Under the pieces are notes generated by a model. That model was given only the letters and a program-made list of their open reading frames with translations. It was not told where the DNA came from and did not search any database. Positions 1 through 64,000 of a stretch of DNA of 64,000 nucleotides are shown piece after piece. The stretch spans positions 2,790,001 through 2,854,000 of the forward strand of contig NZ_JAIHLP010000002.1 in assembly GCF_020009625.1 (NCBI RefSeq), read 5' to 3'. The stretch comes from Leifsonia poae (GTDB lineage: Bacteria > Actinomycetota > Actinomycetes > Actinomycetales > Microbacteriaceae). The translations under genes and the position numbers were made by a program. Each line of letters opens with the position of its first letter. Position 1 is the stretch's first letter.

Positions 1-134
1 GCGCCGTCGTGCGGGGCGTTTCGGGTGCCGGGCTGAGGGCGCACTCATCGAAGGTCTTTCCGTCGGGGATGGTTCGACGATATCGGCACGGTCCGACGTC
101 GAACCGAGTTCCCCGGCGGCGGGCGGCGGACCAC

Positions 135-140
135 TAAAGT
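135..140 (+). promoter_or_regulatory. -10 element for AI-2E exporter
   Basis: TAAAGT fits the actinobacterial TAnnnT -10 pattern. It is followed by a short leader with a GGGAGG ribosome binding site 5 bases before the ATG at 168. No convincing -35 is visible. Confidence 0.4.
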
Positions 141-167
141 GGGCAGCATCGAGCGCCGGGAGGCGAA

Positions 168-1328
168 ATGAAACGTCAGCTGAGACGCGAACCCCGCACG
201 GAGCCGGCGAAACCCGAACCGAACCCGGCGCCGGCGACCGCCGGCGCACCGGCGACCGTCGCCGCGCCGCAGGTCGAGACCGGCGGCACCTCCACCCGCA
301 GCCCGTTGCGCTGGGGGTACGCGGTGACCTTGGGTGCAGTCGGGGCGATCATCACCGGCCTCGCGCTCTACGGCCTGCGCTCGATCATCTTCTCGGTGTT
401 CCTCGCCCTGTTCATCACTGTTGGGCTCGACCCCCTCATCCGCTGGTTCCAGCGTCGGCACATGTCGCGGGCGTGGGCTCTCGTCACGGTCATCCTGCTC
501 GTCATCGCAGTGCTGATCACGATCATCTGGGTGGTGCTGCCGCTGGTGATCCAGCAGATCCAGTTCCTCGCGACCACGATCCCGAAGGAGGTCGCGAACC
601 TCAAAGAGCAGGGCTGGTTCGACCCGGCCAACGCGTCGAGCAATGGCGTGATCGGCGCGTTCGTCAACTGGGTCGCCGAACAGGCGAAAGATCCGGCGGT
701 GCTGGCGGCGTTCGGCTCCGGTGTGGTCGGGTTCGGGCTGTCGCTGGTCAACGGCCTCGCCTCCGGCTTCTTCATCGCCATTCTGGCGATCTACTTCATC
801 GCGACCTACGACGCCACAAAACAGGCGGGCTACAAGCTGGTTTCCGCCTCGCGTCGCCCGGCGTTCATCAGCTACACCGAGCGCATCCTGCAGAACTTCG
901 GCAAGTACCTCAGCGGGATGGTCGTCCTCGCGTTCTGCAACGCCGTCTTCAGCGTGATCCTGTTGGTGCTCACGGGCGTGCCCGGTGCGTTCCTCATCGG
1001 GCTTCTGGCCTTCTTCATCACGCTCATCCCGCTCATCGGAACCATTCTCACGACCGCGGTGATGACGGTGCTCGCCTTCATCCATTCGCCCGTCTCGGGG
1101 CTCTTCGTGCTGATCTTCATGCTCATCTACATGCAGGTGGAGGCATACATCCTCACGCCGAAAGTGATGGGGAAGGCGGTGCAGGTTCCCGGGTCGGTGG
1201 TGCTGATCTCGGCGCTCGCGGGGTCGACCCTGTTCGGGCTTCCGGGGGCCCTCGTGGCGATCCCGATCTCGGCGGGGATCATCCTGATCATCAAAGAGAT
1301 CGTGATGCCCCGCAAGGAGCGCGCCTGA
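168..1328 (+). CDS. AI-2E family transporter
   Basis: 386-residue polytopic membrane protein of the AI-2E/TqsA (PF01594) family, whose members export small molecules or exchange ions; the substrate here is unknown. About 50 Pro/Ala-rich cytosolic residues precede two hydrophobic hairpins, a soluble loop and a block of C-terminal membrane segments with the family's LLAFFITLIPLIGTILTT and GLPGALVAIPI stretches. The ATG has a good ribosome binding site (GGGAGG). It stands alone. A second member of the family lies at 55769. Family assignment is firm; function is inferred only at family level. Confidence 0.9.
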   Translation: MKRQLRREPRTEPAKPEPNPAPATAGAPATVAAPQVETGGTSTRSPLRWGYAVTLGAVGAIITGLALYGLRSIIFSVFLALFITVGLDPLIRWFQRRHMSRAWALVTVILLVIAVLITIIWVVLPLVIQQIQFLATTIPKEVANLKEQGWFDPANASSNGVIGAFVNWVAEQAKDPAVLAAFGSGVVGFGLSLVNGLASGFFIAILAIYFIATYDATKQAGYKLVSASRRPAFISYTERILQNFGKYLSGMVVLAFCNAVFSVILLVLTGVPGAFLIGLLAFFITLIPLIGTILTTAVMTVLAFIHSPVSGLFVLIFMLIYMQVEAYILTPKVMGKAVQVPGSVVLISALAGSTLFGLPGALVAIPISAGIILIIKEIVMPRKERA

Positions 1329-1333
1329 CCCCA

Positions 1334-1360
1334 GCGTGAACATTTGTGCCGAATGTCGAC
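1334..1360. repeat. single arm of REP-like intergenic repeat
   Basis: GAACATTTGTGCCGAATGTC lies 6 bases after the AI-2E gene stop and differs by one base from the left arm of the inverted pair at 6467-6535. It appears to be a solo copy of the same dispersed element. Confidence 0.55.
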
Positions 1361-1438
1361 TCTGAGGCGAGGTTTCGCGTCATGTGGCGCAAAAGACTGC
1401 CGCGCGGGAAGGGCTGGAGACGCGTCATAGCAATCCCA

Positions 1439-1444
1439 TAGAAT
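1439..1444 (+). promoter_or_regulatory. -10 element, leaderless start
   Basis: TAGAAT is followed by exactly six bases and then the ATG at 1451. This spacing puts transcription and translation starts at about the same base. No ribosome binding site is present, which supports a leaderless mRNA. Confidence 0.6.
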
Positions 1445-1450
1445 CACCGC

Positions 1451-1834
1451 ATGCTCGTCATTCTGCCGTTTCTGACGTTCGCGCTGTTCCTGGGGGCACT
1501 GATCGACATCATCCTGCGCCGGGACGACCGAGTGCGGCACCTGCCCAAGTTCGTCTGGATCCTCATCGTGATCCTGCTCCCGCTGATCGGGAGCGTGCTG
1601 TGGTTCGCGATCGGGCGCGAATACAACTCGGCCGGCCCGAGTGTGCTCTCCATGCCGCGGGCGGCCCGCGGCGGCGCGCGCATCCCGTCACCGCCGGTCG
1701 AGCCGCAGCGGCAGGCGCCCTCGACGGAGGAGCAGCTGGCCGCGCTGGAACGGGAGATCGCGTTCTACGAGAACCGCGACCGCGTCAAAGAGCTCGAAGC
1801 CGAGATCGAGCGCCGGCGCAAAGCGGCGGAGTGA
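1451..1834 (+). CDS. PLDc_N domain membrane protein
   Basis: 127 residues. Two N-terminal membrane segments (about residues 1-20 and 33-52) with the PLDc_N signature (ALFLGALIDIILR, then LPKFVWILIVILLPLIGSVLWFAIG) are followed by a charged coiled-coil tail (about residues 88-127, rich in Glu/Arg). This domain sits at the N terminus of cardiolipin synthases but is also found alone, as here, without the HKD catalytic part. Its role when alone is unknown. Transcription looks leaderless. Confidence 0.85.
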   Translation: MLVILPFLTFALFLGALIDIILRRDDRVRHLPKFVWILIVILLPLIGSVLWFAIGREYNSAGPSVLSMPRAARGGARIPSPPVEPQRQAPSTEEQLAALEREIAFYENRDRVKELEAEIERRRKAAE

Positions 1835-1855
1835 CCCCCGCCGCCGCGCCCGGGC

Positions 1856-2185
1856 TCACTCCCAGACCATGAACGGGCGCAGTTCGAGCTGACCGTTGCG
1901 GGCCATCGGATGCCGCGAGGCGATCTCGATGGCCTCCTCCAGGTTCTCGCACTCCAGAATGTCGAAGCCGCAGATCCACTCCTTGGTCTCGGCGAACGGC
2001 CCGTCGGTCACGAGCCGCTTCCCGTCGCGCACGCGCACGATCGTCGACTGCGCGGGCGGTTGCAGCACTTCGCCGATGATCCGCTTGCCGGCGGAATCGT
2101 TCTCGTTCACCCAGATGTCGACGTCGGAATCGTCGGGGGTGGTGTCGGGTGCCGAGTCGCTCACGACGAACATCATGTACTTCAT
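1856..2185 (-). CDS. YciI family protein
   Basis: 109 residues with the YCII-related fold: MKYMMFV start, a TDGPFAETKEWICGFDILE core and an EAIEIASRHP helix. Proteins of this type are often found with ECF sigma factors or as small dimeric ferredoxin-fold enzymes of unknown activity; no sigma factor lies next to it. An AGAGGAAG ribosome binding site supports the ATG. It converges on the PLDc_N gene with only 21 bases between the stops. Confidence 0.85.
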   Translation of the reverse strand: MKYMMFVVSDSAPDTTPDDSDVDIWVNENDSAGKRIIGEVLQPPAQSTIVRVRDGKRLVTDGPFAETKEWICGFDILECENLEEAIEIASRHPMARNGQLELRPFMVWE

Positions 2186-2312
2186 GGTTCTTCCTCTCGA
2201 TCAAGAACTGTCCATGGTGTCGTCGAACGGCATCCGGCGATGTCGACATTCTCGCGAGAAATCGTGGGGACGGCCACCGCCGGCACGCCTGGACGGGCGT
2301 CGCGCGAGAATT

Positions 2313-2318
2313 TAGGCT
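2313..2318 (+). promoter_or_regulatory. -10 element, leaderless start
   Basis: TAGGCT is followed by six bases and the GTG at 2325. No ribosome binding site is seen. Confidence 0.5.
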
Positions 2319-2324
2319 GGAATC

Positions 2325-2975
2325 GTGGCGGACGGAACGGGGCGGAGCGACTCGAAGGTCAACGCAGCCCGCTATCGCGTCGACCGGCTTGCGAACGAGA
2401 CCGAAGCGGCCGGGGAGGCACCCGAGTCCGCCGACGCATCCGCCGGCGCATCCGCCGACGAGGGCAGCGGTGCGGCCGGCCGGTCGACAGTGGAGGCCCG
2501 GGCGCAGTTCGTCGAGACCTCGATCCAGCAGGCGATCCGGCGCGGCGAGTTCGACAACCTGCCGGGCGCGGGAAAACCGCTGACGAACCTGCAGCAGACA
2601 TACGACCCCGATTGGTGGATCCGCCAGAAGATCGAACGCGAACGACTGACCGGTCTCGGCCCGCCGGCGCTCACCCTGCGCACCGAGAACGCCGGACTGG
2701 ATGCGCGCATCGCGGCGACGACGACGGAGCACGCCGTGCGGGTGCTGCTCGAGGAGTTCAACGCGCGGGTCGTGGAGGCGCGACGACAGCTGCAGGGAGG
2801 CCCACCCGTCGTCACCCCCACCCGCGATGTCGACGAGGAACTCGCCCGCTGGCGCGAGACCCGGCTGGCCCGGCAGCGCGAACGGGAGGCGGAGCGCGAA
2901 CGCGACGAGGCGGAGCGTGCGGCGCTCACCCGGCGGGAGCGGCGGCGGCGCGCACGCCGTGCCGGTAGGACATGA
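2325..2975 (+). CDS. DUF1992 domain protein
   Basis: 216 residues. The DUF1992 (DnaJ homologue subfamily C member 28-type) domain covers about residues 55-130, with FVETSIQQAIRRGEFDNLPG, GAGKPL and the DWWIRQKIERERL stretch. The first 50 residues are Ala/Glu/Ser-rich and probably disordered; the last 45 are an Arg/Glu-rich helix. No J domain is present. Molecular function is unknown. The gene uses a leaderless-looking GTG start and is followed after 7 bases by the LysR gene. Confidence 0.85.
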   Translation: MADGTGRSDSKVNAARYRVDRLANETEAAGEAPESADASAGASADEGSGAAGRSTVEARAQFVETSIQQAIRRGEFDNLPGAGKPLTNLQQTYDPDWWIRQKIERERLTGLGPPALTLRTENAGLDARIAATTTEHAVRVLLEEFNARVVEARRQLQGGPPVVTPTRDVDEELARWRETRLARQREREAERERDEAERAALTRRERRRRARRAGRT

Positions 2976-2982
2976 TGTGGGA

Positions 2983-3849
2983 ATGAGGATCGACGAGATC
3001 GCGTACTTCCGCGAGCTGGCCGCGGATGGGCAGATCACCCACACCGCGGAGGCTCTGGACATCTCGCCGGCGATGCTGTCCAAATCGCTGGGGCGTCTCG
3101 AAGCCGAGGTCGGCGTGCAGCTCTTCGACCGCCACAAGAACCGGCTCGAATTGAACGGCTTCGGGGAGATCCTTCTCGCCCACGTCGTGCGCGCCCTCAC
3201 CGAATTGGACACGGCCCAGGCCCGGATCGACGCGCTGCGCGACCCGACCGCCGGGGTGGTGTCGATCGCGTACGTGTCGTCGTTCGGCAGCTGGCTCATC
3301 CCACGAATCGTCAGCGACTACCGTCAGATCTTCCCGCAGATCCGGTTCGCGTTCGACGGCGGAACGGCCGATGCCGTGCTGGACGCGCTGCGCTCCGGCT
3401 CGGTCGACCTGGCGTTCCTCAGCCCCGAACCCCACGAGCGTGACATCGACTGGCGCCCGCTCACCTCGGAACGGCTGGCGCTCGGGGTGCCGGCCGAGCA
3501 TCCCCTCGCCGGCCGCGCTCAGCTGACCGCGCTCGAGGTGGAAGACGAGACGTTCGTCGCGATGACGCGCGACTCGGGCCTGCGCCAGATCGCCGACGCC
3601 TACTTCTCGACGCGCGGTGTCGTGCCGCGGGTGGTCATGGAGGTCACCGAGCTGGCGACGCTTCGCGGCCTGGTGCGTGCGGGTGTCGGCGTCGCGCTGC
3701 TCCCCGACTCGGCCGGGGGCGAAGGGATGGCCTTGGTGCCATTGAAGGACGAGCCTGTGCGCACGATCGGCCTGGCCACCAACCGCGCACGCAGCCAGTC
3801 GGCCGCCGCAGCACAGTTCGCACGATTCGTTCAGGAGGAGTGGTCGTGA
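2983..3849 (+). CDS. LysR family transcriptional regulator
   Basis: 288 residues. N-terminal winged HTH (about residues 1-62: AYFRELAADGQITHTAEALD, then SKSLGRLEAEVGVQLFDR) and a LysR-type effector-binding domain (about 88-285). The ATG at 2983 is chosen because homologous sequence begins at MRIDEIAYF. Its stop overlaps the ATG of the formylglycine-generating enzyme (TGATG), so the two are translationally coupled. The ligand is unknown; control of the FGE or of sulfur scavenging is an inference from this coupling. Confidence 0.9.
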   Translation: MRIDEIAYFRELAADGQITHTAEALDISPAMLSKSLGRLEAEVGVQLFDRHKNRLELNGFGEILLAHVVRALTELDTAQARIDALRDPTAGVVSIAYVSSFGSWLIPRIVSDYRQIFPQIRFAFDGGTADAVLDALRSGSVDLAFLSPEPHERDIDWRPLTSERLALGVPAEHPLAGRAQLTALEVEDETFVAMTRDSGLRQIADAYFSTRGVVPRVVMEVTELATLRGLVRAGVGVALLPDSAGGEGMALVPLKDEPVRTIGLATNRARSQSAAAAQFARFVQEEWS

Positions 3850-4823
3850 TGGCGGAATCGACGATGGTCCGCATTCCGGGAGGAACGTTCTCGATGGGCT
3901 CGACGGCGTTCTACCCGGAGGAGGGGCCGGTGCACGCAGTGTCGGTGGCGCCGTTCGAGCTGGACGCGCATCCGGTGACCAACGACGAGTTCGCGTGTTT
4001 CGTCGCCGACACCGGTTATCTGACGGTGGCCGAGCGTGAGCTCGATCCGGCCGACTTCCCCGGTGCTGCGGCGGACGACCTGGTTCCGGGCGGGCTGGTG
4101 TTCGCCGCGACGGCGGGGCCGGTCGACCTGGGGGATTGGCGGCAGTGGTGGCGGTGGGGTGCGGGTGCGAACTGGCGGCACCCGTTCGGCCCCGACTCGA
4201 CGCTCACGGGCAAGGGCGCGCATCCGGTGGTGCAGGTGTCATTCGAGGACGCGAGCAGCTACGCGGTCTGGGCCGGAAAACGGCTGCCCACCGAGGCGGA
4301 GTGGGAGTATGCCGCCCGGGGCGGGGGCGACGACACGCTGCCATACGCGTGGGGTGCCGAACCGCGCCGCGACGGACAGCTGATGGCGAACACCTGGCAG
4401 GGCCGGTTCCCCTACCTGAACACGGGGGCGGACAGCTGGGTGGGAACCTCCCCTGTCGGGAGCTTCGCGCTGAACGGGTTCGGACTCTCCGACATGATCG
4501 GGAATGTGTGGGAGTGGACCTCGACCTACTACGCTCAGCGGCACGTCGTCGACGGCGTCGGCGTGCCCACGCCCGCCGGCAGCGTCGACCTGCTCGGGTC
4601 GGGACAACCCGCGAGCGGCGAGGCCTGCGGATGCGGGTGCAGCCCCGACGCCGACGCCCGAGGGGCGAGCGCGGAGCCGGGGTCGAGCATCCCCCGCCGT
4701 GCGCTCAAAGGCGGTTCGCACCTTTGTGCGCCGGAGTACTGCCTGCGCTACCGGCCGGCGGCCCGCTCGCCGCAGGCGGAGGACACGGCCACCACCCACA
4801 TCGGTTTCCGCTGCGCGCGGTGA
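3849..4823 (+). CDS. formylglycine-generating enzyme
   Basis: 324 residues, SUMF1/FGE-sulfatase fold. FGE oxidises the cysteine of a CxPxR motif in sulfatases to C-alpha-formylglycine using copper and oxygen. Visible hallmarks are IPGGTFSMGS near the N terminus, LPTEAEWEYAARGG, GNVWEWT and the C-terminal GGSHLCAPEYCLRYRPAAR with the two active-site cysteines, ending GFRC. A Cys-rich insert (ACGCGC) lies around residues 260-266. The ATG at 3849 has an AGGAG 8 bases upstream. The probable client is the CSPTR arylsulfatase at 50989-53352. Confidence 0.92.
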   Translation: MAESTMVRIPGGTFSMGSTAFYPEEGPVHAVSVAPFELDAHPVTNDEFACFVADTGYLTVAERELDPADFPGAAADDLVPGGLVFAATAGPVDLGDWRQWWRWGAGANWRHPFGPDSTLTGKGAHPVVQVSFEDASSYAVWAGKRLPTEAEWEYAARGGGDDTLPYAWGAEPRRDGQLMANTWQGRFPYLNTGADSWVGTSPVGSFALNGFGLSDMIGNVWEWTSTYYAQRHVVDGVGVPTPAGSVDLLGSGQPASGEACGCGCSPDADARGASAEPGSSIPRRALKGGSHLCAPEYCLRYRPAARSPQAEDTATTHIGFRCAR

Positions 4824-4928
4824 CACTCGGCGTCGCCAACGCGGGGTGACGCGCGGTTGTGCGATGTTGTGTTGCGCTTCGTGACATGCCTGCTCGCGCG
4901 CGGTGCGCATCCACGCCACTCTGCTGAT

Positions 4929-5477
4929 ATGACCCTCATCGACACCTCTTCGGCCGGCGAGCTCGCCGCCGAGCGCGCCACCCGACTCACCGACGCCGGG
5001 TCGGCCTGGAACGACCGCATCGCGGCCGATCAGAAGAACGCCCACCTCACCTACCGCGTGCGCGGTGTGGGCGAAGGCTCCGTCGCCTCGCGCATCACCG
5101 CGGGCAAGCACGAGTTCCTCGTGGACGAGCCGGCCGCGCTCGCCGGTGACGACCTCGGGGCGAGCCCGGTCGAGTTCGCACTGGGCGCGCTCATCTCGTG
5201 CCAGATCGTGGTCTACCGGCTGTATGCCCAGGCGCTCGGCATCGTGGTCGACGACATCAGCATCGACGCGGAGGGCGACCTCGACGCGCGCCGGCTGTTC
5301 GGCATCGACGAGACCGTGCGGGCCGGATTCGGCGCGGTGCGGCTGAACATCAGCATCACCGGCCCCGAGTCGGAGGAGCGCTACCAGGAGCTGCGGGCAG
5401 CGGTCGACGCCCACTGCCCGGTGCTCGACCTCTTCGCCAATCCGACGCCGGTCGAGGTCACCGTCACGAAGGCCTGA
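4929..5477 (+). CDS. OsmC family protein
   Basis: 182 residues. OsmC/Ohr-like fold with both catalytic-type cysteines in context (FALGALISCQIVVYR and VDAHCPVLDLF). Members reduce organic peroxides with lipoyl or thiol donors; some lack peroxidase activity. The ATG at 4929 is preferred because family similarity begins there. No strong ribosome binding site is seen. It follows the FGE gene after 105 bases and may have its own promoter. Confidence 0.88.
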   Translation: MTLIDTSSAGELAAERATRLTDAGSAWNDRIAADQKNAHLTYRVRGVGEGSVASRITAGKHEFLVDEPAALAGDDLGASPVEFALGALISCQIVVYRLYAQALGIVVDDISIDAEGDLDARRLFGIDETVRAGFGAVRLNISITGPESEERYQELRAAVDAHCPVLDLFANPTPVEVTVTKA

Positions 5478-5506
5478 ACTCCCGCCCGTTCCCGCGCCGA
5501 TCGTGC

Positions 5507-5512
5507 CATGAT
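5507..5512 (+). promoter_or_regulatory. -10 element, leaderless start
   Basis: CATGAT, a near-match to TAnnnT, lies exactly six bases before the GTG at 5519. The same spacing is seen at several other genes in this window. Confidence 0.4.
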
Positions 5513-5518
5513 CGGGGT

Positions 5519-6463
5519 GTGACCGGGCCAGTGATGCTCCTCGACACCGCGTCGTTGTACTACCGGGCGTTCTACGGAGTGCCCGACACCGTCCGCACGC
5601 CCGACGGCCGGCCGGTCAACGCCGTGCGCGGGCTCCTCGACATCATCGCCCGGCTCGTGACCGAGTTCGAACCCGACGCGCTCGTGGCGTGCTGGGACGA
5701 TGCGTGGCGGCCCCGCTGGCGGGTGGAACTCATCCCGAGCTACAAGCTGCATCGGGTGGCGGAGTTCGTGCCGAACGGGGTGGACGTCGAGGAGGCGCCC
5801 GACGACCTGGTGCAGCAGGTTCCGATGGTGCGGCAGGCGCTCGAGACGTTCGGTGTGACCGTGCTCGGTGCCGCGGACCACGAGGCCGACGATGTGATCG
5901 GTTCTCTCGCGGCCCAGGCCACCGGCGCGGTGGATATCGTCACAGGCGACCGCGACCTGTTCCAGCTGGTAGACGATGCGCGGCGGGCACGCGTGATCTA
6001 CACCGCCCGCGGCATGAGCCACCTGGAGGTTCTGACCGACGACGTCGTGCAGGCCAAGTACGGGATCGCGCCGCAGCAGTACGCCGATTTCGCCGTGCTG
6101 CGCGGGGATGCGTCCGACGGGCTCCCGGGTGTCGCGGGCGTCGGCGAGAAGACGGCGGCGGGCCTGCTGCGCGAGTTCGGCGATCTGCGCGGAGTGATCA
6201 CGGCGGCGGCGGATGCGTCGACGGCGCTCGCGGCCGGCTTGCGTGCGAAGATCGTCGCCGCCGCAGACTACCTCGCTGTGGCGCCCCGCGTGGTCGAGGT
6301 GGTGCGCGACCTCGATCTCGGCGAGGTGGATGCGCGCATCCGCCCGCTCACGGTCGAGCAGCGCGCTGCCATCGACCGGCTCAGCGAGGAGTGGGGTCTC
6401 GGCGGCTCCGCTGAGCGGGCACTCCGCGCCCTCAGCGCCCGCGCCGCCCCCCTGACCGACTGA
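5519..6463 (+). CDS. 5'-3' exonuclease, PolA N-domain type
   Basis: 314 residues with a PIN-like FEN domain followed by a helix-hairpin-helix: MLLDTASLYYRAFYG (first metal-binding Asp), ADHEADDVIG and TGDRDLFQLV (acidic clusters), then GDASDGLPGVAGVGEKTA (DNA-binding HhH). It resembles the 5'-nuclease domain of DNA polymerase I without a polymerase and would act on flaps or RNA primers. GTG 5519 is the first plausible start and appears leaderless. Confidence 0.9.
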   Translation: MTGPVMLLDTASLYYRAFYGVPDTVRTPDGRPVNAVRGLLDIIARLVTEFEPDALVACWDDAWRPRWRVELIPSYKLHRVAEFVPNGVDVEEAPDDLVQQVPMVRQALETFGVTVLGAADHEADDVIGSLAAQATGAVDIVTGDRDLFQLVDDARRARVIYTARGMSHLEVLTDDVVQAKYGIAPQQYADFAVLRGDASDGLPGVAGVGEKTAAGLLREFGDLRGVITAAADASTALAAGLRAKIVAAADYLAVAPRVVEVVRDLDLGEVDARIRPLTVEQRAAIDRLSEEWGLGGSAERALRALSARAAPLTD

Positions 6464-6466
6464 GCC

Positions 6467-6535
6467 GCGCGAACATTTGTGCCAAATGTCGCGAACGCGC
6501 GAGCGGGAGGCGACATTTGGTGCAAATGTTCGCGC
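6467..6535. repeat. REP-like inverted repeat between convergent genes
   Basis: Two 26-base arms (6467-6492 and 6510-6535) pair with only two differences around a 17-base spacer. The arm core is GAACATTTGTGCCAAATGTC, also present once at 1334-1360. It sits between convergent stops and could act as a bidirectional terminator, but its recurrence suggests a dispersed repeat family. Confidence 0.7.
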
Positions 6536-6560
6536 GGTGGTGGGGGAGTGGCGGTGGGGG

Positions 6561-8006
6561 TTAGTCGAGGTCGATCTTTTTGCGGGTGCGGGCGACGACG
6601 GGGCCGAGGCCGAAGGCGATGAGCAGGAGGGCCACGATGCCGATCGCGAGCGGCAGACTGCCGCCCACGAGCGTGGGCAGGTTGAGCAGGATCAGCACGA
6701 GGAAGAAGAGCAGGCCGGCCAGCCCGAGCACGGGCGCGACGATCGTCTTCCAGCGGCTCGCCGGCTGGCGACGACGGGCGAAGAAGACCAGCACCGACAC
6801 GCTTGTCACGACCAGCAGCAGCACCACGCCCACAGACGAGAACCCAGCGAGCCACGTGTAGAACTGGTTGATCGGGTCGAGCCCGGTGATCGCCGCGACG
6901 ATGAGCAGCACGGCAACGACGGCGCCGGTGGCCACCGAGGCGCGGTGCGGGGATCCGAAACGCGGGTGCGGGATCGACAGGCGCTCCGGCAGCACATTCT
7001 TGCCCGACAGGGTGAAGAGGTAGCGCGAGACGATGTTGTGGAACGACAGGATGCACGCGAACAGGCTTGTGACGAAGAGCACCTGGATGATGTGCTCGCC
7101 GACCGTTCCGAGGTAGCGCTGGGTCACATCCGCCAGCAGGGTGCCGCCGTGGTCGGTGGCCGTCTTGACGACCGTGCTGTCACCGACGGCGCTGATCAGG
7201 GCCCAGCTCGACACCGCGTAGAAGACGCCGATCAGCACGAGCGACAGGTAGGTGGCGCGCGGGATCGTGCGGTCGGGGTCGCGTGCTTCGTCGCGGAAGA
7301 CGGCGGTGGCCTCGAACCCGATGAAGCTGAGGATCGCGAACAGGATGCCGAGCCCCGGAGCGCCCGAGAGGATCGCCGACGGTGTGACGATTCCGGTGGA
7401 GAGCCCTTCCGGCCCGCCGCCGGAGAACACGATCACCGCGTCGAGCACGACCACGATCGCCACTTCGGCGATCAGCAGAACGCCGAGAACGCGACCGGAG
7501 AGCTCGATGTTGCGGTAGCCGAGGAAGAGCACCACGACGAACGCGACGGCCGCATAGATCCACCACGGAACGCTCGGCACGCCGTAGGAGCCGAGGAGCG
7601 CGTTGACACCCGGGCCGAGGAGTCCGTACACCGCGGCCTCAAGGGTGAGATACGAGAGCAGGGCGGCGAACCCGGTTCCCAGCCCGGCGCTGCGCCCGAG
7701 CCCCTTGTGCACATAGGAGTAGAACGCGCCGGCCGAGGGGACGAACGGCGTCATGGTGGTGAAACCGATCGCGAACAGCAGCAGCACGACGGTGGCCACG
7801 ATGAACGTCGCGGGGAACCCCGAGCCGTTGCCGATCGCGATGCCGAGCGGAACCGGTCCGCCGATCACCCCGAGCGGGGAGGCGGCGGCCACCACCATGA
7901 ATACGATGCTGGCGACGCCGAGGTTGCCGCGCAGCGACTTCTTCGGGGCGGCGGGAGCGCCGCCGTCAGCAATACCGTCGGTGCGGATGGGGTCGTCGAT
8001 GGCCAT
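6561..8006 (-). CDS. APC family amino acid permease
   Basis: 481 residues, about 12 membrane segments. The N-terminal APC signature is visible (LGVASIVFMVVAAASPLGVIGG), as are GAFYSYVHKGLGRSAGLGTG and FIGFEATAVFRDEARDP, the last typical of amino acid/polyamine permeases. The ATG at 8006 has AGGAGA six bases upstream, so upstream codons are excluded. It lies 105 bases downstream of the FMN monooxygenase on the same strand; whether the two are co-transcribed is unclear. The substrate is not predictable. Confidence 0.9.
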   Translation of the reverse strand: MAIDDPIRTDGIADGGAPAAPKKSLRGNLGVASIVFMVVAAASPLGVIGGPVPLGIAIGNGSGFPATFIVATVVLLLFAIGFTTMTPFVPSAGAFYSYVHKGLGRSAGLGTGFAALLSYLTLEAAVYGLLGPGVNALLGSYGVPSVPWWIYAAVAFVVVLFLGYRNIELSGRVLGVLLIAEVAIVVVLDAVIVFSGGGPEGLSTGIVTPSAILSGAPGLGILFAILSFIGFEATAVFRDEARDPDRTIPRATYLSLVLIGVFYAVSSWALISAVGDSTVVKTATDHGGTLLADVTQRYLGTVGEHIIQVLFVTSLFACILSFHNIVSRYLFTLSGKNVLPERLSIPHPRFGSPHRASVATGAVVAVLLIVAAITGLDPINQFYTWLAGFSSVGVVLLLVVTSVSVLVFFARRRQPASRWKTIVAPVLGLAGLLFFLVLILLNLPTLVGGSLPLAIGIVALLLIAFGLGPVVARTRKKIDLD

Positions 8007-8111
8007 GAGGGTCTCCTGCGGGAAGGCGCGGGGGCGCCGGTCGGGTTGACGGGGCAAACCTAGCGGGGGAGTCGCGGTGTGCGCTCGTTCGATGACCGAA
8101 TGTTTCTTCGC

Positions 8112-9482
8112 TCACGAACCGGGGAGGGTGACGGTCGCGGCCGGATGCGACCGGTCGACCCGGTCGCCGTGGCCCACGAGCTTGTTGCGAAGCGTTCCCG
8201 GCGTGTACTCGGTCTGGTAGCGTCCGCGTTTCTGCAGCTCGGGGACGAGCAGATCCACCACCGCCTCGAACGTCTCGGGCACCGCCGCGGCGGCCAGGTT
8301 GAACCCGCCGACACCGGTCGTGTCCACCCAGTCTTCGAGCGCATCCGCGACCGTCTCGGGTGAGCCGACGATGACCGGGCCGTCTCCGCCGATGCGGGCG
8401 TATTCGGCGATCTCGCGGATCGTCCAGGCGCGGTCGGGGTCGGCTGCCGTGAACGCCTTGACCACCGACTGGATGGCGTTCGACTCCTGGTCGCGCAGCA
8501 CCGCATCCGGGTCGATGGCCGAGAAGTCGATGCCGGTCCAGCCGGACATCAGGGTGAGCGCCCCGACACCGGATGCCACCTCCAGGTATTCGTCGAGACG
8601 TTTCTGCGCCAGCGCATCGGTCTCGGCGACGATCACCGTCTGCTGGTTGATCACGGTCACGTCGTCGGTGTTGCGGCCGGTCGCCGTCACGGCGTCGCGC
8701 AGCGCGGCGACCTGGCCGGCCAGCACGCGTCTGCTCGGTGCGGCGACGAAGATGTTCTCGGCGTGGCGTGCGGCGAAAGCCATCCCGCGTGAGGACGCAC
8801 CCGCCTGGTAGAGGAACGGGGTGCGCTGCGGGCTCGGCTCCGAGAGGTGGATGCCGGGCACGCGGAAGAACTCGCCTTCGTGCGCGACGGGGTGCACGCG
8901 GTCGGGGTCGGCGTAGACCCCGGTGGCCGCATCCGCGACCACCGCATCCTCGTCCCAGCTCTTCTCCCACAGCTTGTACGCCACTTCGAGGTACTCTTCG
9001 GCGATGTCGTAGCGCCGGTCGTGCGCCTCCTGACCGCTCACGCCGAGGTTGAGCGCGCCGCTGTTGAGGTACGAGGTCACGATGTTCCAGCCGACGCGCC
9101 CCTTGGTGAGGTGGTCGAGGGTCGACATCCGCCGGGCGAACGGGTACGGATGCTCGAACGAGACGCTCGCGGTGATGCCGAACCCGAGATGCTCCGTGGC
9201 GGCCGCCATCGCCGGCACCAGCTGCAGCGGATCGTTGACCGGCACCTGCACGCCGCCCGAGAGGGCCGCATCCCGGCTGCCGCCGTAGACGTCGTAGACG
9301 CCCAGGACGTCGGCGATGAACACGGCGTCGATGAGTCCGCGCTCCAGCGTCTGGGCCAGCTGCACCCAATAGTCGAGGTCGAGGTAGCGGCGGGACTCGT
9401 CACGGGGGTGGCGCCAGAGGCCGGGGGAGAGGTGGCCGACACTGTTCATGGTGAAGGCGTTCAGGCGGATGTTCGCGGTCAT
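8112..9482 (-). CDS. LLM-class FMN-dependent monooxygenase (NtaA/DszA-like)
   Basis: 456 residues of the NtaA/SnaA/DszA flavin monooxygenase family. Such enzymes use FMNH2 from a separate reductase to oxidise sulfones, nitrilotriacetate or similar compounds. Markers are RLNAFTMNSVGHLSPGLWRH at the start, FIADVLGVYDVYGG, and the STLDHLTKGRVGWNIVTSY segment. The start lies 3 bases after the stop of the SfnB-like gene, so the two are one operon. Desulfurisation of an organosulfur compound is the likely role; no reductase gene is nearby. Confidence 0.9.
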   Translation of the reverse strand: MTANIRLNAFTMNSVGHLSPGLWRHPRDESRRYLDLDYWVQLAQTLERGLIDAVFIADVLGVYDVYGGSRDAALSGGVQVPVNDPLQLVPAMAAATEHLGFGITASVSFEHPYPFARRMSTLDHLTKGRVGWNIVTSYLNSGALNLGVSGQEAHDRRYDIAEEYLEVAYKLWEKSWDEDAVVADAATGVYADPDRVHPVAHEGEFFRVPGIHLSEPSPQRTPFLYQAGASSRGMAFAARHAENIFVAAPSRRVLAGQVAALRDAVTATGRNTDDVTVINQQTVIVAETDALAQKRLDEYLEVASGVGALTLMSGWTGIDFSAIDPDAVLRDQESNAIQSVVKAFTAADPDRAWTIREIAEYARIGGDGPVIVGSPETVADALEDWVDTTGVGGFNLAAAAVPETFEAVVDLLVPELQKRGRYQTEYTPGTLRNKLVGHGDRVDRSHPAATVTLPGS

Positions 9483-9485
9483 GGC

Positions 9486-10697
9486 TCAGATCCAGGAGTG
9501 TCGGGCGGGGAGCGTGCCGTTGAGCGCGTAGTCGCCGATGATCGCGTACTTCCAGCGCACCGGGTCGTGCAGGGTGTGCACGCGCGCATTGCGCCAGTAT
9601 CGGTCGAGCGCTTTCTCGCCGAGCGCGGACCGGGTTCCGCCCAGTTCGAGCAGGCGGCTCGACGCCTCCAGTGACAGTTCGGTGGTGAGGACCTTCGCCC
9701 GGGCGACGGCGATGGAGGCGGCGGCCACGTTCTGTGCATCCGGTGTGGGCTTCGCCGCATCCAGTGCCGCGCCGGCCTTCTCGGTGAGGGCTTCGGCGGC
9801 GGCCAGATCGATGTCGAGCCGGCCGACCCGCTCGAGGGTGAGCGGATCTTCCGTCGCACTGTCGACGCCGCTGTCGATCCACGGCCGGGCGCCGCGCACC
9901 GCCGTGTGCGTCTCCACGATGGCGCCGCGGGCGATCCCCAGATCGACGGCCGCCGTGGTGAGTTGCGCGAACGGACCGGCGATCGTCGGCACCTCGTACT
10001 CCTGGTGCATCGGGAACACCCGCTCGGCCGGCACGCGCAACCCGTCGAGCACGACCGTTCCGCTCGAGGTCGCCCGCTGGCCGAATGCGGACCAATCGTC
10101 GACGACCGTCAGCCCGGCGCTGTCGCGCTCCGTGAAGACCAGCTTCTCGAGACCCTCCTCGTCGACGGCCAGCACGGGGATCCAGTGGGCGTAGGCGGAG
10201 CCGGTCGAATAGAACTTGCGGCCGGAGACGACGACGGTGCCGGGGTCGTCGGCATCCGGTCGCAGCGTCGTCTGGATCTGGGCGACGTTCTTGCCGCCGG
10301 CCTCAGAGAAGGCGTTGGCGAAGCGCGCCCCGCCCAGCACCAGCTCGAAGAAGAAGGCCTTCTGTTCGGGGGTTCCCGAGAGCCGGATGTCTTCGACAAG
10401 ACAGAAATGGTTCTGCGGAATCTGGCCGAGCGACGGCTCGACGGCCGACACAGTGGCGATGACATCCGCCAGCGTGGCGTGGGAGACCTCGGCCCCGCCG
10501 TACTCGCGCGGAATCGTGATCGCCCACAGTCCGGTCTCGCTGAACGCGTCGACGACCTCGAGGGGGATGCGGCGCTCAGCGTCGATGCGGGCAGCGTGCG
10601 GCCGCACCGTCTCTGCGAACGCCCGGGCCACCTCCCTCGCCTCATCGTCGGTGGTGATGGTTCGTGCGCGCGCGAGGGCGGCGGAGGGTGCGGTCAT
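9486..10697 (-). CDS. SfnB/DszC-like acyl-CoA dehydrogenase-fold monooxygenase
   Basis: 403 residues with the acyl-CoA dehydrogenase fold: N-terminal helical domain, a middle beta domain (FANAFSEAGGK; FYSTGSAYAHWIPV) and a C-terminal four-helix bundle. The active-site Glu region of true dehydrogenases is not recognisable, which fits the SfnB/DszC branch of flavin monooxygenases for sulfur acquisition. Start at ATG 10697; ribosome binding site weak. Tight coupling to the DszA-like gene supports a two-step sulfur-scavenging pathway. Confidence 0.85.
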   Translation of the reverse strand: MTAPSAALARARTITTDDEAREVARAFAETVRPHAARIDAERRIPLEVVDAFSETGLWAITIPREYGGAEVSHATLADVIATVSAVEPSLGQIPQNHFCLVEDIRLSGTPEQKAFFFELVLGGARFANAFSEAGGKNVAQIQTTLRPDADDPGTVVVSGRKFYSTGSAYAHWIPVLAVDEEGLEKLVFTERDSAGLTVVDDWSAFGQRATSSGTVVLDGLRVPAERVFPMHQEYEVPTIAGPFAQLTTAAVDLGIARGAIVETHTAVRGARPWIDSGVDSATEDPLTLERVGRLDIDLAAAEALTEKAGAALDAAKPTPDAQNVAAASIAVARAKVLTTELSLEASSRLLELGGTRSALGEKALDRYWRNARVHTLHDPVRWKYAIIGDYALNGTLPARHSWI

Positions 10698-10822
10698 TGC
10701 TCTCTCACTCGGTCGGGATGCGGTGGGCGGCGCAGGCGCCGAAGCCTGTCTACCGCACACCGCCTCCTGCGCACCCTCATGTTTCGGAGTGAGACGCGCT
10801 CGCTCTTCCCAGGGGTCTTTGC

Positions 10823-10828
10823 TAGCCT
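10823..10828 (+). promoter_or_regulatory. -10 element near secreted protein start
   Basis: GCTAGCCT contains a TAGCCT -10 match nine bases before the ATG at 10838, so the transcript would have at most a few leader bases. Confidence 0.4.
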
Positions 10829-10837
10829 CGTGCGGGT

Positions 10838-11542
10838 ATGCAGCCCGGAACCCCCGCACCTGAGCACGGCCGCCGCTCGGCGGTGCGTCGTGCTGCGGTC
10901 CCGCTGCCGATGATCCGGCTGTCCCTCCGGCAGCGCATCGCGGTCGGAGTCACGGCTCTGAGCCTGGTGGCCGGGCTGTCGATCGCCCCTACGCAGAGCG
11001 CCCAGGCGGCGGCCGCCCAGGACGCGCCGGCGCAGACATACCAGCTCGTCGACGGTCAGGCGTACACCGTCGACGCTGACGTCGTCGCACCGCCGGTGAC
11101 CCGCGACCAGCTCGCCGCCACCGACGGCGTGCAGACGCTCGCCTCGAACGGCACGAACCAGGACTGGGCGAAGCTGGTCCTGCTCGACGGCGGGTGGCCG
11201 CAGACTGAAGCGAACGTCACCGTGATGCTGCGCTGGATGCGTCAGGAGAACGGGCCGCCCGATTGGTGGAACCGCAACAACCCGCTGAACAACGGCTACG
11301 GCTCCGGCGGTGGCGCCGGTCTGGGCAGCTATCCCGACCTGAAGACGGCGGCAGAGTACGCCGCCGAGAACCTGCAGCGCGGGTACCCCGACATCGTGGC
11401 CGGCCTGGCCGCCGGCACCTCGGCCGATGTGACCGCCGCCGCGATCTGGGCGTCTCCGTGGTCGGCCAGCCACTATGCGAATGGGGCCCACTGGAGTACT
11501 GCGCCGGTAACGATCGTGACGGCCCCCGCCTCTGCGTGGTAG
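10838..11542 (+). CDS. secreted lysozyme-like protein
   Basis: 234 residues. A signal peptide (hydrophobic core IAVGVTALSLVAGLSIA, cleavage near AQA-AAAQ) precedes a 120-residue domain: MLRWMRQENGPPDWWNRNNPLNN, a Gly-rich turn, GSYPDLKTAAEYAAENLQRG and a C-terminal helix. The Glu in the MRQEN helix, the NPLN motif and the periodic-helix layout resemble lysozyme-like domains of phage and actinobacterial muralytic proteins, but I cannot identify a named family. ATG 10838 fits the promoter; ATG 10910 would give a more usual signal peptide length. Confidence 0.7.
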   Translation: MQPGTPAPEHGRRSAVRRAAVPLPMIRLSLRQRIAVGVTALSLVAGLSIAPTQSAQAAAAQDAPAQTYQLVDGQAYTVDADVVAPPVTRDQLAATDGVQTLASNGTNQDWAKLVLLDGGWPQTEANVTVMLRWMRQENGPPDWWNRNNPLNNGYGSGGGAGLGSYPDLKTAAEYAAENLQRGYPDIVAGLAAGTSADVTAAAIWASPWSASHYANGAHWSTAPVTIVTAPASAW

Positions 11543-11590
11543 TCGCGCGATGCGGGCCGGAACAGCTCCGCCGGCGGGCCGGATGCGGGG

Positions 11591-11596
11591 TACGGT
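11591..11596 (+). promoter_or_regulatory. -10 element for leaderless mini-ORF and GAF-ANTAR pair
   Basis: TACGGT is followed by six bases and the ATG at 11603 of a 7-codon ORF that precedes the first GAF-ANTAR gene. Confidence 0.45.
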
Positions 11597-11602
11597 TTGA
11601 CC

Positions 11603-11626
11603 ATGGGCGAGAACTCGGCAGGGTGA
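11603..11626 (+). CDS. putative leaderless leader peptide (7 aa)
   Basis: Encodes MGENSAG. It begins six bases after a TAnnnT -10 and stops 6 bases before the GAF-ANTAR start at 11633. The last codons overlap an AGGGTGA sequence that could serve as the ribosome binding site of the next gene, so translation of the mini-ORF may open or couple that site. This rests on spacing alone. Confidence 0.35.
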   Translation: MGENSAG

Positions 11627-11632
11627 ACCGGT

Positions 11633-12340
11633 ATGGCTGACGACTATGCCCAGACTCTCGCAGCGCTCGCGGGGCAACCGGGGCGCGAATCGGAACTCAG
11701 CGGACCGCTCAGCGAGCTGCTCGCGGTGAGCGGCGTCGCGATCTCCACGCTGGGTGCCGTGCTCGGCTCGGCGACGGTGTCGGCCAGCGACCGTCAAGCG
11801 GCGCGCATCGACGAGCTGCAGTTCGACCTCGGTGAAGGTCCGTGCTGGGATGCGCTCCGAACGGCCCGACCCGTGTTCGAACCGGATGTCCGCCACCGGC
11901 CGCAGCAGCTCTGGCCGGCCTTCTCGCCGGCCATCGCCGACGACGAGGTCGGCGCGATCTTCGCGTTCCCGCTGCTCCTCGGCCCGCTCCGACTGGGGGC
12001 GCTCGACCTTTACACGGTGAAGCCGTGCACGCTGAGCGAGGTGAGCATCCAACGGTCGCTCGTCTGCGCCGAGATCATCAGCCGCGCCCTGCTGCGACGC
12101 GCCCTGCGTGATCCCGATGCCGACGACGCGGACGAGACCGACCCGTTCTCGCGGCGCCTGGTGCACCAGGCGACCGGAATGGTGATCGCCCAGGCACGTG
12201 TCTCGCCGGAAGACGCCCATCTGCTCATCCAGGGGCGCGCATACGCGACCGGTCGAACGATGCGCGATGTGGCGGTCGACCTGGTGGAGAGGCGGTTCAG
12301 CTTCTCACTGGACAAAGACGGAATCGGGGACTCGCTATGA
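11633..12340 (+). CDS. GAF and ANTAR domain protein
   Basis: 235 residues. N-terminal GAF sensor (about 15-150; FDLGEGPCWDALRTARPVF is the characteristic stretch) and C-terminal ANTAR RNA-binding domain (about 165-225; VHQATGMVIAQARVSPEDAHLLIQGRAYATGRT). ANTAR proteins bind paired hexanucleotide-loop hairpins in nascent RNA and prevent termination. Here the signal would be sensed directly by GAF rather than by phosphorylation. Its stop overlaps the next ATG (ATGA), so it is coupled to a paralogue. Confidence 0.9.
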   Translation: MADDYAQTLAALAGQPGRESELSGPLSELLAVSGVAISTLGAVLGSATVSASDRQAARIDELQFDLGEGPCWDALRTARPVFEPDVRHRPQQLWPAFSPAIADDEVGAIFAFPLLLGPLRLGALDLYTVKPCTLSEVSIQRSLVCAEIISRALLRRALRDPDADDADETDPFSRRLVHQATGMVIAQARVSPEDAHLLIQGRAYATGRTMRDVAVDLVERRFSFSLDKDGIGDSL

Positions 12341-13050
12341 CGGCGCTGACACGGCAGGAAAGACTCGTCGACACCTTCGCCACCCTCGCCGACACCCTCG
12401 TGGTCGGGTACGACGTGGTCGACCTGCTGCAGACCCTGGTGGAGCGGTGCCGGGAGGTGCTCGACGTGACCGCCGCCGGAATCTTGCTGGCGGACGGCAA
12501 CGGAGAACTGGATGTCGTCGCCTCCACGAGCGAAGCGGTGCGGCTGGTCGAGCTGATGCAGCTGAGCGCCGCCGCCGGCCCCTGCGTCGACTGCTTCACC
12601 TCGGGGCAGATCGTGTCGCTGCCCGACATCGACGGCAGCCCGCCGCGGTGGGAGCGTTTTCGCGCGAGCGCGCTCGAACAGGGTTTCGCCTCGGCTTTCG
12701 CGGTGCCGCTGCGCCTGCGGGAGACCACCATCGGCACGTTGAACCTGCTGCGGGAGCAGCGGGGCGAGCTCGGCGAGGCGGATGTGCGCGCGGCCCAGGC
12801 GCTCGCCGATGTGGCGACCATCGGCATCCTGCACGAACGGATGCTGCGCGAAAGCGATGCGGTGCGCGAGCAGTTGCAGGGAGCATTGAACTCCCGAGTG
12901 GTGATCGAGCAGGCGAAGGGCGTTCTCGCGCATACGCACCGGATCTCGCTCGAGGAGGCGTTCGACATCCTGCGCTCGTACAGTCGCAGCCGGTCATTGC
13001 GGCTGGCCGATGTGGCGCGGGCCGTCGTGCAGCTCGAGTTGACGATCTGA
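12337..13050 (+). CDS. GAF and ANTAR domain protein
   Basis: 237 residues, paralogous to the preceding gene. GAF (about 20-160; MQLSAAAGPCVDCFTSGQIV) then ANTAR (about 170-235; ALNSRVVIEQAKGVLAHTHR and DILRSYSRSRSLRLADVARA). The cysteine pair in GPCVDC and its counterpart GPCW in the neighbour are worth noting as possible redox or ligand residues. The two genes form a coupled pair and may heterodimerise; RNA targets are not identified. Confidence 0.92.
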   Translation: MTALTRQERLVDTFATLADTLVVGYDVVDLLQTLVERCREVLDVTAAGILLADGNGELDVVASTSEAVRLVELMQLSAAAGPCVDCFTSGQIVSLPDIDGSPPRWERFRASALEQGFASAFAVPLRLRETTIGTLNLLREQRGELGEADVRAAQALADVATIGILHERMLRESDAVREQLQGALNSRVVIEQAKGVLAHTHRISLEEAFDILRSYSRSRSLRLADVARAVVQLELTI

Positions 13051-13168
13051 GGGTGCGCGGCGGGCGCTTCTCCCCTCAGCCTGCGATCCGCCAGAATGGG
13101 AGCTGGCCCCGCCGCGGCGGGCAGCCGCACGCGGCAGATGGTGCCGCCCGGCGAACGACCGAGAACGG

Positions 13169-13603
13169 ATGCGGATGGCAGAGGCAGGATGGTACCCGGA
13201 TCCGGGCGTGACCGGCCGGGCGCGCTATTGGGACGGTTCGCAGTGGACCGAGCGGGTCTCGGTCGTGCAGACCCCGGTCGAGACCGAGGTCGTTCCGTTC
13301 GCTCCGCCGGCGTACGCCACCGACCCGACGCCGGGTCTCGACGCAGCCGCGTCGCCCAAGAACACCAAGGCGACCGTGGCCCTGGTGCTCGGTGCCGTCT
13401 CGTTGCTGATCAACCCGTTCTGCGCTCTCTCGATCCTGGCGATCGTGAACGGAGTATCTGCTCGGTCGCAGGCGGCGCGTCTGCGCGCGGCCGGATATCC
13501 GCCCGCGGGCGGGGTGGCGGCCGCCTGGGGGATCGCGCTCGGGGTCATCGGCACGATCGGGTTCGTCGTCATCGTGGCGAACTCGTTCAACCAGTTCAAC
13601 TGA
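13169..13603 (+). CDS. DUF2510/DUF4190 membrane protein
   Basis: 144 residues. An N-terminal DUF2510 motif (AEAGWYPDPGVTGRARYWDGSQWTE-like, residues 3-28) is followed by a Pro-rich linker and a DUF4190-type pair of membrane segments (about 72-95 and 112-138). This arrangement is typical of actinobacteria; function is unknown. ATG 13169 and ATG 13175 are both possible starts. Confidence 0.85.
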   Translation: MRMAEAGWYPDPGVTGRARYWDGSQWTERVSVVQTPVETEVVPFAPPAYATDPTPGLDAAASPKNTKATVALVLGAVSLLINPFCALSILAIVNGVSARSQAARLRAAGYPPAGGVAAAWGIALGVIGTIGFVVIVANSFNQFN

Positions 13604-13683
13604 CGCCGAAACGCTGAGCCGCGCCGCCGGCACGCACCGGATGTTCAGGGCGCGTTAACCTGGCCGTTACCCGTTTCGGCGGG

Positions 13684-13689
13684 TAACAT
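13684..13689 (+). promoter_or_regulatory. -10 element, leaderless start
   Basis: TAACAT lies seven bases before the ATG at 13697. No ribosome binding site is seen. Confidence 0.45.
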
Positions 13690-13696
13690 CCGGGGA

Positions 13697-13942
13697 ATGG
13701 GTGACAGTGTCGATCGCGCCCGAGCCTGGCGCGGAGTAGGAATGGGCGTCTTCTTCGCCGTGCTGGCGTTGCTCGCGACGGTGGCTCTCGCCGTCGCGAT
13801 CCCGACCGAGGGCGAGAACCCGCGCGCGTGGGGTGTGATCGGCTGCGGACTGCTCACCGTGGGGATCTGCGTGCAACTCGTGCAGCGCAATTGGCGGAGA
13901 CTCCGGCACTTCCGCGGGGATGATTTACCGAGAGTTCACTGA
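13697..13942 (+). CDS. small two-helix membrane protein
   Basis: 81 residues with two membrane segments (about 15-35 and 45-62) and a basic C terminus (RNWRRLRHFR). I do not recognise a family. A leaderless-type promoter immediately upstream supports it as a real gene. It is followed by the structured RNA candidate. Confidence 0.6.
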   Translation: MGDSVDRARAWRGVGMGVFFAVLALLATVALAVAIPTEGENPRAWGVIGCGLLTVGICVQLVQRNWRRLRHFRGDDLPRVH

Positions 13943-13972
13943 GTCGAAAAAAACCATGCGCCCGGTTAGTGC

Positions 13973-13978
13973 TAGCAT
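13973..13978 (+). promoter_or_regulatory. extended -10 for structured RNA candidate
   Basis: TGCTAGCAT carries a TG-type extended -10 joined to TAGCAT. The predicted start is about 13985, just at the base of the hairpin that follows. No clear -35. Confidence 0.4.
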
Positions 13979-13984
13979 CGCTGA

Positions 13985-14060
13985 GACGAGGCGCCGACGT
14001 TGGGTTCGCCGTCGGTACGGGGGTTCTGATGGCCCCGTCGGCGCCTCGCATCCCTTTTCG
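13985..14060 (+). ncRNA. candidate small structured RNA
   Basis: A perfect 13-bp stem (13987-13999 with 14036-14048) encloses 36 bases that can form a second G/C hairpin (CGGGG/CCCCG, near 14018-14036). CCCTTTT follows. An extended -10 sits at the expected distance upstream and no ORF fits. It lies between convergent genes, so a long bidirectional terminator is the alternative. I do not recognise a known RNA family. Confidence 0.4.
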
Positions 14061-14118
14061 GTCCCTGCCGCGGCCTCCCTCTTCTGCCGTGTGCCTCTTC
14101 CGTTGACGGGCGGGCGGA

Positions 14119-15062
14119 TCAAGGGATGAGGAGCGGTTTGCCCGCTGGGTGCGCGGTCTCGATGAGGCGGTGGGCGTCGGCGGCCTCCGCAAGCGGGAAG
14201 GTGCGCCCGATGTCGACCTGGAACTCGCCCTTCGCCAGGAGGTCGAGCACCACCTCGTAGGACTCCGTGCGCAGCGACTGCTGTTCGGTGGTGAGCGGCA
14301 CGGGTTTCCGCCCGCCCACGCCTGAATGCCGAGGTCGGCGGCCCGGGCGCCGACTACGATCGTGCCGATGTGCGAGCGGTCGGCGACCAGCTCGAAAGAC
14401 GATTCGAGCGCTTCGTCGGTGCCGATCGCATCCAGCACCCGATCGACGCCGTTCGGGGCGGCCGCGCGCACGCGGTCGGTGAGGCCCGGGCCGTATGCGA
14501 CCGGAACGGCGCCGAGCTCTCGCAGCCGTTCATGGTTCGCATCGCTCGCGGTGGCGATCACGGTCGCACCCCAGCGGTGGGCGAACTGGATGGCTGCGCG
14601 CCCGACGCTGCCGGAACCCCCGTGGATGAGGAGGACTGTCCCCTCCTGCACGCCGAGGGAGCGTAGCGCCTGGTAGGCGGTGCTGACCGGGACGCCGATG
14701 GCGGCGGCCGCCTCCCAGGTGACGCCGGCGGGCTTGCGGACGAGCTGCTCCGCGGCGGCGACGAGATGGGTCGCGTAGGCCCCGTATGCGCCGCGCACCA
14801 CGACCTCGTCGCCGACGGCCCGATCGTCGACGCCGGGGCCGACCTCCGTCACCACGCCCGCGGCGTCGGAGCCGACGCGGCGCGGCTCGGTGATCGGAGC
14901 GCTCGGCCGGATGTTGGCGCGGAGCTTGGCGTCGATCGGGTTGACGCCGGCCGCCTTCACGGCAACCACGACGCCGCCCTCGGGCGCGTGCGGGGTGGGC
15001 ACCTCCCGAAGGGTCAACACCTCGGGGCCGCCGAACTCCTCGTACTGCACAATCGTCGCCAC
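14119..15062 (-). pseudogene. frameshifted zinc-type alcohol dehydrogenase/quinone oxidoreductase
   Basis: Quinone oxidoreductase-like NADP-dependent MDR protein. The GTG start at 15062 has AGGAAG five bases upstream. The first frame carries the GroES-like half (VRGAYGAYATHLV) and the Rossmann motif LLIHGGSGSVGRAAIQFA up to ADLGIQAWAGGNP. Near 14302-14305 the frame shifts by one: the remaining residues (VPLTTEQQSLRTESYEVVLD, ending GKPLLIP) continue in another frame to a stop at 14119. One extra C in the run at this point would restore about 315 residues. Either a recent inactivation or a sequencing error. Confidence 0.8.
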
Positions 15063-15138
15063 GGGGCTTCCTCTCGTCGTGTCTCCCTTGTGAACGGCGA
15101 TCGGGGGGTGCGGATTCCCGATCGCGCCACGTTAACGA

Positions 15139-15161
15139 GTTGTGAACAGTTGTTTCACAAC
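15139..15161. promoter_or_regulatory. palindromic operator candidate 1
   Basis: GTTGTGAA and TTCACAAC form a perfect inverted repeat with a 7-base spacer in the divergent region between the oxidoreductase remnant and the HAD operon. Confidence 0.4.
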
Positions 15162-15171
15162 CAAGATTTTC

Positions 15172-15188
15172 ATGAACGAAGCGTTCAT
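15172..15188. promoter_or_regulatory. palindromic operator candidate 2
   Basis: ATGAACGAAGCGTTCAT is a perfect 7-3-7 palindrome, the layout used by TetR-type and similar dimeric repressors. It overlaps the -35 and spacer region of the HAD promoter. Confidence 0.5.
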
Positions 15189-15195
15189 CAACGCA

Positions 15196-15201
15196 TAAGC
15201 T
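15196..15201 (+). promoter_or_regulatory. -10 element, leaderless start of HAD operon
   Basis: TAAGCT lies six bases before the GTG at 15208. A TGAACG at 15173-15178 sits 17 bases upstream as a weak -35 inside the palindrome. Confidence 0.5.
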
Positions 15202-15207
15202 GCACTC

Positions 15208-15966
15208 GTGAACGACGCACGTGCCCCGAAGAAGCCCCTCCTCGTCCTCGACTTCGACGGGACGGTGTGCATCGGCGATGCCCCGGTGTGGGCGTATGCG
15301 GAGGCCGTGATCGCGAGCATCCTCGACGACGCGTCCGGCTCATCCGTCGACCTCGACGCGCCGCTGCGGGCACGCCTGGGCGCCTTCCTCGACGGCGAGC
15401 CAGGATCTCCCGCCTACATCGACGGGTATGCGGCCGTCGCGGCGCTCGCCGCCGGCCACGCCAGCGAAGAGCTGCTGCAGCGGGCGTATCGAACGAGCCG
15501 ACGGGCGCTCGCCGACGGGACGGTCGCCGTCTCGGCCCCCGACGGACTCGCCGCTTTTCTGAACGCGCTGGGGGAGCGGGTCGAACGCGTGCTCGTCACC
15601 AACGCTCCGCTCGACGGCGTGCAGGAGACACTGTCGGCGATCGGGCTCGCCGACAGCATCGACCGCATCGTGACAGACGCGGGAAAGCCCGCCGGATGGG
15701 CCACCGCGCTGCCCGAATTGCTTGCCGGCCGCCTGCCCGCCGAGCTGCTCTCCGTCGGCGACATCTGGGGCAACGACCTCGAGCAGCCACTGGCGGCCGG
15801 ATGCGTCACCGCCCTGATCGACCGGTTCGGCCACCGCGCGGGGCCCGCCCACCTGACCGCGTCGGACTTCCCCGGGCTGTACGACGGCATCCGCGCCTGG
15901 TCTGCCGACCCGGTCGGCTTCGCCGAGGCCCACCGGCCGACGGCCTCCTCCACACTGACCGCTTGA
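15208..15966 (+). CDS. HAD family hydrolase
   Basis: 252 residues. HAD motif I is LLVLDFDGTVCIGD (nucleophile Asp and acid-base Asp at about 15-17), motif II VLVTNAPLD, motif III Lys in DAGKPAGW, and motif IV SVGDIWGND. This is the pattern of a cytosolic Mg-dependent phosphatase with a helical cap. It opens a cluster with a phosphonate-type ABC importer and a phosphoesterase, so its likely job is to remove phosphate from the imported compound or a product of it. GTG start, apparently leaderless. Confidence 0.88.
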   Translation: MNDARAPKKPLLVLDFDGTVCIGDAPVWAYAEAVIASILDDASGSSVDLDAPLRARLGAFLDGEPGSPAYIDGYAAVAALAAGHASEELLQRAYRTSRRALADGTVAVSAPDGLAAFLNALGERVERVLVTNAPLDGVQETLSAIGLADSIDRIVTDAGKPAGWATALPELLAGRLPAELLSVGDIWGNDLEQPLAAGCVTALIDRFGHRAGPAHLTASDFPGLYDGIRAWSADPVGFAEAHRPTASSTLTA

Positions 15967-16034
15967 CCTGACCTCGTCACCGAACGCACCACCCACCTTT
16001 TCCACAAGCTCGACCCGCACAGAATGGGAACGTC

Positions 16035-17066
16035 ATGAAACTCAGAAAGATCGCCGTCGCGGGCGCCTCCGGCGTCGCGCTCCTCACCTCGCTCGCTCTC
16101 AGCGGCTGCGGTGTGCAGCAGCAGACCGACGCCGGCTCCACCAGCACCGCCGGTGCCGGCTCCTCGGTGTGCACGGGCACCTCCGACGAATCCGCCAAAG
16201 CCCCGACGCAGCTCACCCTCGCGCTCGTCCCCTCGGGCGACGCGAGCAAGCTCGTCGAGACGGTCAAGCCGCTCGAAGACGCGCTCACCAAGCGACTGGG
16301 CATCCCGGTCAAGGGCGTCATCACGCAGGACTACCAGGCCGCGGTCGAGGCCATCGGTAGCAACCAGGCGCAGATCGGCATGCTGCCGAGCCTGCAGATG
16401 AGCCAGGCCTGCGACAAGTACGGCGCGGTTCCCGCCTTGCAGACCCAGCGCGCGGGCAAGAGCTCGTATGCGGCCCAGTTCTTCACCAACGACCCCAAGA
16501 AGTACTGCTCCGACACCCCGGTCGCCGGCGCCAACGGCATGCTCTACTGCAACGGCACCGAGAAGGGCGCCGGCCCCGCCGGGCTCGACAGCATCAAGAA
16601 GATCAAGGGCGCGACCGTCTCGCTGCTGCAGGCGGCCTCGCCGGCCGGCTACATCTTCCCCGTCGCCGCGATGAAGAAGGCCGGCATCAACGTCGACTCC
16701 GACATCAAGACCGTGCAGGTCACCGCGAACGACGCCAGCGTGCTCGCCGTCTACAACGGCGACGCCGAGGTCGGCACGAGCTACTGGGATGCGCGCAGCG
16801 TCGTGAAAGCCGACACTCCCGACGTGGGCGAGAAAGTCGTCGTGTTCGCCCTGACCGACGAGATCCCGAACGATGGCGCCTCCATCAGCAGCAAGCTGAG
16901 CAAGGCATGGCAGACCAAGATCGCGGATGCCATGAAGGACTACGCCGGCACACCGGAGGGCGTGAAAGCGCTCACCGCCATCTACCAGATCACCGGTCTC
17001 GTCGACGCGAACCCGGAGAGCCTGAAGAAGACGCAGGAGGCCGCCGCCTCCATCGGGCTCGGCTGA
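16035..17066 (+). CDS. PhnD-like substrate-binding lipoprotein
   Basis: 343 residues. Lipoprotein signal (LTSLALSGCGVQQQ, Cys about 23), then a PhnD/phosphite-type periplasmic-binding fold: LTLALVPSGDASKLVETVKP, a TQDYQAAVEAIGSNQAQIGM loop and QVTANDASVLAVYNGDAEVG. Such proteins bind phosphonates, phosphite or phosphate esters. Four internal cysteines (near CDKYG, KKYCSD and LYCNG) could form disulfides. It is separated from the ATPase by a hairpin. The ligand is not predictable from sequence alone. Confidence 0.9.
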   Translation: MKLRKIAVAGASGVALLTSLALSGCGVQQQTDAGSTSTAGAGSSVCTGTSDESAKAPTQLTLALVPSGDASKLVETVKPLEDALTKRLGIPVKGVITQDYQAAVEAIGSNQAQIGMLPSLQMSQACDKYGAVPALQTQRAGKSSYAAQFFTNDPKKYCSDTPVAGANGMLYCNGTEKGAGPAGLDSIKKIKGATVSLLQAASPAGYIFPVAAMKKAGINVDSDIKTVQVTANDASVLAVYNGDAEVGTSYWDARSVVKADTPDVGEKVVVFALTDEIPNDGASISSKLSKAWQTKIADAMKDYAGTPEGVKALTAIYQITGLVDANPESLKKTQEAAASIGLG

Positions 17067-17084
17067 TCCCGACCCGCTGAGACA

Positions 17085-17116
17085 GAGCGGTCCGCGGCTT
17101 TCGTCGCGGGCCGCTC
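17085..17116 (+). other. intercistronic hairpin in the ABC operon
   Basis: GAGCGG-T-CCGCG pairs with CGCGG-G-CCGCTC around an 8-base loop, between the binding protein and the ATPase gene. No T-run follows. It could lower downstream expression or protect the upstream mRNA, giving an excess of the binding protein. Confidence 0.45.
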
Positions 17117-17176
17117 CCCGGCATCCAGCGCACCACAGGGCGCACCGAACCACACGAGGCTGAGAGAAGAGACGAG

Positions 17177-17992
17177 ATGACGCAGAACACGAGGGCGCGG
17201 TCGGCAGGGGCGGGCATCCGCTTCGACGGCGTCGGGGTGACATACCCCAACGGCTTCTCCGGCCTGCGCGACGTGAGCCTGACGATCGAGCCGGGTGAGA
17301 TGGTGGCGGTGGTCGGGCTGTCGGGCGCCGGCAAGTCCACGCTCATCCGCACCATCAACGGTCTCGTGCCGATCACCTCGGGGGAGATCACGGTCGGCGA
17401 CTACCAGCTCTCGGGCCTGCGCGGCCGTCGCCTGCGCACGCTGCGCAGCGAGGTCGGCATGGTCTTCCAGAGCTTCAACCTCGCCAAGCGCACCACCGTG
17501 ATCAACAATGTGCTGATGGGCCGGCTGCACCACACCTCCGCATGGCGCACACTGCTCGCCGCCTGGTCGAAAGACGACGTCGAGCTGGCCATGCAGGCGC
17601 TCGAACGGGTGGAGATCGTGTCGAAGGCTTACTCCAGTGCGGCCGAGCTCTCGGGCGGGCAGCAGCAGCGGGTGGCCATCGCACGCACGCTCGCCCAGCG
17701 CCCGAAGGTCATCCTGGCCGACGAGCCGGTCGCCTCGCTCGACCCGCCCACCTCCCATGTGGTGATGCGCGACCTGCAGCGCATCAACGCCGAACTCGGC
17801 ATCACGGTCGTGGTCAATCTGCACTTCCTCGACCTGGCGCGGCGGTACGGCACGCGACTGATCGGCCTGCGCAACGGCGAGGTCGTCTTCGACGGCCCGG
17901 GGGCCGACGCCGACGAGTCCGTGTTCGAATCCATCTATGGCCGCTCGCTCACCGCCGAAGACGTACTCGACGCCCCGGCGGTGCTGCCGTGA
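17177..17992 (+). CDS. PhnC-like ABC transporter ATP-binding protein
   Basis: 271 residues. Walker A GLSGAGKST (about 48-56), Q-loop GMVFQSFNLAKRTTVINNVLMG (the PhnC-type segment), signature LSGGQQQRVAIARTL, Walker B VILADEPVASLD and a switch His in VVNLHFLD. It drives import with the two permeases that follow. Its last bases overlap the next GTG start (GTGA), so the pair is translationally coupled. Confidence 0.93.
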   Translation: MTQNTRARSAGAGIRFDGVGVTYPNGFSGLRDVSLTIEPGEMVAVVGLSGAGKSTLIRTINGLVPITSGEITVGDYQLSGLRGRRLRTLRSEVGMVFQSFNLAKRTTVINNVLMGRLHHTSAWRTLLAAWSKDDVELAMQALERVEIVSKAYSSAAELSGGQQQRVAIARTLAQRPKVILADEPVASLDPPTSHVVMRDLQRINAELGITVVVNLHFLDLARRYGTRLIGLRNGEVVFDGPGADADESVFESIYGRSLTAEDVLDAPAVLP

Positions 17993-18807
17993 CCAGCGTC
18001 GCCGACCGGCTCGGCGCGCCGGCCGCCGTCAGCCGACCGAGCAAACCGCGCTCGGGGTGGAAGATCGCGATCGTGCTCGTGGTGATCGCGGGCATCACGG
18101 TCTGGTCGGCCGTCGCCGTCCAGGTGGATGTCGGGGCACTGTTCGCCAACGCGCAGAACGCCTCGAACACCCTCGTGCAGCTCTTCCAACCCGACTACAG
18201 CTTCTTCCCCCAGACTCTCCCGGCGCTGCTGCAGACCGTGCAGATGGCAGTGATCGCCACCGCGGTCAGCGTGATCATCGCCCTTCCGCTCTCGTTCCTC
18301 GCCTCCCGCGCGACGAACCCGAACAGCGCCGTGCTGCTCGTGGTGCGGTTCGTGATGAACATCGTGCGCAGTGTGCCCGACCTGCTCTACGCCTCCCTGT
18401 TCGTGACCGTCGTGGGAACGGGTGCCCTGTCCGGCATCCTGGCGCTGGTGCTGTTCAATGTCGGCATCCTGGTCAAGCTCGTCTCCGAAGCGCTCGACGG
18501 TCTCGACCGCGGCGGTCAGGAGGCCGCGCTCGCCGCGGGCGGAACGTGGTTCAAGGCCAATCGGGCGGCCATGGTCCCAGAGGTCGCTCCCACCTACCTG
18601 TCGCAGGCGATCTACGTGCTGGAGCTGAACATCCGCGCGTCCACCGTGATCGGTCTGGTTGGCGCCGGCGGTCTCGGCATGCTCATCGACAAGGTGCGCA
18701 CCTTCTACCAGTATCACTACCTCAGCATGATCATCTTCGAGATCCTCATCCTCGTGGTGCTGCTCGAACTGCTCAGCTCGTACACCCGGCGGAGGCTGCT
18801 CCGATGA
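17989..18807 (+). CDS. PhnE-like ABC transporter permease 1
   Basis: 272 residues, about six membrane segments, with the permease EAA loop EALDGLDRGGQEAALAAGGTW and the PhnE-like end segment LNIRASTVIGLVGAGGLGML. GTG 17989 overlaps the ATPase stop; its own stop overlaps the next ATG. It pairs with the following permease as a heterodimer. Confidence 0.92.
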   Translation: MTSVADRLGAPAAVSRPSKPRSGWKIAIVLVVIAGITVWSAVAVQVDVGALFANAQNASNTLVQLFQPDYSFFPQTLPALLQTVQMAVIATAVSVIIALPLSFLASRATNPNSAVLLVVRFVMNIVRSVPDLLYASLFVTVVGTGALSGILALVLFNVGILVKLVSEALDGLDRGGQEAALAAGGTWFKANRAAMVPEVAPTYLSQAIYVLELNIRASTVIGLVGAGGLGMLIDKVRTFYQYHYLSMIIFEILILVVLLELLSSYTRRRLLR

Positions 18808-19721
18808 GCGCGATGCTCGTGCGCGAGGCTCCGGTCGACCGCGGAACCCCCGCGCAGCAGCGACCGCGCAGACCGCTGCGCGTCACCCGCACGGTGGTGT
18901 GGGTCGTCGTGACGGCGATCGTCGTCGTCGCGTTCTGGGGCGTCGACATCTCGTGGGATGCGCTGCTGCAGCTGCCCCAGAAGCTCGCCCACTACCTGGG
19001 GCTGATGTTCCTTCCTCCGGCCTGGGACAAGCTCCCGGATGCGCTCGGCGCCACCATGCTCTCGGTCGCGATGGCCTGGTTCGGCACGGTGCTCGGTGTC
19101 ATCGTTTCGTTCCCGCTCAGCCTGCTCGCCACCCGCGGGCTCACCCCGGCGGTGGTGCGCTGGCCGTTGCGGGCCGTGTTCGCCGTGCTGCGCGCGGTGC
19201 CAGAGGTGGTGATCGCGGTGCTGATGCTCTCGGTCACCGGTCTGACGGCCTACACCGGCGCGCTCGCGATCGCCATCGGCTCCATCGGCACCCTGGGTAA
19301 ATGGGGGTACGAGAGCTTCGAGTCCGTCGACCGTGGCGCGATCGAGGCGGCGACGGCCGCCGGAGGCTCCCGCGTGCAGATCATGCGCTGGGGGGTCTGG
19401 CCGAACGCCAAACCGGATGTGCTCGCTTTCTGGCTCTACCGGTTCGAGATCAACGTGCGCGCCTCGGCGATCCTCGGGCTCATCGGCGCGGGCGGCATCG
19501 GCAAGATGCTCATCGACAACATCCAGTTCCGGGTGTGGGATGTGGTCGGCATGCTGATGCTCGTCGTCGTGGTGGTGACGATGATCATCGATCAGCTCTC
19601 CGGCCTGGTGCGCCATCGCATCATTGCGGGGCAGTGGGAGCTGCCCATCGTCACGGCCGTCCGCCGGCGATCGGCGCGTCGGGCGCGTGCCGAGAGCGTC
19701 GAGCTGAAGGCGAGCGAATAG
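18804..19721 (+). CDS. PhnE-like ABC transporter permease 2
   Basis: 305 residues, about six membrane segments. EAA loop ESFESVDRGAIEAATAAGGS and a FEINVRASAILGLIGAGGIG segment parallel to permease 1. The N terminus has about 25 charged residues before the first helix; the C terminus is a basic, Glu/Arg-rich tail. The ATG overlaps the preceding stop. The stop TAG is part of the -10 element of the next gene. Confidence 0.92.
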   Translation: MSAMLVREAPVDRGTPAQQRPRRPLRVTRTVVWVVVTAIVVVAFWGVDISWDALLQLPQKLAHYLGLMFLPPAWDKLPDALGATMLSVAMAWFGTVLGVIVSFPLSLLATRGLTPAVVRWPLRAVFAVLRAVPEVVIAVLMLSVTGLTAYTGALAIAIGSIGTLGKWGYESFESVDRGAIEAATAAGGSRVQIMRWGVWPNAKPDVLAFWLYRFEINVRASAILGLIGAGGIGKMLIDNIQFRVWDVVGMLMLVVVVVTMIIDQLSGLVRHRIIAGQWELPIVTAVRRRSARRARAESVELKASE

Positions 19722-19724
19722 GGT
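19719..19724 (+). promoter_or_regulatory. internal -10 element, leaderless start
   Basis: TAGGGT, which contains the stop codon of permease 2, lies six bases before the GTG at 19731. The stretch TAGGGTGGGC is identical to that before the gene at 48680. Confidence 0.5.
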
Positions 19725-19730
19725 GGGCGC

Positions 19731-20585
19731 GTGACCTTCCTGACCGCGCCGGCCGAGCGTGGTCTGCGCATCCTGCACCTCTCCGACACCCACCTCTTCG
19801 GTGACGGGAGCCTGCACTACGGCATCGTCGACACCCTCGCCGCACTCGACCGCGTGCTCGACCGGGCCGGTGAGCTCGCCGCGGTGGATGTCGTCGTCGT
19901 CTCGGGGGATCTCTCCGACGACGGAAGCGAGGAGTCGTACCGGCTGCTCGCCCGCCGCATCGTCTCGTGGGCGAACGCCCGGGGCGCTGCCGTCGTCTAC
20001 GCGATGGGCAATCACGACCTCCGCGCCGGATTCGAGACCGTGCTCGGCGCGCGCGAAAGCGCCGTCGAGGTGGCCGGGTTCCGTATCGTCACGGTCGACT
20101 CCTCGGTGCCTGGCGCCGGCTACGGTGCGGTGGACGCCGCGCAGCTGCAGATCCTCAGCGGCATCCTGCGCGAGCCGGCGCCGCACGGCACCGTCGTCGT
20201 GCTGCATCATCCCCCGGTTCCGGCCGCGAGTGCGCTGCTCGCCGCCCTCGAACTTCAGAACCCGGCCGAACTGCTCGCGGCCTGTTCCGCCGGCGATGTG
20301 CGGCTGGTCCTCGCGGGGCACTATCACCACGCGCTGGCGACCGTGGCCGACGGGATCCCGGTAGTGGTCGCCCCCGGTGTCGCGAACACGGCCGACGCCA
20401 TCGCCCCCGCGGGAACGGAACGGGCGACCGTCGGTTCGGGGTTCGCCGTGATCGACCTGCCGCTGAGCGGTGAGCCGCGCGCACTCTTCATTCCGGCGCC
20501 GAGCGTCGACGACGGCACCGAGATCTTCGACCTCTCCGCCGCCGAAGTGGAGCGCATCGCCGCGGCGGCCGGGCCGGCCGCATGA
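19731..20585 (+). CDS. calcineurin-like metallophosphoesterase
   Basis: 284 residues. All metal-binding blocks of a class III cyclic-nucleotide/glycerophosphodiester-type phosphoesterase are present: LHLSDTHLF, VVVSGDLSDDG, AMGNHD, VVLHHPPVP and LAGHYHHA. No signal peptide, so cytosolic. Within the ABC cluster it could cleave an imported phosphodiester, leaving a monoester for the HAD enzyme. That order of reactions is inferred from context only. Its last codon overlaps the regulator's ATG. Confidence 0.9.
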   Translation: MTFLTAPAERGLRILHLSDTHLFGDGSLHYGIVDTLAALDRVLDRAGELAAVDVVVVSGDLSDDGSEESYRLLARRIVSWANARGAAVVYAMGNHDLRAGFETVLGARESAVEVAGFRIVTVDSSVPGAGYGAVDAAQLQILSGILREPAPHGTVVVLHHPPVPAASALLAALELQNPAELLAACSAGDVRLVLAGHYHHALATVADGIPVVVAPGVANTADAIAPAGTERATVGSGFAVIDLPLSGEPRALFIPAPSVDDGTEIFDLSAAEVERIAAAAGPAA

Positions 20586-21436
20586 CCGACCGCCGCCCGG
20601 GCGAGGTCATCGCCACCATCCGCTCCCTCCTCCCTTCCCTCCTGCCCACCGAGCAGGCGGTCGCAACCGTGCTCCTCGAACGATCAAGCGAGATCGTCGA
20701 GCTGAGCTCACAGCAGGTGGCCGAGTTGGCCGGTGCTTCGCGCGCAACAGTCGTGCGAACGTGCCAGAGCCTCGGTTTCACCGGATACCAGCAGCTTCGG
20801 GTGCTGCTGGCGCGCGATGCCGGTTACCGCCCCGTCGAGCCGGCGCCGGCTCCGGACGGGGCGGCCGGCATCGTCGCGCAGACGTTCACACACATCGCCG
20901 GCCGAGCGAGCGACATGCTCGCCCTGCTCGACGCCGATGCCGTTCTGCGGGCCGTCGAGACGCTCGCGACCGCTCGGCGCGTGGTCGTGGTGGGCAACGG
21001 GCTCTCGGCCCCGCTGGCCCTGGACGCCGCCGCGCGCCTCACGAGCATCGGCCGCGCCGCCGAATCCCCGCTCGACGTCATCGGCCAGCAGATCACCGCA
21101 CGGCTGCTCGCGCCGGAGGATGCGGTGCTCATCGTGAGCGGCAGCGGATCCAACGCCTCAACGCTGCGCACCCTCCACGCCGCCACCGCGGCCGGCGCCA
21201 CGGTGATCGCGCTCACCGCTTTCGCCCGTAGCCCCATCGCCCAGGCCGCGGGCATCAGCCTGGTGGTCACCATGCCCGATCTGACCTTCGCCGACGAGAT
21301 CACGCTGACCTCGCGGCTGCCCCAGGCCATCCTCATCGAGGGTCTGGTGGCCGCGATCACGCACCGTCTCGGCGACGCGGCCTCGCGGGCGCGCAGTCTC
21401 GCCCTGGATGCGATCAGCGACAACCTCGCCGAGTAG
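20582..21436 (+). CDS. MurR/RpiR family transcriptional regulator
   Basis: 284 residues. N-terminal HTH_6 (about 1-80: LLERSSEIVELSSQQVAELA, then GASRATVVRTCQSLGFTGYQ) and a C-terminal SIS domain (about 120-260: ARRVVVVGNGLSAPLALDAA and LIVSGSGSNAS). RpiR-type proteins sense phosphosugars through the SIS domain. Coupled to the phosphoesterase gene (ATGA overlap). It probably controls this cluster; the palindromes at 15139-15188 are candidate sites. Confidence 0.9.
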   Translation: MTDRRPGEVIATIRSLLPSLLPTEQAVATVLLERSSEIVELSSQQVAELAGASRATVVRTCQSLGFTGYQQLRVLLARDAGYRPVEPAPAPDGAAGIVAQTFTHIAGRASDMLALLDADAVLRAVETLATARRVVVVGNGLSAPLALDAAARLTSIGRAAESPLDVIGQQITARLLAPEDAVLIVSGSGSNASTLRTLHAATAAGATVIALTAFARSPIAQAAGISLVVTMPDLTFADEITLTSRLPQAILIEGLVAAITHRLGDAASRARSLALDAISDNLAE

Positions 21437-21457
21437 CCCCGCGCCTCGGAGCTGCGC

Positions 21458-21499
21458 CGATCGGAGCCAGTCGATCGGAGCCAGTCGATCAGAGCCAGT
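21458..21499. repeat. 14-bp tandem repeat (x3) at corA 3' end
   Basis: CGATCGGAGCCAGT occurs three times in a row (third copy with one change). The third copy includes the stop and last codons of the corA-like gene, so the array is a duplication of that gene's 3' end into the intergenic space. Confidence 0.8.
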
Positions 21500-22457
21500 C
21501 GCGCCACTTGAAGGTGGCGTAGAGGCCGAGCGAGATCACCACGATCAGAGCGCTCGACCACCAGAACCCCCACTCGGTGGCGAAGCCGGGGTAGGGGAGG
21601 TTCTGGCCGTAGAAGCCGGTGATCGCGGTCGGGACGGCGATGATCGCAGCCCAGCTGGTCACCTTCTTCATCACCAGGTTCATCCGGTTGCCCTGCAGCC
21701 CGATGTTGGTGTCGAGGATCGTGGTGACGAGGTCGCGCAACGACTCGGTCCACTCGGTGGCCCGAAGCACGTGGTCGTAGACGTCTTGGAAGTAGGGCAC
21801 CATCGTCGTGTCGATGGTCTCCAGGTCGCGGCGCATGAGCGTGTTCACCACTTCGCGCATCGGCAGGACCACGCGCCGCAGCATCACCAGCGATTTGCGC
21901 AGTTCGAAGGAGTGACGCTGCACCTGCGGAGTCTTCGGTTTCGGGTCGAAGAGCTCGTCTTCGAGCTGCTCGATCTCGGCATCCATCTGCTGCACGGCGA
22001 CGAAGTGGCCGTCGACCACGCTGTCGAGCAGCCCCCACAACAGGAAGGAGACGCCGTGACCGGCCAGGTCGGATTGGTTGTCCCAGTGTTTGACGACTGG
22101 CGCGATGTCGAAGTCTGACTTGTGCACGGTGACGAGGGCGCGTCTGGTGATGAACGCCTTGATCTCGTGGGAGCTGAGCTCGCCGCTCGCCTCGTCGAGC
22201 GAGACCGCGTATGCGGCGAGGAAGAGGTGGGAGTCGTAGCGGTCGAGCTTGGGGCGCTGGTAGGCGTGCACAGCATCCTCGACGGCGAGCCGGTGCAGGC
22301 CGAGCTCTTCCTCCAGAGCGGCGAGGTCGGCCATCGTCGGGTCGGTGAAGTCGACCCAGACCGTGGCGTTCTCTTCGGCGATGTGGTCGGACACATCGGC
22401 GAGCGGGAAGTCCTCGAGTTCGAGCTCGCCGTTGCGGTAGAGGCGCGTGTGGATCAT
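21489..22457 (-). CDS. CorA-type magnesium/cobalt transporter
   Basis: 322 residues. Large N-terminal cytosolic domain, long helix (DLVTTILDTNIGLQGNRMNL) and two C-terminal membrane segments. The signature between them reads ITGFYGQNLPYPG, so GMN is replaced by GQN. This substitution alters the selectivity filter position in classical CorA and may mean a different cation preference. The start looks leaderless. Confidence 0.85.
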   Translation of the reverse strand: MIHTRLYRNGELELEDFPLADVSDHIAEENATVWVDFTDPTMADLAALEEELGLHRLAVEDAVHAYQRPKLDRYDSHLFLAAYAVSLDEASGELSSHEIKAFITRRALVTVHKSDFDIAPVVKHWDNQSDLAGHGVSFLLWGLLDSVVDGHFVAVQQMDAEIEQLEDELFDPKPKTPQVQRHSFELRKSLVMLRRVVLPMREVVNTLMRRDLETIDTTMVPYFQDVYDHVLRATEWTESLRDLVTTILDTNIGLQGNRMNLVMKKVTSWAAIIAVPTAITGFYGQNLPYPGFATEWGFWWSSALIVVISLGLYATFKWRDWL

Positions 22458-22463
22458 CCGCTC

Positions 22464-22469
22464 ATGCTA
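22464..22469 (-). promoter_or_regulatory. -10 element, leaderless start of corA-like gene
   Basis: On the minus strand TAGCAT is followed by six bases and ATG at 22457. It lies at the 3' end of the upstream metallo-hydrolase gene. Confidence 0.5.
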
Positions 22470-23189
22470 GGCGGTTGGCCCTCCTGTCGCCCGGATCGCC
22501 GAGACCGCGGCGCTCACTCCGCCGTTCCAGGGAGCCCCGTGACCGGGGAGGACCCAGGTCGCCTTCACCTCGTCGAGACGGCTCAGCGAGTCGAGTGCCT
22601 CGCCCGGTTCGTCCGTGAACGGTGCCGGCTGGGGGCCGGTCTTGCCGGTGAGGACGTTGCGGGTCGTCAGCGCGTCGCCGACGAAGACTGCGTCGACGGA
22701 GGGCACGAACACGGCGATGCTTCCGGGGGAGTGGCCGGGCATGCCGACGATGCGGGGGCGACCCGGCAGGCCGAGTTCGTCTCCGTCTTTCACGGTGCGC
22801 ACCTCGGTGAGATAGTGGTTGCGCATCCCGCCTTTGCGGATCGTGTAGGCGAGGAAGCCGATGGTCGCGCCCAGCGAGTATTTGCCGAACGAGCCGCTCG
22901 ACTTCTCTTTGCCCTGCGCACGGGCGGCATCCGCCTCGTGGATGTAGAGGGGCACGCCGAACTCGTCGTGCAGCTTCTGGGCAAAGCCGATGTGGTCGGT
23001 GTCTCCGTGGGTGAGGATGAGGCCGCGGATGTCGGCCGGCGTGCGGCCCATGGTCTCCAGTTCGCGGGTGAGGTCGTGCCAGTGGCCGGTCAGCCCGGCG
23101 TCGATCACGGTCACCCCCGTCTCGTCTTCGACCAGATAGGCCGCGACGATGTCGTTACCGACGCGGTGGAGCGATGGCCCCAGCTTCAT
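22467..23189 (-). CDS. MBL-fold metallo-hydrolase
   Basis: 240 residues. Metallo-beta-lactamase fold with a LILTHGDTDHIGF metal motif (HxxxDH variant lacking the usual first His-x-His), GMPGHSPGSIAVF, VFVGDALTTRN and a late VLPGHGAPW. Family members are glyoxalase II-like hydrolases, lactonases or oxidoreductases; the substrate is unknown. A GGAAGGGA ribosome binding site precedes the ATG. Confidence 0.85.
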   Translation of the reverse strand: MKLGPSLHRVGNDIVAAYLVEDETGVTVIDAGLTGHWHDLTRELETMGRTPADIRGLILTHGDTDHIGFAQKLHDEFGVPLYIHEADAARAQGKEKSSGSFGKYSLGATIGFLAYTIRKGGMRNHYLTEVRTVKDGDELGLPGRPRIVGMPGHSPGSIAVFVPSVDAVFVGDALTTRNVLTGKTGPQPAPFTDEPGEALDSLSRLDEVKATWVLPGHGAPWNGGVSAAVSAIRATGGPTA

Positions 23190-23268
23190 GTGATTCCCTT
23201 CCGTCTGCTTCGGATGTTCCCACTCCCTGAAGTGTGGCCGCGGATCGCGACGAAATCGAGAGCAATTA

Positions 23269-23297
23269 TTGACACTAGCCTATCAGCTAATTACATT
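23269..23297 (+). promoter_or_regulatory. strong promoter with embedded palindrome
   Basis: TTGACA (23269-23274), 17-base spacer, TACATT (23292-23297), then seven bases to the ATG at 23305: a near-consensus promoter with a leaderless start. A perfect palindrome GCTAATTACATTAGC (23286-23300) covers the -10 and is a likely repressor site. Confidence 0.75.
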
Positions 23298-23304
23298 AGC
23301 CACT

Positions 23305-23739
23305 ATGACCACCACGAAGAACTCCCTCAGCGCCGCACTCCGCGGGGCGAACAGCGTGCTGCGCTTCCTCCTCGAACTCGCCGCTCTCGCGTCGCTGGGC
23401 GTGTGGGGCTATCAGGCGACGAGCATCCTCGCCGCGCAGCTGCTGCTCGCGATCGCTGCTCCGCTGGCCGCAGCCGTTCTGTGGGGCGCATTCATCGCGC
23501 CCCGCGCCCCGATCGTCCTACCCGCGGCAGGCCGCACGGCGCTCGAAGTCGTCGTGTTCGGCTCCGCGACGCTGGCCCTCGTCGCGCTCGGCGAGCCGGT
23601 GCTCGCGACCGTGCTCGCCGCACTCGCGGTCGTGAACATCGTCTTGCTCACGGTCTGGGGGCAGTGGGCCGCGGCACGTGCCGCCCTGGTGCGGCCCCCG
23701 GTCGGCGCGTCGCCGGCCGCCCGCCGACGCGCCGCCTAG
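23305..23739 (+). CDS. YrdB family (DUF2568) membrane protein
   Basis: 144 residues with four membrane segments: NSVLRFLLELAALASLGVWGY, LLLAIAAPLAAAVLWGAFIAPRAP, then LEVVVFGSATLALVAL and the following TVLAALAVVNIVLLTVWG. This is the DUF2568/YrdB pattern; function unknown. ATG 23305 is chosen because of the promoter position. The stop is 2 bases from the convergent FtsX-type permease stop. Confidence 0.88.
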   Translation: MTTTKNSLSAALRGANSVLRFLLELAALASLGVWGYQATSILAAQLLLAIAAPLAAAVLWGAFIAPRAPIVLPAAGRTALEVVVFGSATLALVALGEPVLATVLAALAVVNIVLLTVWGQWAAARAALVRPPVGASPAARRRAA

Positions 23740-23741
23740 GG

Positions 23742-24959
23742 CTACGAGCTCAGAGCGGAGGTGGGCGGCGTGGCGGAGGCGCGCATCGCCGGATACAGGC
23801 CGGCCGCCGCCCCGATGACCAGCGTCGACACCAGTCCGATGCCGATCGCCGCCGGAGGGATCGCCACCGGCCAGCCGTTGAGGATCGCGATGACGGCCGT
23901 GACCGCCGAGCCGAGGAACGCCCCCAGCACGCCGCCCAACGCGGACAGCACGAGGGCCTCGGCGAGGAACTGGGCCCGGATGTGCCCTCGAGTCGCGCCG
24001 AGCGCCCGGCGGAGCCCGATCTCGCGTCTGCGTTCGATGACCGAGATGATCATCGTGTTCGCGACGCCGATACCGCCGACGAGCAGGGCGATCGAGCCGA
24101 GCCCGACGAGCAAACCGGTGAAGGCCTGGTCGGCCGCGTTCTTGGCGGCCAGGGCGTCCGAGGGGCGGGAGACGGCGACGTCGCCGGGCGATTGGGGGCT
24201 GACCGTTCCGGGAAGGAGCCGGCGCACCGAGCCGACCGCCGCATCCGCCGACCGTTCATAGACCGTCGTCGGATTGCCGGCGAACTCGAAGGCCGATGCC
24301 GCCAGCGGGAGGCCGACCAGCGCCGATGTGTCCAGTTCGGGTGCGAGGGGCACGGGGTCGAGGATGCCGACGACGGTGAAGTACCGTCCGCCGAGCCACA
24401 CTTGGGCACCCGGCGCGACGACCCCGAGACGGGAGGCCGCCGTCGAGCCGAGCACGACGACCGGGAACGTCCCGGTGGCCTTGTTCAGCCAGACGCCCGA
24501 CCTGACGGTTCCGCCGACGACGTGGAGGAGGTCGAGGTCGGCCGCGGCCACCTGGATGCCCCCGGTCGCGGACGGGTCGACGAGCTCGCTCCGGAACACG
24601 TTCACGCCCACGAGCAGGCCGATGGAGCTGGCGCTCTCGACCCCCTCGACCAGCCGGATCTTGCCGACCGTGTCGGGCGGAAGTATGGTCTGTTCGCCGA
24701 ACATGGACATGCCGGCCCGGGCGGTGAGGAGGTTGGTGCCGAGGCTCGCGAGCTGGTCATTGAGCCGGGCCTGACCGGATGCGGAGATGCCGACCACCGC
24801 GAGCATGGCGGCGATCCCGATGGCGATGCCCAGCGCGGAGAGCACCGCCCGCACCGGCCGTGCCCGGAGACCGGTGGTGCCGAGCCGCAGGAGGTCGGCG
24901 AAGCGAACGGTCGAGCGCTGCCGCGGAATCCGCCCCGCCCCGGCTGTCGTCGCGGTCAT
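23742..24959 (-). CDS. MacB/FtsX-type ABC permease
   Basis: 405 residues. One N-terminal membrane segment ([25 protein letters not shown]), an extracellular MacB_PCD-type domain (about 60-265) and three C-terminal FtsX segments ([59 protein letters not shown]). It works with the ATPase upstream (ATGA overlap) and the adaptor in a mechanotransmission or efflux complex. Confidence 0.92.
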
Positions 24960-25648
24960 GAGACCACCGTCGCAACGGCGGAGTCGTAGACGACGCGGCC
25001 GTCTCGCACGGAGATCTGCCGCGGGAACTGTTCGGCGATCTCCACATCGTGGGTGATCAGCACGATCGTCGTTCCGCGCGCGTTGAGTTCGTGCAGCAGT
25101 TCGACGACGGCGGCGCCTGACTCGGAGTCGAGGTTGCCCGTCGGCTCGTCGGCGAGCAGCAGCGGCGGGTCGCCGATGACGGCTCGCGCGATGGCCACGC
25201 GCTGGCGTTCGCCGCCGGAGAGCTCGTGCGGCCTGTGCGTGTACCGGTGCGAGAGTCCGACCCTGTCGAGGGCGAGGCGCGCACGACGGCGGCGCTCGGC
25301 GCGCGGCACACCGCTGTAGAGCAGACCGTCGGCGACGTTGTCCACGGCGGTCACCCCGTCGGCGAGGTGGAACTGTTGGAAGACGAACCCGATCCGATGG
25401 GCGCGCAGGGCCGAGAGAGCCGCATCTGAAAGGGTGTGCACATCCACGCCGTCGATCAGGGCGCTGCCCGCCGTCGGCCGGTCGAGGGTGCCGATGAGGT
25501 TGAGCATGGTCGACTTGCCCGACCCGCTCGGCCCCACGATGGCGACGAGTTCACCGGTCTCGATCGTGAGGCTCACGCCGTCGCAGGCGCGCACCGGTGG
25601 CTGCCCGTAGGTCCGCTCCACATCTCGGAGCATGACGATTTCGCTCAT
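24956..25648 (-). CDS. MacB/LolD-type ABC ATPase
   Basis: 230 residues. Walker [11 protein letters not shown]-loop GFVFQQFHL, signature [17 protein letters not shown], Walker [14 protein letters not shown] and a switch His in [12 protein letters not shown] 25648 overlaps the adaptor's stop. Such ATPases couple to FtsX-fold permeases for lipoprotein, peptide or cell-wall related work. Confidence 0.93.
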
Positions 25649-26751
25649 AGTGACGGCACCACGACTTCCTGGCCCTCGGCGAGGCCGGTCGCGGAGACCT
25701 CGACCCGGCCGCCGGCGAACAGGCCGGTCGTCACGGGAATGCGTTCGGTTGTGCCGTTCTTCTGGACGACCTCGACGCCGAACCGGGAACCAGTGAGCGC
25801 CAGGAGGGCGCCGACGGGAACCGAGAGCACGTTCTTCCGGACATCGGAGGGGAAGTTCACGGTGACGCTCGCCTGCTGCAGCTCGCCCGCCGCCGCCGGG
25901 TCGTCGAGGATGATCACGACAGGGATGCTGACCGCGGATCCGCCCGTATTGTCCTTCTGCTCCTGGGGCGTGCCCACGGAGGTGACGGTGCCGGCGGTCT
26001 GCTTGCCGCCGGGCAGGTCGATCGTGACCCTGCCGCCGGTCTTGGCGAGCTGCTGGTCGGAGAGGCGCAGACCCACCGAGACCTGCTTCACGGTGTCGGT
26101 GACCGACACCATCGGCGCGCCCGGCGATGCGTTGTCCCCGATCGCGACCTTCAGCCCGGAGACACGCACATCCCCGCGCTGGAAGACGATCCTTCCCAGG
26201 TCGACGCTGCCGGTCTGCTCCTGTCCCGTCGCCTTCTGCCACGCCTTGATCGCGCTCAGGGTCCGCTGGCCGAAGGAGCCGTCCGGTTCGCCGGTGAAGT
26301 AGCCGAGCGCCTTCAGATTCTGTTGGAGCTGTTTCACATCCGGTCCGTCGTCCATGCCGGAGGAGAACCCGCGCCAGGCGGGCAGCCCGCCGTGGAACAG
26401 GTACACCGGAACGTTGTCGACTGCGAAGAGGGACGTGCCTGCTGTGATAGTCGTGCCGGGCTGCGGGAGCGCTGTCACCACCCCCGCCGAGCCCGAGGCG
26501 ATGTCGTGCGGGTCGGCGAAGGCGAGCGAGCCGCTCGCCTTGCTGCTCCCGGTGAGCGTTCCGCGCTCGATGGGCGCCGTGGCCGGTCTGATCGGACTCC
26601 TCGCGGTCGGGCGGTCGGTGGCGGAGAACGCGTACGCGGCGGCCGCCCCGCCTCCGGCGACGAGCAGCGCGACGATCACCACGGCGGCGATCCAGCGTCC
26701 GCGGTGCTTCGGGCGTGCCGGCACGTCGACCGTGTCGTCTGCTTCCGGCAT
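25645..26751 (-). CDS. peptidoglycan-binding MacA-like adaptor
   Basis: 368 residues. N-terminal membrane anchor ([20 protein letters not shown]), a biotinyl/barrel-type adaptor domain ([20 protein letters not shown]), an inserted PG_binding_1 repeat ([20 protein letters not shown], then [17 protein letters not shown], about 130-175) and a C-terminal barrel. The inserted peptidoglycan-binding unit is typical of Gram-positive MacA-like proteins and would tether the complex to the wall. Confidence 0.88.
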
Positions 26752-26753
26752 GA

Positions 26754-27278
26754 TCACTGGGCCGGTGTCGTGACGGACAAGCCGCCGCCGCACTTCTGGA
26801 CCACGTCGTCGGGTGCGCCGGTCGGCACAGCGACGCCCTCGCCCGGCCGGGGGTCGGGAACGTCGAAGCCGCTGTCGCGGTAGCACTTGGCGATCTTCAG
26901 CATCGCCTTCTGCGCGTCGGCCTGCATCTTCTTCTGCTCGTCCGGACTGAACGGTGGAGGGGTGCCGATTTTCTTCTCGCAGGTCGTCAAGGCGGCGGTC
27001 ATCGCATCCTGATTTCCCGCGTCGAGCGAGATTCCGGGCGCGTTCGCGCCGCCGGGGTCGGGAAGGTCGACGCCGTTGTCGCGCATGCACTGGTTGAACT
27101 TCAACTGCCAGGACTCCCGCTCGCCCTGACCGGAGGCCGACGACCGACCCCCGTCGCCCGAGCCCGAACCCGAGCCGGAGCCGGGATTCGCCGCGCAGGC
27201 CGTGAACGCGAAGAGCAGAGCGGGGATGGCGAAGAGGGTGGCGGCGGCCTTGGCCCGCCGCGTTCTGAGCAGAGACAT
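26754..27278 (-). CDS. lipoprotein of efflux operon
   Basis: 174 residues. Lipobox FAFTAC with Cys about 26, followed by a Gly/Ser linker and a helical domain with two CxRDxG-type elements ([15 protein letters not shown] and [13 protein letters not shown]) and two further Cys. This duplicated pattern is common in actinobacterial lipoproteins next to MacA-type genes, with no known biochemical role. The ribosome binding site AAGGA supports ATG 27278. First gene of the operon, divergent from its two-component system. Confidence 0.82.
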
Positions 27279-27348
27279 GACGTCGTCCTTTCGATCGGAG
27301 CGAGCCGGGGCCCGCTGAGACGAGTCCACCGGCACGGCCGTTATGAGG

Positions 27349-27375
27349 ACGTTCAGGAAAACCTTTACGTTCTGG
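27349..27375. promoter_or_regulatory. direct repeat in divergent regulatory region
   Basis: ACGTTCAGG and ACGTTCTGG occur 18 bases apart between the lipoprotein and response-regulator genes. They are candidate binding half-sites for the response regulator. Confidence 0.3.
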
Positions 27376-27475
27376 TGACAAGCTGCATGCTTGGCTTCAT
27401 CCCGGGGGGAAGCCCGGTCGGCGTCGGTTCGGCTCGGCGCCGACCGGGCACCGGATGAGCAGTGAGGAGAGATGG

Positions 27476-28141
27476 ATGCGCGCGCTCATCGTCGAAGACG
27501 AGGTGTACCTGGGCGAGGCCGTGCAGACGGGTTTGCGCCGCGAGACGATCGCGGTCGACCTGGTGAACGACGGCGGGACCGCCCTGGAGTTCCTGAGCGT
27601 GAACGACTACGACGTCGTCATCCTCGACCGGGACATCCCCGGGGTGCACGGCGACGATGTGTGCGCCTGGGTGACGGCGAACAAGCCGGAGTGCCGGGTG
27701 CTCATGCTGACGGCGGCCCGCACGCTCGACGACAAAGTCAGCGGGTTCGAACTGGGCGCCGACGACTACCTGTCGAAGCCGTTCGACTTCCCCGAACTCG
27801 TGGCGCGGCTGCGCGCGCTGGAGCGACGGCCCGCCGCCTCCCGGCCGCCCGTCATCGAGGCTGCCGGTGTCGCCCTCGACCCGTTCCGCCGCGAGGTGTA
27901 TCGCAACGGCAGGCTCGTGCGGCTCAGCCGCAAAGAATTCGCGGTGCTCGACGTGCTGATGCAGGCCGAGGGCGGCGTGGTCAGCAGCGAGAGCCTGCTC
28001 GAGAAGGCCTGGGACGCCAACGCCGACCCGTTCACCAACACGATCAGGGTCACCATCTCGAACCTGCGGAAGCGGCTCGGCGAACCGTGGGTGATCCACA
28101 CCGTTCCCGGCAGCGGCTACCGCTTCGAGGCGTCGCGGTGA
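27476..28141 (+). CDS. OmpR-family response regulator
   Basis: 221 residues. Receiver domain (about 1-115) with acidic pair VEDE at 7-10, phospho-Asp in VVILDRDIPG and Lys in LSKPFDFPEL; C-terminal winged HTH (about 125-220, VRLSRKEFAVLDVLM to VIHTVPGSGYRFE). ATG 27476 has GAGGAG at the right distance. The last bases overlap the kinase GTG. Confidence 0.93.
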   Translation: MRALIVEDEVYLGEAVQTGLRRETIAVDLVNDGGTALEFLSVNDYDVVILDRDIPGVHGDDVCAWVTANKPECRVLMLTAARTLDDKVSGFELGADDYLSKPFDFPELVARLRALERRPAASRPPVIEAAGVALDPFRREVYRNGRLVRLSRKEFAVLDVLMQAEGGVVSSESLLEKAWDANADPFTNTIRVTISNLRKRLGEPWVIHTVPGSGYRFEASR

Positions 28142-29349
28142 CCGCGGGCCAGGATGCCGTGGCCCTCCGCAGCAGACGGCACTTCACCATCCGCGCACGC
28201 CTCGCCCTGACCTACGCTGCCCTGCTCGGGGGCACGGGCGGGCTCATGCTCGGCGTCGTCTACGTGTTCATGCGCTTCGTTCCCACCTACGACCTCACGA
28301 GCGCGACGATGGCCGGAGTCGTCTCGCCGGCAGCATCGGCGGGCACACATTCGATCACCCTCCAGAAGAATCTGGAAGGCACCTCCCTGTCGTCGTCGGC
28401 ACCCGTCGTGAGTAGCACCAATGAGCTGCTGAACCTGCTTCTCTTCGTGTCGATCGCCGCCTTCGTCGTGCTCGGCCTGGTCGGGGCGACGATCGGCTGG
28501 GTGGTCTCCGGTCGCGTGCTGAAACCCCTGAAGGCCATCAACGCGGTCGCCCAGCTGGCCGCCGCCGGCGACCTCGAACAGCGGGTGGCGGCCACCGGGC
28601 CGCGGGACGAGATCCGAGACCTCTCCGACACGATCGACGACATGCTCGCCCGGCTTGAGCGCTCGTTCAAGGAGCATCAACGGTTCTCCGCGAACGCCTC
28701 GCACGAACTGCGCACGCCCATCGCCACTACACAGACCCTGCTCGATGTCGCGCTGTCTGACCCCGATCTCGATCTGCCGACGCTGCGCACGGTCGCCGAG
28801 CGGGTCTACGCGACCAATAAGCGCAACATCGAGACCGTCGAATCGCTGCTCGACCTGGCGGAGGCCGGGCGGGCCCCCGAGTGCCGGGATGAGATCGAGC
28901 TCGACGAGCTGGTGCGCTCGGCGCTCGCCGAGGAGGCAACCGCCGTCGCCCACTCCGAGCTGACCGTGACCGACGGACTGTCTCCGGTCGCGCTCCGAGG
29001 CAACAGTGCCCTCGTGCGTCAGGCGGTGCGCAACCTGGTGCAGAACGCGGTGCGTCACAACGTCGAGGGCGGCACGATCGAACTGTCGACAGCTACCGTG
29101 CCGGGTGGCGCCCGGTTCGTCGTCACCAACAGCGGGCCGACGATCGGCCCGGCCATCGTCGAGTCCCTCGTGGAGCCCTTCGTCCGCGGATACGGCCGCA
29201 CGACCGGACCGGGCGTTCCCCGCGGACACGGGCTCGGACTCGCCCTGGTGAAGAGTGTCGCCGACGCCCACCACGGCAGCCTTGTCGTGACCGGCCGGCC
29301 CGCCGGCGGCCTGCGAGTCGAACTGCTCCTTCCTGTCGACCCGGCCTGA
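28138..29349 (+). CDS. sensor histidine kinase
   Basis: 403 residues. TM1 (ALTYAALLGGTGGLMLGVVY), about 60 extracellular residues, TM2 (LLLFVSIAAFVVLGLVGATI), HAMP, H-box FSANASHELRTPIATT, N-box LVQNAVRHN and a GHGLGLALVKSVADAH ATP-lid region. It is coupled to the regulator (GTGA overlap). With the divergent lipoprotein/MacA/ABC genes it forms an actinobacterial signalling-efflux unit, which probably senses envelope stress or a cationic compound. Confidence 0.93.
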   Translation: MTAGQDAVALRSRRHFTIRARLALTYAALLGGTGGLMLGVVYVFMRFVPTYDLTSATMAGVVSPAASAGTHSITLQKNLEGTSLSSSAPVVSSTNELLNLLLFVSIAAFVVLGLVGATIGWVVSGRVLKPLKAINAVAQLAAAGDLEQRVAATGPRDEIRDLSDTIDDMLARLERSFKEHQRFSANASHELRTPIATTQTLLDVALSDPDLDLPTLRTVAERVYATNKRNIETVESLLDLAEAGRAPECRDEIELDELVRSALAEEATAVAHSELTVTDGLSPVALRGNSALVRQAVRNLVQNAVRHNVEGGTIELSTATVPGGARFVVTNSGPTIGPAIVESLVEPFVRGYGRTTGPGVPRGHGLGLALVKSVADAHHGSLVVTGRPAGGLRVELLLPVDPA

Positions 29350-29435
29350 CCTCCCGTATCGTTGTCCTGACCGGAATCGACGGCCCCTTCGGCCGCCTCG
29401 GTCCGCCGATCAACCGGATCGAATGGGAGACCGAC

Positions 29436-30299
29436 ATGCCCGATCACAACCGACCTTCGCGATGGAGGGCCTTCTGGGACCACGGAACCTGGTGGAAGGC
29501 GCTCCTCGTCGTCGTCGTCTACCTGGCCCTGTACCTCGGCGCCGGCCAGCTGAGCGGGCTGATCGGCGGCTCGCTCGTCGACACCAAGAACATCTTCGCC
29601 ACCCCGGGCAGCGTGTTCTTCGCACTGACGTTCCCCTTGGTCATCGGTGCGATCGTGCTCGCCGTCTTCGTGGCCTCACTCGGATGGTTCGCTCCGCTCT
29701 TCGAGCGGCAGCCGATTCGGGGGCGCTGGTGGATGTGGATCGCTGTCGCCATCCCGGTGATCGCGATCGTGCTGCGGCTGTTCGGGATCGACTATGCCGC
29801 ATACACTCCCGGCGTCGTCGTCCTCACCATGGTGACCGGTCTGTTCGTCGGGTTCACTGAAGAAGTGATCTCCCGCGGGATCGCGGTCAAGCTCCTGCGC
29901 GACTCCGGCATGCGCGAGTGGGGGGTCGCCGTCATCTCGTCCGCGCTCTTCGCGCTGATGCACGCGACCAATCTGCTCTCCGGCATGAGCATCCTCACCG
30001 TCGCGACGACCGTCGGGTACACCTTCTGCTTCGGCATCCTGATGTACCTCGTGTTGCGGGTGACCGGCAGCCTGATCTGGCCGATCCTGATCCACGGTTT
30101 CACCGACCCCTCCCTGTTCCTGTCGACAGGCGGGATCGACCAGGCCGGCACCACCCAGAACGTGTTCCTCGCGCTGGCCGGGCCGGCCAACATCCTGACC
30201 ATCGTGTTCGCGATCATCGCGCTGATCTTCATCCGCGGCCGCGTCGGCCGTGCAGGGACCGTCGATGGGCTCACGGCTCCCGAGGCCACGATCGGCTGA
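29436..30299 (+). CDS. CPBP family intramembrane metalloprotease
   Basis: 287 residues, about eight membrane segments. The Abi/CAAX motifs are present: GFTEEVISRGIAVKLL (EExxxR), ALFALMHATN and LIHGFTDPS with the conserved histidines. Family members process prenylated proteins or act in bacteriocin immunity in other bacteria; the target here is unknown. Ribosome binding site GGGAGA before ATG 29436. Confidence 0.9.
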   Translation: MPDHNRPSRWRAFWDHGTWWKALLVVVVYLALYLGAGQLSGLIGGSLVDTKNIFATPGSVFFALTFPLVIGAIVLAVFVASLGWFAPLFERQPIRGRWWMWIAVAIPVIAIVLRLFGIDYAAYTPGVVVLTMVTGLFVGFTEEVISRGIAVKLLRDSGMREWGVAVISSALFALMHATNLLSGMSILTVATTVGYTFCFGILMYLVLRVTGSLIWPILIHGFTDPSLFLSTGGIDQAGTTQNVFLALAGPANILTIVFAIIALIFIRGRVGRAGTVDGLTAPEATIG

Positions 30300-30311
30300 T
30301 CCGTTCGCGTT

Positions 30312-31982
30312 TCACTCGACGAGCATGCCGCGCATCTCGATGTCGATCTGGGTGGCATCGAGGGTGGCCAGCGCGCTGGCGAGCACATCGGCGTCGAAGG
30401 TGCCGTTGTCGCGCGCATCCAGCAGCGCCGCACGCTGTGCTTCGATGACCGCGAGCCGGTGCTGCTTGGCGACGGCGAACGTCTCCAGGTTCGGCTGACC
30501 CTCGGGCTGCGGGGGTTCCGGAACCGTCTCGGCGCTCGCCTTCAGCAGCTCGAAGATGCGTTTCACCTCGGAGTTGGTCTGCTCTTTGGCGGCCGCCTCG
30601 TCGACCTCCGGCGCGATGGCGCGCAGCAGCGGCCCGATGGTTCCGCCCTGCACCAAGAGTGACAGGGCGGCGACGGCGAACGCGATGAGCACGAGCACCG
30701 AGCGCTGCGGCGTCTCGGTCGGCAGGGTCTGAGCGGCGGCCACGGTGACGGCACCGCGCATCCCGGCCCAGACGACAGCGGTTCCCTCGCGCCAACCGAG
30801 CGGTGCGCGGAGGAAGTATTCGGCGTCGGCGATGAGGCGTGTGATCCTCGTCGCGAACCGGTCGAGATCGCGTTCCGAGGTGCGCCGACCGCGCGCGGTG
30901 GCCTTTTCGAGCGTCTCCTGTTTGCCCTCCGGGGTGCTCATCTTCTCGTGCATGCTCTGCATGCGGGGCTGCATCCGTTGACGCAGCTTCGCGCGGCTGG
31001 AGAGGAAGCGGAGCAGCGGGGCCACGTAGGCCGCGCGCACCAGCACGGTCAGCACGAGGGCGCCGACGGCGACGAGCAACGCGGGCCAGACGCCCGCATG
31101 ATCCTGCTCGACGTTGAGCACGATCGTCTTGATCTGGATGCCCATCGTCAGGAACACGACGCCCTCGAGAACGAGTTCGATCGTGCGCCAGTTCTGCGAA
31201 TCGGACAGACGGTTCTGGGGCGAGAGCATGCGCGGCGCACGAACCCCCGTGACGAGGCCGGCGACCACGGCGGCGACGAGCCCGGACCCGCCGAGCAGGG
31301 TGGCCGGAACGGAGGCGAGAAACGGCACGGTGAATGAGATCACCGTGTTGACGGTCGAGTCGGTCACACGTTTGCGCACGGCGAGGTTGGCCCAGCCGAC
31401 GGCCAGGCCGATCGCGATCGCGACGATCACGGAGTAGCCGAAGGTTCCGAGCGCACCCCAGAACGAGAACGATGCGGCGGCCGCGACGATCGCGGTGCGC
31501 AGCAGCACAAGCGCGGTCGCGTCGTTCAGCAGGCTCTCGCCGTCGAGGATCGCGACGACCCGCCGGGAGACCGAGGTGCGTTTGATGATCGACGTCGCCA
31601 CGGCGTCGGTCGGACTGACGATCGCGCCGAGGGCGACGCCCCACGCGAACCCGAGCTCGGGGATGACGAGCATGAAGAACACGCCGAGCAGCAGCGCACT
31701 GCCGACGACGAGGAGCACCGACAGCCCGCTGATCGCCCCGAACTCGCGGCGGAAGTTCATGGTCGGCATCGAGACGGCCGAGGAGTAGAGCAAGGGCGGC
31801 AGGATGCCCTCCAGGATCCACTCCGGTTCGATCTCGATCGAGCCGAACATCGGCAGAAAGCTCGCCGCAACCCCGATCGCGACGAGCACGAGGGGAGCGG
31901 CGATGCCGAGTCGGGGCCCGAACACGGTCGCGGCGGCGATCACCACGAAGCCGACGACGATCACGACGAGGAGTTCGGTCAT
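30312..31982 (-). CDS. CPA1-type Na+/H+ antiporter
   Basis: 556 residues. About 12 membrane segments with ALGAIVSPTDAVATSIIKRT (the ion-binding Asp), SLLNDATALVLLR (ND motif) and WAGMRGAVTVAAA, then a long cytosolic helical tail. Start at ATG 31982 with a GGTGAAG ribosome binding site. Converges with the CPBP gene with 12 bases between stops. Confidence 0.92.
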   Translation of the reverse strand: MTELLVVIVVGFVVIAAATVFGPRLGIAAPLVLVAIGVAASFLPMFGSIEIEPEWILEGILPPLLYSSAVSMPTMNFRREFGAISGLSVLLVVGSALLLGVFFMLVIPELGFAWGVALGAIVSPTDAVATSIIKRTSVSRRVVAILDGESLLNDATALVLLRTAIVAAAASFSFWGALGTFGYSVIVAIAIGLAVGWANLAVRKRVTDSTVNTVISFTVPFLASVPATLLGGSGLVAAVVAGLVTGVRAPRMLSPQNRLSDSQNWRTIELVLEGVVFLTMGIQIKTIVLNVEQDHAGVWPALLVAVGALVLTVLVRAAYVAPLLRFLSSRAKLRQRMQPRMQSMHEKMSTPEGKQETLEKATARGRRTSERDLDRFATRITRLIADAEYFLRAPLGWREGTAVVWAGMRGAVTVAAAQTLPTETPQRSVLVLIAFAVAALSLLVQGGTIGPLLRAIAPEVDEAAAKEQTNSEVKRIFELLKASAETVPEPPQPEGQPNLETFAVAKQHRLAVIEAQRAALLDARDNGTFDADVLASALATLDATQIDIEMRGMLVE

Positions 31983-32148
31983 GTCTTCACCCTGGCAGCA
32001 TCCGGTGCCGGACCGCCAGACGTAGATGCTCAAAAGAGCGGGCCGCCTGCCCGACTGTTCTACCCCCGTTCACCCGGCCTCAAACTGTCGGCTCCGTGCC
32101 CTTTCTACGGTGGCCGAGGACACATCCGTCCGAAGAATGAGGAGAACC

Positions 32149-35100
32149 ATGTTGAAACGAATGGGCAGAGCGTGGCACGTCGCCACCGCCGCCATCGTGG
32201 GTGCCGGCCTCGCCGCCGGCCCCATCGCCGCGCTCCCCGCGCAGGCGAGTGCCGATGCCACCGGCGTCGTCATCAATGAGGCGTATCTCTCCGGTGGAAG
32301 CGCCGGAGCCGCATACAAGAACAAGTTCGTGGAGCTGTACAACCCGGGCGACGCGGCCGTGCCGCTGTCGGGCTGGTCGCTCCAGTACCGTCCGGCAACG
32401 CAGACCGGTGCCTCCAGCACGGTCATCGCACTCACGGGAACCATCGCCGCCCACGGCTACTACCTCGTGCAGGGCGGCTCGAACGGTGCCAACGGGGCCG
32501 CGCTTCCCACCGCCGACCTCGTCGCCGCCGGTCTGAACCCGAGCGGAACCACAGGGACGCTGCTGCTGGCCTCCACGGCCTCGGCCGTCACTGCACCGGT
32601 CGGATCGGTCACCGGCTTGGAGACCGCGGCCGGCATCGTCGACCTGCTCGGCTACGGCACCTCGAACACGTTCGAGACCGCCGTCGCGACCGCGCCGCTG
32701 AGCAACGCTGACGTGAAGTCCATCACGCGCACCGACTTCAGCGACACCGACGACAACCACACCGACTTCGCGCTCAGCCCCACGATCACCCCGCAGGGCG
32801 CGGCCGGAACGACCGACCCCACCGACCCGGGCACCGACCCCGGAACACCGACCGACCCGGGCACCGGTGGTGACCCCAGCCCACCCGCCGACAGCATCCC
32901 CATCTCCGAGATCCAGGGCGCCACCGACACCAGCCCCAAGGCGGGCACCACCGTCACCACGAGCGGAATCGTGACCGCGGTCTACGCGACCGGCGGCTTC
33001 AACGGCTTCTACATCCAGACCCCGAACACCGGCGGCGACATCGACCTGGCGACGCACACCGCATCCGACGCGCTCTACATCTACGGCAGCAGTGTCGCCG
33101 CGGCCGTCACAGCCGGCGACTACGTGCAGGTCACGGGCGCGGTCAGCGAGTTCAACGGCCTCACCGAGCTGACCCCCGCGAAGACCGCCGATGTGGTCAA
33201 GCTCGACGCGAAGACCGTCACCGCCCCCACCCCCGCTGCTGTGGCCCTTCCCGCCACGGATGCACAGCGCGAAAGCCTCGAAGGCATGCTGATCGCCCCG
33301 CAGGGCGCGTTCACCGTCACCGACACGTACTCGACCAACCAGTACGGCGAGATCGGGCTCGCGAGCGGATCGAAGCCGCTCGTGCAGGCCACTGAGACCG
33401 CCCGCCCCGGAACGCCGGAGTACACGGCCGCCCTCGCCGCCAACGCCGCTCGCGCCGTCATCCTCGACGACGGCGCCTCGACCAACTTCCTGAGCGCCGC
33501 CAACAAGTCGAAGCCGCTGCCGTACCTCACACCGACCTCCTCGATCCGGGTCGGCGCCGCCGTGACGTTCACGCGTCCGGTCATCCTCGACTACCGGAAC
33601 GACGCGTGGAAGTTCCAGCCGACCACCGAGCTCACCGCGGCGAACGCCGCGACGGTGCAGCCGGCGACCTTCGCCCAGACCCGTCCCGCCGCCCCGGCCA
33701 ATGTCGGCGGCGACCTTCGGCTCGCCACATTCAATGTGCTCAACTACTTCCCGACAACGGGCGACCAGCTGAGCGGATGCACATACTACAAAGACCGTGA
33801 CGGCAACAACATCACGGTGAACACCGGATGCGACGCCCGCGGCGCCGCCGACGCCGCCAACCTGAAGCGCCAGCAAGACAAGATCGTCGCGGCGATCAAC
33901 GGCCTCACCGCCGACGTCGTCTCGCTCGAAGAGATCGAGAACTCGGCCCGGTTCGGCAAGAACCGCGACGATGCGCTCTCGAAGCTGGTCGCGGCCCTCA
34001 ACACGGCAGCCGGTACCGCGGTGTGGGCGTTCGTGCCGTCACCGGCGAGCCTTCCCGCCTCGGAAGACGTCATCCGCACCGCCTTCATCTACAAGAAGGC
34101 GAACGCGGCACCGGTCGGTGCAGCGCGCATCCTCGTCGGAAACACCGCGTTCGACAACGCCCGCCAACCGCTGGCGCAGGCGTTCAAGAAGGTCGGTGTG
34201 GCCGACTCGGCCGCGTTCATCGCCATCGTGAACCACTTCAAGTCGAAAGGCTCCGGCACGGGGGCCGACGCCGACCAGGGCGACGGGCAGGGCGCATCCA
34301 ACGCCTCCCGGGTCGCGCAGGCCAACGCGCTCGTCTCCTTCGCCGACTCTCTGAAGGCGTCGCTCGGCCTCGACAAGGTGCTGCTGATCGGTGACTTCAA
34401 CTCATACCTGAAAGAAGACCCGATCAAGGTGCTCACCGACGCCGGCTACGTCGACCAGGTGACCAGTCGCACGACCAAGTACACGTATGCGTTCGGCGGC
34501 ACCGTCGGCTCGCTCGACCACGTTCTCGCCTCCCCGGCAGCCAACGCGGCGATCGCGGGCGCCGATGTGTGGAACATCAACTCGGGCGAGTCGATCGCCT
34601 ACGAGTACAGCCGCTACAACTACAACGCGACGAACTTCTACGCCGCGGGACCGTACCGTTCCAGCGACCACGACCCGATCGTCGTCGGTCTCCACCTCGG
34701 CTCGGCGCCCACCACCGTCAACCTGCTGAACATCAACGACTTCCACGGTCGCATCGACAGCAACACGGTGAAGTTCGCCGGCACCGTCGAGAAGCTGCGG
34801 GCCGCGGCCGGTGAGGACAACACGCTGTTCCTCTCCGACGGCGACAACATCGGCGCCTCGCTGTTCGCCTCGGCGACGGCGGGCGACCTCCCCACCATCG
34901 AGGTGCTGAACGCGCTCGGCCTGAAGACGAGCGCGGTGGGCAACCACGAGTTCGACAAGGGACTCAGCGACCTCACCGGCCGGGTGACGGGTGCGGCCGA
35001 CTTCAGCTACCTCGGCGCCAATGTCTACAAGAAGGGCACGACCACTCCGGCGCTCCCCGAGTACGCGGTGTTCACCGTGAACGGTGTGCGGGTCGGCGTC

Positions 35101-37128
35101 ATCGGCGCCGTCACCGAGGAGACCCCGGCTCTCGTCTCCCCGGGCGGTATCGGTGCCCTCCAGTTCGGCGACCCCGTCGTCGCCGTCAACCGGGTCGCGG
35201 CCCAGCTGACCGATGGTGACCCGTCGAACGGCGAAGCGGATGTCCTCGTCGCCGAGTACCACGAGGGGGCCGGTTCCGGCGCGCCCGACGGTGCCACGCT
35301 GGCGAAGGAGATCGCCGCCGGCGGCGCCTTCGCCGACATCGTGACGAAGACCTCCCCGAAGGTCGCAGCGATCTTCACCGGCCACACCCACAAGCAGTAC
35401 GCGTGGGATGCGCCCGTTCCGGGCGACGCCACCACGACGCGACCCGTCGTTCAGACCGGCAATTACGGCGAGAACATCGGGCAGGTCGTGCTGACGGTGG
35501 ACGGCGACACCAAGAAGGTCACCGGCTACACCTCCGGCAATGTCGCGCGCACGACCGACGCCGACACGGCGCTCGTCTCGGCCTACCCGCGGGTCGCCCA
35601 GGTGAAGACGATCGTCGACAAGGCGCTCGCCGATGCCGCGATCATCGGCAATCAGCCGGTCGGCACGGTCACCGCGGACATCACCACGGCGTTCCTCGGT
35701 GCGAACCGCGACGACCGGATGTCCGAGTCGACTCTCGGCAACCTCGTGGCCGATTCGCTGCTGTCGACCCTGTCGCCGGCCGAGCTGGGCGGAGCCGAGA
35801 TCGGCGTCGTCAACCCGGGCGGCCTGAGGGACGAGCTCCTGAAGGGCGCCGACGGCACCGTGACCTACGCCCAGGCCAACGCGGTGCTGCCGTTCGTGAA
35901 CAACCTCTGGACGACGAGCCTCACCGGCGCGCAGTTCACGTCCGCTCTCGAGCAGCAGTGGCAGCGCAACGCCGACGGCACCGTGCCGTCGCGGGCCTTC
36001 CTCAACCTCGGTCTGTCGAAGAACGTCAGCTACACCTACGACGCGACGCGACCCGAGGGGAACCGCATCACGAGCATCCTGGTGAACGGCGCGCCCGTCG
36101 ATCCGACCCGGTCGTACCGCATCGGATCCTTCAGCTTCCTCCTCCAGGGCGGAGACAACTTCCGCGCCTTCAGCACAGGGACGAAGACGAAGGATTCCGG
36201 CCTCATCGACCGCGACGCGTGGATCAGCTACATCACGAAGAACAGTCCACTGTCGCCGAGCTTCGAGCGCCGCGGAGTCGCCGTCTCGGGTGTTCCGACC
36301 GGAACGCTCGCCCGCGGTCAGCAGTTGACCTTCCAGGTCTCGAAGCTGAACCTCACCTCGTTGGGCACCCCGACCACCACCAAGCTGGCGCTCACCTGGC
36401 CCGGCAGCACGGCGGCGATCGCCGACGTGCCGGTGGATGCAACCGGGACGGCGACCGTGTCGCTCACGGTCCCGGCGGATGCGGCCGGCACGAGCACCCT
36501 CGTGCTGCGGGCCGCTGAGTCGGGCACGACCGTGCGGGTTCCGCTCAGGGTCGAGGCCGCGCCCGGGGGCAACCCCGAGCCGACCACCCCGCCGACCGCC
36601 GCCGACGAGTCGGCGTTCACCGGCGCGCTCGAGGGCCTTGCCTCGGTGGAAGACAAGGTCTTCCACCCGGGCGATGCGGTCACGGTGACCGTCGGAAGGC
36701 ACCTCGCGGGTAAGTGGGTCTCGGTGTGGGTGCACTCCACGCCGCGGAACCTGGGCGGCTGGCTGCACGTTCCGGCCGACGGCACGCTGCGCGTGACGCT
36801 CCCGGCAGACCTTCCGGCCGGCGCCCATCGCATCGTGGTGCTCGATGCGAGCGGCGCGGTGCTCGGCTGGACGTCGATCACGGTCGCCGCGGCCACCGGC
36901 CCCGGAACCGGTGGCGGCACCGGTGGCGGCACCGGCGGAACTGGCGGCACCGGGGGCACCGGGGGCACCGGATCGTCTGCGGCCGGTACGGGCGACGGAC
37001 TGTTCCAGCAGGGGCTCGCCAACACGGGCTCCGATCTGGCCCCGGCGTTCGGTCTCGCGGTGCTTGCGCTCCTGGCCGGCCTCGCCGCGGTCGTGCTCTT
37101 CGGGCGCCGGCGCGCTTCGCGGGCCTGA
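32149..37128 (+). CDS. cell-wall-anchored ExeM/NucH nuclease fused to 5'-nucleotidase
   Basis: 1659 residues. Signal peptide, lamin-tail domain (about 40-170), OB-type domain (about 245-380), endonuclease/exonuclease/phosphatase domain (about 515-870: LATFNVLNYF, SLEEIEN, LIGDFNSY, SSDHDPIVV), metallophosphatase (about 875-1120: INDFHGRID, GNHEFDKG, GHTHKQY), 5'-nucleotidase C domain and Ig-like region. It ends LANTG, a hydrophobic helix and RRRASRA, an LAxTG sortase signal. It should degrade extracellular DNA to nucleotides and release phosphate at the cell surface. AGGAGA precedes ATG 32149. Confidence 0.93.
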   Translation: MLKRMGRAWHVATAAIVGAGLAAGPIAALPAQASADATGVVINEAYLSGGSAGAAYKNKFVELYNPGDAAVPLSGWSLQYRPATQTGASSTVIALTGTIAAHGYYLVQGGSNGANGAALPTADLVAAGLNPSGTTGTLLLASTASAVTAPVGSVTGLETAAGIVDLLGYGTSNTFETAVATAPLSNADVKSITRTDFSDTDDNHTDFALSPTITPQGAAGTTDPTDPGTDPGTPTDPGTGGDPSPPADSIPISEIQGATDTSPKAGTTVTTSGIVTAVYATGGFNGFYIQTPNTGGDIDLATHTASDALYIYGSSVAAAVTAGDYVQVTGAVSEFNGLTELTPAKTADVVKLDAKTVTAPTPAAVALPATDAQRESLEGMLIAPQGAFTVTDTYSTNQYGEIGLASGSKPLVQATETARPGTPEYTAALAANAARAVILDDGASTNFLSAANKSKPLPYLTPTSSIRVGAAVTFTRPVILDYRNDAWKFQPTTELTAANAATVQPATFAQTRPAAPANVGGDLRLATFNVLNYFPTTGDQLSGCTYYKDRDGNNITVNTGCDARGAADAANLKRQQDKIVAAINGLTADVVSLEEIENSARFGKNRDDALSKLVAALNTAAGTAVWAFVPSPASLPASEDVIRTAFIYKKANAAPVGAARILVGNTAFDNARQPLAQAFKKVGVADSAAFIAIVNHFKSKGSGTGADADQGDGQGASNASRVAQANALVSFADSLKASLGLDKVLLIGDFNSYLKEDPIKVLTDAGYVDQVTSRTTKYTYAFGGTVGSLDHVLASPAANAAIAGADVWNINSGESIAYEYSRYNYNATNFYAAGPYRSSDHDPIVVGLHLGSAPTTVNLLNINDFHGRIDSNTVKFAGTVEKLRAAAGEDNTLFLSDGDNIGASLFASATAGDLPTIEVLNALGLKTSAVGNHEFDKGLSDLTGRVTGAADFSYLGANVYKKGTTTPALPEYAVFTVNGVRVGVIGAVTEETPALVSPGGIGALQFGDPVVAVNRVAAQLTDGDPSNGEADVLVAEYHEGAGSGAPDGATLAKEIAAGGAFADIVTKTSPKVAAIFTGHTHKQYAWDAPVPGDATTTRPVVQTGNYGENIGQVVLTVDGDTKKVTGYTSGNVARTTDADTALVSAYPRVAQVKTIVDKALADAAIIGNQPVGTVTADITTAFLGANRDDRMSESTLGNLVADSLLSTLSPAELGGAEIGVVNPGGLRDELLKGADGTVTYAQANAVLPFVNNLWTTSLTGAQFTSALEQQWQRNADGTVPSRAFLNLGLSKNVSYTYDATRPEGNRITSILVNGAPVDPTRSYRIGSFSFLLQGGDNFRAFSTGTKTKDSGLIDRDAWISYITKNSPLSPSFERRGVAVSGVPTGTLARGQQLTFQVSKLNLTSLGTPTTTKLALTWPGSTAAIADVPVDATGTATVSLTVPADAAGTSTLVLRAAESGTTVRVPLRVEAAPGGNPEPTTPPTAADESAFTGALEGLASVEDKVFHPGDAVTVTVGRHLAGKWVSVWVHSTPRNLGGWLHVPADGTLRVTLPADLPAGAHRIVVLDASGAVLGWTSITVAAATGPGTGGGTGGGTGGTGGTGGTGGTGSSAAGTGDGLFQQGLANTGSDLAPAFGLAVLALLAGLAAVVLFGRRRASRA

Positions 37129-37154
37129 TGGCGTAGTCGAGCAGAAGAACAACA

Positions 37155-37186
37155 GGGTGGGGCCGTCCGTCAGGGCGGCCCCACCC
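37155..37186 (+). terminator. hairpin terminator after nuclease gene
   Basis: A perfect 11-bp stem (GGGTGGGGCCG / CGGCCCCACCC) with a 10-base loop lies 27 bases after the stop. There is no long T-run, as is common in high-GC actinobacteria. Confidence 0.75.
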
Positions 37187-37239
37187 GCTGTCTCCCGTCG
37201 ACCCCACTTTTTGGGGGTAGGGCCGAATCCCATGTAAAT

Positions 37240-37273
37240 ACCGGGCGCCCGGTCGTGTCACCCGTACCGGGTG
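37240..37273. promoter_or_regulatory. two adjacent palindromes upstream of LAL regulator
   Basis: ACCGGGCGCCCGGT (37240-37253) and CACCCGTACCGGGTG (37259-37273) are perfect palindromes sharing ACCGGG. They lie just upstream of a TATCCT -10 candidate (37297-37302). Possible sites for the LAL protein or another regulator. Confidence 0.4.
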
Positions 37274-37394
37274 AGACGTCCCCGCGCAGGCCGGTATATC
37301 CTCACCGAAAGCAGGTGTTCTACGCAGTGATGACGGTTGTGAGGACGAGCTGGCCGGAAGCGAGTACGACCTTCCCCGGTCCCACACCGACCTC

Positions 37395-39920
37395 GTGGAC
37401 CGGCGCCGGCTCCGGCATGTCCTCGATGACGTCGCGGCCCGCGGCGGTGCGGTGGTGACCGTCACGGCCGGGGCCGGGTGGGGGAAGACGACCCTCCTCG
37501 AACAGTGGAGTGCGGGTGCGCGACGATCGTATCCCGTCGTCAGCGTCTCGGCCTCCGATCCCGAGGATTCGCACCGTTCGTTCGCCGCAGCGCTCGATCG
37601 CGCGTTCCACCGCGATGCCGGGGGAGCCCCGGGCTCGCAGTCGGGACCGTTGGCGATCGTGGTGGACGATGTGCATCTCCTCGAGTCGCACGCCGATCGG
37701 GAGACGCTGGAACGATTGGCGGTGTCGCTGGGTCGGCACGAGACGCTCATCCTGTGCGGTCGTTCGCAGCCGCTCAGTGCGAACGTCGTCGCCGCCGGCC
37801 GGCGCCTCACCCTTCTCGGATCCTCCGACCTCGCCCTGACCTTCCGGGAGGTCGACGACCTTCTGCGCCTGGCCGGCGTCGCGCTCGATCCGGCCGACCT
37901 CGGCGACCTGGTCGGCCACACGCAGGGGTGGGCGTTCTCACTCGCCCTGTTCCGGCACGTCGTCGCCGATGCGGCCGACCCGAGTGCCGAGGTCGCCCGA
38001 TTCACCCGGGACTCCGGCCTGCTCGCCGACTACCTCGTCGGGGCGCTGCTGGAATCGCTTCCGACCGGAACCCAAAGTGCGCTGCTCGCGCTCGCGGTCG
38101 TGGACGAGGTCAGCATCCCGCTCGCCGTCGAGCTCACGGGGATGCCCGACATCGGCACGGTGCTCGAACGTCTCTGCGTCGCGACCTCGCTGCTGCGACG
38201 GAGGCCGGGGGCTGCCGACGGCCCGCACTACGACTACATCGATCTGCTGCGCGAGCATCTCGTCGCCGAACTCCGCCGCCGCGACGCGGCGCGGGTGCTG
38301 GAACTGCACGAGACCGCCGCAGGGTGGTTCGTCGAGAACGGGGAGTTCCGGCTCGGGCTCGAGCAGGCCGTGCGCGCCGAATCGGTCGAGCTCGTGCATC
38401 GGTTGCTGCGGCTGCACGGGCTCGGGCTCGTCTTCAGCGGTGACACCCCGACCGTGCACCAGGCGCTGGCGATGCTCGAGGACCGCGGCATCCTCACCCA
38501 CACCACCGGAATGCTGGCCGTGCTGCTCAACGCCCCGTACCTGCTCGACTCCGTGCGGATCGACCATTTCGTGCGCCTGGCTGGGGAGGCGATCGAGAGC
38601 AACACGGCGACCTCCCGTGTGCTCTACCTGGCCGTGCTCGTCATGCGCGCCCACACCGAGCCCGAGATCCGCGAACGGATGCAGCAGCTCGCCGACACCG
38701 TCGCCGAGGCCGGTTCGTCGCCCGACGACTCGGCGAGCGCGGTCAATACTCTCGACGCGAGAATTTTCGCCGAGGCGGCGCGGGCGCTCGGCCTGCTGCG
38801 ACTCGGCGAACCGGGTGAGTGCGTACAGGTCGCGGTCAGCGCAGCCGGGAGCGCCGACGCCACGGGGCGGCCCTGGCTGACGATGATGCTGCTCGACATC
38901 GCCGCCAACGCCGCCGCGCAGCAGGGTGCGTGGGCCTTGCAGCTCTCGCTCGAGAACCGTGTCGCCGCGCACACGCGCGAGGGGGCGACGCCACACGATC
39001 TCGTCTCCGCCCACTCCCAGTTCTCCGTCGCCTCAGCCGCGTACCAGGCTTGCGAACCGTATAGTGCCGCCCGGCTCACCGACATCGTGCAGACCGAGTG
39101 GCGTTCCCTCGACCCGGGGCTCTCGCTGCCTCCTCGGGTGCTGCAGGTGCTGTTCCAGCTCGACAGCGAACCAAACCCGCGCCCCCTCTACGACGAGATG
39201 GAGCGGCTGCTCGGCATCAGCCTGACGAAGCATCCCCGCACTCTCGCCGCCGGCGCCTTCCGGTACATCGACCTCACCCTGCGGTATCGGGGGAGGGCGA
39301 GTGCGCGCGAGGCCGTCGGCACACTGAGTGGAGTGCTCGGCGAGGCGGCGTTCGAGGTGCAGCTGGCGAACGCCCAGATCCGGGCCGGGAGCGCCCTGCA
39401 GGAGGCGGAGGAGGAGACGCTGCTGGCCGCACTCGTCGGACATCCGTTGGCCTGGCACGGCAGCAGTCTGGTCTTCGGCTGGACCCTGCTGGCCGGATGG
39501 GCGGCGGAGTCCGGCCGGGAGGAGCAGACGCTGTCGTGGCTGGGCAACGCCCTCGCGCTGGCCGAACGGATGAACGCCAGGCGGCCGTTCCTCGCCGCAG
39601 GAGGAGAAGCCGCTCGCCTCGTCGAAGAACGACTCGGCGCGTTCGGCGCGAGCGAAGGTTTCGCTGCATCGGTCGTGGAGGCCGCCCGGCGGGTGCTGCC
39701 CCCCGCCCCGGCGATCACGCTCACCCCGGTGCTTCTCACCCCGCGCGAGCACGACCTGCTGCGCGAGCTGCCCCTGCACCAGAGTGTCATCGACATCGCC
39801 CGCAAGCACAGTGTGAGCCCCAACACGGTCAAAACCCACCTGCGCTCCATTTACCAGAAACTCGGTGCCGGCGACCGCTCCTCCGCCGTCGAGAACGCGC
39901 GCAAGGTCGGCCTGCTCTAG
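37395..39920 (+). CDS. LuxR-family (LAL/MalT-like) regulator
   Basis: 841 residues. N-terminal STAND ATPase (Walker A AGAGWGKTT at about 25-33, Walker B-like LAIVVDDVHLLES), a long helical repeat region and a C-terminal LuxR HTH (LTPREHDLLREL to SVSPNTVKTHLRSIYQKLGA). GTG 37395 is the first in-frame start, but family-like residues (LPRSHTDLV) continue upstream of it, so the true N terminus or a small frame error is uncertain. It precedes the adhesin/SipW locus by 83 bases, same strand, and may control it. Confidence 0.88.
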   Translation: MDRRRLRHVLDDVAARGGAVVTVTAGAGWGKTTLLEQWSAGARRSYPVVSVSASDPEDSHRSFAAALDRAFHRDAGGAPGSQSGPLAIVVDDVHLLESHADRETLERLAVSLGRHETLILCGRSQPLSANVVAAGRRLTLLGSSDLALTFREVDDLLRLAGVALDPADLGDLVGHTQGWAFSLALFRHVVADAADPSAEVARFTRDSGLLADYLVGALLESLPTGTQSALLALAVVDEVSIPLAVELTGMPDIGTVLERLCVATSLLRRRPGAADGPHYDYIDLLREHLVAELRRRDAARVLELHETAAGWFVENGEFRLGLEQAVRAESVELVHRLLRLHGLGLVFSGDTPTVHQALAMLEDRGILTHTTGMLAVLLNAPYLLDSVRIDHFVRLAGEAIESNTATSRVLYLAVLVMRAHTEPEIRERMQQLADTVAEAGSSPDDSASAVNTLDARIFAEAARALGLLRLGEPGECVQVAVSAAGSADATGRPWLTMMLLDIAANAAAQQGAWALQLSLENRVAAHTREGATPHDLVSAHSQFSVASAAYQACEPYSAARLTDIVQTEWRSLDPGLSLPPRVLQVLFQLDSEPNPRPLYDEMERLLGISLTKHPRTLAAGAFRYIDLTLRYRGRASAREAVGTLSGVLGEAAFEVQLANAQIRAGSALQEAEEETLLAALVGHPLAWHGSSLVFGWTLLAGWAAESGREEQTLSWLGNALALAERMNARRPFLAAGGEAARLVEERLGAFGASEGFAASVVEAARRVLPPAPAITLTPVLLTPREHDLLRELPLHQSVIDIARKHSVSPNTVKTHLRSIYQKLGAGDRSSAVENARKVGLL

Positions 39921-40003
39921 AGAATCTCACCCCTTTCGGACGATGGCTTCGACTCTCGTGTCGCGACAGCATCGCAAGCACGTTCCTACTGGGGGTTGCG
40001 CTT

Positions 40004-43000
40004 ATGTTCGTCGGTCTCGTCCGCCACTCGACTGCTCGTCACCGTGCGGGGGGTGAACATCCCAGGTTCGTCCGGTCTGCCGCGTTCGGAACCGCTCTCG
40101 CGCTCGCGCTGGTCGGCACCTCCGCCCTCTCGGCCCAGGCCGCGCCCGGCGACACGTCGAACGCCACAGGCCAGTACCTGAGCGGTTCGCTGCTCGGGCT
40201 CGATGCCGGCCTCCTGGTCTCCCTGGGTGGGGAGAGTGCGACGAGCGCGGGCTCCGCCGACCAGACCAAAGCGAACAATCTGAATGTGGGCGTGCTCGGC
40301 GCGGTGAACCTCACAGCGCCGGGCGGAATCCAGCTGCCGATCAACCTCGGCAACGTCGGCGTCGTCGAGCAGTACGCCTCGGCGCTGCAGAACGGATCGT
40401 CGGTCGGCGCCTCCGGGCTCACGTCCGCCAGTGGCGACATCGGCACGGGAATCACGCCGGCCCCCGGGGTGGCCCCCGGCCCGCTGAGCCTGAATCTCGC
40501 GCAAGCGGTCGGCTCCCTCGGGTTGCCGCCGGCCACGATCAACCAGATCGCCCAGCTCAGCCTCTCCGCCGGTGTCTTGGCCGCGCGGGCGGCGCAGACC
40601 GCTCCCGGAGTGCCTGCCGGATCCTATTCGCTCGCTAATGTCGGGCTCTCGTTCCAGAGCCCGACCCTCGCCGGGCTGACCACGGCCATCAACAACCAGG
40701 TGACGACCGTGCAGAACACGGTCAACGCGCTCGCCGGCCCGAGCGGGACCATCGCCGGTGCGCTGAACCTCCTGAACCTCGGCGGCCTCACGAGCACGAC
40801 CGTGTCGGTGTCGGCCAACGATCTTCATGCCGCCGTGGCGCCATTGCTCGCCGGGCCGATCACCAGCGCGGCGTACCCGGGCGTCAGTATCGATCTGTCC
40901 ACCGGAACGGTGACGATCGATCTCTCCGCCCTGACCGCGCTCGAAGGTCTCGGCGCGAACACCGATCTCCTGACCGACGCCGTCATCACGGCGATCGGCA
41001 CCCGGATCTCGGGTGTCGTAGGCTCGCTGCTCACCCAGGTGCAGAACACGCTCACCTCTGTGACGAACGCGATCACAGTCTCGGCCACGACGCAAGTGCT
41101 CGGCTTGTCTGTGCTGACCATCAACGAGACGATCGCCCAGCTTCTCGCCGGCAACACCTCCGGCATCACCCTGCTCGGTGTCGGTCTGGGACTCCCCGGT
41201 GGCCTCACGACGGTCGTCTCGGCGCTCACGTCGCCGCTCGGCGCGCTCGGAACGGCGATCTCGGCGCTCGGCCCGGCGGTCATCGCGCCGGTGACGGGCA
41301 CCCTCATCCCGGCGATCAAACCGGTGCTCAACGGTGCGTTGACGCTGACGGTCAACAACCAGTCCACGGCGGCCGGCGTCTTCAGCGAGACCGCGCTGCG
41401 CGCGACGGTTCTGCCCGCTGCGGCCGCTCTTCAGCTCAACGTCGCGAGCGCGACGGTGGGGGTCAACGCCCTGGCCGTCGCTCCAGTCGTCACCGGTCTG
41501 ACGCCGACGCATGGCCCGGCTGCGGGTGGCACTGCGGTGACGATCACGGGCACCGGGTTCACCGGGGCCACGGGTGTGACGTTCGGTGGCACGGCCGGCA
41601 CTTCGTTCACGGTCGTGAATGACACGACGATCACGGTCACGACCCCGGCCCACGCTGCCGGTGCGGCGGATGTGGTGGTGCAGTCGCCGAACGGCGATTC
41701 GGCTCCCGGCACGTTCACCTTCGACGCAGCGCCGGCGGTCACGAGCGTGAGCCCGACGCACGGCCCTGCGGCGGGTGGCACGGTGGTCACGATCACCGGC
41801 ACCGGGTTCACCGGCGCGACGGGGGTCACCTTCGGTGGAACGGCCGGTACGACGTTCACCGTGGTGAACGACACCTCCATCACCGTCACGACGCCCGCGC
41901 ACACACCCGGCCCCGTCGATGTGGTGGTCCAGTCGCCGAGCGGCGACTCTGCACCGGGCACGTTCACGTTCGACGCTTCGCCGACGGCCCCGGTCATCAC
42001 GGGCTTGACACCGACGCATGGCCCGGCTGCGGGTGGCACTGCGGTGACGATCACGGGCACCGGGTTCACCGGGGCCACGGGTGTGACGTTCGGTGGCACG
42101 GCCGGTACGACGTTCACGGTCGTGAATGACACGACGATCACGGTCACGACCCCGGCTCATGCGGCGGGCGCGGCGGATGTGGTGGTGCAGTCGCCGAACG
42201 GCGATTCGGCTCCCGGCACGTTCACCTTCGACGCAGCGCCGGCCCCCGCCATCACCGGTCTCACGCCGACGAGCGGTCCTGCGATCGGCGGAACCGTGGT
42301 GACGATCACGGGCACCGGTTTCACCGGTGCGACCGGCGCCACGTTCGACGGGACCAGCGGCACGACGTTCACCGTGGTGAACGACACGACGATCACGGTC
42401 ACGAGCCCGGCGCACGCGCCCGGACCGGTGGACGTCGTCGTGCAGTCGCCGAACGGCGATTCGGCTCCCGGCACCTTCACCTACGACGCGGCGGCCCCGA
42501 CCATCACGGGCCTGAGCCCGACACACGGTCCGGCCGCGGGCGGAACGGTGGTGACGATCACGGGCACCGGCTTCACCGGGACCGTGGGCGTCACCTTCGG
42601 GGGCACCGCCGCCGCATCCTTCACCGTCGTGAACGACACGACGATCACCGCGACGACGCCGGCGCACGCGGCCGGCGCGACCGACGTGGTCGTCACGACG
42701 CCGAACGGAGCCTCGAACGCGGGCGCCTTCACCTTCGACCCGGCCCCGCCTGCGATCACGACGATCGTGCCCGACCACGGCCCGGAGACCGGTGGAACGG
42801 TGGTGACGATCACGGGCACCGGGTTCACCGGGGCCACAGGCGTGACCTTCGGCGGCACCCCGGGCACGGGCTTCACCGTCGTGAACGACACGACGATCAC
42901 GGTCACGACCCCGGCCCATGCGGCCGGTGCGGCGGACGTGGTGGTGCAGTCACCGAACGGCGATTCTGCTCCCGGCACCTTCACCTTCGACGTGGTCGTG

Positions 43001-43717
43001 CCCCCGGTCATCACGGGGCTGACGCCCGTTCATGGGCCGGAGGCCGGCGGCACAGTGGTGACGATCACCGGAACCGGCTTCACCGGCGCCACCGGCGTGC
43101 TGTTCGGAGTGAGTGCCCCGGTGGCGCTGTTCCGGCTCGCGACGCCGAGTCTCGTCCTGCCGACGGGCAGTGTGCCGGGCACCCATTTCGCCGTGGTGAA
43201 CGACACGACGATCACGGTCACCTCACCGGCTCACGCACCGGGACCCGTCGACGTGACGGTGCTCTCGCCGAAGGGCGACTCGGCTCCCGGCACCTTCGTC
43301 TTCGACCCGTCGACGACGATCGACACCGTGGATCCGGGCTCGGGCCCTGCGGCGGGGGGCACCACCGTCACGATCAGCGGCCACTGCTTCACGGGAGCCA
43401 CCGGCGTGCTCTTCGGCACCACCCCGGCCACGAGCTTCACCGTGGTGGACGACACGACGATCACCGCCGTGAGTCCGGCCGGAACGGGCACCATCGGGAT
43501 CACCGTGGTCGGCGCCCCCGCCTGTGGCACCGGCACCCTGCCGGACGCTTTCGCCTACACCACGTCGACCGCTCCCGCCGGGGCATCCGGAACGTCGGGC
43601 GGATTGGCGGCGACCGGATCGGATCTCGGCCCCTCGCTGGTGCTCGGCGGCTTCGCCGTGCTCCTGCTGATCGCCGGAGTCGGGGCGGTCGCGCGCCGCA
43701 CGAAGAGCAACGCCTGA
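40004..43717 (+). CDS. IPT/TIG-repeat surface adhesin, LAxTG-anchored
   Basis: 1237 residues. Signal peptide ending SALSAQAAPG, a choice-of-anchor G-like domain (about 48-480, beginning GQYLSGSLLGLDAGLLVSLG), then eight IPT/TIG Ig-like repeats of about 85 residues (each with GPAAGGT.VTITGTGFTGATGV), and a C terminus LAATG, membrane helix, basic tail. Such proteins are wall-anchored adhesins or scaffold proteins. Start ATG 40004 gives the signal peptide; the ribosome binding site is weak. It heads the SipW cluster. Confidence 0.85.
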   Translation: MFVGLVRHSTARHRAGGEHPRFVRSAAFGTALALALVGTSALSAQAAPGDTSNATGQYLSGSLLGLDAGLLVSLGGESATSAGSADQTKANNLNVGVLGAVNLTAPGGIQLPINLGNVGVVEQYASALQNGSSVGASGLTSASGDIGTGITPAPGVAPGPLSLNLAQAVGSLGLPPATINQIAQLSLSAGVLAARAAQTAPGVPAGSYSLANVGLSFQSPTLAGLTTAINNQVTTVQNTVNALAGPSGTIAGALNLLNLGGLTSTTVSVSANDLHAAVAPLLAGPITSAAYPGVSIDLSTGTVTIDLSALTALEGLGANTDLLTDAVITAIGTRISGVVGSLLTQVQNTLTSVTNAITVSATTQVLGLSVLTINETIAQLLAGNTSGITLLGVGLGLPGGLTTVVSALTSPLGALGTAISALGPAVIAPVTGTLIPAIKPVLNGALTLTVNNQSTAAGVFSETALRATVLPAAAALQLNVASATVGVNALAVAPVVTGLTPTHGPAAGGTAVTITGTGFTGATGVTFGGTAGTSFTVVNDTTITVTTPAHAAGAADVVVQSPNGDSAPGTFTFDAAPAVTSVSPTHGPAAGGTVVTITGTGFTGATGVTFGGTAGTTFTVVNDTSITVTTPAHTPGPVDVVVQSPSGDSAPGTFTFDASPTAPVITGLTPTHGPAAGGTAVTITGTGFTGATGVTFGGTAGTTFTVVNDTTITVTTPAHAAGAADVVVQSPNGDSAPGTFTFDAAPAPAITGLTPTSGPAIGGTVVTITGTGFTGATGATFDGTSGTTFTVVNDTTITVTSPAHAPGPVDVVVQSPNGDSAPGTFTYDAAAPTITGLSPTHGPAAGGTVVTITGTGFTGTVGVTFGGTAAASFTVVNDTTITATTPAHAAGATDVVVTTPNGASNAGAFTFDPAPPAITTIVPDHGPETGGTVVTITGTGFTGATGVTFGGTPGTGFTVVNDTTITVTTPAHAAGAADVVVQSPNGDSAPGTFTFDVVVPPVITGLTPVHGPEAGGTVVTITGTGFTGATGVLFGVSAPVALFRLATPSLVLPTGSVPGTHFAVVNDTTITVTSPAHAPGPVDVTVLSPKGDSAPGTFVFDPSTTIDTVDPGSGPAAGGTTVTISGHCFTGATGVLFGTTPATSFTVVDDTTITAVSPAGTGTIGITVVGAPACGTGTLPDAFAYTTSTAPAGASGTSGGLAATGSDLGPSLVLGGFAVLLLIAGVGAVARRTKSNA
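41490..43530 (+). repeat. eight tandem ~255-bp IPT-encoding repeats
   Basis: Units begin near 41490, 41733, 41994, 42249, 42500, 42752, 43007 and 43315. Units 1 and 3 are nearly identical in DNA for over 200 bases. Unit 7 has an insertion of about 50 bases; unit 8 is the most diverged. Sequence homogeneity implies recent duplication or gene conversion. Confidence 0.85.
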
Positions 43718-43761
43718 TCGGGCCCCTGCCCGAACGGTTCGTCCAAACAGAAGGAGCTGTC

Positions 43762-44397
43762 ATGACTGACACGGACGCGGTGCCCGCCGCCGGGCCGACC
43801 CGGTCGCGCAAACGCAGGACGATGTCGCGCAAGGTGAAGGCGATCCTCGCGGGAGGACTCGTGCTCGGTGTCGGGGCTGCCGTCACCCTGGCCGCCTGGA
43901 ACGACTCGGAGTTCGCGCAGGGCACGTTCACCGCGGGCACGTTCAACCTCGTCGGCAGCACGGACGGCACGACCTTCACCGACCACGCGACGGCCGGTAC
44001 CGCTGCGACGCTCGGGTTCACGGTCAATGCCGCTTCGCTCTCCCCGACGGCGGTGACCGCCGCACCGTTCGCCGTCGAACTCGCGGCCAACACGACGAAC
44101 AACGCCGTGGTCACGGTCTCAAGCGCGGGCACGACCGGAACGGTCACCCAGATCACCTACGAGCTGCTGCAGACGACGACATTCGGCTGCACGGCCGCGA
44201 CGACCGGAACAGATCTCGTCCCCGCGGGAACCGCCCTCACGACCGTGCCGGGGTCGGTGACGTTCCCGCTGGCCCAGGGCACGGGGGGAGCAGCCGGCGC
44301 GCCGGTGTTCCTCTGCTTCAAGATGACGGCGGGGGCCGGTCTCGTCCAAGGGCAGACCGGTTCGGCGACCTGGCAGTTCACCGCGGCATCCCAGTAG
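43762..44397 (+). CDS. SipW-dependent secreted protein 1
   Basis: 211 residues. SipW-type signal peptide (SRKVKAILAGGLVLGVGAAV, then TLAAWNDSEFAQGTF) placed after a 20-residue basic N terminus, followed by a beta-rich camelysin/TasA-like domain with two Cys (FGCTA and FLCFK). Homologues of this class build biofilm fibres in bacilli. Ribosome binding site AAGGAG before the ATG. Paralogue of the next gene, 8 bases apart; both precede the SipW-type peptidase. Confidence 0.88.
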   Translation: MTDTDAVPAAGPTRSRKRRTMSRKVKAILAGGLVLGVGAAVTLAAWNDSEFAQGTFTAGTFNLVGSTDGTTFTDHATAGTAATLGFTVNAASLSPTAVTAAPFAVELAANTTNNAVVTVSSAGTTGTVTQITYELLQTTTFGCTAATTGTDLVPAGTALTTVPGSVTFPLAQGTGGAAGAPVFLCFKMTAGAGLVQGQTGSATWQFTAASQ

Positions 44398-44405
44398 GCG
44401 AAGCC

Positions 44406-45044
44406 GTGTCTCAGGTGCGACCGCACCGCAGCCGGAGTGTTCGGGCCCTCCGGCTGCGGGCGGTCCTGGCCGGCGGGCTGGTCCTCGGCGTCGGAGCGAC
44501 CGTCACCCTCGCGAGCTGGACCGACAACGAGTTCGCCACCGGCACTTTCTCGTCGTCGGTGTTCGACACCCAGTCGAGCGTCAACGGCGCCGCCTACGCG
44601 GACAACGCGACCGCCCCCGGAGCCACCTTCACCCTCGCCGGGCCGTTCGCGCCGGGCGTCTCGAGCTACTTCCCCGTCCTCATCCGCACCAAGGCGAACT
44701 CCGTGGCCGGGACTGTCGTGCTGAACGGTGCCACGCTGGGCGGCACGGATGCGGCGACCCTGGGCGCCGCGCTCGTGTACCGGGTCGTGCTCACCACCGG
44801 AACCTGCTCGGCCGCCGCGTTCACCGGATCGCCCTCGTTCGTCGTGGGCGCCGCCGGCGTCACGCGAGCGCTCACCGCCGGTCAGGAAAGCGGGGTGAAC
44901 ACGGCGCTCGCCGCTGCGACCGGCGCGGCGCCGGGCGCGGCGACCGGGTATTGCTTCGAGGTGACCCTGCCCGCCTCCGCGCCCAACTCCCTGCAGGGCA
45001 AGACCGCTACCGCGACCTGGCAGTTCGCCGCCACCAGCAGCTAG
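44406..45044 (+). CDS. SipW-dependent secreted protein 2
   Basis: 212 residues. Same type of leader (VLAGGLVLGVGATVTLASWT, then DNEFATGTFSSSVFD), beta-rich domain with two Cys (GTCSAA and GYCFEV). GTG start 8 bases after the previous stop. Mature part differs from paralogue 1, suggesting two fibre subunits or a subunit and its anchor. Confidence 0.86.
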   Translation: MSQVRPHRSRSVRALRLRAVLAGGLVLGVGATVTLASWTDNEFATGTFSSSVFDTQSSVNGAAYADNATAPGATFTLAGPFAPGVSSYFPVLIRTKANSVAGTVVLNGATLGGTDAATLGAALVYRVVLTTGTCSAAAFTGSPSFVVGAAGVTRALTAGQESGVNTALAAATGAAPGAATGYCFEVTLPASAPNSLQGKTATATWQFAATSS

Positions 45045-45053
45045 GAGCACCGA

Positions 45054-46496
45054 ATGTCGAACGATCTCCGCCCACGGGCGACACCGGCGCGTGCCGACCC
45101 GGCCACCTCCTCCCGTCTCGCCTCGAAGGCGGGCAATGTGCTCCTGACCGTCGCGGCGATCGGCGGCGTGCTGTGCATCGTCGCGGTCATCGCCGCGACT
45201 GTGTTCCACGTGAGCCTCATCCTGTTCAAGACCGGATCGATGAGCCCCACGATCCCGACGGGCTCGGTGGCGGTGGTGCGCCAGGTGCCCGCTGCCGACG
45301 TCACGGTCGGCGACGTCGTCACGGTCGACCGCCCCGGCGAGCTCCCGATCACCCACCGCATCGTCGCGAGTGCTCCGGCCGCGCACGGGCTGACGTCGTT
45401 GACCCTGCGCGGGGATGCGAATCCGCAGAACGACCCGCAGCCCTACCTGGTCGAGCATGTGCGCCTCGTGATCGCGAGCGTGCCCGGCGGCGCCCGGGTG
45501 ATCGTGTTCGCCTCTAACCCGGTGGTGCTCGGCGCCGTGACCGTCGGCGTTTCGCTGCTGGTCGGCTGGGCTTTCTGGCCGCGCCGTCGCGACGACGGCC
45601 CAGGCGGGGGCGCCGGCGGCGCCCCAAGCGACGAAACGTCGGGCGATGACCGCGACGACGGCCGTTCCGGCGATCGGGGGCCGGCCGATGCGACACGGTC
45701 ACGCGGCCGACACGCGGCCGGTGGGTCGACTGATGCCGTATCCGGTGCGGCCGCATCCCGTGCTGGCACCCGGAACGCCGACATCGCGACCGGCCCGGCG
45801 CTGCCCCGGGTCTTCGGGCTGATCGCGCTCGCGGTCTTCCTGCCCCTCGCCGCCGCTCTCAGCGCCGCCGGTGTCGCGCAGGCGGCGACGGCCGAGACCG
45901 TCGTCGCGAGCAGGTACCTCACGCTCACGTCCCTCGGCGATCCGGAGCAGCTGACCGATCTGACGCCGGGGCGGCCGGCGCTCTGGGTGGTCGGTGTCGC
46001 CGCGCATCCGCCCGAGCCGGCCCCCGTGAGCATCGGGTTGAGTGCCACGGGTGCACTGGCCGGTGTGGGGGGTCTGCGGGTGGCCGTCGTCGAGTGCAGC
46101 GAGCGCTGGGCGAACACGGTGTGCCCGGGCCGGCGGCTGCCCGTGCTCGACGCTCAGCCGCTCTCCGCCGTGCTCACCGGTGCGGGCACCGACGGCGTGC
46201 GCACCCTCACGGTGATGCCGTCGACCGAGCAGCGCTGGCTTGCCGTGACCGTGACGTTGCCGGCTGGATGGGCGCCCGGCAGTAGCGCGGATCTGCGCGT
46301 GCACGCGTGGGGAGCGGGCGACGACGCAGCGACCGCGGGGGCGCCGGCCGGGCTGGCCGACACCGGCACCCGCGTTCCCGGTCTCGCGGTCGGTCTGGCG
46401 GCAGGCGCCCTCCTGCTGGGGATCGCGGCCGCGGCCGCGGAGCGCCGACGGCGCCGTCGCGCCGACCGCGTGCGGGAGAGCAGGGCGGCGCAATGA
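45054..46496 (+). CDS. SipW-type signal peptidase fused to LAxTG exodomain
   Basis: 480 residues. N-terminal half: membrane anchor, catalytic Ser62 in TGSMSPTIPTGS, His101 in PITHRIV (the Lys of bacterial SPase I is replaced by His, as in SipW/ER enzymes) and an RGDANPQNDPQ box. A second membrane segment and a disordered Ser/Gly/Arg linker follow. The C-terminal half (about 255-480) starts with a secretory hydrophobic segment ending AQAATAE, has a beta-rich domain, then LADTG, a helix and a basic tail, a sortase-like signal. Its likely substrates are the two preceding genes. Confidence 0.85.
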   Translation: MSNDLRPRATPARADPATSSRLASKAGNVLLTVAAIGGVLCIVAVIAATVFHVSLILFKTGSMSPTIPTGSVAVVRQVPAADVTVGDVVTVDRPGELPITHRIVASAPAAHGLTSLTLRGDANPQNDPQPYLVEHVRLVIASVPGGARVIVFASNPVVLGAVTVGVSLLVGWAFWPRRRDDGPGGGAGGAPSDETSGDDRDDGRSGDRGPADATRSRGRHAAGGSTDAVSGAAASRAGTRNADIATGPALPRVFGLIALAVFLPLAAALSAAGVAQAATAETVVASRYLTLTSLGDPEQLTDLTPGRPALWVVGVAAHPPEPAPVSIGLSATGALAGVGGLRVAVVECSERWANTVCPGRRLPVLDAQPLSAVLTGAGTDGVRTLTVMPSTEQRWLAVTVTLPAGWAPGSSADLRVHAWGAGDDAATAGAPAGLADTGTRVPGLAVGLAAGALLLGIAAAAAERRRRRRADRVRESRAAQ

Positions 46497-46960
46497 AGCG
46501 TGTGGCCGTCGCGCTGGGGGCCGTCGGCTTGCTCCTGCTGAGCCTCACCGCCCGGCCGGCGCCGACGCAGGCCGCCTGGACCCGCCCGGGATTCAGCACA
46601 GCGACGGCGGCCTCCGGTGTGCTCAACCCGGTGCCCACCCTCAGCTGCGGAGCGGCGTCCGGCCTTCTCGCCGTCAGCATCCCGGTCTCCTGGACCGCGC
46701 CGCCGACGACGGGGAATGGCGTCGCCCCGACCGGATACTTGGTGACCTACAGCGGAACGGCCGGCTCGGGTTCGACGACCACGACGGCGCCGACGACCTC
46801 GGTGGGCATTCCGGGTTCGGTGCTCACGATCGCCGGCTCGATGACGGTCACGGTCTACGCCACCTACGGCAACTGGGTTTCGCCGGCCTCGCTGCAGACG
46901 CGCACCATCACGACCACCCTCGGTGCCCTCGGCATCATCATCGGCTGGACCTGCGGCTGA
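46493..46960 (+). CDS. small secreted fibronectin-like protein
   Basis: 155 residues. Signal peptide (VALGAVGLLLLSLTARPAP, cleavage near TQA-AWT) and a beta-rich domain resembling a fibronectin type III module (VPTLSCGAASGLLAVSIPVS to GYLVTYSGTAG). Two Cys (LSCGA and WTCG at the C terminus) may form a disulfide. ATGA overlap with the SipW gene shows it belongs to this operon. Family assignment is tentative. Confidence 0.75.
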   Translation: MKRVAVALGAVGLLLLSLTARPAPTQAAWTRPGFSTATAASGVLNPVPTLSCGAASGLLAVSIPVSWTAPPTTGNGVAPTGYLVTYSGTAGSGSTTTTAPTTSVGIPGSVLTIAGSMTVTVYATYGNWVSPASLQTRTITTTLGALGIIIGWTCG

Positions 46961-46972
46961 TCCCGGCGACCG

Positions 46973-47935
46973 TCAGGCGCTTTCGGCTGCGCAGGCGAAC
47001 GTCTTGCGATAGCTCGTCGGGGGGACGCCGACCTCCTGGTCGAAATGGTGACGGAACAGCGTGGCGCTCCCGAACCCGCACCGCCGGGCCACTTCATCGA
47101 TGGGTAGATCAGTCGTCTCCAGCAGCAGCCGGGCTTGAAGGATGCGCTGCCGGGTGAGCCACTGCATCGGCGGCACCCCGGTCTCTGCGACGAACCGGCG
47201 GGCGAAGCTGCGGGTCGACATGCGAGTGCGCTGTGCGAGCCCTGCGACCGTGTGCGTCTCGTCGAGCCGTTCGCTCAGGTCGTCGAGAAGCGCGCTGAAC
47301 GTGTCGTCGGTGCATTCGGAGACCGGCCGTTCGATGTACTGCCGCTGCCCGCCGTCGCGCTGCGGGGGCACGACCATGTTGCGGGCGATCGTCGTGGCGA
47401 CTGCGCTGCCGAGCTCGCGACGCACCAGGTGAAGGCTCGCATCCACACCGGCCACGGTTCCTGCGCTGGTGACGAGGTCGCCGTCATCGACGAAGAGCAC
47501 ATCCGGGTCCACCCGGGATTTCGGGTAGCGGGCGGCCAGCTCATCCGCATACCGCCAGTGGGTGGTGCACGCGCGGCCGTCGAGCAGGCCGGCGGCGCCC
47601 AGCACGAAGGCGCCCGAGCACACGCTGAGCAGAATCGCTCCGCGGTCGCTCGCCCGTCGCAACGCCGCGAGCAGTTCTGTCGGATAGTCGTCGCGGATGC
47701 GCGCGGCCGGCACGGCGATCAGGTCGGCGTCGTCCATCGCCTCCAGACCGAACGGCGGGGTCACGGTCACCCCCGTCGGATTGGCGAGCGGGACTCCCGT
47801 TTCGACGCCGCAGACGCGGAAGTCGAACCGGGGGAGCGCCGCATAACTGCGGTCCACTCCGAACACCTCGCAGACCACGCCGAACTCAAACATCGCGAAG
47901 TCGTCGATGAGGGGCACCGCCACGGAGTGCAACAT
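46973..47935 (-). CDS. GlxA family AraC-type regulator
   Basis: 320 residues. N-terminal DJ-1/PfpI-like domain (about 1-190, SVCSGAFVLGAAGLLDGRAC with the nucleophile-position Cys) and C-terminal AraC HTH (about 215-315: LAQRTRMSTRSFARRFVAET and IDEVARRCGFGSATLFRHHF). Ligand unknown. Leaderless-type start; a palindrome lies just upstream. It converges with the SipW cluster. Confidence 0.92.
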   Translation of the reverse strand: MLHSVAVPLIDDFAMFEFGVVCEVFGVDRSYAALPRFDFRVCGVETGVPLANPTGVTVTPPFGLEAMDDADLIAVPAARIRDDYPTELLAALRRASDRGAILLSVCSGAFVLGAAGLLDGRACTTHWRYADELAARYPKSRVDPDVLFVDDGDLVTSAGTVAGVDASLHLVRRELGSAVATTIARNMVVPPQRDGGQRQYIERPVSECTDDTFSALLDDLSERLDETHTVAGLAQRTRMSTRSFARRFVAETGVPPMQWLTRQRILQARLLLETTDLPIDEVARRCGFGSATLFRHHFDQEVGVPPTSYRKTFACAAESA

Positions 47936-47941
47936 CCTTCG

Positions 47942-47947
47942 AGTGTA
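47942..47947 (-). promoter_or_regulatory. -10 element, leaderless start of GlxA-like gene
   Basis: TACACT on the minus strand lies six bases before ATG 47935. Confidence 0.5.
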
Positions 47948-47954
47948 GTGGCGG

Positions 47955-47970
47955 TATCTTTACGAAGATA
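47955..47970. promoter_or_regulatory. palindromic operator candidate
   Basis: TATCTTTACGAAGATA is a perfect 6-4-6 palindrome just upstream of the GlxA-like -10, between it and the divergent small gene at 48021. It may be an autoregulatory site. Confidence 0.45.
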
Positions 47971-48020
47971 GTCCTGGGGCCATCTCGTGGCCGGATATTT
48001 TCGTCCATAACGTTGGGGAC

Positions 48021-48242
48021 ATGGCAAACGACTTCTGGACCCTCGGCATCGAACACGGCTGGATCGCACGCCCGATCCGCGCAGAGCATGACGATCACCG
48101 CATCCCCCGCCGTCACCGCTTCACGCTGAGCGACTGGCTTCCCGCCTCGATGCTCACCCACCGTGCAACTGTGACCCGCGACGAGGAGCGTGCCGTGCCT
48201 GGTCTCCGGGCTGCGCGCGACGCCCGCGAATCCGGCCGCTGA
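48021..48242 (+). CDS. small hypothetical protein
   Basis: 73 residues, charged and soluble (MANDFWTLGIEHGWIARPIR and many Arg/His). No family recognised. GGGGAC precedes the ATG, and it is divergent from the GlxA-like regulator, which may control it. Confidence 0.5.
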   Translation: MANDFWTLGIEHGWIARPIRAEHDDHRIPRRHRFTLSDWLPASMLTHRATVTRDEERAVPGLRAARDARESGR

Positions 48243-48267
48243 CTGTGCCGCCCGAAACGTCCGGACT

Positions 48268-48633
48268 CTAGAACGCGAACATCTGGCCGAGCACGATCAC
48301 CAGGATCAGGAACACGACGACGACTCCGCCGATGACGGCGAGCGTGCGGCTCGAAAGCTTCGCGATACCGAACCCGACGATGAACGGGAGCGCGATGCAC
48401 AGCAGCGCGAGGATCCACCAGAACGCCTGGTAGCCCGCCTGCGAAGCCGACTCCAGCCGGCCGCCGAACAGTTTCTGGGTGGCAGGATGCGTGGCGAACG
48501 CGATGCACGCCGAGAGCGGATAGGCGATCAGCACCGCCACGATCAGCCCGGCGAATGCGCCCCAGTGCCCCCGACCGACCCGGACATTGAGGGTGGTCTC
48601 CCGGTGCGGTCCCTGCTTGCTCTTTGTGCTCAT
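48268..48633 (-). CDS. three-helix membrane protein
   Basis: 121 residues with three membrane segments (WGAFAGLIVAVLIAYPLSAC, FWWILALLCIALPFIVGF, AVIGGVVVVFLILVIVLGQM). No family recognised. ATG 48633 lies six bases after a TATGCT -10, which favours it over a GTG two codons upstream. Confidence 0.75.
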   Translation of the reverse strand: MSTKSKQGPHRETTLNVRVGRGHWGAFAGLIVAVLIAYPLSACIAFATHPATQKLFGGRLESASQAGYQAFWWILALLCIALPFIVGFGIAKLSSRTLAVIGGVVVVFLILVIVLGQMFAF

Positions 48634-48639
48634 GGCCAC

Positions 48640-48645
48640 AGCATA
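48640..48645 (-). promoter_or_regulatory. -10 element, leaderless start
   Basis: TATGCT on the minus strand, six bases before ATG 48633. It is divergent from the promoter at 48668 with only 22 bases between. Confidence 0.5.
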
Positions 48646-48667
48646 GGGTGTGGCCGCGACGCTGCCC

Positions 48668-48673
48668 TAGGGT
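48668..48673 (+). promoter_or_regulatory. -10 element, leaderless start
   Basis: TAGGGT, six bases before ATG 48680. Confidence 0.5.
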
Positions 48674-48679
48674 GGGCAC

Positions 48680-49315
48680 ATGCCGCAGACCGCCGCTCTG
48701 TCCCGTCGGCCGGCCGACCCCGTGCAACGTGCGCTGCGGGTGGTCGTGCCGGCGGCCGTCGCCGTGGTTGCGATGCTCGCGCTGCAGGCGGCGATCTCGC
48801 TCGGTTACGTGACTGCGTCGGTCGGCCTGCTGAGTTTCGCACTCAGCGGGGATGCCGGCGGCAACTTCGTGCTCGGCGTACTCGACAACGCGTTCGGTGC
48901 CGGCGGTGTGAGCGTCACCGTCGTGTTGCTGCTCGCGGTTCCGTTCTTCGTGGCCTGGCTGGTCTTCGCCGCCGTCGACCTGTGCTTCGGCCACCGCTGG
49001 TGGGCGCTCCTGCGGGCGCTGGCCCTCGCGCCGATCCCGGTCGTCTGCGGCGTGCTGCAGTTCGGCGGGTTCCTCGCCTCGATCGCCGGCGATGGGTTTC
49101 TGCCCGGCGCGCCCTGGAACGGGCCACTCACCATCGTGCTCGGCGCTGTGCTCACGGCGGCCATCGCCACCGCGCTGTATGGGATGCGCGGCTCGCCCGA
49201 CTGGGTGCCGCGCCGCCGCGCCCGCCCCGCCGACGCTGCTGCTGTCGACCCGGCGGGCGCATCCGGGGCCGACGGCGATGCCCTGGGCGAGCTCTTCCCT
49301 GTCGAACCCGACTGA
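48680..49315 (+). CDS. four-helix membrane protein
   Basis: 211 residues with about four membrane segments (between 20 and 170) and a Pro/Ala/Asp-rich tail. No family recognised. Apparent leaderless start. It converges with the SulP gene after 10 bases. Confidence 0.75.
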   Translation: MPQTAALSRRPADPVQRALRVVVPAAVAVVAMLALQAAISLGYVTASVGLLSFALSGDAGGNFVLGVLDNAFGAGGVSVTVVLLLAVPFFVAWLVFAAVDLCFGHRWWALLRALALAPIPVVCGVLQFGGFLASIAGDGFLPGAPWNGPLTIVLGAVLTAAIATALYGMRGSPDWVPRRRARPADAAAVDPAGASGADGDALGELFPVEPD

Positions 49316-49325
49316 TCCCCGCAGC

Positions 49326-50918
49326 TCAGCTCAGCACGCGCCCGGCCTCCACGAGGGAACGGAACCATTGGGTGCGTTCGGCAACCGCACGGGCCGACGC
49401 CGGAAGCGCGGCGAACCGCAGCTCCACCCCGCGGCCCGCGAGCTCGCGATCGAGATCTTCGAACGTGTCGAGGATGGTCACCGACACCTCTTGCAGGCGT
49501 GCGGCGTCGAGAGTCAGCACCCGCAGATCCGGCATCGTCTCGGCGAGCGCGAGCACGGCTTGCTCCGTCGAGAGCACGTTCGCCGTGTACAGGGGCCCGA
49601 GCAGGGTGACCGTCAGGTCGCCGTCCACCGCATCCGTCACCCCGATGCGCGGCTTGTTCAGCGCCGCCAGCACGAGGATGAGCGTGAGCACGACTCCGGC
49701 CGCCACGGCGACGAGCAGCCCGGCCGTCAACCCGATCGCCGTGGTGACCATCGCGATCCAGAAGTCGCGACGGCTGATGCGCCACAGGCGTCTCAAAGCA
49801 CCCACATCGATGAGGCCGAACACCGCCACGAACACGAGGGAGGCGAGCGTGGCCTGGGGGAGCAGGCTCAGCACCGGCCCGAGGAACAGCCCGACGATCA
49901 CCGCCAGCACCACCGTGACCAGACCGGCAAGCTGCGACCTCGCCCCCGCTCCCTTGTTGACGGCGCTCTGCGAGAACCCGCCCGCCGCCGGGAGGGTCTG
50001 GTAGAAGCCGCCGATCACGTTCGCGGCCGCGGTCGCCAGCAGCTCCTGGTTGCTGTCGATGGCCGTCTCGCCCGGCTCTCGGATGCCGCGGGCAACCGCC
50101 GTGGATTCCAGGAACGCCATCACGGCGATCGCGAAAGCGCCGGGAAGCAGCCCGAGCACGTGATCGAAGCTCGGCAGCACCGGGAGGGGGAACCCTTGGG
50201 CGACAGCCGGGATGAGCTTCACCCCGGCACCCGAGAACACGCCGAGCGCCACCAGCACGATGCTCACGGCCACGACCAGCAGCGGTCCGGGGACCTTCGG
50301 CAGGAACCGTTTGACGAGGAAGAGCGCTGCCACCGAGCAGACCGAGAGCACGACGGTCGTCACGTTCGCCCCCGGAATCGCGTGGACGACCGCGAGCAGG
50401 GAGCGGATGAAACCGCTACCGGTCGGCTCGTCGCTCTCGCCGAGGAGCTTCGGAAGCTGCCCGACCGCCACGGTCGCCCCCACCCCCACCTGGATGCCGA
50501 CGAGCGTCGGCCGGTTGATGATCTCCACCAGCGATCCGAGCCGCAGCAGCCGCGCCAGCAGCAGGATGACCCCCACCAGCAGCGTCAGGGTCACGAGGTC
50601 GCTCGGGATGTCGTTCGAGTTCGCGACCACCCCCACCGACACGAGGGTGGTCGCGGTGAGCGTGGCGATCGTGGAGGTGGTCGACACGCTCATCGCCCGC
50701 GAGCCGCCCAGCAGCGCATAAACGAGCATCGGGACGATGCAGCTGTAGAGGCCCGCCTGCACTGGAAGGTTCGCGATGGTGGCGTAGGCCATCGCCTGCG
50801 GGATGACGACCGCACCGGCCGAAAGCCCGGCCAGGATGTCGGGGCCGAGCGACGTGCGGCGGTAGCCGCTGAGGGTCGGCAGCAGCCAGGATCGTCGAAC
50901 GGGGGCGGTCGCGGTCAC
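49326..50918 (-). CDS. SulP family anion transporter 1
   Basis: 530 residues. Sulfate_transp core (GLSAGAVVIPQAMAYATIANL near the N terminus, PAAGGFSQSAVNKGAGARS) with about 11 membrane segments and a C-terminal STAS domain (about 425-530). Members move sulfate, bicarbonate or related anions. GTG start. It lies 70 bases downstream of the arylsulfatase on the same strand, so sulfate released outside could be its substrate. Confidence 0.92.
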   Translation of the reverse strand: MTATAPVRRSWLLPTLSGYRRTSLGPDILAGLSAGAVVIPQAMAYATIANLPVQAGLYSCIVPMLVYALLGGSRAMSVSTTSTIATLTATTLVSVGVVANSNDIPSDLVTLTLLVGVILLLARLLRLGSLVEIINRPTLVGIQVGVGATVAVGQLPKLLGESDEPTGSGFIRSLLAVVHAIPGANVTTVVLSVCSVAALFLVKRFLPKVPGPLLVVAVSIVLVALGVFSGAGVKLIPAVAQGFPLPVLPSFDHVLGLLPGAFAIAVMAFLESTAVARGIREPGETAIDSNQELLATAAANVIGGFYQTLPAAGGFSQSAVNKGAGARSQLAGLVTVVLAVIVGLFLGPVLSLLPQATLASLVFVAVFGLIDVGALRRLWRISRRDFWIAMVTTAIGLTAGLLVAVAAGVVLTLILVLAALNKPRIGVTDAVDGDLTVTLLGPLYTANVLSTEQAVLALAETMPDLRVLTLDAARLQEVSVTILDTFEDLDRELAGRGVELRFAALPASARAVAERTQWFRSLVEAGRVLS

Positions 50919-50988
50919 CGGGCGGCGCCGTCGGCCGGGGTGCGCCGCACCGTCGTGTCGAGGTGCGGCGGAAGCAGTTCGGCCACCG

Positions 50989-53352
50989 CTACTGCCTCGT
51001 CATCGCGATCTGCATCCGGTGTTCCGGATCGATCAGATGGTCGTGACTGTCGTCTCCCGCGTCGAGCTGCACCTGCTTGATCCTTCCCGTGAAGGCGTTG
51101 CCCGTCGCACCGTAGTCGCTCGACACCGGCGAGGCGAGGTCCTCCCCGATGTCGACGGTCTCATCCATCGAGAAGAAGAAGGGCAGGGTGCGCTCCACCG
51201 TGCCCGCGGCCACGACCGTCCCGCCGTCGGAGATCGTCACGTTCCCGCCCTTGCCGAGTCCGCCTCCGGCGTAGGCGAAATGGACGACCAGCTCGTGGTC
51301 GCCGGCCGCGAGTGCGCTGCCCGAACGGGTGAAGTCGGTCTTGATTCCCATGATGTTGTAGGCGAACGCGGGCTTGCCCTCGGTGAGATAGACCGACCAG
51401 CCGCCGTAGGAGCCGCCCTGCGCGATGATCACCCCGCTCGCGCCGCCCTCGGGAACGGTGATCGACGCCGTGACCGTGAACGACTTGTTCTTCACATTGA
51501 CCACGGAGTTCTCGCTCAGCCGCTTCATCCCCGGGTAGAAGGTCTGTGAGGTCCCCCGCACCAATTCGGGCCGACCGGCGAGCTCGGCGTTGAAACGCTC
51601 CGCCGAACGGATGTCCATCGGCAGCACATTGAACCGCGCCGCCTGGATGAGGAACAGGCGTTGCAACTCGGCCAGCTTGGCGGGCTCCTGCGCGGCGAGA
51701 TCGTGCGACTGCGTCCAGTCCTCCTCCACGTTGTACAGCTCCCACACATCGTCGTCGAGTCCCCGGTCGGAGGCCAGCCACGGCTTCTTGTGCAGTGCTA
51801 CTGCCGTCCACCCTTTGTGGAAGATCGCCCGGTTGCCGAGCATCTCGAAGTACTGGGTGGTGTGCGCCTCGTCGGCGTCGGCCGAAGCGAACGTCGAGTT
51901 CATCGGCGTACCTTCGTACGGTCGCTGCGTCACGCCGTTCACCGTCGACGGTTCCGGGATGCCGGCGGCCGCGAGCACGGTCGGCGCCACATCGATCACA
52001 TGAGCGAACTGGTTGCGGATCTCGCCGCGCGCCGCGATGCCGTTCGGCCAGCTCACGATCGTGCCGTTGCGGGTTCCGCCCCAGTGTGAGGCGACCTGCT
52101 TCGTCCACTGGTACGGCGTGTCCATCGCGTGAGCCCAGCCGATCGCGTAGTGGTTGTACGATTTCGGCGTTCCCAGGTCGTCTTTGTGGGCGATCTTGTA
52201 GGCGTCGTCTTCCATCTCGGTCATGTGGTTGATGGTGAACGCCTCGTTCGTCGTCCCGGTCATCGTGCCCTCGGCCGATGCGCCGTTGTCGCCGATGATC
52301 ACGTAGACGAGGGTGTTGTCGAGCTCACCGATCTCTTCGAGAGCGTCGAGCAGCAGCCCGACGTGGTGGTCGGCGTACTCGAGGTAGCCGGCGTACACCT
52401 CCATCTGGCGGGCGAGCACCGGCTTGAGCTCGTCGCTCATCTCGTCCCAGGCGGGGATGCCATCGCTGCGAACCGTGAGTGTCGCGTTCTCGGGGATCAC
52501 CCCGAGCTCCTTCTGGCGCGCGTACGTCTCGTCGCGGATAGCGTCCCATCCCTGGTCGAACCGGCCTGTGTACTTGTCGGACCACTCCGGCGGAACGTGA
52601 TGGGGCGCGTGGGTGGCGCCCGGCGCGAAGTAGGTGAAGAACGGCTTGTCGGGCGCCAGCGATTTCTGCTGCTTCGTCCAGACGATGGCCTTCTCGGTCA
52701 TGTCGGCCATGAAGTGGTAGCCCTGCTCGGGCGTTCCCCAGGGTTCGACCGGTGTCGTCCCCTCGTAGATCGCCGGGTACCACTGGTTCGTCTCGCCGCC
52801 GATGAAGCCGTAGAAGTACTCGAAGCCGCCGCCTGGCGTCGGCCAATGGTCGAACGGTCCGACGGCGCTCGACTCCCAGACGGGAACTTCGTGGCACTTG
52901 CCGAATTGGGCGGTGTTGTAACCGTTGAGGCGCAGGGTCTCGGCCAGCGGTGCGCAGTTGTTCGGCCGCAGCGAGTTGTATCCCGGTGCACTCGTCGCGA
53001 TCTCGGTGATCCCACCCATGCCGACGGTGTGATGGTTGCGCCCGGAGAGCAGGGCGGCCCGGGTCGGCGAGCAGAGCGCGGTGGTGTGGAAGCGGGTGTA
53101 CTTGAGTCCCTGCGCGGCGACCCGTTCGAAGTTCGGCGTGTGGACGGGACCGCCGAAGGCACTGGAGGCCCCGAACCCGGTGTCGTCGATCAGCACGACG
53201 AGGACATTCGGCGCACCCTCCGGTGGCAGCAGCCGTTTGATCGGCGGATAGTGCGTGTCCGGATCGGTGGCGTCGTATGTGACGGTTCCGGTATATGCCA
53301 GATCGGGAATAGGCAACGTCGACCGCTGCACTTCATCCTTCGCACTAGCCAT
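50989..53352 (-). CDS. arylsulfatase, formylglycine type
   Basis: 787 residues, AslA-like alkaline-phosphatase superfamily sulfatase. The metal site VLVVLIDDTGFG, the sulfatase signature LCSPTRAALLSGRNHH (Cys to be converted to formylglycine) and GDNGAS are visible. A C-terminal lectin-like beta domain (about 630-770) follows. No signal peptide is seen. RBS GGAGGGG six bases before ATG 53352. It requires FGE (3849-4823) for activity. Neighbouring SulP genes suggest sulfate-ester use. Confidence 0.93.
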   Translation of the reverse strand: MASAKDEVQRSTLPIPDLAYTGTVTYDATDPDTHYPPIKRLLPPEGAPNVLVVLIDDTGFGASSAFGGPVHTPNFERVAAQGLKYTRFHTTALCSPTRAALLSGRNHHTVGMGGITEIATSAPGYNSLRPNNCAPLAETLRLNGYNTAQFGKCHEVPVWESSAVGPFDHWPTPGGGFEYFYGFIGGETNQWYPAIYEGTTPVEPWGTPEQGYHFMADMTEKAIVWTKQQKSLAPDKPFFTYFAPGATHAPHHVPPEWSDKYTGRFDQGWDAIRDETYARQKELGVIPENATLTVRSDGIPAWDEMSDELKPVLARQMEVYAGYLEYADHHVGLLLDALEEIGELDNTLVYVIIGDNGASAEGTMTGTTNEAFTINHMTEMEDDAYKIAHKDDLGTPKSYNHYAIGWAHAMDTPYQWTKQVASHWGGTRNGTIVSWPNGIAARGEIRNQFAHVIDVAPTVLAAAGIPEPSTVNGVTQRPYEGTPMNSTFASADADEAHTTQYFEMLGNRAIFHKGWTAVALHKKPWLASDRGLDDDVWELYNVEEDWTQSHDLAAQEPAKLAELQRLFLIQAARFNVLPMDIRSAERFNAELAGRPELVRGTSQTFYPGMKRLSENSVVNVKNKSFTVTASITVPEGGASGVIIAQGGSYGGWSVYLTEGKPAFAYNIMGIKTDFTRSGSALAAGDHELVVHFAYAGGGLGKGGNVTISDGGTVVAAGTVERTLPFFFSMDETVDIGEDLASPVSSDYGATGNAFTGRIKQVQLDAGDDSHDHLIDPEHRMQIAMTRQ

Positions 53353-53511
53353 GATTGACCCCTCCGTCGTTCGTCCGTGTGGCACGTTCGAAGCGAGGCG
53401 TGGTTCGGGAAGCGTGGCGGCGGCGCAAGGGTCACGTCGGGGCAACGCACCAGGTTTCCGCTTCGACCCCGACAGTAGCCCAGCGCCCCCCGTCCGCAAT
53501 AGAGGGGGCTA

Positions 53512-53538
53512 GACGCGATACCGGCGACGCGATACATT
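53512..53538 (+). promoter_or_regulatory. direct repeat and -10 upstream of SHOCT gene
   Basis: GACGCGATAC is repeated with a 14-base period (53512-53521, 53526-53535), ending in TACATT (53533-53538), a -10 match for the gene at 53591. Confidence 0.35.
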
Positions 53539-53590
53539 CAGCCCACACCCAGGCTCACTCCGGGCTGGGGGTATGGAGGGGATTTTCGAT

Positions 53591-54037
53591 ATGAACTTTT
53601 GGGACAACTTCTGGAACATCATCTGGATCTTCTTCTGGAGCTTCGCGTTCATCGCCTACCTGTTCGCTCTGTTCGCGATCGTCGGCGACCTCTTCCGCGA
53701 CCACAAGCTCAACGGCTGGTGGAAGGCGCTGTGGATCGTCTTCCTGGTCTTCGTCCCCTTCCTCACGGCGCTGGTCTACCTGATCGCGCGCGGACCGGGC
53801 ATGGCGGAACGCAGCCAGAAGCAGGCCGAGCAGGCGCAGAAAGCCGCCACCTCCTACATCCAGCAGGTGGCCGGGTCGAGCCCGGCAGACGAGATCGCGA
53901 AAGCAAAGAGCCTGCTCGACAACGGGACGATCACGCAGCAGGAGTTCGACCACCTCAAAGCGCGGGCCCTCGCGCATGACGGCACCGCACCCTCGGCGGC
54001 CGCAGCTCCCAGCGCTCCGGCCGCACCCACCGCCTGA
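53591..54037 (+). CDS. SHOCT domain membrane protein
   Basis: 148 residues. Two membrane segments (WNIIWIFFWSFAFIAYLFAL and LWIVFLVFVPFLTALVYLIA, the PLDc_N-like hairpin), a short helix and a SHOCT motif (DEIAKAKSLLDNGTITQQEF). C-terminal Ala/Pro tail. GGAGGGG nine bases upstream favours ATG 53591. Function unknown. Confidence 0.85.
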   Translation: MNFWDNFWNIIWIFFWSFAFIAYLFALFAIVGDLFRDHKLNGWWKALWIVFLVFVPFLTALVYLIARGPGMAERSQKQAEQAQKAATSYIQQVAGSSPADEIAKAKSLLDNGTITQQEFDHLKARALAHDGTAPSAAAAPSAPAAPTA

Positions 54038-54060
54038 CCACGCGCGTCGATCGACGTGAC

Positions 54061-55788
54061 GTGACCGACCTCACGCAGACCGCGCCGACGCCGCCCGACC
54101 CGGCGGCGTCGGTGCGTCGCGCCGGCATACGCCCGCTGGCCGGGCTCACCGGCAAGAACGCCGTGCGGGAGGTGCTCGCAGGGATCACCCTCCTCGCGAT
54201 CGCCGTGCCGCTCAACATCGGCTACGCACAGATAGCCGGGTTGCCGCCCACCGCCGGGCTCTACGCGCTGGTCATCCCGAGCATCGTCTACGCGCTGACC
54301 GTATCGTCGAGACAGTTGGTGGCGTCGCCGGATGCCGCCGCGGCCGCACTCGTCGCCTCCTCGCTCGGCGGCCTGGCCGTCGCCGGGGGCAAGGACTACA
54401 TCACACTCGCGCTTGCGCAGGCGCTGATCTGTGGCGTGATGTTCCTGCTTTGTTCCTTCTTCAAGCTCGGCTTCCTCGCCAACTTCTTGTCGAAGCCCAT
54501 CCTCATCGGCTTCGTCGGTGGACTGGCTCTGGACATCCTGGTCAGCCAGGCGGCGAAGATGCTCGGCGTCAAAATCGATAGCGGCGGCGAGTTCGTCGAC
54601 AAGGTCACCGGCCTGATCTCCGGGCTCCCGAAGCTCAACGGCTGGTCGCTGGTGATCTCACTGGGCGCGCTCATCGTGCTCCTCGGGGGTCGCCGGCTCG
54701 CCCGCGCCGTACCGTGGGCGCTCATCGTACTCATCGTCGGAACGATCGTCGTGGTGCTGACCGATGCCGAGAAGGCCGGGGTGTCGGTGCTCGGGAAGGT
54801 GGATGCAGGGCCGCCCACCCTCACCTGGCCGGTGATCGACTGGACGACCTGGCTCACCCTCATCCCGTCGGCGATCGCGCTCACCCTCGTCACCATGGGA
54901 GAGGGCCTGCTCGTCTCCCGGTCCTACGGCGAGAAGCGCGGCTATCCCACCAAGCCGAACCGCGACCTGTTCGCGTTCGGGGTGGCAAACCTGGGCGCCG
55001 GGGTCTCCGGGGGGTTCTCGGTCGGCTCCTCCACCTCGCGCACGGCCGCGATGGACCAGGCGGGCTCGCGCACGCAGCTGCCCACCATCGTCACCGCCCT
55101 CGGAACGCTCGCTCTGCTCATCTTCGGCACAGCACTGCTCGAAGACATCCCCTCCCCGGCGATCGGCACGATCGTGGCCGTGGCCGTGGTGCCGTTGCTC
55201 GGCATCCCCGACCTGGTCGCGCTCTGGAAGCAGGACAAGTTCGAGTTCGTCATCGCCGCGGTGTGTTTTCTGGGTTCGCTGCTGCTCGGACCGATCGCGG
55301 GCATCGTGATCGCCTTCGTGCTCGCCGTGATCAACGTCACCCGCCGCGCGGCCAACCCGGCGATCGACACGCTAGCGGCCGACGGCGATCCGAGCAGCTC
55401 GCTGCTCGACGCGGCCGAGCCTGGCGCGCCGACCGCACCGGGCGTCGTCGTCATCCGGCTTGCAGCCCCGCTCTTCTTCGCCAACAGCGCCCCGTTCGAG
55501 GAAGCTGTGAAGCGCGCCGTCCGCGGGGCGTCGGCGCGGCACGTCGTGCTCGACATGGAGGCGGTGACGGATGTGGACGTCACCGGCGCCGACTCCTTCC
55601 GCAGCGTGCGTGCCTGGCTGGCCGACCGCGACGCCGATCTCGCGCTCAGTCGCCTGCGTCCGGGGCTGAAAGACCGGCTCGAGCATCTCGAGCTGATCGA
55701 CGGCGTCGCCGTCTACGACACCAACCGCACTGCCCTGGTGGCGCTGGCGAACGCGGGAGGAGCCCCCCATGTCGACGCCGGTGCCTGA
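54061..55788 (+). CDS. SulP family anion transporter 2
   Basis: 575 residues. Sulfate_transp core (AVPLNIGYAQIAGLPPTAGL, SSRQLVASPDAAAAALVASS, GFSVGSSTSRTAAMDQAGSR) and a C-terminal STAS domain (about 455-565, with VLDMEAVTDVDVTGADS). GTG start. Overlaps the next gene by 20 bases. Distinct in sequence from SulP 1. Confidence 0.92.
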   Translation: MTDLTQTAPTPPDPAASVRRAGIRPLAGLTGKNAVREVLAGITLLAIAVPLNIGYAQIAGLPPTAGLYALVIPSIVYALTVSSRQLVASPDAAAAALVASSLGGLAVAGGKDYITLALAQALICGVMFLLCSFFKLGFLANFLSKPILIGFVGGLALDILVSQAAKMLGVKIDSGGEFVDKVTGLISGLPKLNGWSLVISLGALIVLLGGRRLARAVPWALIVLIVGTIVVVLTDAEKAGVSVLGKVDAGPPTLTWPVIDWTTWLTLIPSAIALTLVTMGEGLLVSRSYGEKRGYPTKPNRDLFAFGVANLGAGVSGGFSVGSSTSRTAAMDQAGSRTQLPTIVTALGTLALLIFGTALLEDIPSPAIGTIVAVAVVPLLGIPDLVALWKQDKFEFVIAAVCFLGSLLLGPIAGIVIAFVLAVINVTRRAANPAIDTLAADGDPSSSLLDAAEPGAPTAPGVVVIRLAAPLFFANSAPFEEAVKRAVRGASARHVVLDMEAVTDVDVTGADSFRSVRAWLADRDADLALSRLRPGLKDRLEHLELIDGVAVYDTNRTALVALANAGGAPHVDAGA

Positions 55789-56929
55789 CCCGGCTCCGCC
55801 CGCTGAACCCGCTCGGGCCGGCGGGATCCCCGGGGGTCGGCGGCAGGGCGTCTGGCTGCTCGTCGGGCTCGCCGCGGCTACCATCACTGCGTTCGGGATG
55901 GCCGGGATCGGCAGCATCCTCGCCCCGGTGCTGCTGGCGCTCGTGCTCACGATCTGTGTGCATCCGGTGCGGCGCTGGCTCGAGAAGCACGGGACTCCGC
56001 GCGGCCTCGCGACCGGCTCCGTGGTGCTCGTCGTGTTCGTGCTGCTCGCGGCGTTCGTTGTCGTGCTCGTCATCGCGTTCGCGCAGTTCGCGACGATGCT
56101 GCCCCGCTATGCCTCGCAGCTCGCGCAGCTGGGACAGCAGCTGGGCGACTGGCTGGCCGGCATCGGCATCGGCCAGCAGCAGGTGCAGCAGATCGTCAGC
56201 GGGTTCGATCCGTCGCAGCTGCTCACCGTGATCACCGGATTCCTGGGCGGCGCGTTCAGCATCGTCACCTCGCTGGTGATCGTGCTCACCATGCTGATCC
56301 TCATGGCCGCCGACGCCGGCTACGCTCCGACGGTGCTCCGGCAGCTGGGCGGCACCAAACCCGAATTGGTGCGCGCCCTCAACGGGTTCGCCGGCGGGGT
56401 GCGCCGATACATGGTCGTCACGACGGTTCTCGGGGTCGTGCAGGGCGTCATCAACGGCGTCGCCCTGTGGCTGCTCGGTGTTCCCGCTGCGCTGCTCTGG
56501 GCGATGCTGTCATTCCTCTGCAGTTTCATCCCGAACGTCGGCTACTTCATCGCGATCATTCCGCCCCTCGTGTTCGGCTACTTCACGGGCGGCTGGGGAA
56601 CGGTGATCGCCATCATCGTGATCTACGGGCTGATCAACGCGGTGGTGCAGTCGATCATCCAGCCCAAGGTCGTCGGCAACGCCGTGGCGCTCAGCCAGAC
56701 GCTCACGTTCTTCTCGGTGCTCTTCTGGGCGATCGTGATCGGACCGATCGGGGCGATCCTCGCGGTGCCGCTCACCCTGCTGGTGCGTGCCGTGCTCGTC
56801 GATGCCGACCCTGGCGCCAGCGCCTGGCGCCCGGCGATCGGCGACCTGGCCGGCACCAAGGCGATCATGAAAGAGGAGACGGCCGCGCGCAAAGCCGCCC
56901 GCCACCCCGATCCGGCACCGCCGGAGTGA
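55769..56929 (+). CDS. AI-2E family transporter
   Basis: 386 residues, same family as the first gene of the window (LWAMLSFLCSFIPNVGYFIA and FFSVLFWAIVIGPIGAILAV). It starts inside the end of the SulP gene with a GGGAGGAG ribosome binding site. Co-expression with SulP is expected; the transported molecule is unknown. Confidence 0.9.
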   Translation: MSTPVPDPAPPAEPARAGGIPGGRRQGVWLLVGLAAATITAFGMAGIGSILAPVLLALVLTICVHPVRRWLEKHGTPRGLATGSVVLVVFVLLAAFVVVLVIAFAQFATMLPRYASQLAQLGQQLGDWLAGIGIGQQQVQQIVSGFDPSQLLTVITGFLGGAFSIVTSLVIVLTMLILMAADAGYAPTVLRQLGGTKPELVRALNGFAGGVRRYMVVTTVLGVVQGVINGVALWLLGVPAALLWAMLSFLCSFIPNVGYFIAIIPPLVFGYFTGGWGTVIAIIVIYGLINAVVQSIIQPKVVGNAVALSQTLTFFSVLFWAIVIGPIGAILAVPLTLLVRAVLVDADPGASAWRPAIGDLAGTKAIMKEETAARKAARHPDPAPPE

Positions 56930-56988
56930 CTGGGCGTTCATCGACCGCTCGACCGCTCGGCGTCACGGCGCCGGGCATCCGCGACTGA

Positions 56989-57282
56989 TCAGCCCGCCTG
57001 GCGTTGCAGCAGGCCGGACCGTTCCGGATGCGCGTCGAACCACTGCGCCACATACCAGCACATCGGCACGATCTTCAGGGATGTCGTGGCCCCGATGTCG
57101 TCCACCGCGAACTCGACGAGCCGGGCCGCCAGACCGCGTCCGCGCTGGGCTGGAACCGTGAACGCCCGCGTCAGCGAGATCGCCTCGCCCAGGATGCGGT
57201 AGTCGAGCACCCCCACGAGTTCGCCATCCACTCGCATGGTGTACCGATTCGCATCCGTCTCGTTGCCGAACTCCGTGACCAT
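56989..57282 (-). CDS. small GNAT-type acetyltransferase
   Basis: 97 residues of the short COG2388/YjdJ-like GNAT subgroup: YTMRVDGELVGVLDYRI, FTVPAQRGRGLAARLVEFAV (acetyl-CoA pyrophosphate loop RGRGLA) and CWYVAQWFDAHPE. Substrate unknown. Leaderless start. Confidence 0.88.
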   Translation of the reverse strand: MVTEFGNETDANRYTMRVDGELVGVLDYRILGEAISLTRAFTVPAQRGRGLAARLVEFAVDDIGATTSLKIVPMCWYVAQWFDAHPERSGLLQRQAG

Positions 57283-57288
57283 GGCCCA

Positions 57289-57294
57289 ATGCTA
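57289..57294 (-). promoter_or_regulatory. -10 element, leaderless start of GNAT gene
   Basis: TAGCAT on the minus strand, six bases before ATG 57282. The position expected for the -35 falls in the 8-bp repeat array. Confidence 0.5.
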
Positions 57295-57303
57295 CGTCGG
57301 TCA

Positions 57304-57351
57304 CGGGGCCGCGGGGTCGCGGAGTCGCGGGGTCGCCGGGTCGCGGGGCCG
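57304..57351. repeat. 8-bp tandem repeat (x6)
   Basis: Six units of consensus CGGGGTCG lie between the divergent -10 elements of the GNAT gene and the leader ORF at 57390. Confidence 0.8.
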
Positions 57352-57377
57352 CCATCGCGGCAGAGTTCGACGAGCGG

Positions 57378-57383
57378 TAGGGT
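57378..57383 (+). promoter_or_regulatory. -10 element for leader ORF and hydrolase
   Basis: TAGGGT is followed by six bases and the GTG at 57390. Confidence 0.45.
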
Positions 57384-57389
57384 GAAGCC

Positions 57390-57437
57390 GTGGGATCCCG
57401 ACCCGCACCCCGGGAACCCGCGCACCGCATCCGCTGA
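57390..57437 (+). CDS. putative leaderless leader peptide (15 aa)
   Basis: Encodes MGSRPAPREPAHRIR, Arg/Pro-rich, ending 63 bases before the hydrolase start at 57501. Supported only by its position six bases after a TAnnnT -10. It could control hydrolase translation or be incidental. Confidence 0.3.
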   Translation: MGSRPAPREPAHRIR

Positions 57438-57500
57438 CGCCACAGCAGGCCAGGCCGCGGCGACGACCGTCGCATCGCGAACCGAGAACCTGGAGCCGTT

Positions 57501-58280
57501 GTGACAATCGATTCCCCCTCGCCGTCCCTGTCGCCCGCGCACGAGGCGCTGCTCGCTCAGGTGCCCATCCGCGACCACACGGTCATCGAGGCCGAGACGC
57601 TCAGCTACGAGCACGAGGGGCTCGCGCTGGAAGGGTACCTCGCACGGGATGTGCAGGCCGACGATCGCAAACCGGCCGTCCTCCTGCTGCACGACTGGCT
57701 CGGCGTCGGCGACACCGTGCGGATGCGCGCCCAGATGCTCGCCCGCCTCGGCTACGTGGCGCTCGCGGCCGACCTGTACGGGGCGGATGTGCGGCCCACC
57801 CGCGAGACCGCCCCGGCCGAAGCCAACAAGTACTACAACGACCTCCCGCTGCTGCGCGCGCGGGTCGCGGCAGGGTTCACCTCGCTGCTGCAGCATCCCG
57901 CCGTCGACCCGGCCCGCCTCGCCGTCGTGGGCTACTGCTTCGGCGGAACCGCAGCGCTGGAGTTCGCCCGCACCGGTGCGCCGGCCCGCGGCGTGGTCTC
58001 GTTCCACGGCGGCCTCATCACCCACGACCCGAGCGACGCCGCGGCGATCGCCGCCTCCCTGCTCGTGCTCACCGGCGCCGACGACCCGGTCGTGCCCGAC
58101 GAAGACGTCGTCGCCTTCGAGAACGAGCTGCGGGCCGCCCCCCACGTCGATTGGCAGGTCACCAGCTACTCGGGCGCGGCGCACGCCTTCACCATCCCCG
58201 GAACCGACCGCTACCGCCCGGTGGCCGACGCCCGCAGCTGGCGCGCCCTCGTCTGCTTCCTCGACGAACTCTTCAGCTGA
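57501..58280 (+). CDS. dienelactone hydrolase family protein
   Basis: 259 residues, alpha/beta hydrolase. Catalytic triad candidates are the Cys in VVGYCFGGTAAL, the Asp in TGADDPVVPDED and the His in SGAAHAFTIPG. Members hydrolyse dienelactone in aromatic catabolism or other esters; no catabolic genes flank it, so the substrate is open. GTG start with GGAG upstream. Confidence 0.9.
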   Translation: MTIDSPSPSLSPAHEALLAQVPIRDHTVIEAETLSYEHEGLALEGYLARDVQADDRKPAVLLLHDWLGVGDTVRMRAQMLARLGYVALAADLYGADVRPTRETAPAEANKYYNDLPLLRARVAAGFTSLLQHPAVDPARLAVVGYCFGGTAALEFARTGAPARGVVSFHGGLITHDPSDAAAIAASLLVLTGADDPVVPDEDVVAFENELRAAPHVDWQVTSYSGAAHAFTIPGTDRYRPVADARSWRALVCFLDELFS

Positions 58281-58318
58281 GCGCCGCGCCGCGCTGCGCT
58301 GCCCCTCCCCTCCGGTTC

Positions 58319-58377
58319 GCGAGAGCTGCCGGATGCGCCCCATTCCACGCGAATGAGACACATTCGGTAGCTCTCGC
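58319..58377. repeat. large inverted repeat after hydrolase gene
   Basis: Two 17-base arms (58319-58335, 58361-58377) pair with two G-T type positions around a 25-base loop. It lies 38 bases after the hydrolase stop and could be its terminator, or a REP-like element. Confidence 0.6.
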
Positions 58378-58395
58378 AGAGCGGCCGCCGGCCAA

Positions 58396-58425
58396 TTGGC
58401 GGTCCTCGACGGCATCATGTAGGCT
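58396..58425 (+). promoter_or_regulatory. tRNA-Arg promoter
   Basis: TTGGCG (58396-58401), 18-base spacer, TAGGCT (58420-58425), about 30 bases before the tRNA. Confidence 0.6.
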
Positions 58426-58462
58426 CTAATCCGGCCCGAGAGCGTAGTGCTCATGTGTCATT

Positions 58463-58535
58463 GCGCCCGTAGCTCAACGGATAGAGCATCTGACTACGGA
58501 TCAGAAGGTTGGGGGTTCGAATCCCTCCGGGCGCA
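58463..58535 (+). tRNA. tRNA-Arg (anticodon ACG)
   Basis: 73 bases with a GCGCCCG/CGGGCGC acceptor stem, D arm GCTC...GAGC, anticodon loop CTACGGA (ACG, reading CGU and, as inosine, CGC/CGA), T arm with TTCGAAT and discriminator A. CCA is not encoded. Its 3' end is the likely phage attachment site. Confidence 0.95.
58501..58535. other. putative phage attachment site (attL) region
   Basis: Prophage genes start directly after the tRNA, and the repressor gene's frame runs into the tRNA 3' half and stops at 58501. This is the usual mark of integration at a tRNA 3' end. The exact core is not determinable without the other end. Confidence 0.4.
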
Positions 58536-58806
58536 CTCTGGTTGAGACAGATGACACGACCCCCGCTTCGGCGGGGGTTTTGTCGTTAATGCCTTCGGCC
58601 AGCCATTCAAGCGGCTGACCAGTCACGTGCGCCCATCGCACGAAGTTCGTCGCGCTCGGCTCCGTTCTGCCAGTCTCCCAAGCGCTGACGGTGGTGCGTG
58701 CTACACCGAGCCTCGCCGCGATCTCTGCTTGCTCCATGCCTGCGAGGAGTCGCGCATACTTGAGGCGATCCAGCAGGGTCCATGCCGGGTTCTCGATCAT
58801 CGTCAT
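58501..58806 (-). CDS. XRE-family repressor ending inside tRNA
   Basis: 101 residues. HTH_XRE (about 12-70: LKYARLLAGMEQAEIAARLG, VARTTVSAWETGRTEPSATN). The last residues RVRPEGFEPPTF are the antisense reading of the tRNA T arm and acceptor stem, and the gene also spans the terminator hairpin at 58560. Likely the lysogeny repressor. ATG 58806 lies six bases after TACAGT. Confidence 0.8.
   Translation of the reverse strand: MTMIENPAWTLLDRLKYARLLAGMEQAEIAARLGVARTTVSAWETGRTEPSATNFVRWAHVTGQPLEWLAEGINDKTPAEAGVVSSVSTRVRPEGFEPPTF
58560..58581 (+). terminator. intrinsic terminator after tRNA-Arg
   Basis: CCCCCGC-TTCG-GCGGGGG followed by TTTT. It lies 24 bases after the tRNA. Confidence 0.9.
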
Positions 58807-58812
58807 GCCGGT

Positions 58813-58818
58813 ACTGTA
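58813..58818 (-). promoter_or_regulatory. -10 element, leaderless start of repressor
   Basis: TACAGT on the minus strand, six bases before ATG 58806. The 88 bases up to the divergent early gene should contain the repressor operators. Confidence 0.5.
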
Positions 58819-58894
58819 TCGCACCCCGTGATAAATAACGCGACACGCCGACCATCTTGCGCTCTTTCGTCGCGTCGCCCGGTTGCATGTCCAC

Positions 58895-59479
58895 ATGACA
58901 ACAAACGCGACATCGATAGAGCCCCGGCTCATTCGTCGCCGCATGCGCTTCGAGAGCAACTTCACGCAGTTGCCGAACTCGTGGCTTCGAGACTCTGCCC
59001 TGTCGTTCCGTGCACGCGGACTGCTTGCACTACTCATGAGTCACGAGGACGGCTGGAACATCACCCTCAAGGGATTGGCCGATGAGACCACCGAGGGCAT
59101 CGATGCAGTGCGAACAGCTACCAATGAGCTAGAGAGCTTGGGCTACCTCAAGCGCACACGGTTGCAGGGGCGTGGCGGCAAGTTCGAGGGTGACACGTGG
59201 GAAATCTGCGACCCTCACGATCTTGGCGGGGCAACGCTCTTCACCGCATTGGATAAGCCAACGCGGTCGCGCACCGCGTTGGATAAGCCAACGCGCACCG
59301 CATTGGATAAACCAACGCCTATAAGAACACCATCTAGAACATCTAAAGAGAGTTCTAGAGGTAACCACATAGCGCACCCGAATGACGCCGGCACCGAGTG
59401 CCACGGTGAGATGATCACCGAACGCCACTGCATCTTCGGTCACATCGTGATCCCGAGCGCTGAGCAGGTGACCGCATGA
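58895..59479 (+). CDS. phage HTH replication-type protein
   Basis: 194 residues. N-terminal winged HTH (about 15-90: FTQLPNSWLRDSALSFRARG, ITLKGLADETTEGIDAVRTA, LESLGYLKRTRLQGRGGKFE) like those of phage replication initiators/replisome organisers. The middle is a threefold TALDKPT repeat encoded by the palindromic iterons, then a Ser/Thr/Arg stretch over an AT-rich block. The initiator role is an inference from HTH plus internal origin-like DNA. Start ATG 58895 or 58883. Confidence 0.75.
   Translation: MTTNATSIEPRLIRRRMRFESNFTQLPNSWLRDSALSFRARGLLALLMSHEDGWNITLKGLADETTEGIDAVRTATNELESLGYLKRTRLQGRGGKFEGDTWEICDPHDLGGATLFTALDKPTRSRTALDKPTRTALDKPTPIRTPSRTSKESSRGNHIAHPNDAGTECHGEMITERHCIFGHIVIPSAEQVTA
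59246..59318. repeat. three palindromic iterons (origin candidate)
   Basis: GCATTGGATAAGCCAACGC (59246-59264), GCGTTGGATAAGCCAACGC (59276-59294) and GCATTGGATAAACCAACGC (59300-59318). Copy 2 is a perfect 7-5-7 palindrome. They lie in an HTH gene, as in lambda O. Confidence 0.75.
59319..59372. other. AT-rich block with inverted repeat after iterons
   Basis: Much richer in A/T than its surroundings. It contains the perfect inverted repeat TCTAGAAC (59333-59340) / GTTCTAGA (59352-59359). A possible DNA unwinding element of the prophage origin. Confidence 0.55.
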
Positions 59480-59613
59480 AGCCCTACGTCACCAAGCTCC
59501 TCGGGATCCAGTGGGTAGTCGTGACCGCATGGTCGGTCACCAACCACGACAGCCATGCGGAGGCGTTCGCCGCCGCCCTCGACCGCGCCATGATCAGTGA
59601 GGCAACAGCATGA
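59476..59613 (+). CDS. small phage protein (45 aa)
   Basis: MKPYVTKLLGIQWVVVTAWS start; soluble; no family recognised. ATG overlaps the HTH gene stop (ATGA) and its own stop overlaps the next ATG, a compact phage-style chain that supports it. Confidence 0.6.
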   Translation: MKPYVTKLLGIQWVVVTAWSVTNHDSHAEAFAAALDRAMISEATA

Positions 59614-59903
59614 GCACACCCGACTTCGACACACCCGTGTGGCAGCTATTCATCGCCGCCGCTATGCTCTGGACACTGTGGGGGCTCATCGTCCTCAGCG
59701 AGAGGAGACACCGCCGTGAGCGAACAGCAAGAACTCATCCGGACCTACTGGGGCAACAAGAAGACGCACGAGCAGATCATGCGCCGGCAGATCAACTGGA
59801 TCGTGGGGTTGCTCTCGGCCATCCTCGTGGCAGTAGTCGGCTCGACTCTCGCGATCCTCTCGGCACTCCCGCACTAGACCGACCTCGACGGGCCGCAAGG
59901 TAG
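59610..59903 (+). CDS. small phage membrane protein
   Basis: 97 residues. One membrane segment (WQLFIAAAMLWTLWGLIVLS) then a basic tail. From about residue 36 it overlaps in another frame the 53-residue gene at 59716, and its tail looks like a shadow of that gene. The N-terminal part is probably real; the true end is uncertain. Confidence 0.45.
   Translation: MSTPDFDTPVWQLFIAAAMLWTLWGLIVLSERRHRRERTARTHPDLLGQQEDARADHAPADQLDRGVALGHPRGSSRLDSRDPLGTPALDRPRRAAR
59716..59877 (+). CDS. small phage membrane protein (53 aa)
   Basis: MSEQQELIRTYWGNKKTHEQ, then a single membrane segment WIVGLLSAILVAVVGSTLAI. GTG start with GAGGAG upstream. Its composition looks more natural than the overlapping frame. 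Could be a holin-like or membrane accessory protein; not identified. Confidence 0.6.
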   Translation: MSEQQELIRTYWGNKKTHEQIMRRQINWIVGLLSAILVAVVGSTLAILSALPH

Positions 59904-59908
59904 CGGCC

Positions 59909-60226
59909 ATGTCACAGCACCACAAGAACCAGAAGTGGAGTACGCACAGCCCGAAGCTGCGCAAGCTCATTGAGCCGATGCTCCCGGCTCAGTGCCTGAA
60001 CTGTCCTCACCCGGTCACGCCCGAGGACAAGTGGCAGGTTGGCCACCGTCGTGACGCCGCGCTCGGTGGCGAACCCACCATCGAGAACGCGGGCCCGACG
60101 CACGCATGGTGCCCGGCCTGCCGGCGGCGCTGCAACCAGCGAGCCGGCGGCCAGCTCGGCGCGCGCATCCGCACCGCGAACAACGTCAGCCGATCCCGAG
60201 CGCAGAAAGATATCCGCTCATGGTGA
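59909..60226 (+). CDS. HNH-like zinc-binding protein
   Basis: 105 residues. CLNCPHPVT zinc pair, WQVGHRRDAALGGEPTIENAGP, HAWCPACRRRCNQRAGG: the H/N/H positions and two Cys pairs fit a small phage HNH endonuclease, which is often encoded just before terminase. Its stop overlaps the terminase ATG. Confidence 0.7.
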   Translation: MSQHHKNQKWSTHSPKLRKLIEPMLPAQCLNCPHPVTPEDKWQVGHRRDAALGGEPTIENAGPTHAWCPACRRRCNQRAGGQLGARIRTANNVSRSRAQKDIRSW

Positions 60227-61932
60227 CGGCGACGACGGTCGCGGCCCCGACTTCCTTTGAGAATCGCGTCGGAACCCCCGCCATAGGCAGTACGGAATTC
60301 TCTCTAAATCTGTGGAGTGCGGTGAGAAACCGCGGGATCAAGCCGACGTTCACCGGGCGTCTGTCGGAGGACGAGGAACTCCGCCGGGAGTTCCTTGCGG
60401 GGTCTCGTCGGATGGGCTACGAGCTGGTGGACCTGGACGACCGGGAGCACATCGCCGAGCTGAAAGCGATGACGCCGCCCCGCTACCCGATCCAGCCGCA
60501 GCAGCTCTGGATGGTAGACGCGCTCAACGCCGAGGACTACGACACGTTCACGGTCGAGGTAATGCGGCGAGCGTCCAAGACCACCACGATATTCTGCTGG
60601 CTCGTGGGCCGGTGCGAAAGCCGGCCCGGCTATGAGGTCACCTTCTCGGCGCAGTCCGGCGTGAAGTCGTCAGCGCGTTTGCGCGAGTGGAAGCTCCGCC
60701 TCGACGCGATCAATCCGCCCGATGACCTCGACCTTCCGCCGTGGCTGCGCAATCGGCCCCGAACCACGAAGCGCGCTGAGCGCGCGCTCGCCCTGTTCGA
60801 CCTTGACATCACGACCGAGGCCGAACATCTGACCGCTGGCCGCGGGTTCAAGGTCATGATGGGGGAGGTCGGCAAGGGCATCTACTGGGACAACGGGTCC
60901 AAGTTCCTCGTGCTCAAGCCGTCGTCCGACGCCTACCGGGGCGAAGCGGGTGACATCTCGTGGTTGGACGAAGCCCAGGAACTCGACCCCGAGGAGGGAG
61001 CCGACCTGCTCGCCGGTCTCGCCCCGCTCCAGGACACCAAGGAGAACGCGGCCACCGTGATCAGCGGCACGGCCGGCGAGGCACGCGTTGGCCCGTTCTG
61101 GGAGGTCGTCGCCAAGCTCCGGGCCGGTGACCCAGATGTCGGTGGTGTGGACTACTGCGCATCCGACTCCACACCCTGGGAAATCATCGAGGACGAAGAC
61201 CAAGCGATCGCACTGCTAGTGACTCTGCACCCGGGCATTGGGACGCTCACGACCGAGGAGAAGATGCGGAAGAACTGGCGCAAGCTCGACAAGCCCAAGT
61301 GGGCGCGCGAATATCTGTCACTCTGGCCGGAGTCGTTTGGGACCACCGCCGTCAACGCTCTGCTGTGGGAAGACGCAGCCCTGGCCCGCAAGAAGGCGAA
61401 GCCCGACCGTGTTGCGTTCGGGCTCGACATCCGCCCCGGCGGGTTCTCGGCCGCGATCGTCGTCGCCTGGCGCGACTCCCGCGGCGTCGCCTACGTCGAG
61501 GTCGTTGAGCACCGGCAAAGTACGTCGTGGATTCCCGAGCGCATGCAGGAGCTGACCCGCACGTATCGCGGCTCAACCATCGCGTTTGATGACATCTCGG
61601 AGGGCAAGGCCACCGCCACCGAGGCCGACCGGCTCAGCCCGAAACCACGACTGCGGATGCAGACCTATCGCGAGCACGCCGCCGGATGCGTCCAGTTCCT
61701 CCGCGACCTCGAACGCGGCAAGCTCAAACACTCCGGACAGGTCTCCCTAGACACCGCAGTTGCCGTCGCCGTGAAGCGCGACGTGCGCGGATCGCAAGGC
61801 GTCTGGATGTGGGGCGCACCCGTCGCCGGCGGCGACATCACCCCGCTCGTCGCCGCGACACGCGCGCTGCGCAATTGGGACCAATATTTCGCGCGAGGAA
61901 CAGGAAGCACAGGAGTGGTGATCGCAGCATGA
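60220..61932 (+). CDS. phage terminase large subunit
   Basis: 570 residues. ATPase half with an unusual Walker A-like EVMRRASKTTTIFCW (Ser in place of the usual Gly before Lys) and Walker B ISWLDEAQEL; nuclease half with FGLDIRPGG and IAFDDISEG acidic positions. It packages DNA into proheads. ATG 60220 overlaps the HNH stop. Confidence 0.85.
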   Translation: MVTATTVAAPTSFENRVGTPAIGSTEFSLNLWSAVRNRGIKPTFTGRLSEDEELRREFLAGSRRMGYELVDLDDREHIAELKAMTPPRYPIQPQQLWMVDALNAEDYDTFTVEVMRRASKTTTIFCWLVGRCESRPGYEVTFSAQSGVKSSARLREWKLRLDAINPPDDLDLPPWLRNRPRTTKRAERALALFDLDITTEAEHLTAGRGFKVMMGEVGKGIYWDNGSKFLVLKPSSDAYRGEAGDISWLDEAQELDPEEGADLLAGLAPLQDTKENAATVISGTAGEARVGPFWEVVAKLRAGDPDVGGVDYCASDSTPWEIIEDEDQAIALLVTLHPGIGTLTTEEKMRKNWRKLDKPKWAREYLSLWPESFGTTAVNALLWEDAALARKKAKPDRVAFGLDIRPGGFSAAIVVAWRDSRGVAYVEVVEHRQSTSWIPERMQELTRTYRGSTIAFDDISEGKATATEADRLSPKPRLRMQTYREHAAGCVQFLRDLERGKLKHSGQVSLDTAVAVAVKRDVRGSQGVWMWGAPVAGGDITPLVAATRALRNWDQYFARGTGSTGVVIAA

Positions 61933-62135
61933 GCGTATTCGTGGATGGGTCGATTGAGACATACGTGTATGGATGCGACGAGTGCCCGTGGTGGCGGGGG
62001 ATCGCGCTCAGTATCGACGCCGCCGACGAGGCCGCAATCCGCCATGAAGAGGCTCAACACGACACGCACAACCGTCGTCGCACCAGGGACGCTCGGATTG
62101 CTCGCCTAAAACGAAAACTGGTTCCGACACCGTAA
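61929..62135 (+). CDS. small phage zinc-finger-like protein (68 aa)
   Basis: CDECPWW near the N terminus and a HEEAQHDTH helix give a possible Cys2-His2 zinc site; basic C terminus. No family recognised. ATGA overlap with terminase. Confidence 0.65.
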   Translation: MSVFVDGSIETYVYGCDECPWWRGIALSIDAADEAAIRHEEAQHDTHNRRRTRDARIARLKRKLVPTP

Positions 62136-62166
62136 ATGTTCCTATGCCTCCCCGAGCATCTAATGC

Positions 62167-63237
62167 ATGGGGTTCCGAAGTCAGATGAAGCTCGCCGCGG
62201 CCGGCGCGACCGTCGCCCGCGGCGAGCTTCTGCCGTTCCCGCGCAAGACGACCGCGATTAGCTCTCCGTGGGCGGACAGCTCCAACCTTGTCCCGATGCT
62301 CGTCGCGAAAGACGTCTTCGGTGTGGACAGCGCCGCGGTCTCGCGTCTCGAAGCGCTCAAGGTGCCAGTAATCGCGAAAGGCCGTGCGCTCCTGCACAGC
62401 CTCATCGCATCGAACCCGCTCGTCGCCCTCAACGCTGAAGGCAAGCTCCCCGACGAGAAGCAGCCGACCTGGCTGTATCGGTCCGACACGGGCGTGAGCC
62501 CGTACCAGCGCACCTGCGCAATCCTCGACGATCACCTGTTCGAGTGGGCGTCGCTGCTCGCCGTAAGCCGCGGCGCCAAGGGCGACATCCTCGATGCTGT
62601 GCACGTACCGTTCGAGCGTTGGAGCGTCAACGAGCACAACGCGATCATGGTTGACGGCGAGCTTGCCCGAGACGATCAAGTCTTGCTCATCCCCGGCCCC
62701 GGCCCGGGACTCCTCACGATCGCGGACGAAGCTATCCGGGCAGCTCGCGCCACCGAGCAAGCGTGGGTCTCTCGCGTTCGAAACCCGTTCCCAGCGATGG
62801 TGCTCCAGGAGACCGCCGACTACGGCATGAATCAGGACGAGGCAAAGCCGTACGTCGAAGCCGTCGCGAAGGCGCGCCGGAATCCCGATAGCGCCGTCAT
62901 GTTCATCCCTTACACGATGTCGCTCACAGCACACAATGCCGACAAGACCGACCTGTTCGAGAACGGTCGCAACGCGCAGCGCCTCGACTTCGCGAACTAC
63001 ATGAACATGCCGGCATCGGTGCTGGAGGGCTCGCTCTCGACCGCCTCGCTGACCTACTCGACGCAGGACGGCAAATACAACGAGGTTTTCGCCTTCACCA
63101 TCCCGTACTGGACGCAACCGCTGGAGCAGGCGCTCTCGATGGACAACGTGGTGCCCCGTGGCCAGCGCATCCGGTTCGACCTCACCAACCTTCGACCCGA
63201 CCAGGCCTCGCCCACTGGCGCGGCAGAACAGGACTAG
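62167..63237 (+). CDS. phage portal protein
   Basis: 356 residues. Portal-like features: a core ILDDHLFEWASLLAVSRGAK, MVDGELARDDQVLLIPGPGP, and a C-terminal TLTYSTQDGKYNEVFAF-like clip region. Shorter than typical portals (about 400-500). Position between terminase and protease supports the call. Confidence 0.8.
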   Translation: MGFRSQMKLAAAGATVARGELLPFPRKTTAISSPWADSSNLVPMLVAKDVFGVDSAAVSRLEALKVPVIAKGRALLHSLIASNPLVALNAEGKLPDEKQPTWLYRSDTGVSPYQRTCAILDDHLFEWASLLAVSRGAKGDILDAVHVPFERWSVNEHNAIMVDGELARDDQVLLIPGPGPGLLTIADEAIRAARATEQAWVSRVRNPFPAMVLQETADYGMNQDEAKPYVEAVAKARRNPDSAVMFIPYTMSLTAHNADKTDLFENGRNAQRLDFANYMNMPASVLEGSLSTASLTYSTQDGKYNEVFAFTIPYWTQPLEQALSMDNVVPRGQRIRFDLTNLRPDQASPTGAAEQD

Positions 63238-63241
63238 ACCC

Positions 63242-64000
63242 ATGACCACCGAACTTGGCACGTTCTCCGTCAATATCGAGGACCGCACCGTTGAGGGAAT
63301 CCTTCTCCCGTTCGGCGAGACCTCGCGACTCTCGATGTCGAAGACCGAACCGATCTACTTCTCCGCCGATGCCGTATCGCTCCCGGCCGACGCGTCGGTC
63401 GTCACGCTGAACCGCGAGCACGACCAGTTCTCACCCGTTGGCCGGGCCATCGTCCTGGAGAAAAGAGACGAGGGCGTCTACGCCAAGTTCGCCATCGCCC
63501 GCACACCCGAAGGTGACGAGTTCCTCACCAAGGAATACCCGGCTGGGAGGTTTAAGAAGCTCTCTGCCGAGATCCTCGGCATCGTCCGCGACACCGCCGA
63601 TAAGGCCAGAGCCGTTGCCGGCAAGATCACAGGCGCAGCGCTCACCACCGAAGGTGCGTTCGAGTCCGCGGCCCTGTTCTCGGCCGATGGATCGGGGGAG
63701 ACAGTCAGCTCCTACGAGTCGAAATCGGCTTACGCGGATGGCTCCGAGTACTCGGACAAGACCGAGACGACCGAGGAAGAGGAAGACCTGGGGGATGGGC
63801 ACAAGCGCATCACCCGCACGACCGTGACCGTCACGGAAGTTAAGCAGCCTGTCCAACAGGCCACAGAGAATGGAGACCCCGTGGGCGTCGCAACCGTACC
63901 CGCAACCCTGGCCGCGTCCGCGGCCAATCTCATCACCCCCGCCGGCGAGCTGAACGAGCCCGCCGCCCGTGACATTTTCGCGCTCATCACCAAGGTGCGA
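63242..64000 (+). CDS. prohead protease (possibly protease-capsid fusion), partial
   Basis: 253 codons, open at the right edge, no stop. Begins MTTELGTFSVNIEDRTVEGI. HK97-type (S78) protease positions are visible: NREHDQFSPVGRAI (His) and GRFKKLSAEILG (Ser). An acidic Glu/Asp linker near codons 175-185 and continued ORF suggest fusion to the capsid protein. The ATG is 4 bases after the portal stop. Confidence 0.8.
   Translation, partial: MTTELGTFSVNIEDRTVEGILLPFGETSRLSMSKTEPIYFSADAVSLPADASVVTLNREHDQFSPVGRAIVLEKRDEGVYAKFAIARTPEGDEFLTKEYPAGRFKKLSAEILGIVRDTADKARAVAGKITGAALTTEGAFESAALFSADGSGETVSSYESKSAYADGSEYSDKTETTEEEEDLGDGHKRITRTTVTVTEVKQPVQQATENGDPVGVATVPATLAASAANLITPAGELNEPAARDIFALITKVR

Follow-up and report, generated by a model that had tools for sequence, protein, structure and literature searches.

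The closest described systems are the tapA-sipW-tasA operon of Bacillus subtilis, the sipW-tasA-capP(BC1280)-calY genes of Bacillus cereus and the sipW-bsaABCRSD operon of Clostridium perfringens, and the TasA-type fibre literature considered here, as far as its accessible portions extend, concerns bacilli and archaea. In the available sections of the respective accounts, the B. cereus fibre system is described as sortase-independent (PMC13082335), while the C. perfringens polymers are formed without a need for srtB, and BsaA carries no predicted LPXTG motif (PMC7395162). No published account of the cluster described below was found in the portions of the literature that were searched.

This cluster lies in a 64,000-nucleotide stretch of the Leifsonia poae genome (referred to as the window), and the coordinates of its features are collected in Table 1. 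From position 43762 onward, four genes follow each other on the same strand, encoding the proteins SUB1 and SUB2, a signal peptidase of the SipW class that is extended at its C-terminus, and P155; the five genes counted by the initial annotation are reached only if the adhesin is included. The wall-anchored IPT adhesin (with an LAxTG motif) and the LAL regulator that it had placed upstream are both present, and from the regulator onward the intergenic gaps measure 83, 44, 17, 9 and –4 bases. The AraC/DJ-1 gene at 46973–47935 is convergent and was dropped as a member of the unit. A scan of positions 37100–47200 for promoters and terminators yielded none (shuffles gave 0.2 and 2.2).

Table 1. 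Features of the locus, with positions given in the window.
Feature	Position	Strand	Basis
LAL-type regulator (ATPase + LuxR HTH)	37395..39920	+	Pfam GerE, E 1.4e-10
Choice-of-anchor G adhesin, 1237 aa, 8 IPT/TIG repeats	40004..43717	+	NF033766, PF01833
LAATG sorting motif of adhesin, then helix and basic tail	43604..43618	+	sequence
SUB1, predicted major fibre subunit, SipW-type signal peptide	43762..44397	+	TIGR04088, 38.7 bits; AlphaFold2 model
Predicted mature N-terminal donor-strand module of SUB1, AAWNDSEFAQGTFTAGTFNL	43891..43950	+	conservation, disorder in model
SUB2, SUB1 paralogue	44406 (GTG) or 44415..45044	+	TIGR04088, 29.1 bits
SipW-class signal peptidase fused to wall-sorting protein	45054..46496	+	TIGR02228, 59.2 bits
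Probable catalytic Ser62, His101, Asp121	45237-45239, 45354-45356, 45414-45416	+	sequence, motif conservation
Domain c, exported Ig-like domain, residues 273-433, two conserved Cys	45870..46352	+	AlphaFold2, alignment of 45
LADTG sorting motif of fusion	46353..46367	+	sequence; LxxTG in relatives
P155, secreted 155-aa protein	46493..46960	+	N-terminal module common to SUB1

We consider it probable that this unit builds a donor-strand surface fibre of the TasA/camelysin kind, which a sortase would attach to the wall through the SipW-linked protein, with the adhesin as an accessory. When other genomes were checked for co-occurrence versus scattering of the genes, the parts were found together, and the gene order SUB1-SUB2-SipW(-c)-P155 recurred in 70 of the 80 named relatives, indicating that the gene set is more than a chance assembly; the cluster is present in Arthrobacter, Microbacterium, Leifsonia and relatives. 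The surface-fibre unit proposed by the initial annotation is thus upheld as far as the co-occurrence of SipW-type parts and the resemblance of the SUB1 model to donor-strand subunits (including TasA) are concerned, but its gene count, the family of P155, the peptidase fusion and the role of the adhesin had to be revised.

The peptidase belongs to the SipW / archaeal-ER-type family (TIGR02228, above the cut-off of 51.85 bits), but falls far short of the Bacillus SipW equivalog (NF046067; 33.4 bits against a cut-off of 190). Its catalytic residues are presumably the triad listed in Table 1, in line with the S26B class. Of 101 homologue rows, taken without deduplication, 92 show the strict Ser/His/Asp three-motif pattern, the others deviating only before GD (four), carrying SHR in place of THR (four) or lacking the Ser motif (one, L059). 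SipW genes that the gene caller had missed in L047, L049 and L145 were located by another scan. Hydropathy analysis of the entire fusion protein delineated hydrophobic segments at residues 29–47, 157–175, 253–271 and 444–462, the last of which follows the LADTG motif and precedes a basic tail, completing a sortase-substrate C-terminus. The fusion noted earlier is real, but the fused part is a second sorting-signal protein, with its own signal-like helix and LADTG motif.

The body of this second protein (domain c) was modelled by AlphaFold2 with a pLDDT of 94.7, using an alignment of 45 sequences (i.e., 32 references passed by the script and 13 that the script had set aside and that were added by hand), and the predicted fold resembles MSCRAMMs and basal pilins. 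A role as TasA-like subunit was dropped, the match to the SUB2 profile being weak (probability 37.7%) and the fold closer to MSCRAMMs. Among the named loci, 37 have c fused to SipW and 26 encode it in the next gene, while it was not seen in 17. Alternatively, domain c could function independently as a wall protein or adhesin and merely share the operon, its fusion resulting from the loss of a stop codon between two genes and having no special role. The likeness of c to MSCRAMM ligand-binding modules would fit this explanation, as would a quick SipW tree, on which 14 changes in all are required to account for c being fused, separate or absent (row L103, at a contig end, has no assigned state), and the difference between the close relatives L065 (separate) and L066 (fused). 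Nevertheless, we regard it as unlikely, since c is fused or adjacent in 63 of the 80 loci, in 57 of which P155 comes next, and lies downstream of SipW in type II loci as well, which suggests that c and SipW share a job.

SUB1 and SUB2 are the sole two matches genome-wide to the SipW-dependent signal peptide model (TIGR04088, cut-off 19 bits), and the SUB2 profile matches SUB1 over 193 columns (E 2e-44). Neither protein matched a Pfam family up to an E-value of 0.1, and a profile built from 19 SUB1 proteins matched no PDB chain up to an E-value of 10. The AlphaFold2 model of SUB1 (built on 71 of 73 references, the two truncated ones being excluded) is a beta-sandwich with its first 15 residues disordered, and the solved folds nearest to this model are mostly donor-strand pilins and filaments, including TasA, with FimG/FimA as the best matches. 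Moreover, residues A, W, D, F and G of the N-terminal module are invariant across 19 SUB1 homologues, all found via SipW.

The 155-aa protein that had been counted into the unit is indeed present, but its description needs correction, since its family carries the N-terminal AAWxDxE module of both substrates. The N-terminus of the P155 family matches the SUB1 module with an E-value of 5.7e-7, and in a further comparison over 20 columns with a score of 40.4, which none of 60 permutations attained, while the copy in the window has a degenerate module (AAWTRPGF). P155 went undetected by TIGR04088, and no family profile matched it above its cut-off. Its body is weakly fn3-like (three of 16 members at E-values up to 0.1; 16.2 bits for the copy here, below the cut-off of 25). 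A scan of genome contigs with the P155 sequence alone returned 373 pattern matches, none of which encoded a relative, the family being too diverse to be retrieved with one sequence; homologues were later located in most operons. The shared module suggests that P155 may be a TapA-like end subunit. It is rather improbable that SUB1, SUB2 and P155 make use of SipW but remain monomers, secreted to the wall or matrix, that assemble no fibres, as the best fold matches of SUB1 are mostly donor-strand pilus or filament subunits, its invariant residues cluster at the mature start (disordered in the model), and the P155 family has only that N-terminal part in common with SUB1.

The adhesin is a member of the choice-of-anchor G family (NF033766; 210.6 bits, cut-off 45), contains eight Pfam TIG/IPT stretches (PF01833; 335 bits) and ends in a complete sortase-substrate C-terminus (LAATG, a hydrophobic segment at residues 1212–1230 and a basic tail), and two sortase matches in the genome exceed the PF04203 cut-off (99 and 48.2 bits). 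Its N-terminus (APGDTSNATG..., type I) was rejected as a donor strand: in type II adhesins, the AAWxD module precedes this same stretch (judged by eye), which was therefore assigned to the choice-of-anchor domain. In seven other loci of the genus (L136–L141 and L143), a homologue of the LAL protein (40–44% identical, ca. 840 aa) immediately precedes the adhesin gene, and the LAL protein is probably the regulator of both adhesin and operon.

The association of choice-of-anchor G proteins with SipW loci was found in this analysis. Of 28 genomes of the genus, 10 encode a member of the adhesin family; each of these also has SUB1, and the adhesin is missing from all 17 genomes that lack a strong SUB1 match (Fisher p 8e-7, uncorrected for kinship). 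In 20 genomes of the family, a SipW match is located no more than 10 kb from 10 of the 20 adhesin genes, versus ca. 0.3 expected. The earlier tie between adhesin and fibre unit thus persists, but only as an accessory one, since within the stretch examined, the adhesin is visible in no more than 10 of the 80 named loci (some stretches end at contig ends). That adhesin and operon are accidental or co-mobile neighbours with no shared role would agree with this low count, with genome G125 (adhesin and operon on separate contigs, the adhesin not close to a contig end) and with genome G169 (SUB1 without adhesin), but is improbable in view of the co-occurrence and proximity just given.

In the donor-strand fibre that we favor, SUB1 and SUB2 would be exported by Sec and cut by the SipW-class peptidase, whereupon the freed N-terminal module (AAWxDxE..G.F.AG.F) would fill the open groove of the next subunit, yielding a non-covalent fibre. 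With a related module on a different body, P155 may donate rather than accept a strand, and would then start or end the fibre like TapA, an order of subunits that we infer. The signal-like helix of domain c would direct the export of this domain, which, once cleaved off, would be sortase-linked to peptidoglycan at LADTG and could serve as the base holding the fibre or its initiator, while the adhesin would be a partner with an anchor of its own, controlled by the LAL regulator. More tentatively, and with somewhat less than even confidence, one polypeptide may unite the subunit-maturing peptidase with the receiving wall anchor, coupling maturation, nucleation and anchoring at one spot, with the adhesin joining through a sorting signal of its own in type I, and in type II through a donor strand of the SipW type. 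If the favored model is true, a single operon encodes a donor-strand fibre together with a sortase anchor, and anchoring, initiation and tip display would become testable in laboratory strains by deleting single genes.

Among the known systems, the type 1 pilus provides the best structural matches of the SUB1 model (FimG/FimA), but the unit here is without chaperone or usher gene and relies on Gram-positive secretion. In the available part of its description, the C. perfringens operon likewise combines a SipW-dependent extracellular polymer with further secreted proteins, whereas the sorting signal here lies inside the peptidase gene itself (PMC7395162). The B. cereus system shares two paralogous subunits, an accessory protein and SipW, while a peptidase fusion is not mentioned in the accessible part of that account (PMC13082335). 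Finally, as far as the consulted portions of PMC9674648 and PMC10151520 go, B. subtilis tapA-sipW-tasA has in common with this locus a SipW-type peptidase with SipW-type substrates, a mature N-terminus (A-F/W-N-D) and, going by the SUB1 model, a donor-strand-like subunit fold, and a further protein whose N-terminus alone is shared (TapA there, P155 here). Nevertheless, the gene set and fused peptidase differ from the bacillar operon, as the initial annotation had stated: the tapA-sipW-tasA gene content and order are not encountered, the order being SUB1-SUB2-SipW(-c)-P155; SUB1 and SUB2 have no Pfam family and SUB1 no sequence match to a solved chain; SipW is fused or linked to a sorting-signal protein; and the unit is adjoined by a large adhesin of the choice-of-anchor G family and by an LAL regulator.

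The genes from the LAL (LuxR-type) regulator gene through P155, which encodes a 155-aa secreted protein, are listed below. The adhesin, SUB1, SUB2 and the peptidase were identified over NCBIfam and Pfam cut-offs, upholding the gene set described in the initial annotation, except that four genes rather than five run from 43762 onwards. For P155, no family was found over cut-off in NCBIfam or Pfam.

Gene set in the window
Feature	Position	Strand	Assignment
LAL-type regulator	37395-39920	+	
Adhesin, 1237 aa	40004-43717	+	choice-of-anchor G with eight TIG/IPT stretches, over cut-off (NCBIfam, Pfam)
SUB1	43762-44397	+	SipW-dependent-type signal peptide protein, over cut-off (NCBIfam)
SUB2	44406 or 44415 to 45044	+	SipW-dependent-type signal peptide protein, over cut-off (NCBIfam)
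Signal peptidase (SipW)	45054-46496	+	TIGR02228 signal peptidase I class, over cut-off
P155	46493-46960	+	

Successive distances between these genes are 83, 44, 17, 9 and -4 bases, and the gene after P155 is convergent. The genome comprises 4.14 Mb in five contigs; the closest named SUB1 relatives belong to Leifsonia (80-82% identity), which makes Leifsonia or a near neighbour the probable host. Just upstream of the LAL gene, 32161-37128 encodes another wall-anchored neighbour, a large secreted protein with a C-terminal LANTG sorting signal and, by eye, nuclease- and nucleotidase-like stretches; the right end (60220-64000) carries phage-derived-looking genes, likewise by eye. A second SipW-class peptidase of the same genome (G000:C2:3626899-3627447, locus L049; 99.5 bits to TIGR02228) has neighbours of its own (genes 7984-8571 and 8750-9334 of L049), one of which scores 89.6 bits as TIGR04089, 'alternate-type signal peptide', with a LuxR-type regulator nearby on the other strand.

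The window's peptidase, used as a query, hit 89 of 150 family genomes; apart from its own locus, 18 loci (L002-L019) reached E 7.3e-41 or better. The stretches compared were those around these 18, around another SipW locus (G043) and around the second SipW of the genome. By gene calls, SUB1, SUB2, SipW and P155 were consecutive in 15 of the 18 loci; flanking genes were mostly unlike. L047 shows the same four-gene series if the SipW placed there by the peptidase search is counted, L033 is without SUB2, and at L043:7262-8347 a P155-like protein is fused to SipW in place of domain c, an exported Ig-like domain with a sorting signal.

A SUB1-profile scan of genome contigs gave 153 relatives, and the best 80 loci, several repeating genomes of the peptidase-based set, were retained. 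The SUB1-SUB2-SipW-P155 order, with or without c, was found in 70 of these 80, which are partly non-independent (identical proteins in L109 and L111; one genome for L067 and L090) and come from Microbacteriaceae, Micrococcaceae, Dermabacteraceae and Nakamurellaceae. Domain c was fused to SipW in 32 of the 70, separate in 23, absent from 14 and fused within a tandem duplicate in one. The remaining 10 lacked one or two pieces, three being cut by contig ends, and L074 and L078 among them carry a P155-like gene upstream on the opposite strand. Tandem duplication of the SUB1-SUB2-SipW(c)-P155 set was seen in Glaciihabitans (L034/L079). The SipW homologue of Arthrobacter alkaliphilus (L059) reads GLMSP in place of the Ser motif present in all other rows (100 of 101), and is perhaps inactive or the product of a sequence error.

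Within the genus, SUB1 matched strongly in 11 of 28 genomes, and choice-of-anchor G was present in 10, all among those 11; 17 genomes had neither. A twelfth SUB1 match (G162) was marginal (E 6e-4) and sits in L150, a locus of another type. The adhesin directly precedes SUB1 in seven of the 10 genomes (the window, L137-L141 and L143), and LAL homologues (40-44%) stand directly upstream of the adhesin in L136-L141 and L143, with a short piece of one in L135. At L142 (G152, a 2.7-Mb genome), the adhesin before SUB1 is fragmented, its pieces interspersed with genes on the opposite strand, and gene calling gave no SipW; the system there looks decayed. In G161 the adhesin is at a contig start and SUB1 on another contig, apparently near its end according to the matching record of L053, and in G125 the two are apart. 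At L143:8084-9250 (G174, a 2.6-Mb genome), SUB1 and SUB2 form a single 388-aa frame.

Of 20 SipW-bearing genomes of the family, 19 contained the adhesin family (20 genes in total), and 10 of the 20 genes had a SipW match within 10 kb, versus about 0.3 expected, a figure on the high side that counts every peptidase-search match row. Five of these 10 genes (L050, L145-L148) follow a second layout, SUB-SipW-c-adhesin, the L145 SipW being placed by the peptidase search and missing from the gene calls. These adhesins lack a sorting signal and have SUB-like N-termini (AAWNDTE, AAWLDAE, ASWLDAE, ASWGDSE, and ASWGGSE in L147). Co-occurrence in the genus, proximity to SipW and these N-termini link the adhesin to SipW systems, by a predicted wall anchor in the first layout and probably by a donor strand in the second. 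It is an accessory, being seen in the compared stretch at only 10 of the 80 named loci.

Sixteen P155 homologues, when aligned, have a mature start in common, as well as two cysteines and, close to the end, a W-x-S. Profiles of P155 and of the SUB1 set found through SipW matched (E 5.7e-7) in a 44-column region spanning the end of the signal and the start of the mature protein. Trimmed to the predicted mature start, P155 and a SUB1 set (A4) gathered with a motif spanning residues 1-8 aligned over 20 columns beginning at residue 1, with a score of 40.4 (best of 60 column permutations, 17.4); domain c gave no match to P155 in a profile comparison. In the compared stretches, the strict N-terminal motif occurred in 177/193 SUB proteins, 43/89 P155 homologues, 4/25 adhesins, 1/35 separate c proteins, 0/99 SipW and 30/1459 other proteins; the window's P155 has a degenerate form (AAWTRPGF). 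In three Microbacterium loci (L114, L116, L118) P155 reaches ~680 aa, its long C-terminal extension resembling RCC1-type repeats and perhaps forming a beta-propeller at the end of the fibre, where it would be displayed.

Most parts are individually recognised already by NCBI models, and no paper on a SipW operon in these actinobacteria turned up in a literature search judged by titles and abstract openings. As far as our searches show, what is new is the conservation of the set as one unit, the fusion of SipW to a sorting protein, the addition of P155 as third component and the association with the adhesin. A test of sequence membership did not place the SUB proteins with TasA. The system is a variant of SipW-TasA-type systems. 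As P155 does with SUB1, TapA of the Bacillus subtilis tapA-sipW-tasA system (PMC9674648, PMC10151520) has its first residues in common with TasA, and it is believed to be limited to a filament end. From the shared N-terminus and this likeness to TapA, P155 is proposed as a putative initiator or tip of the fibre.
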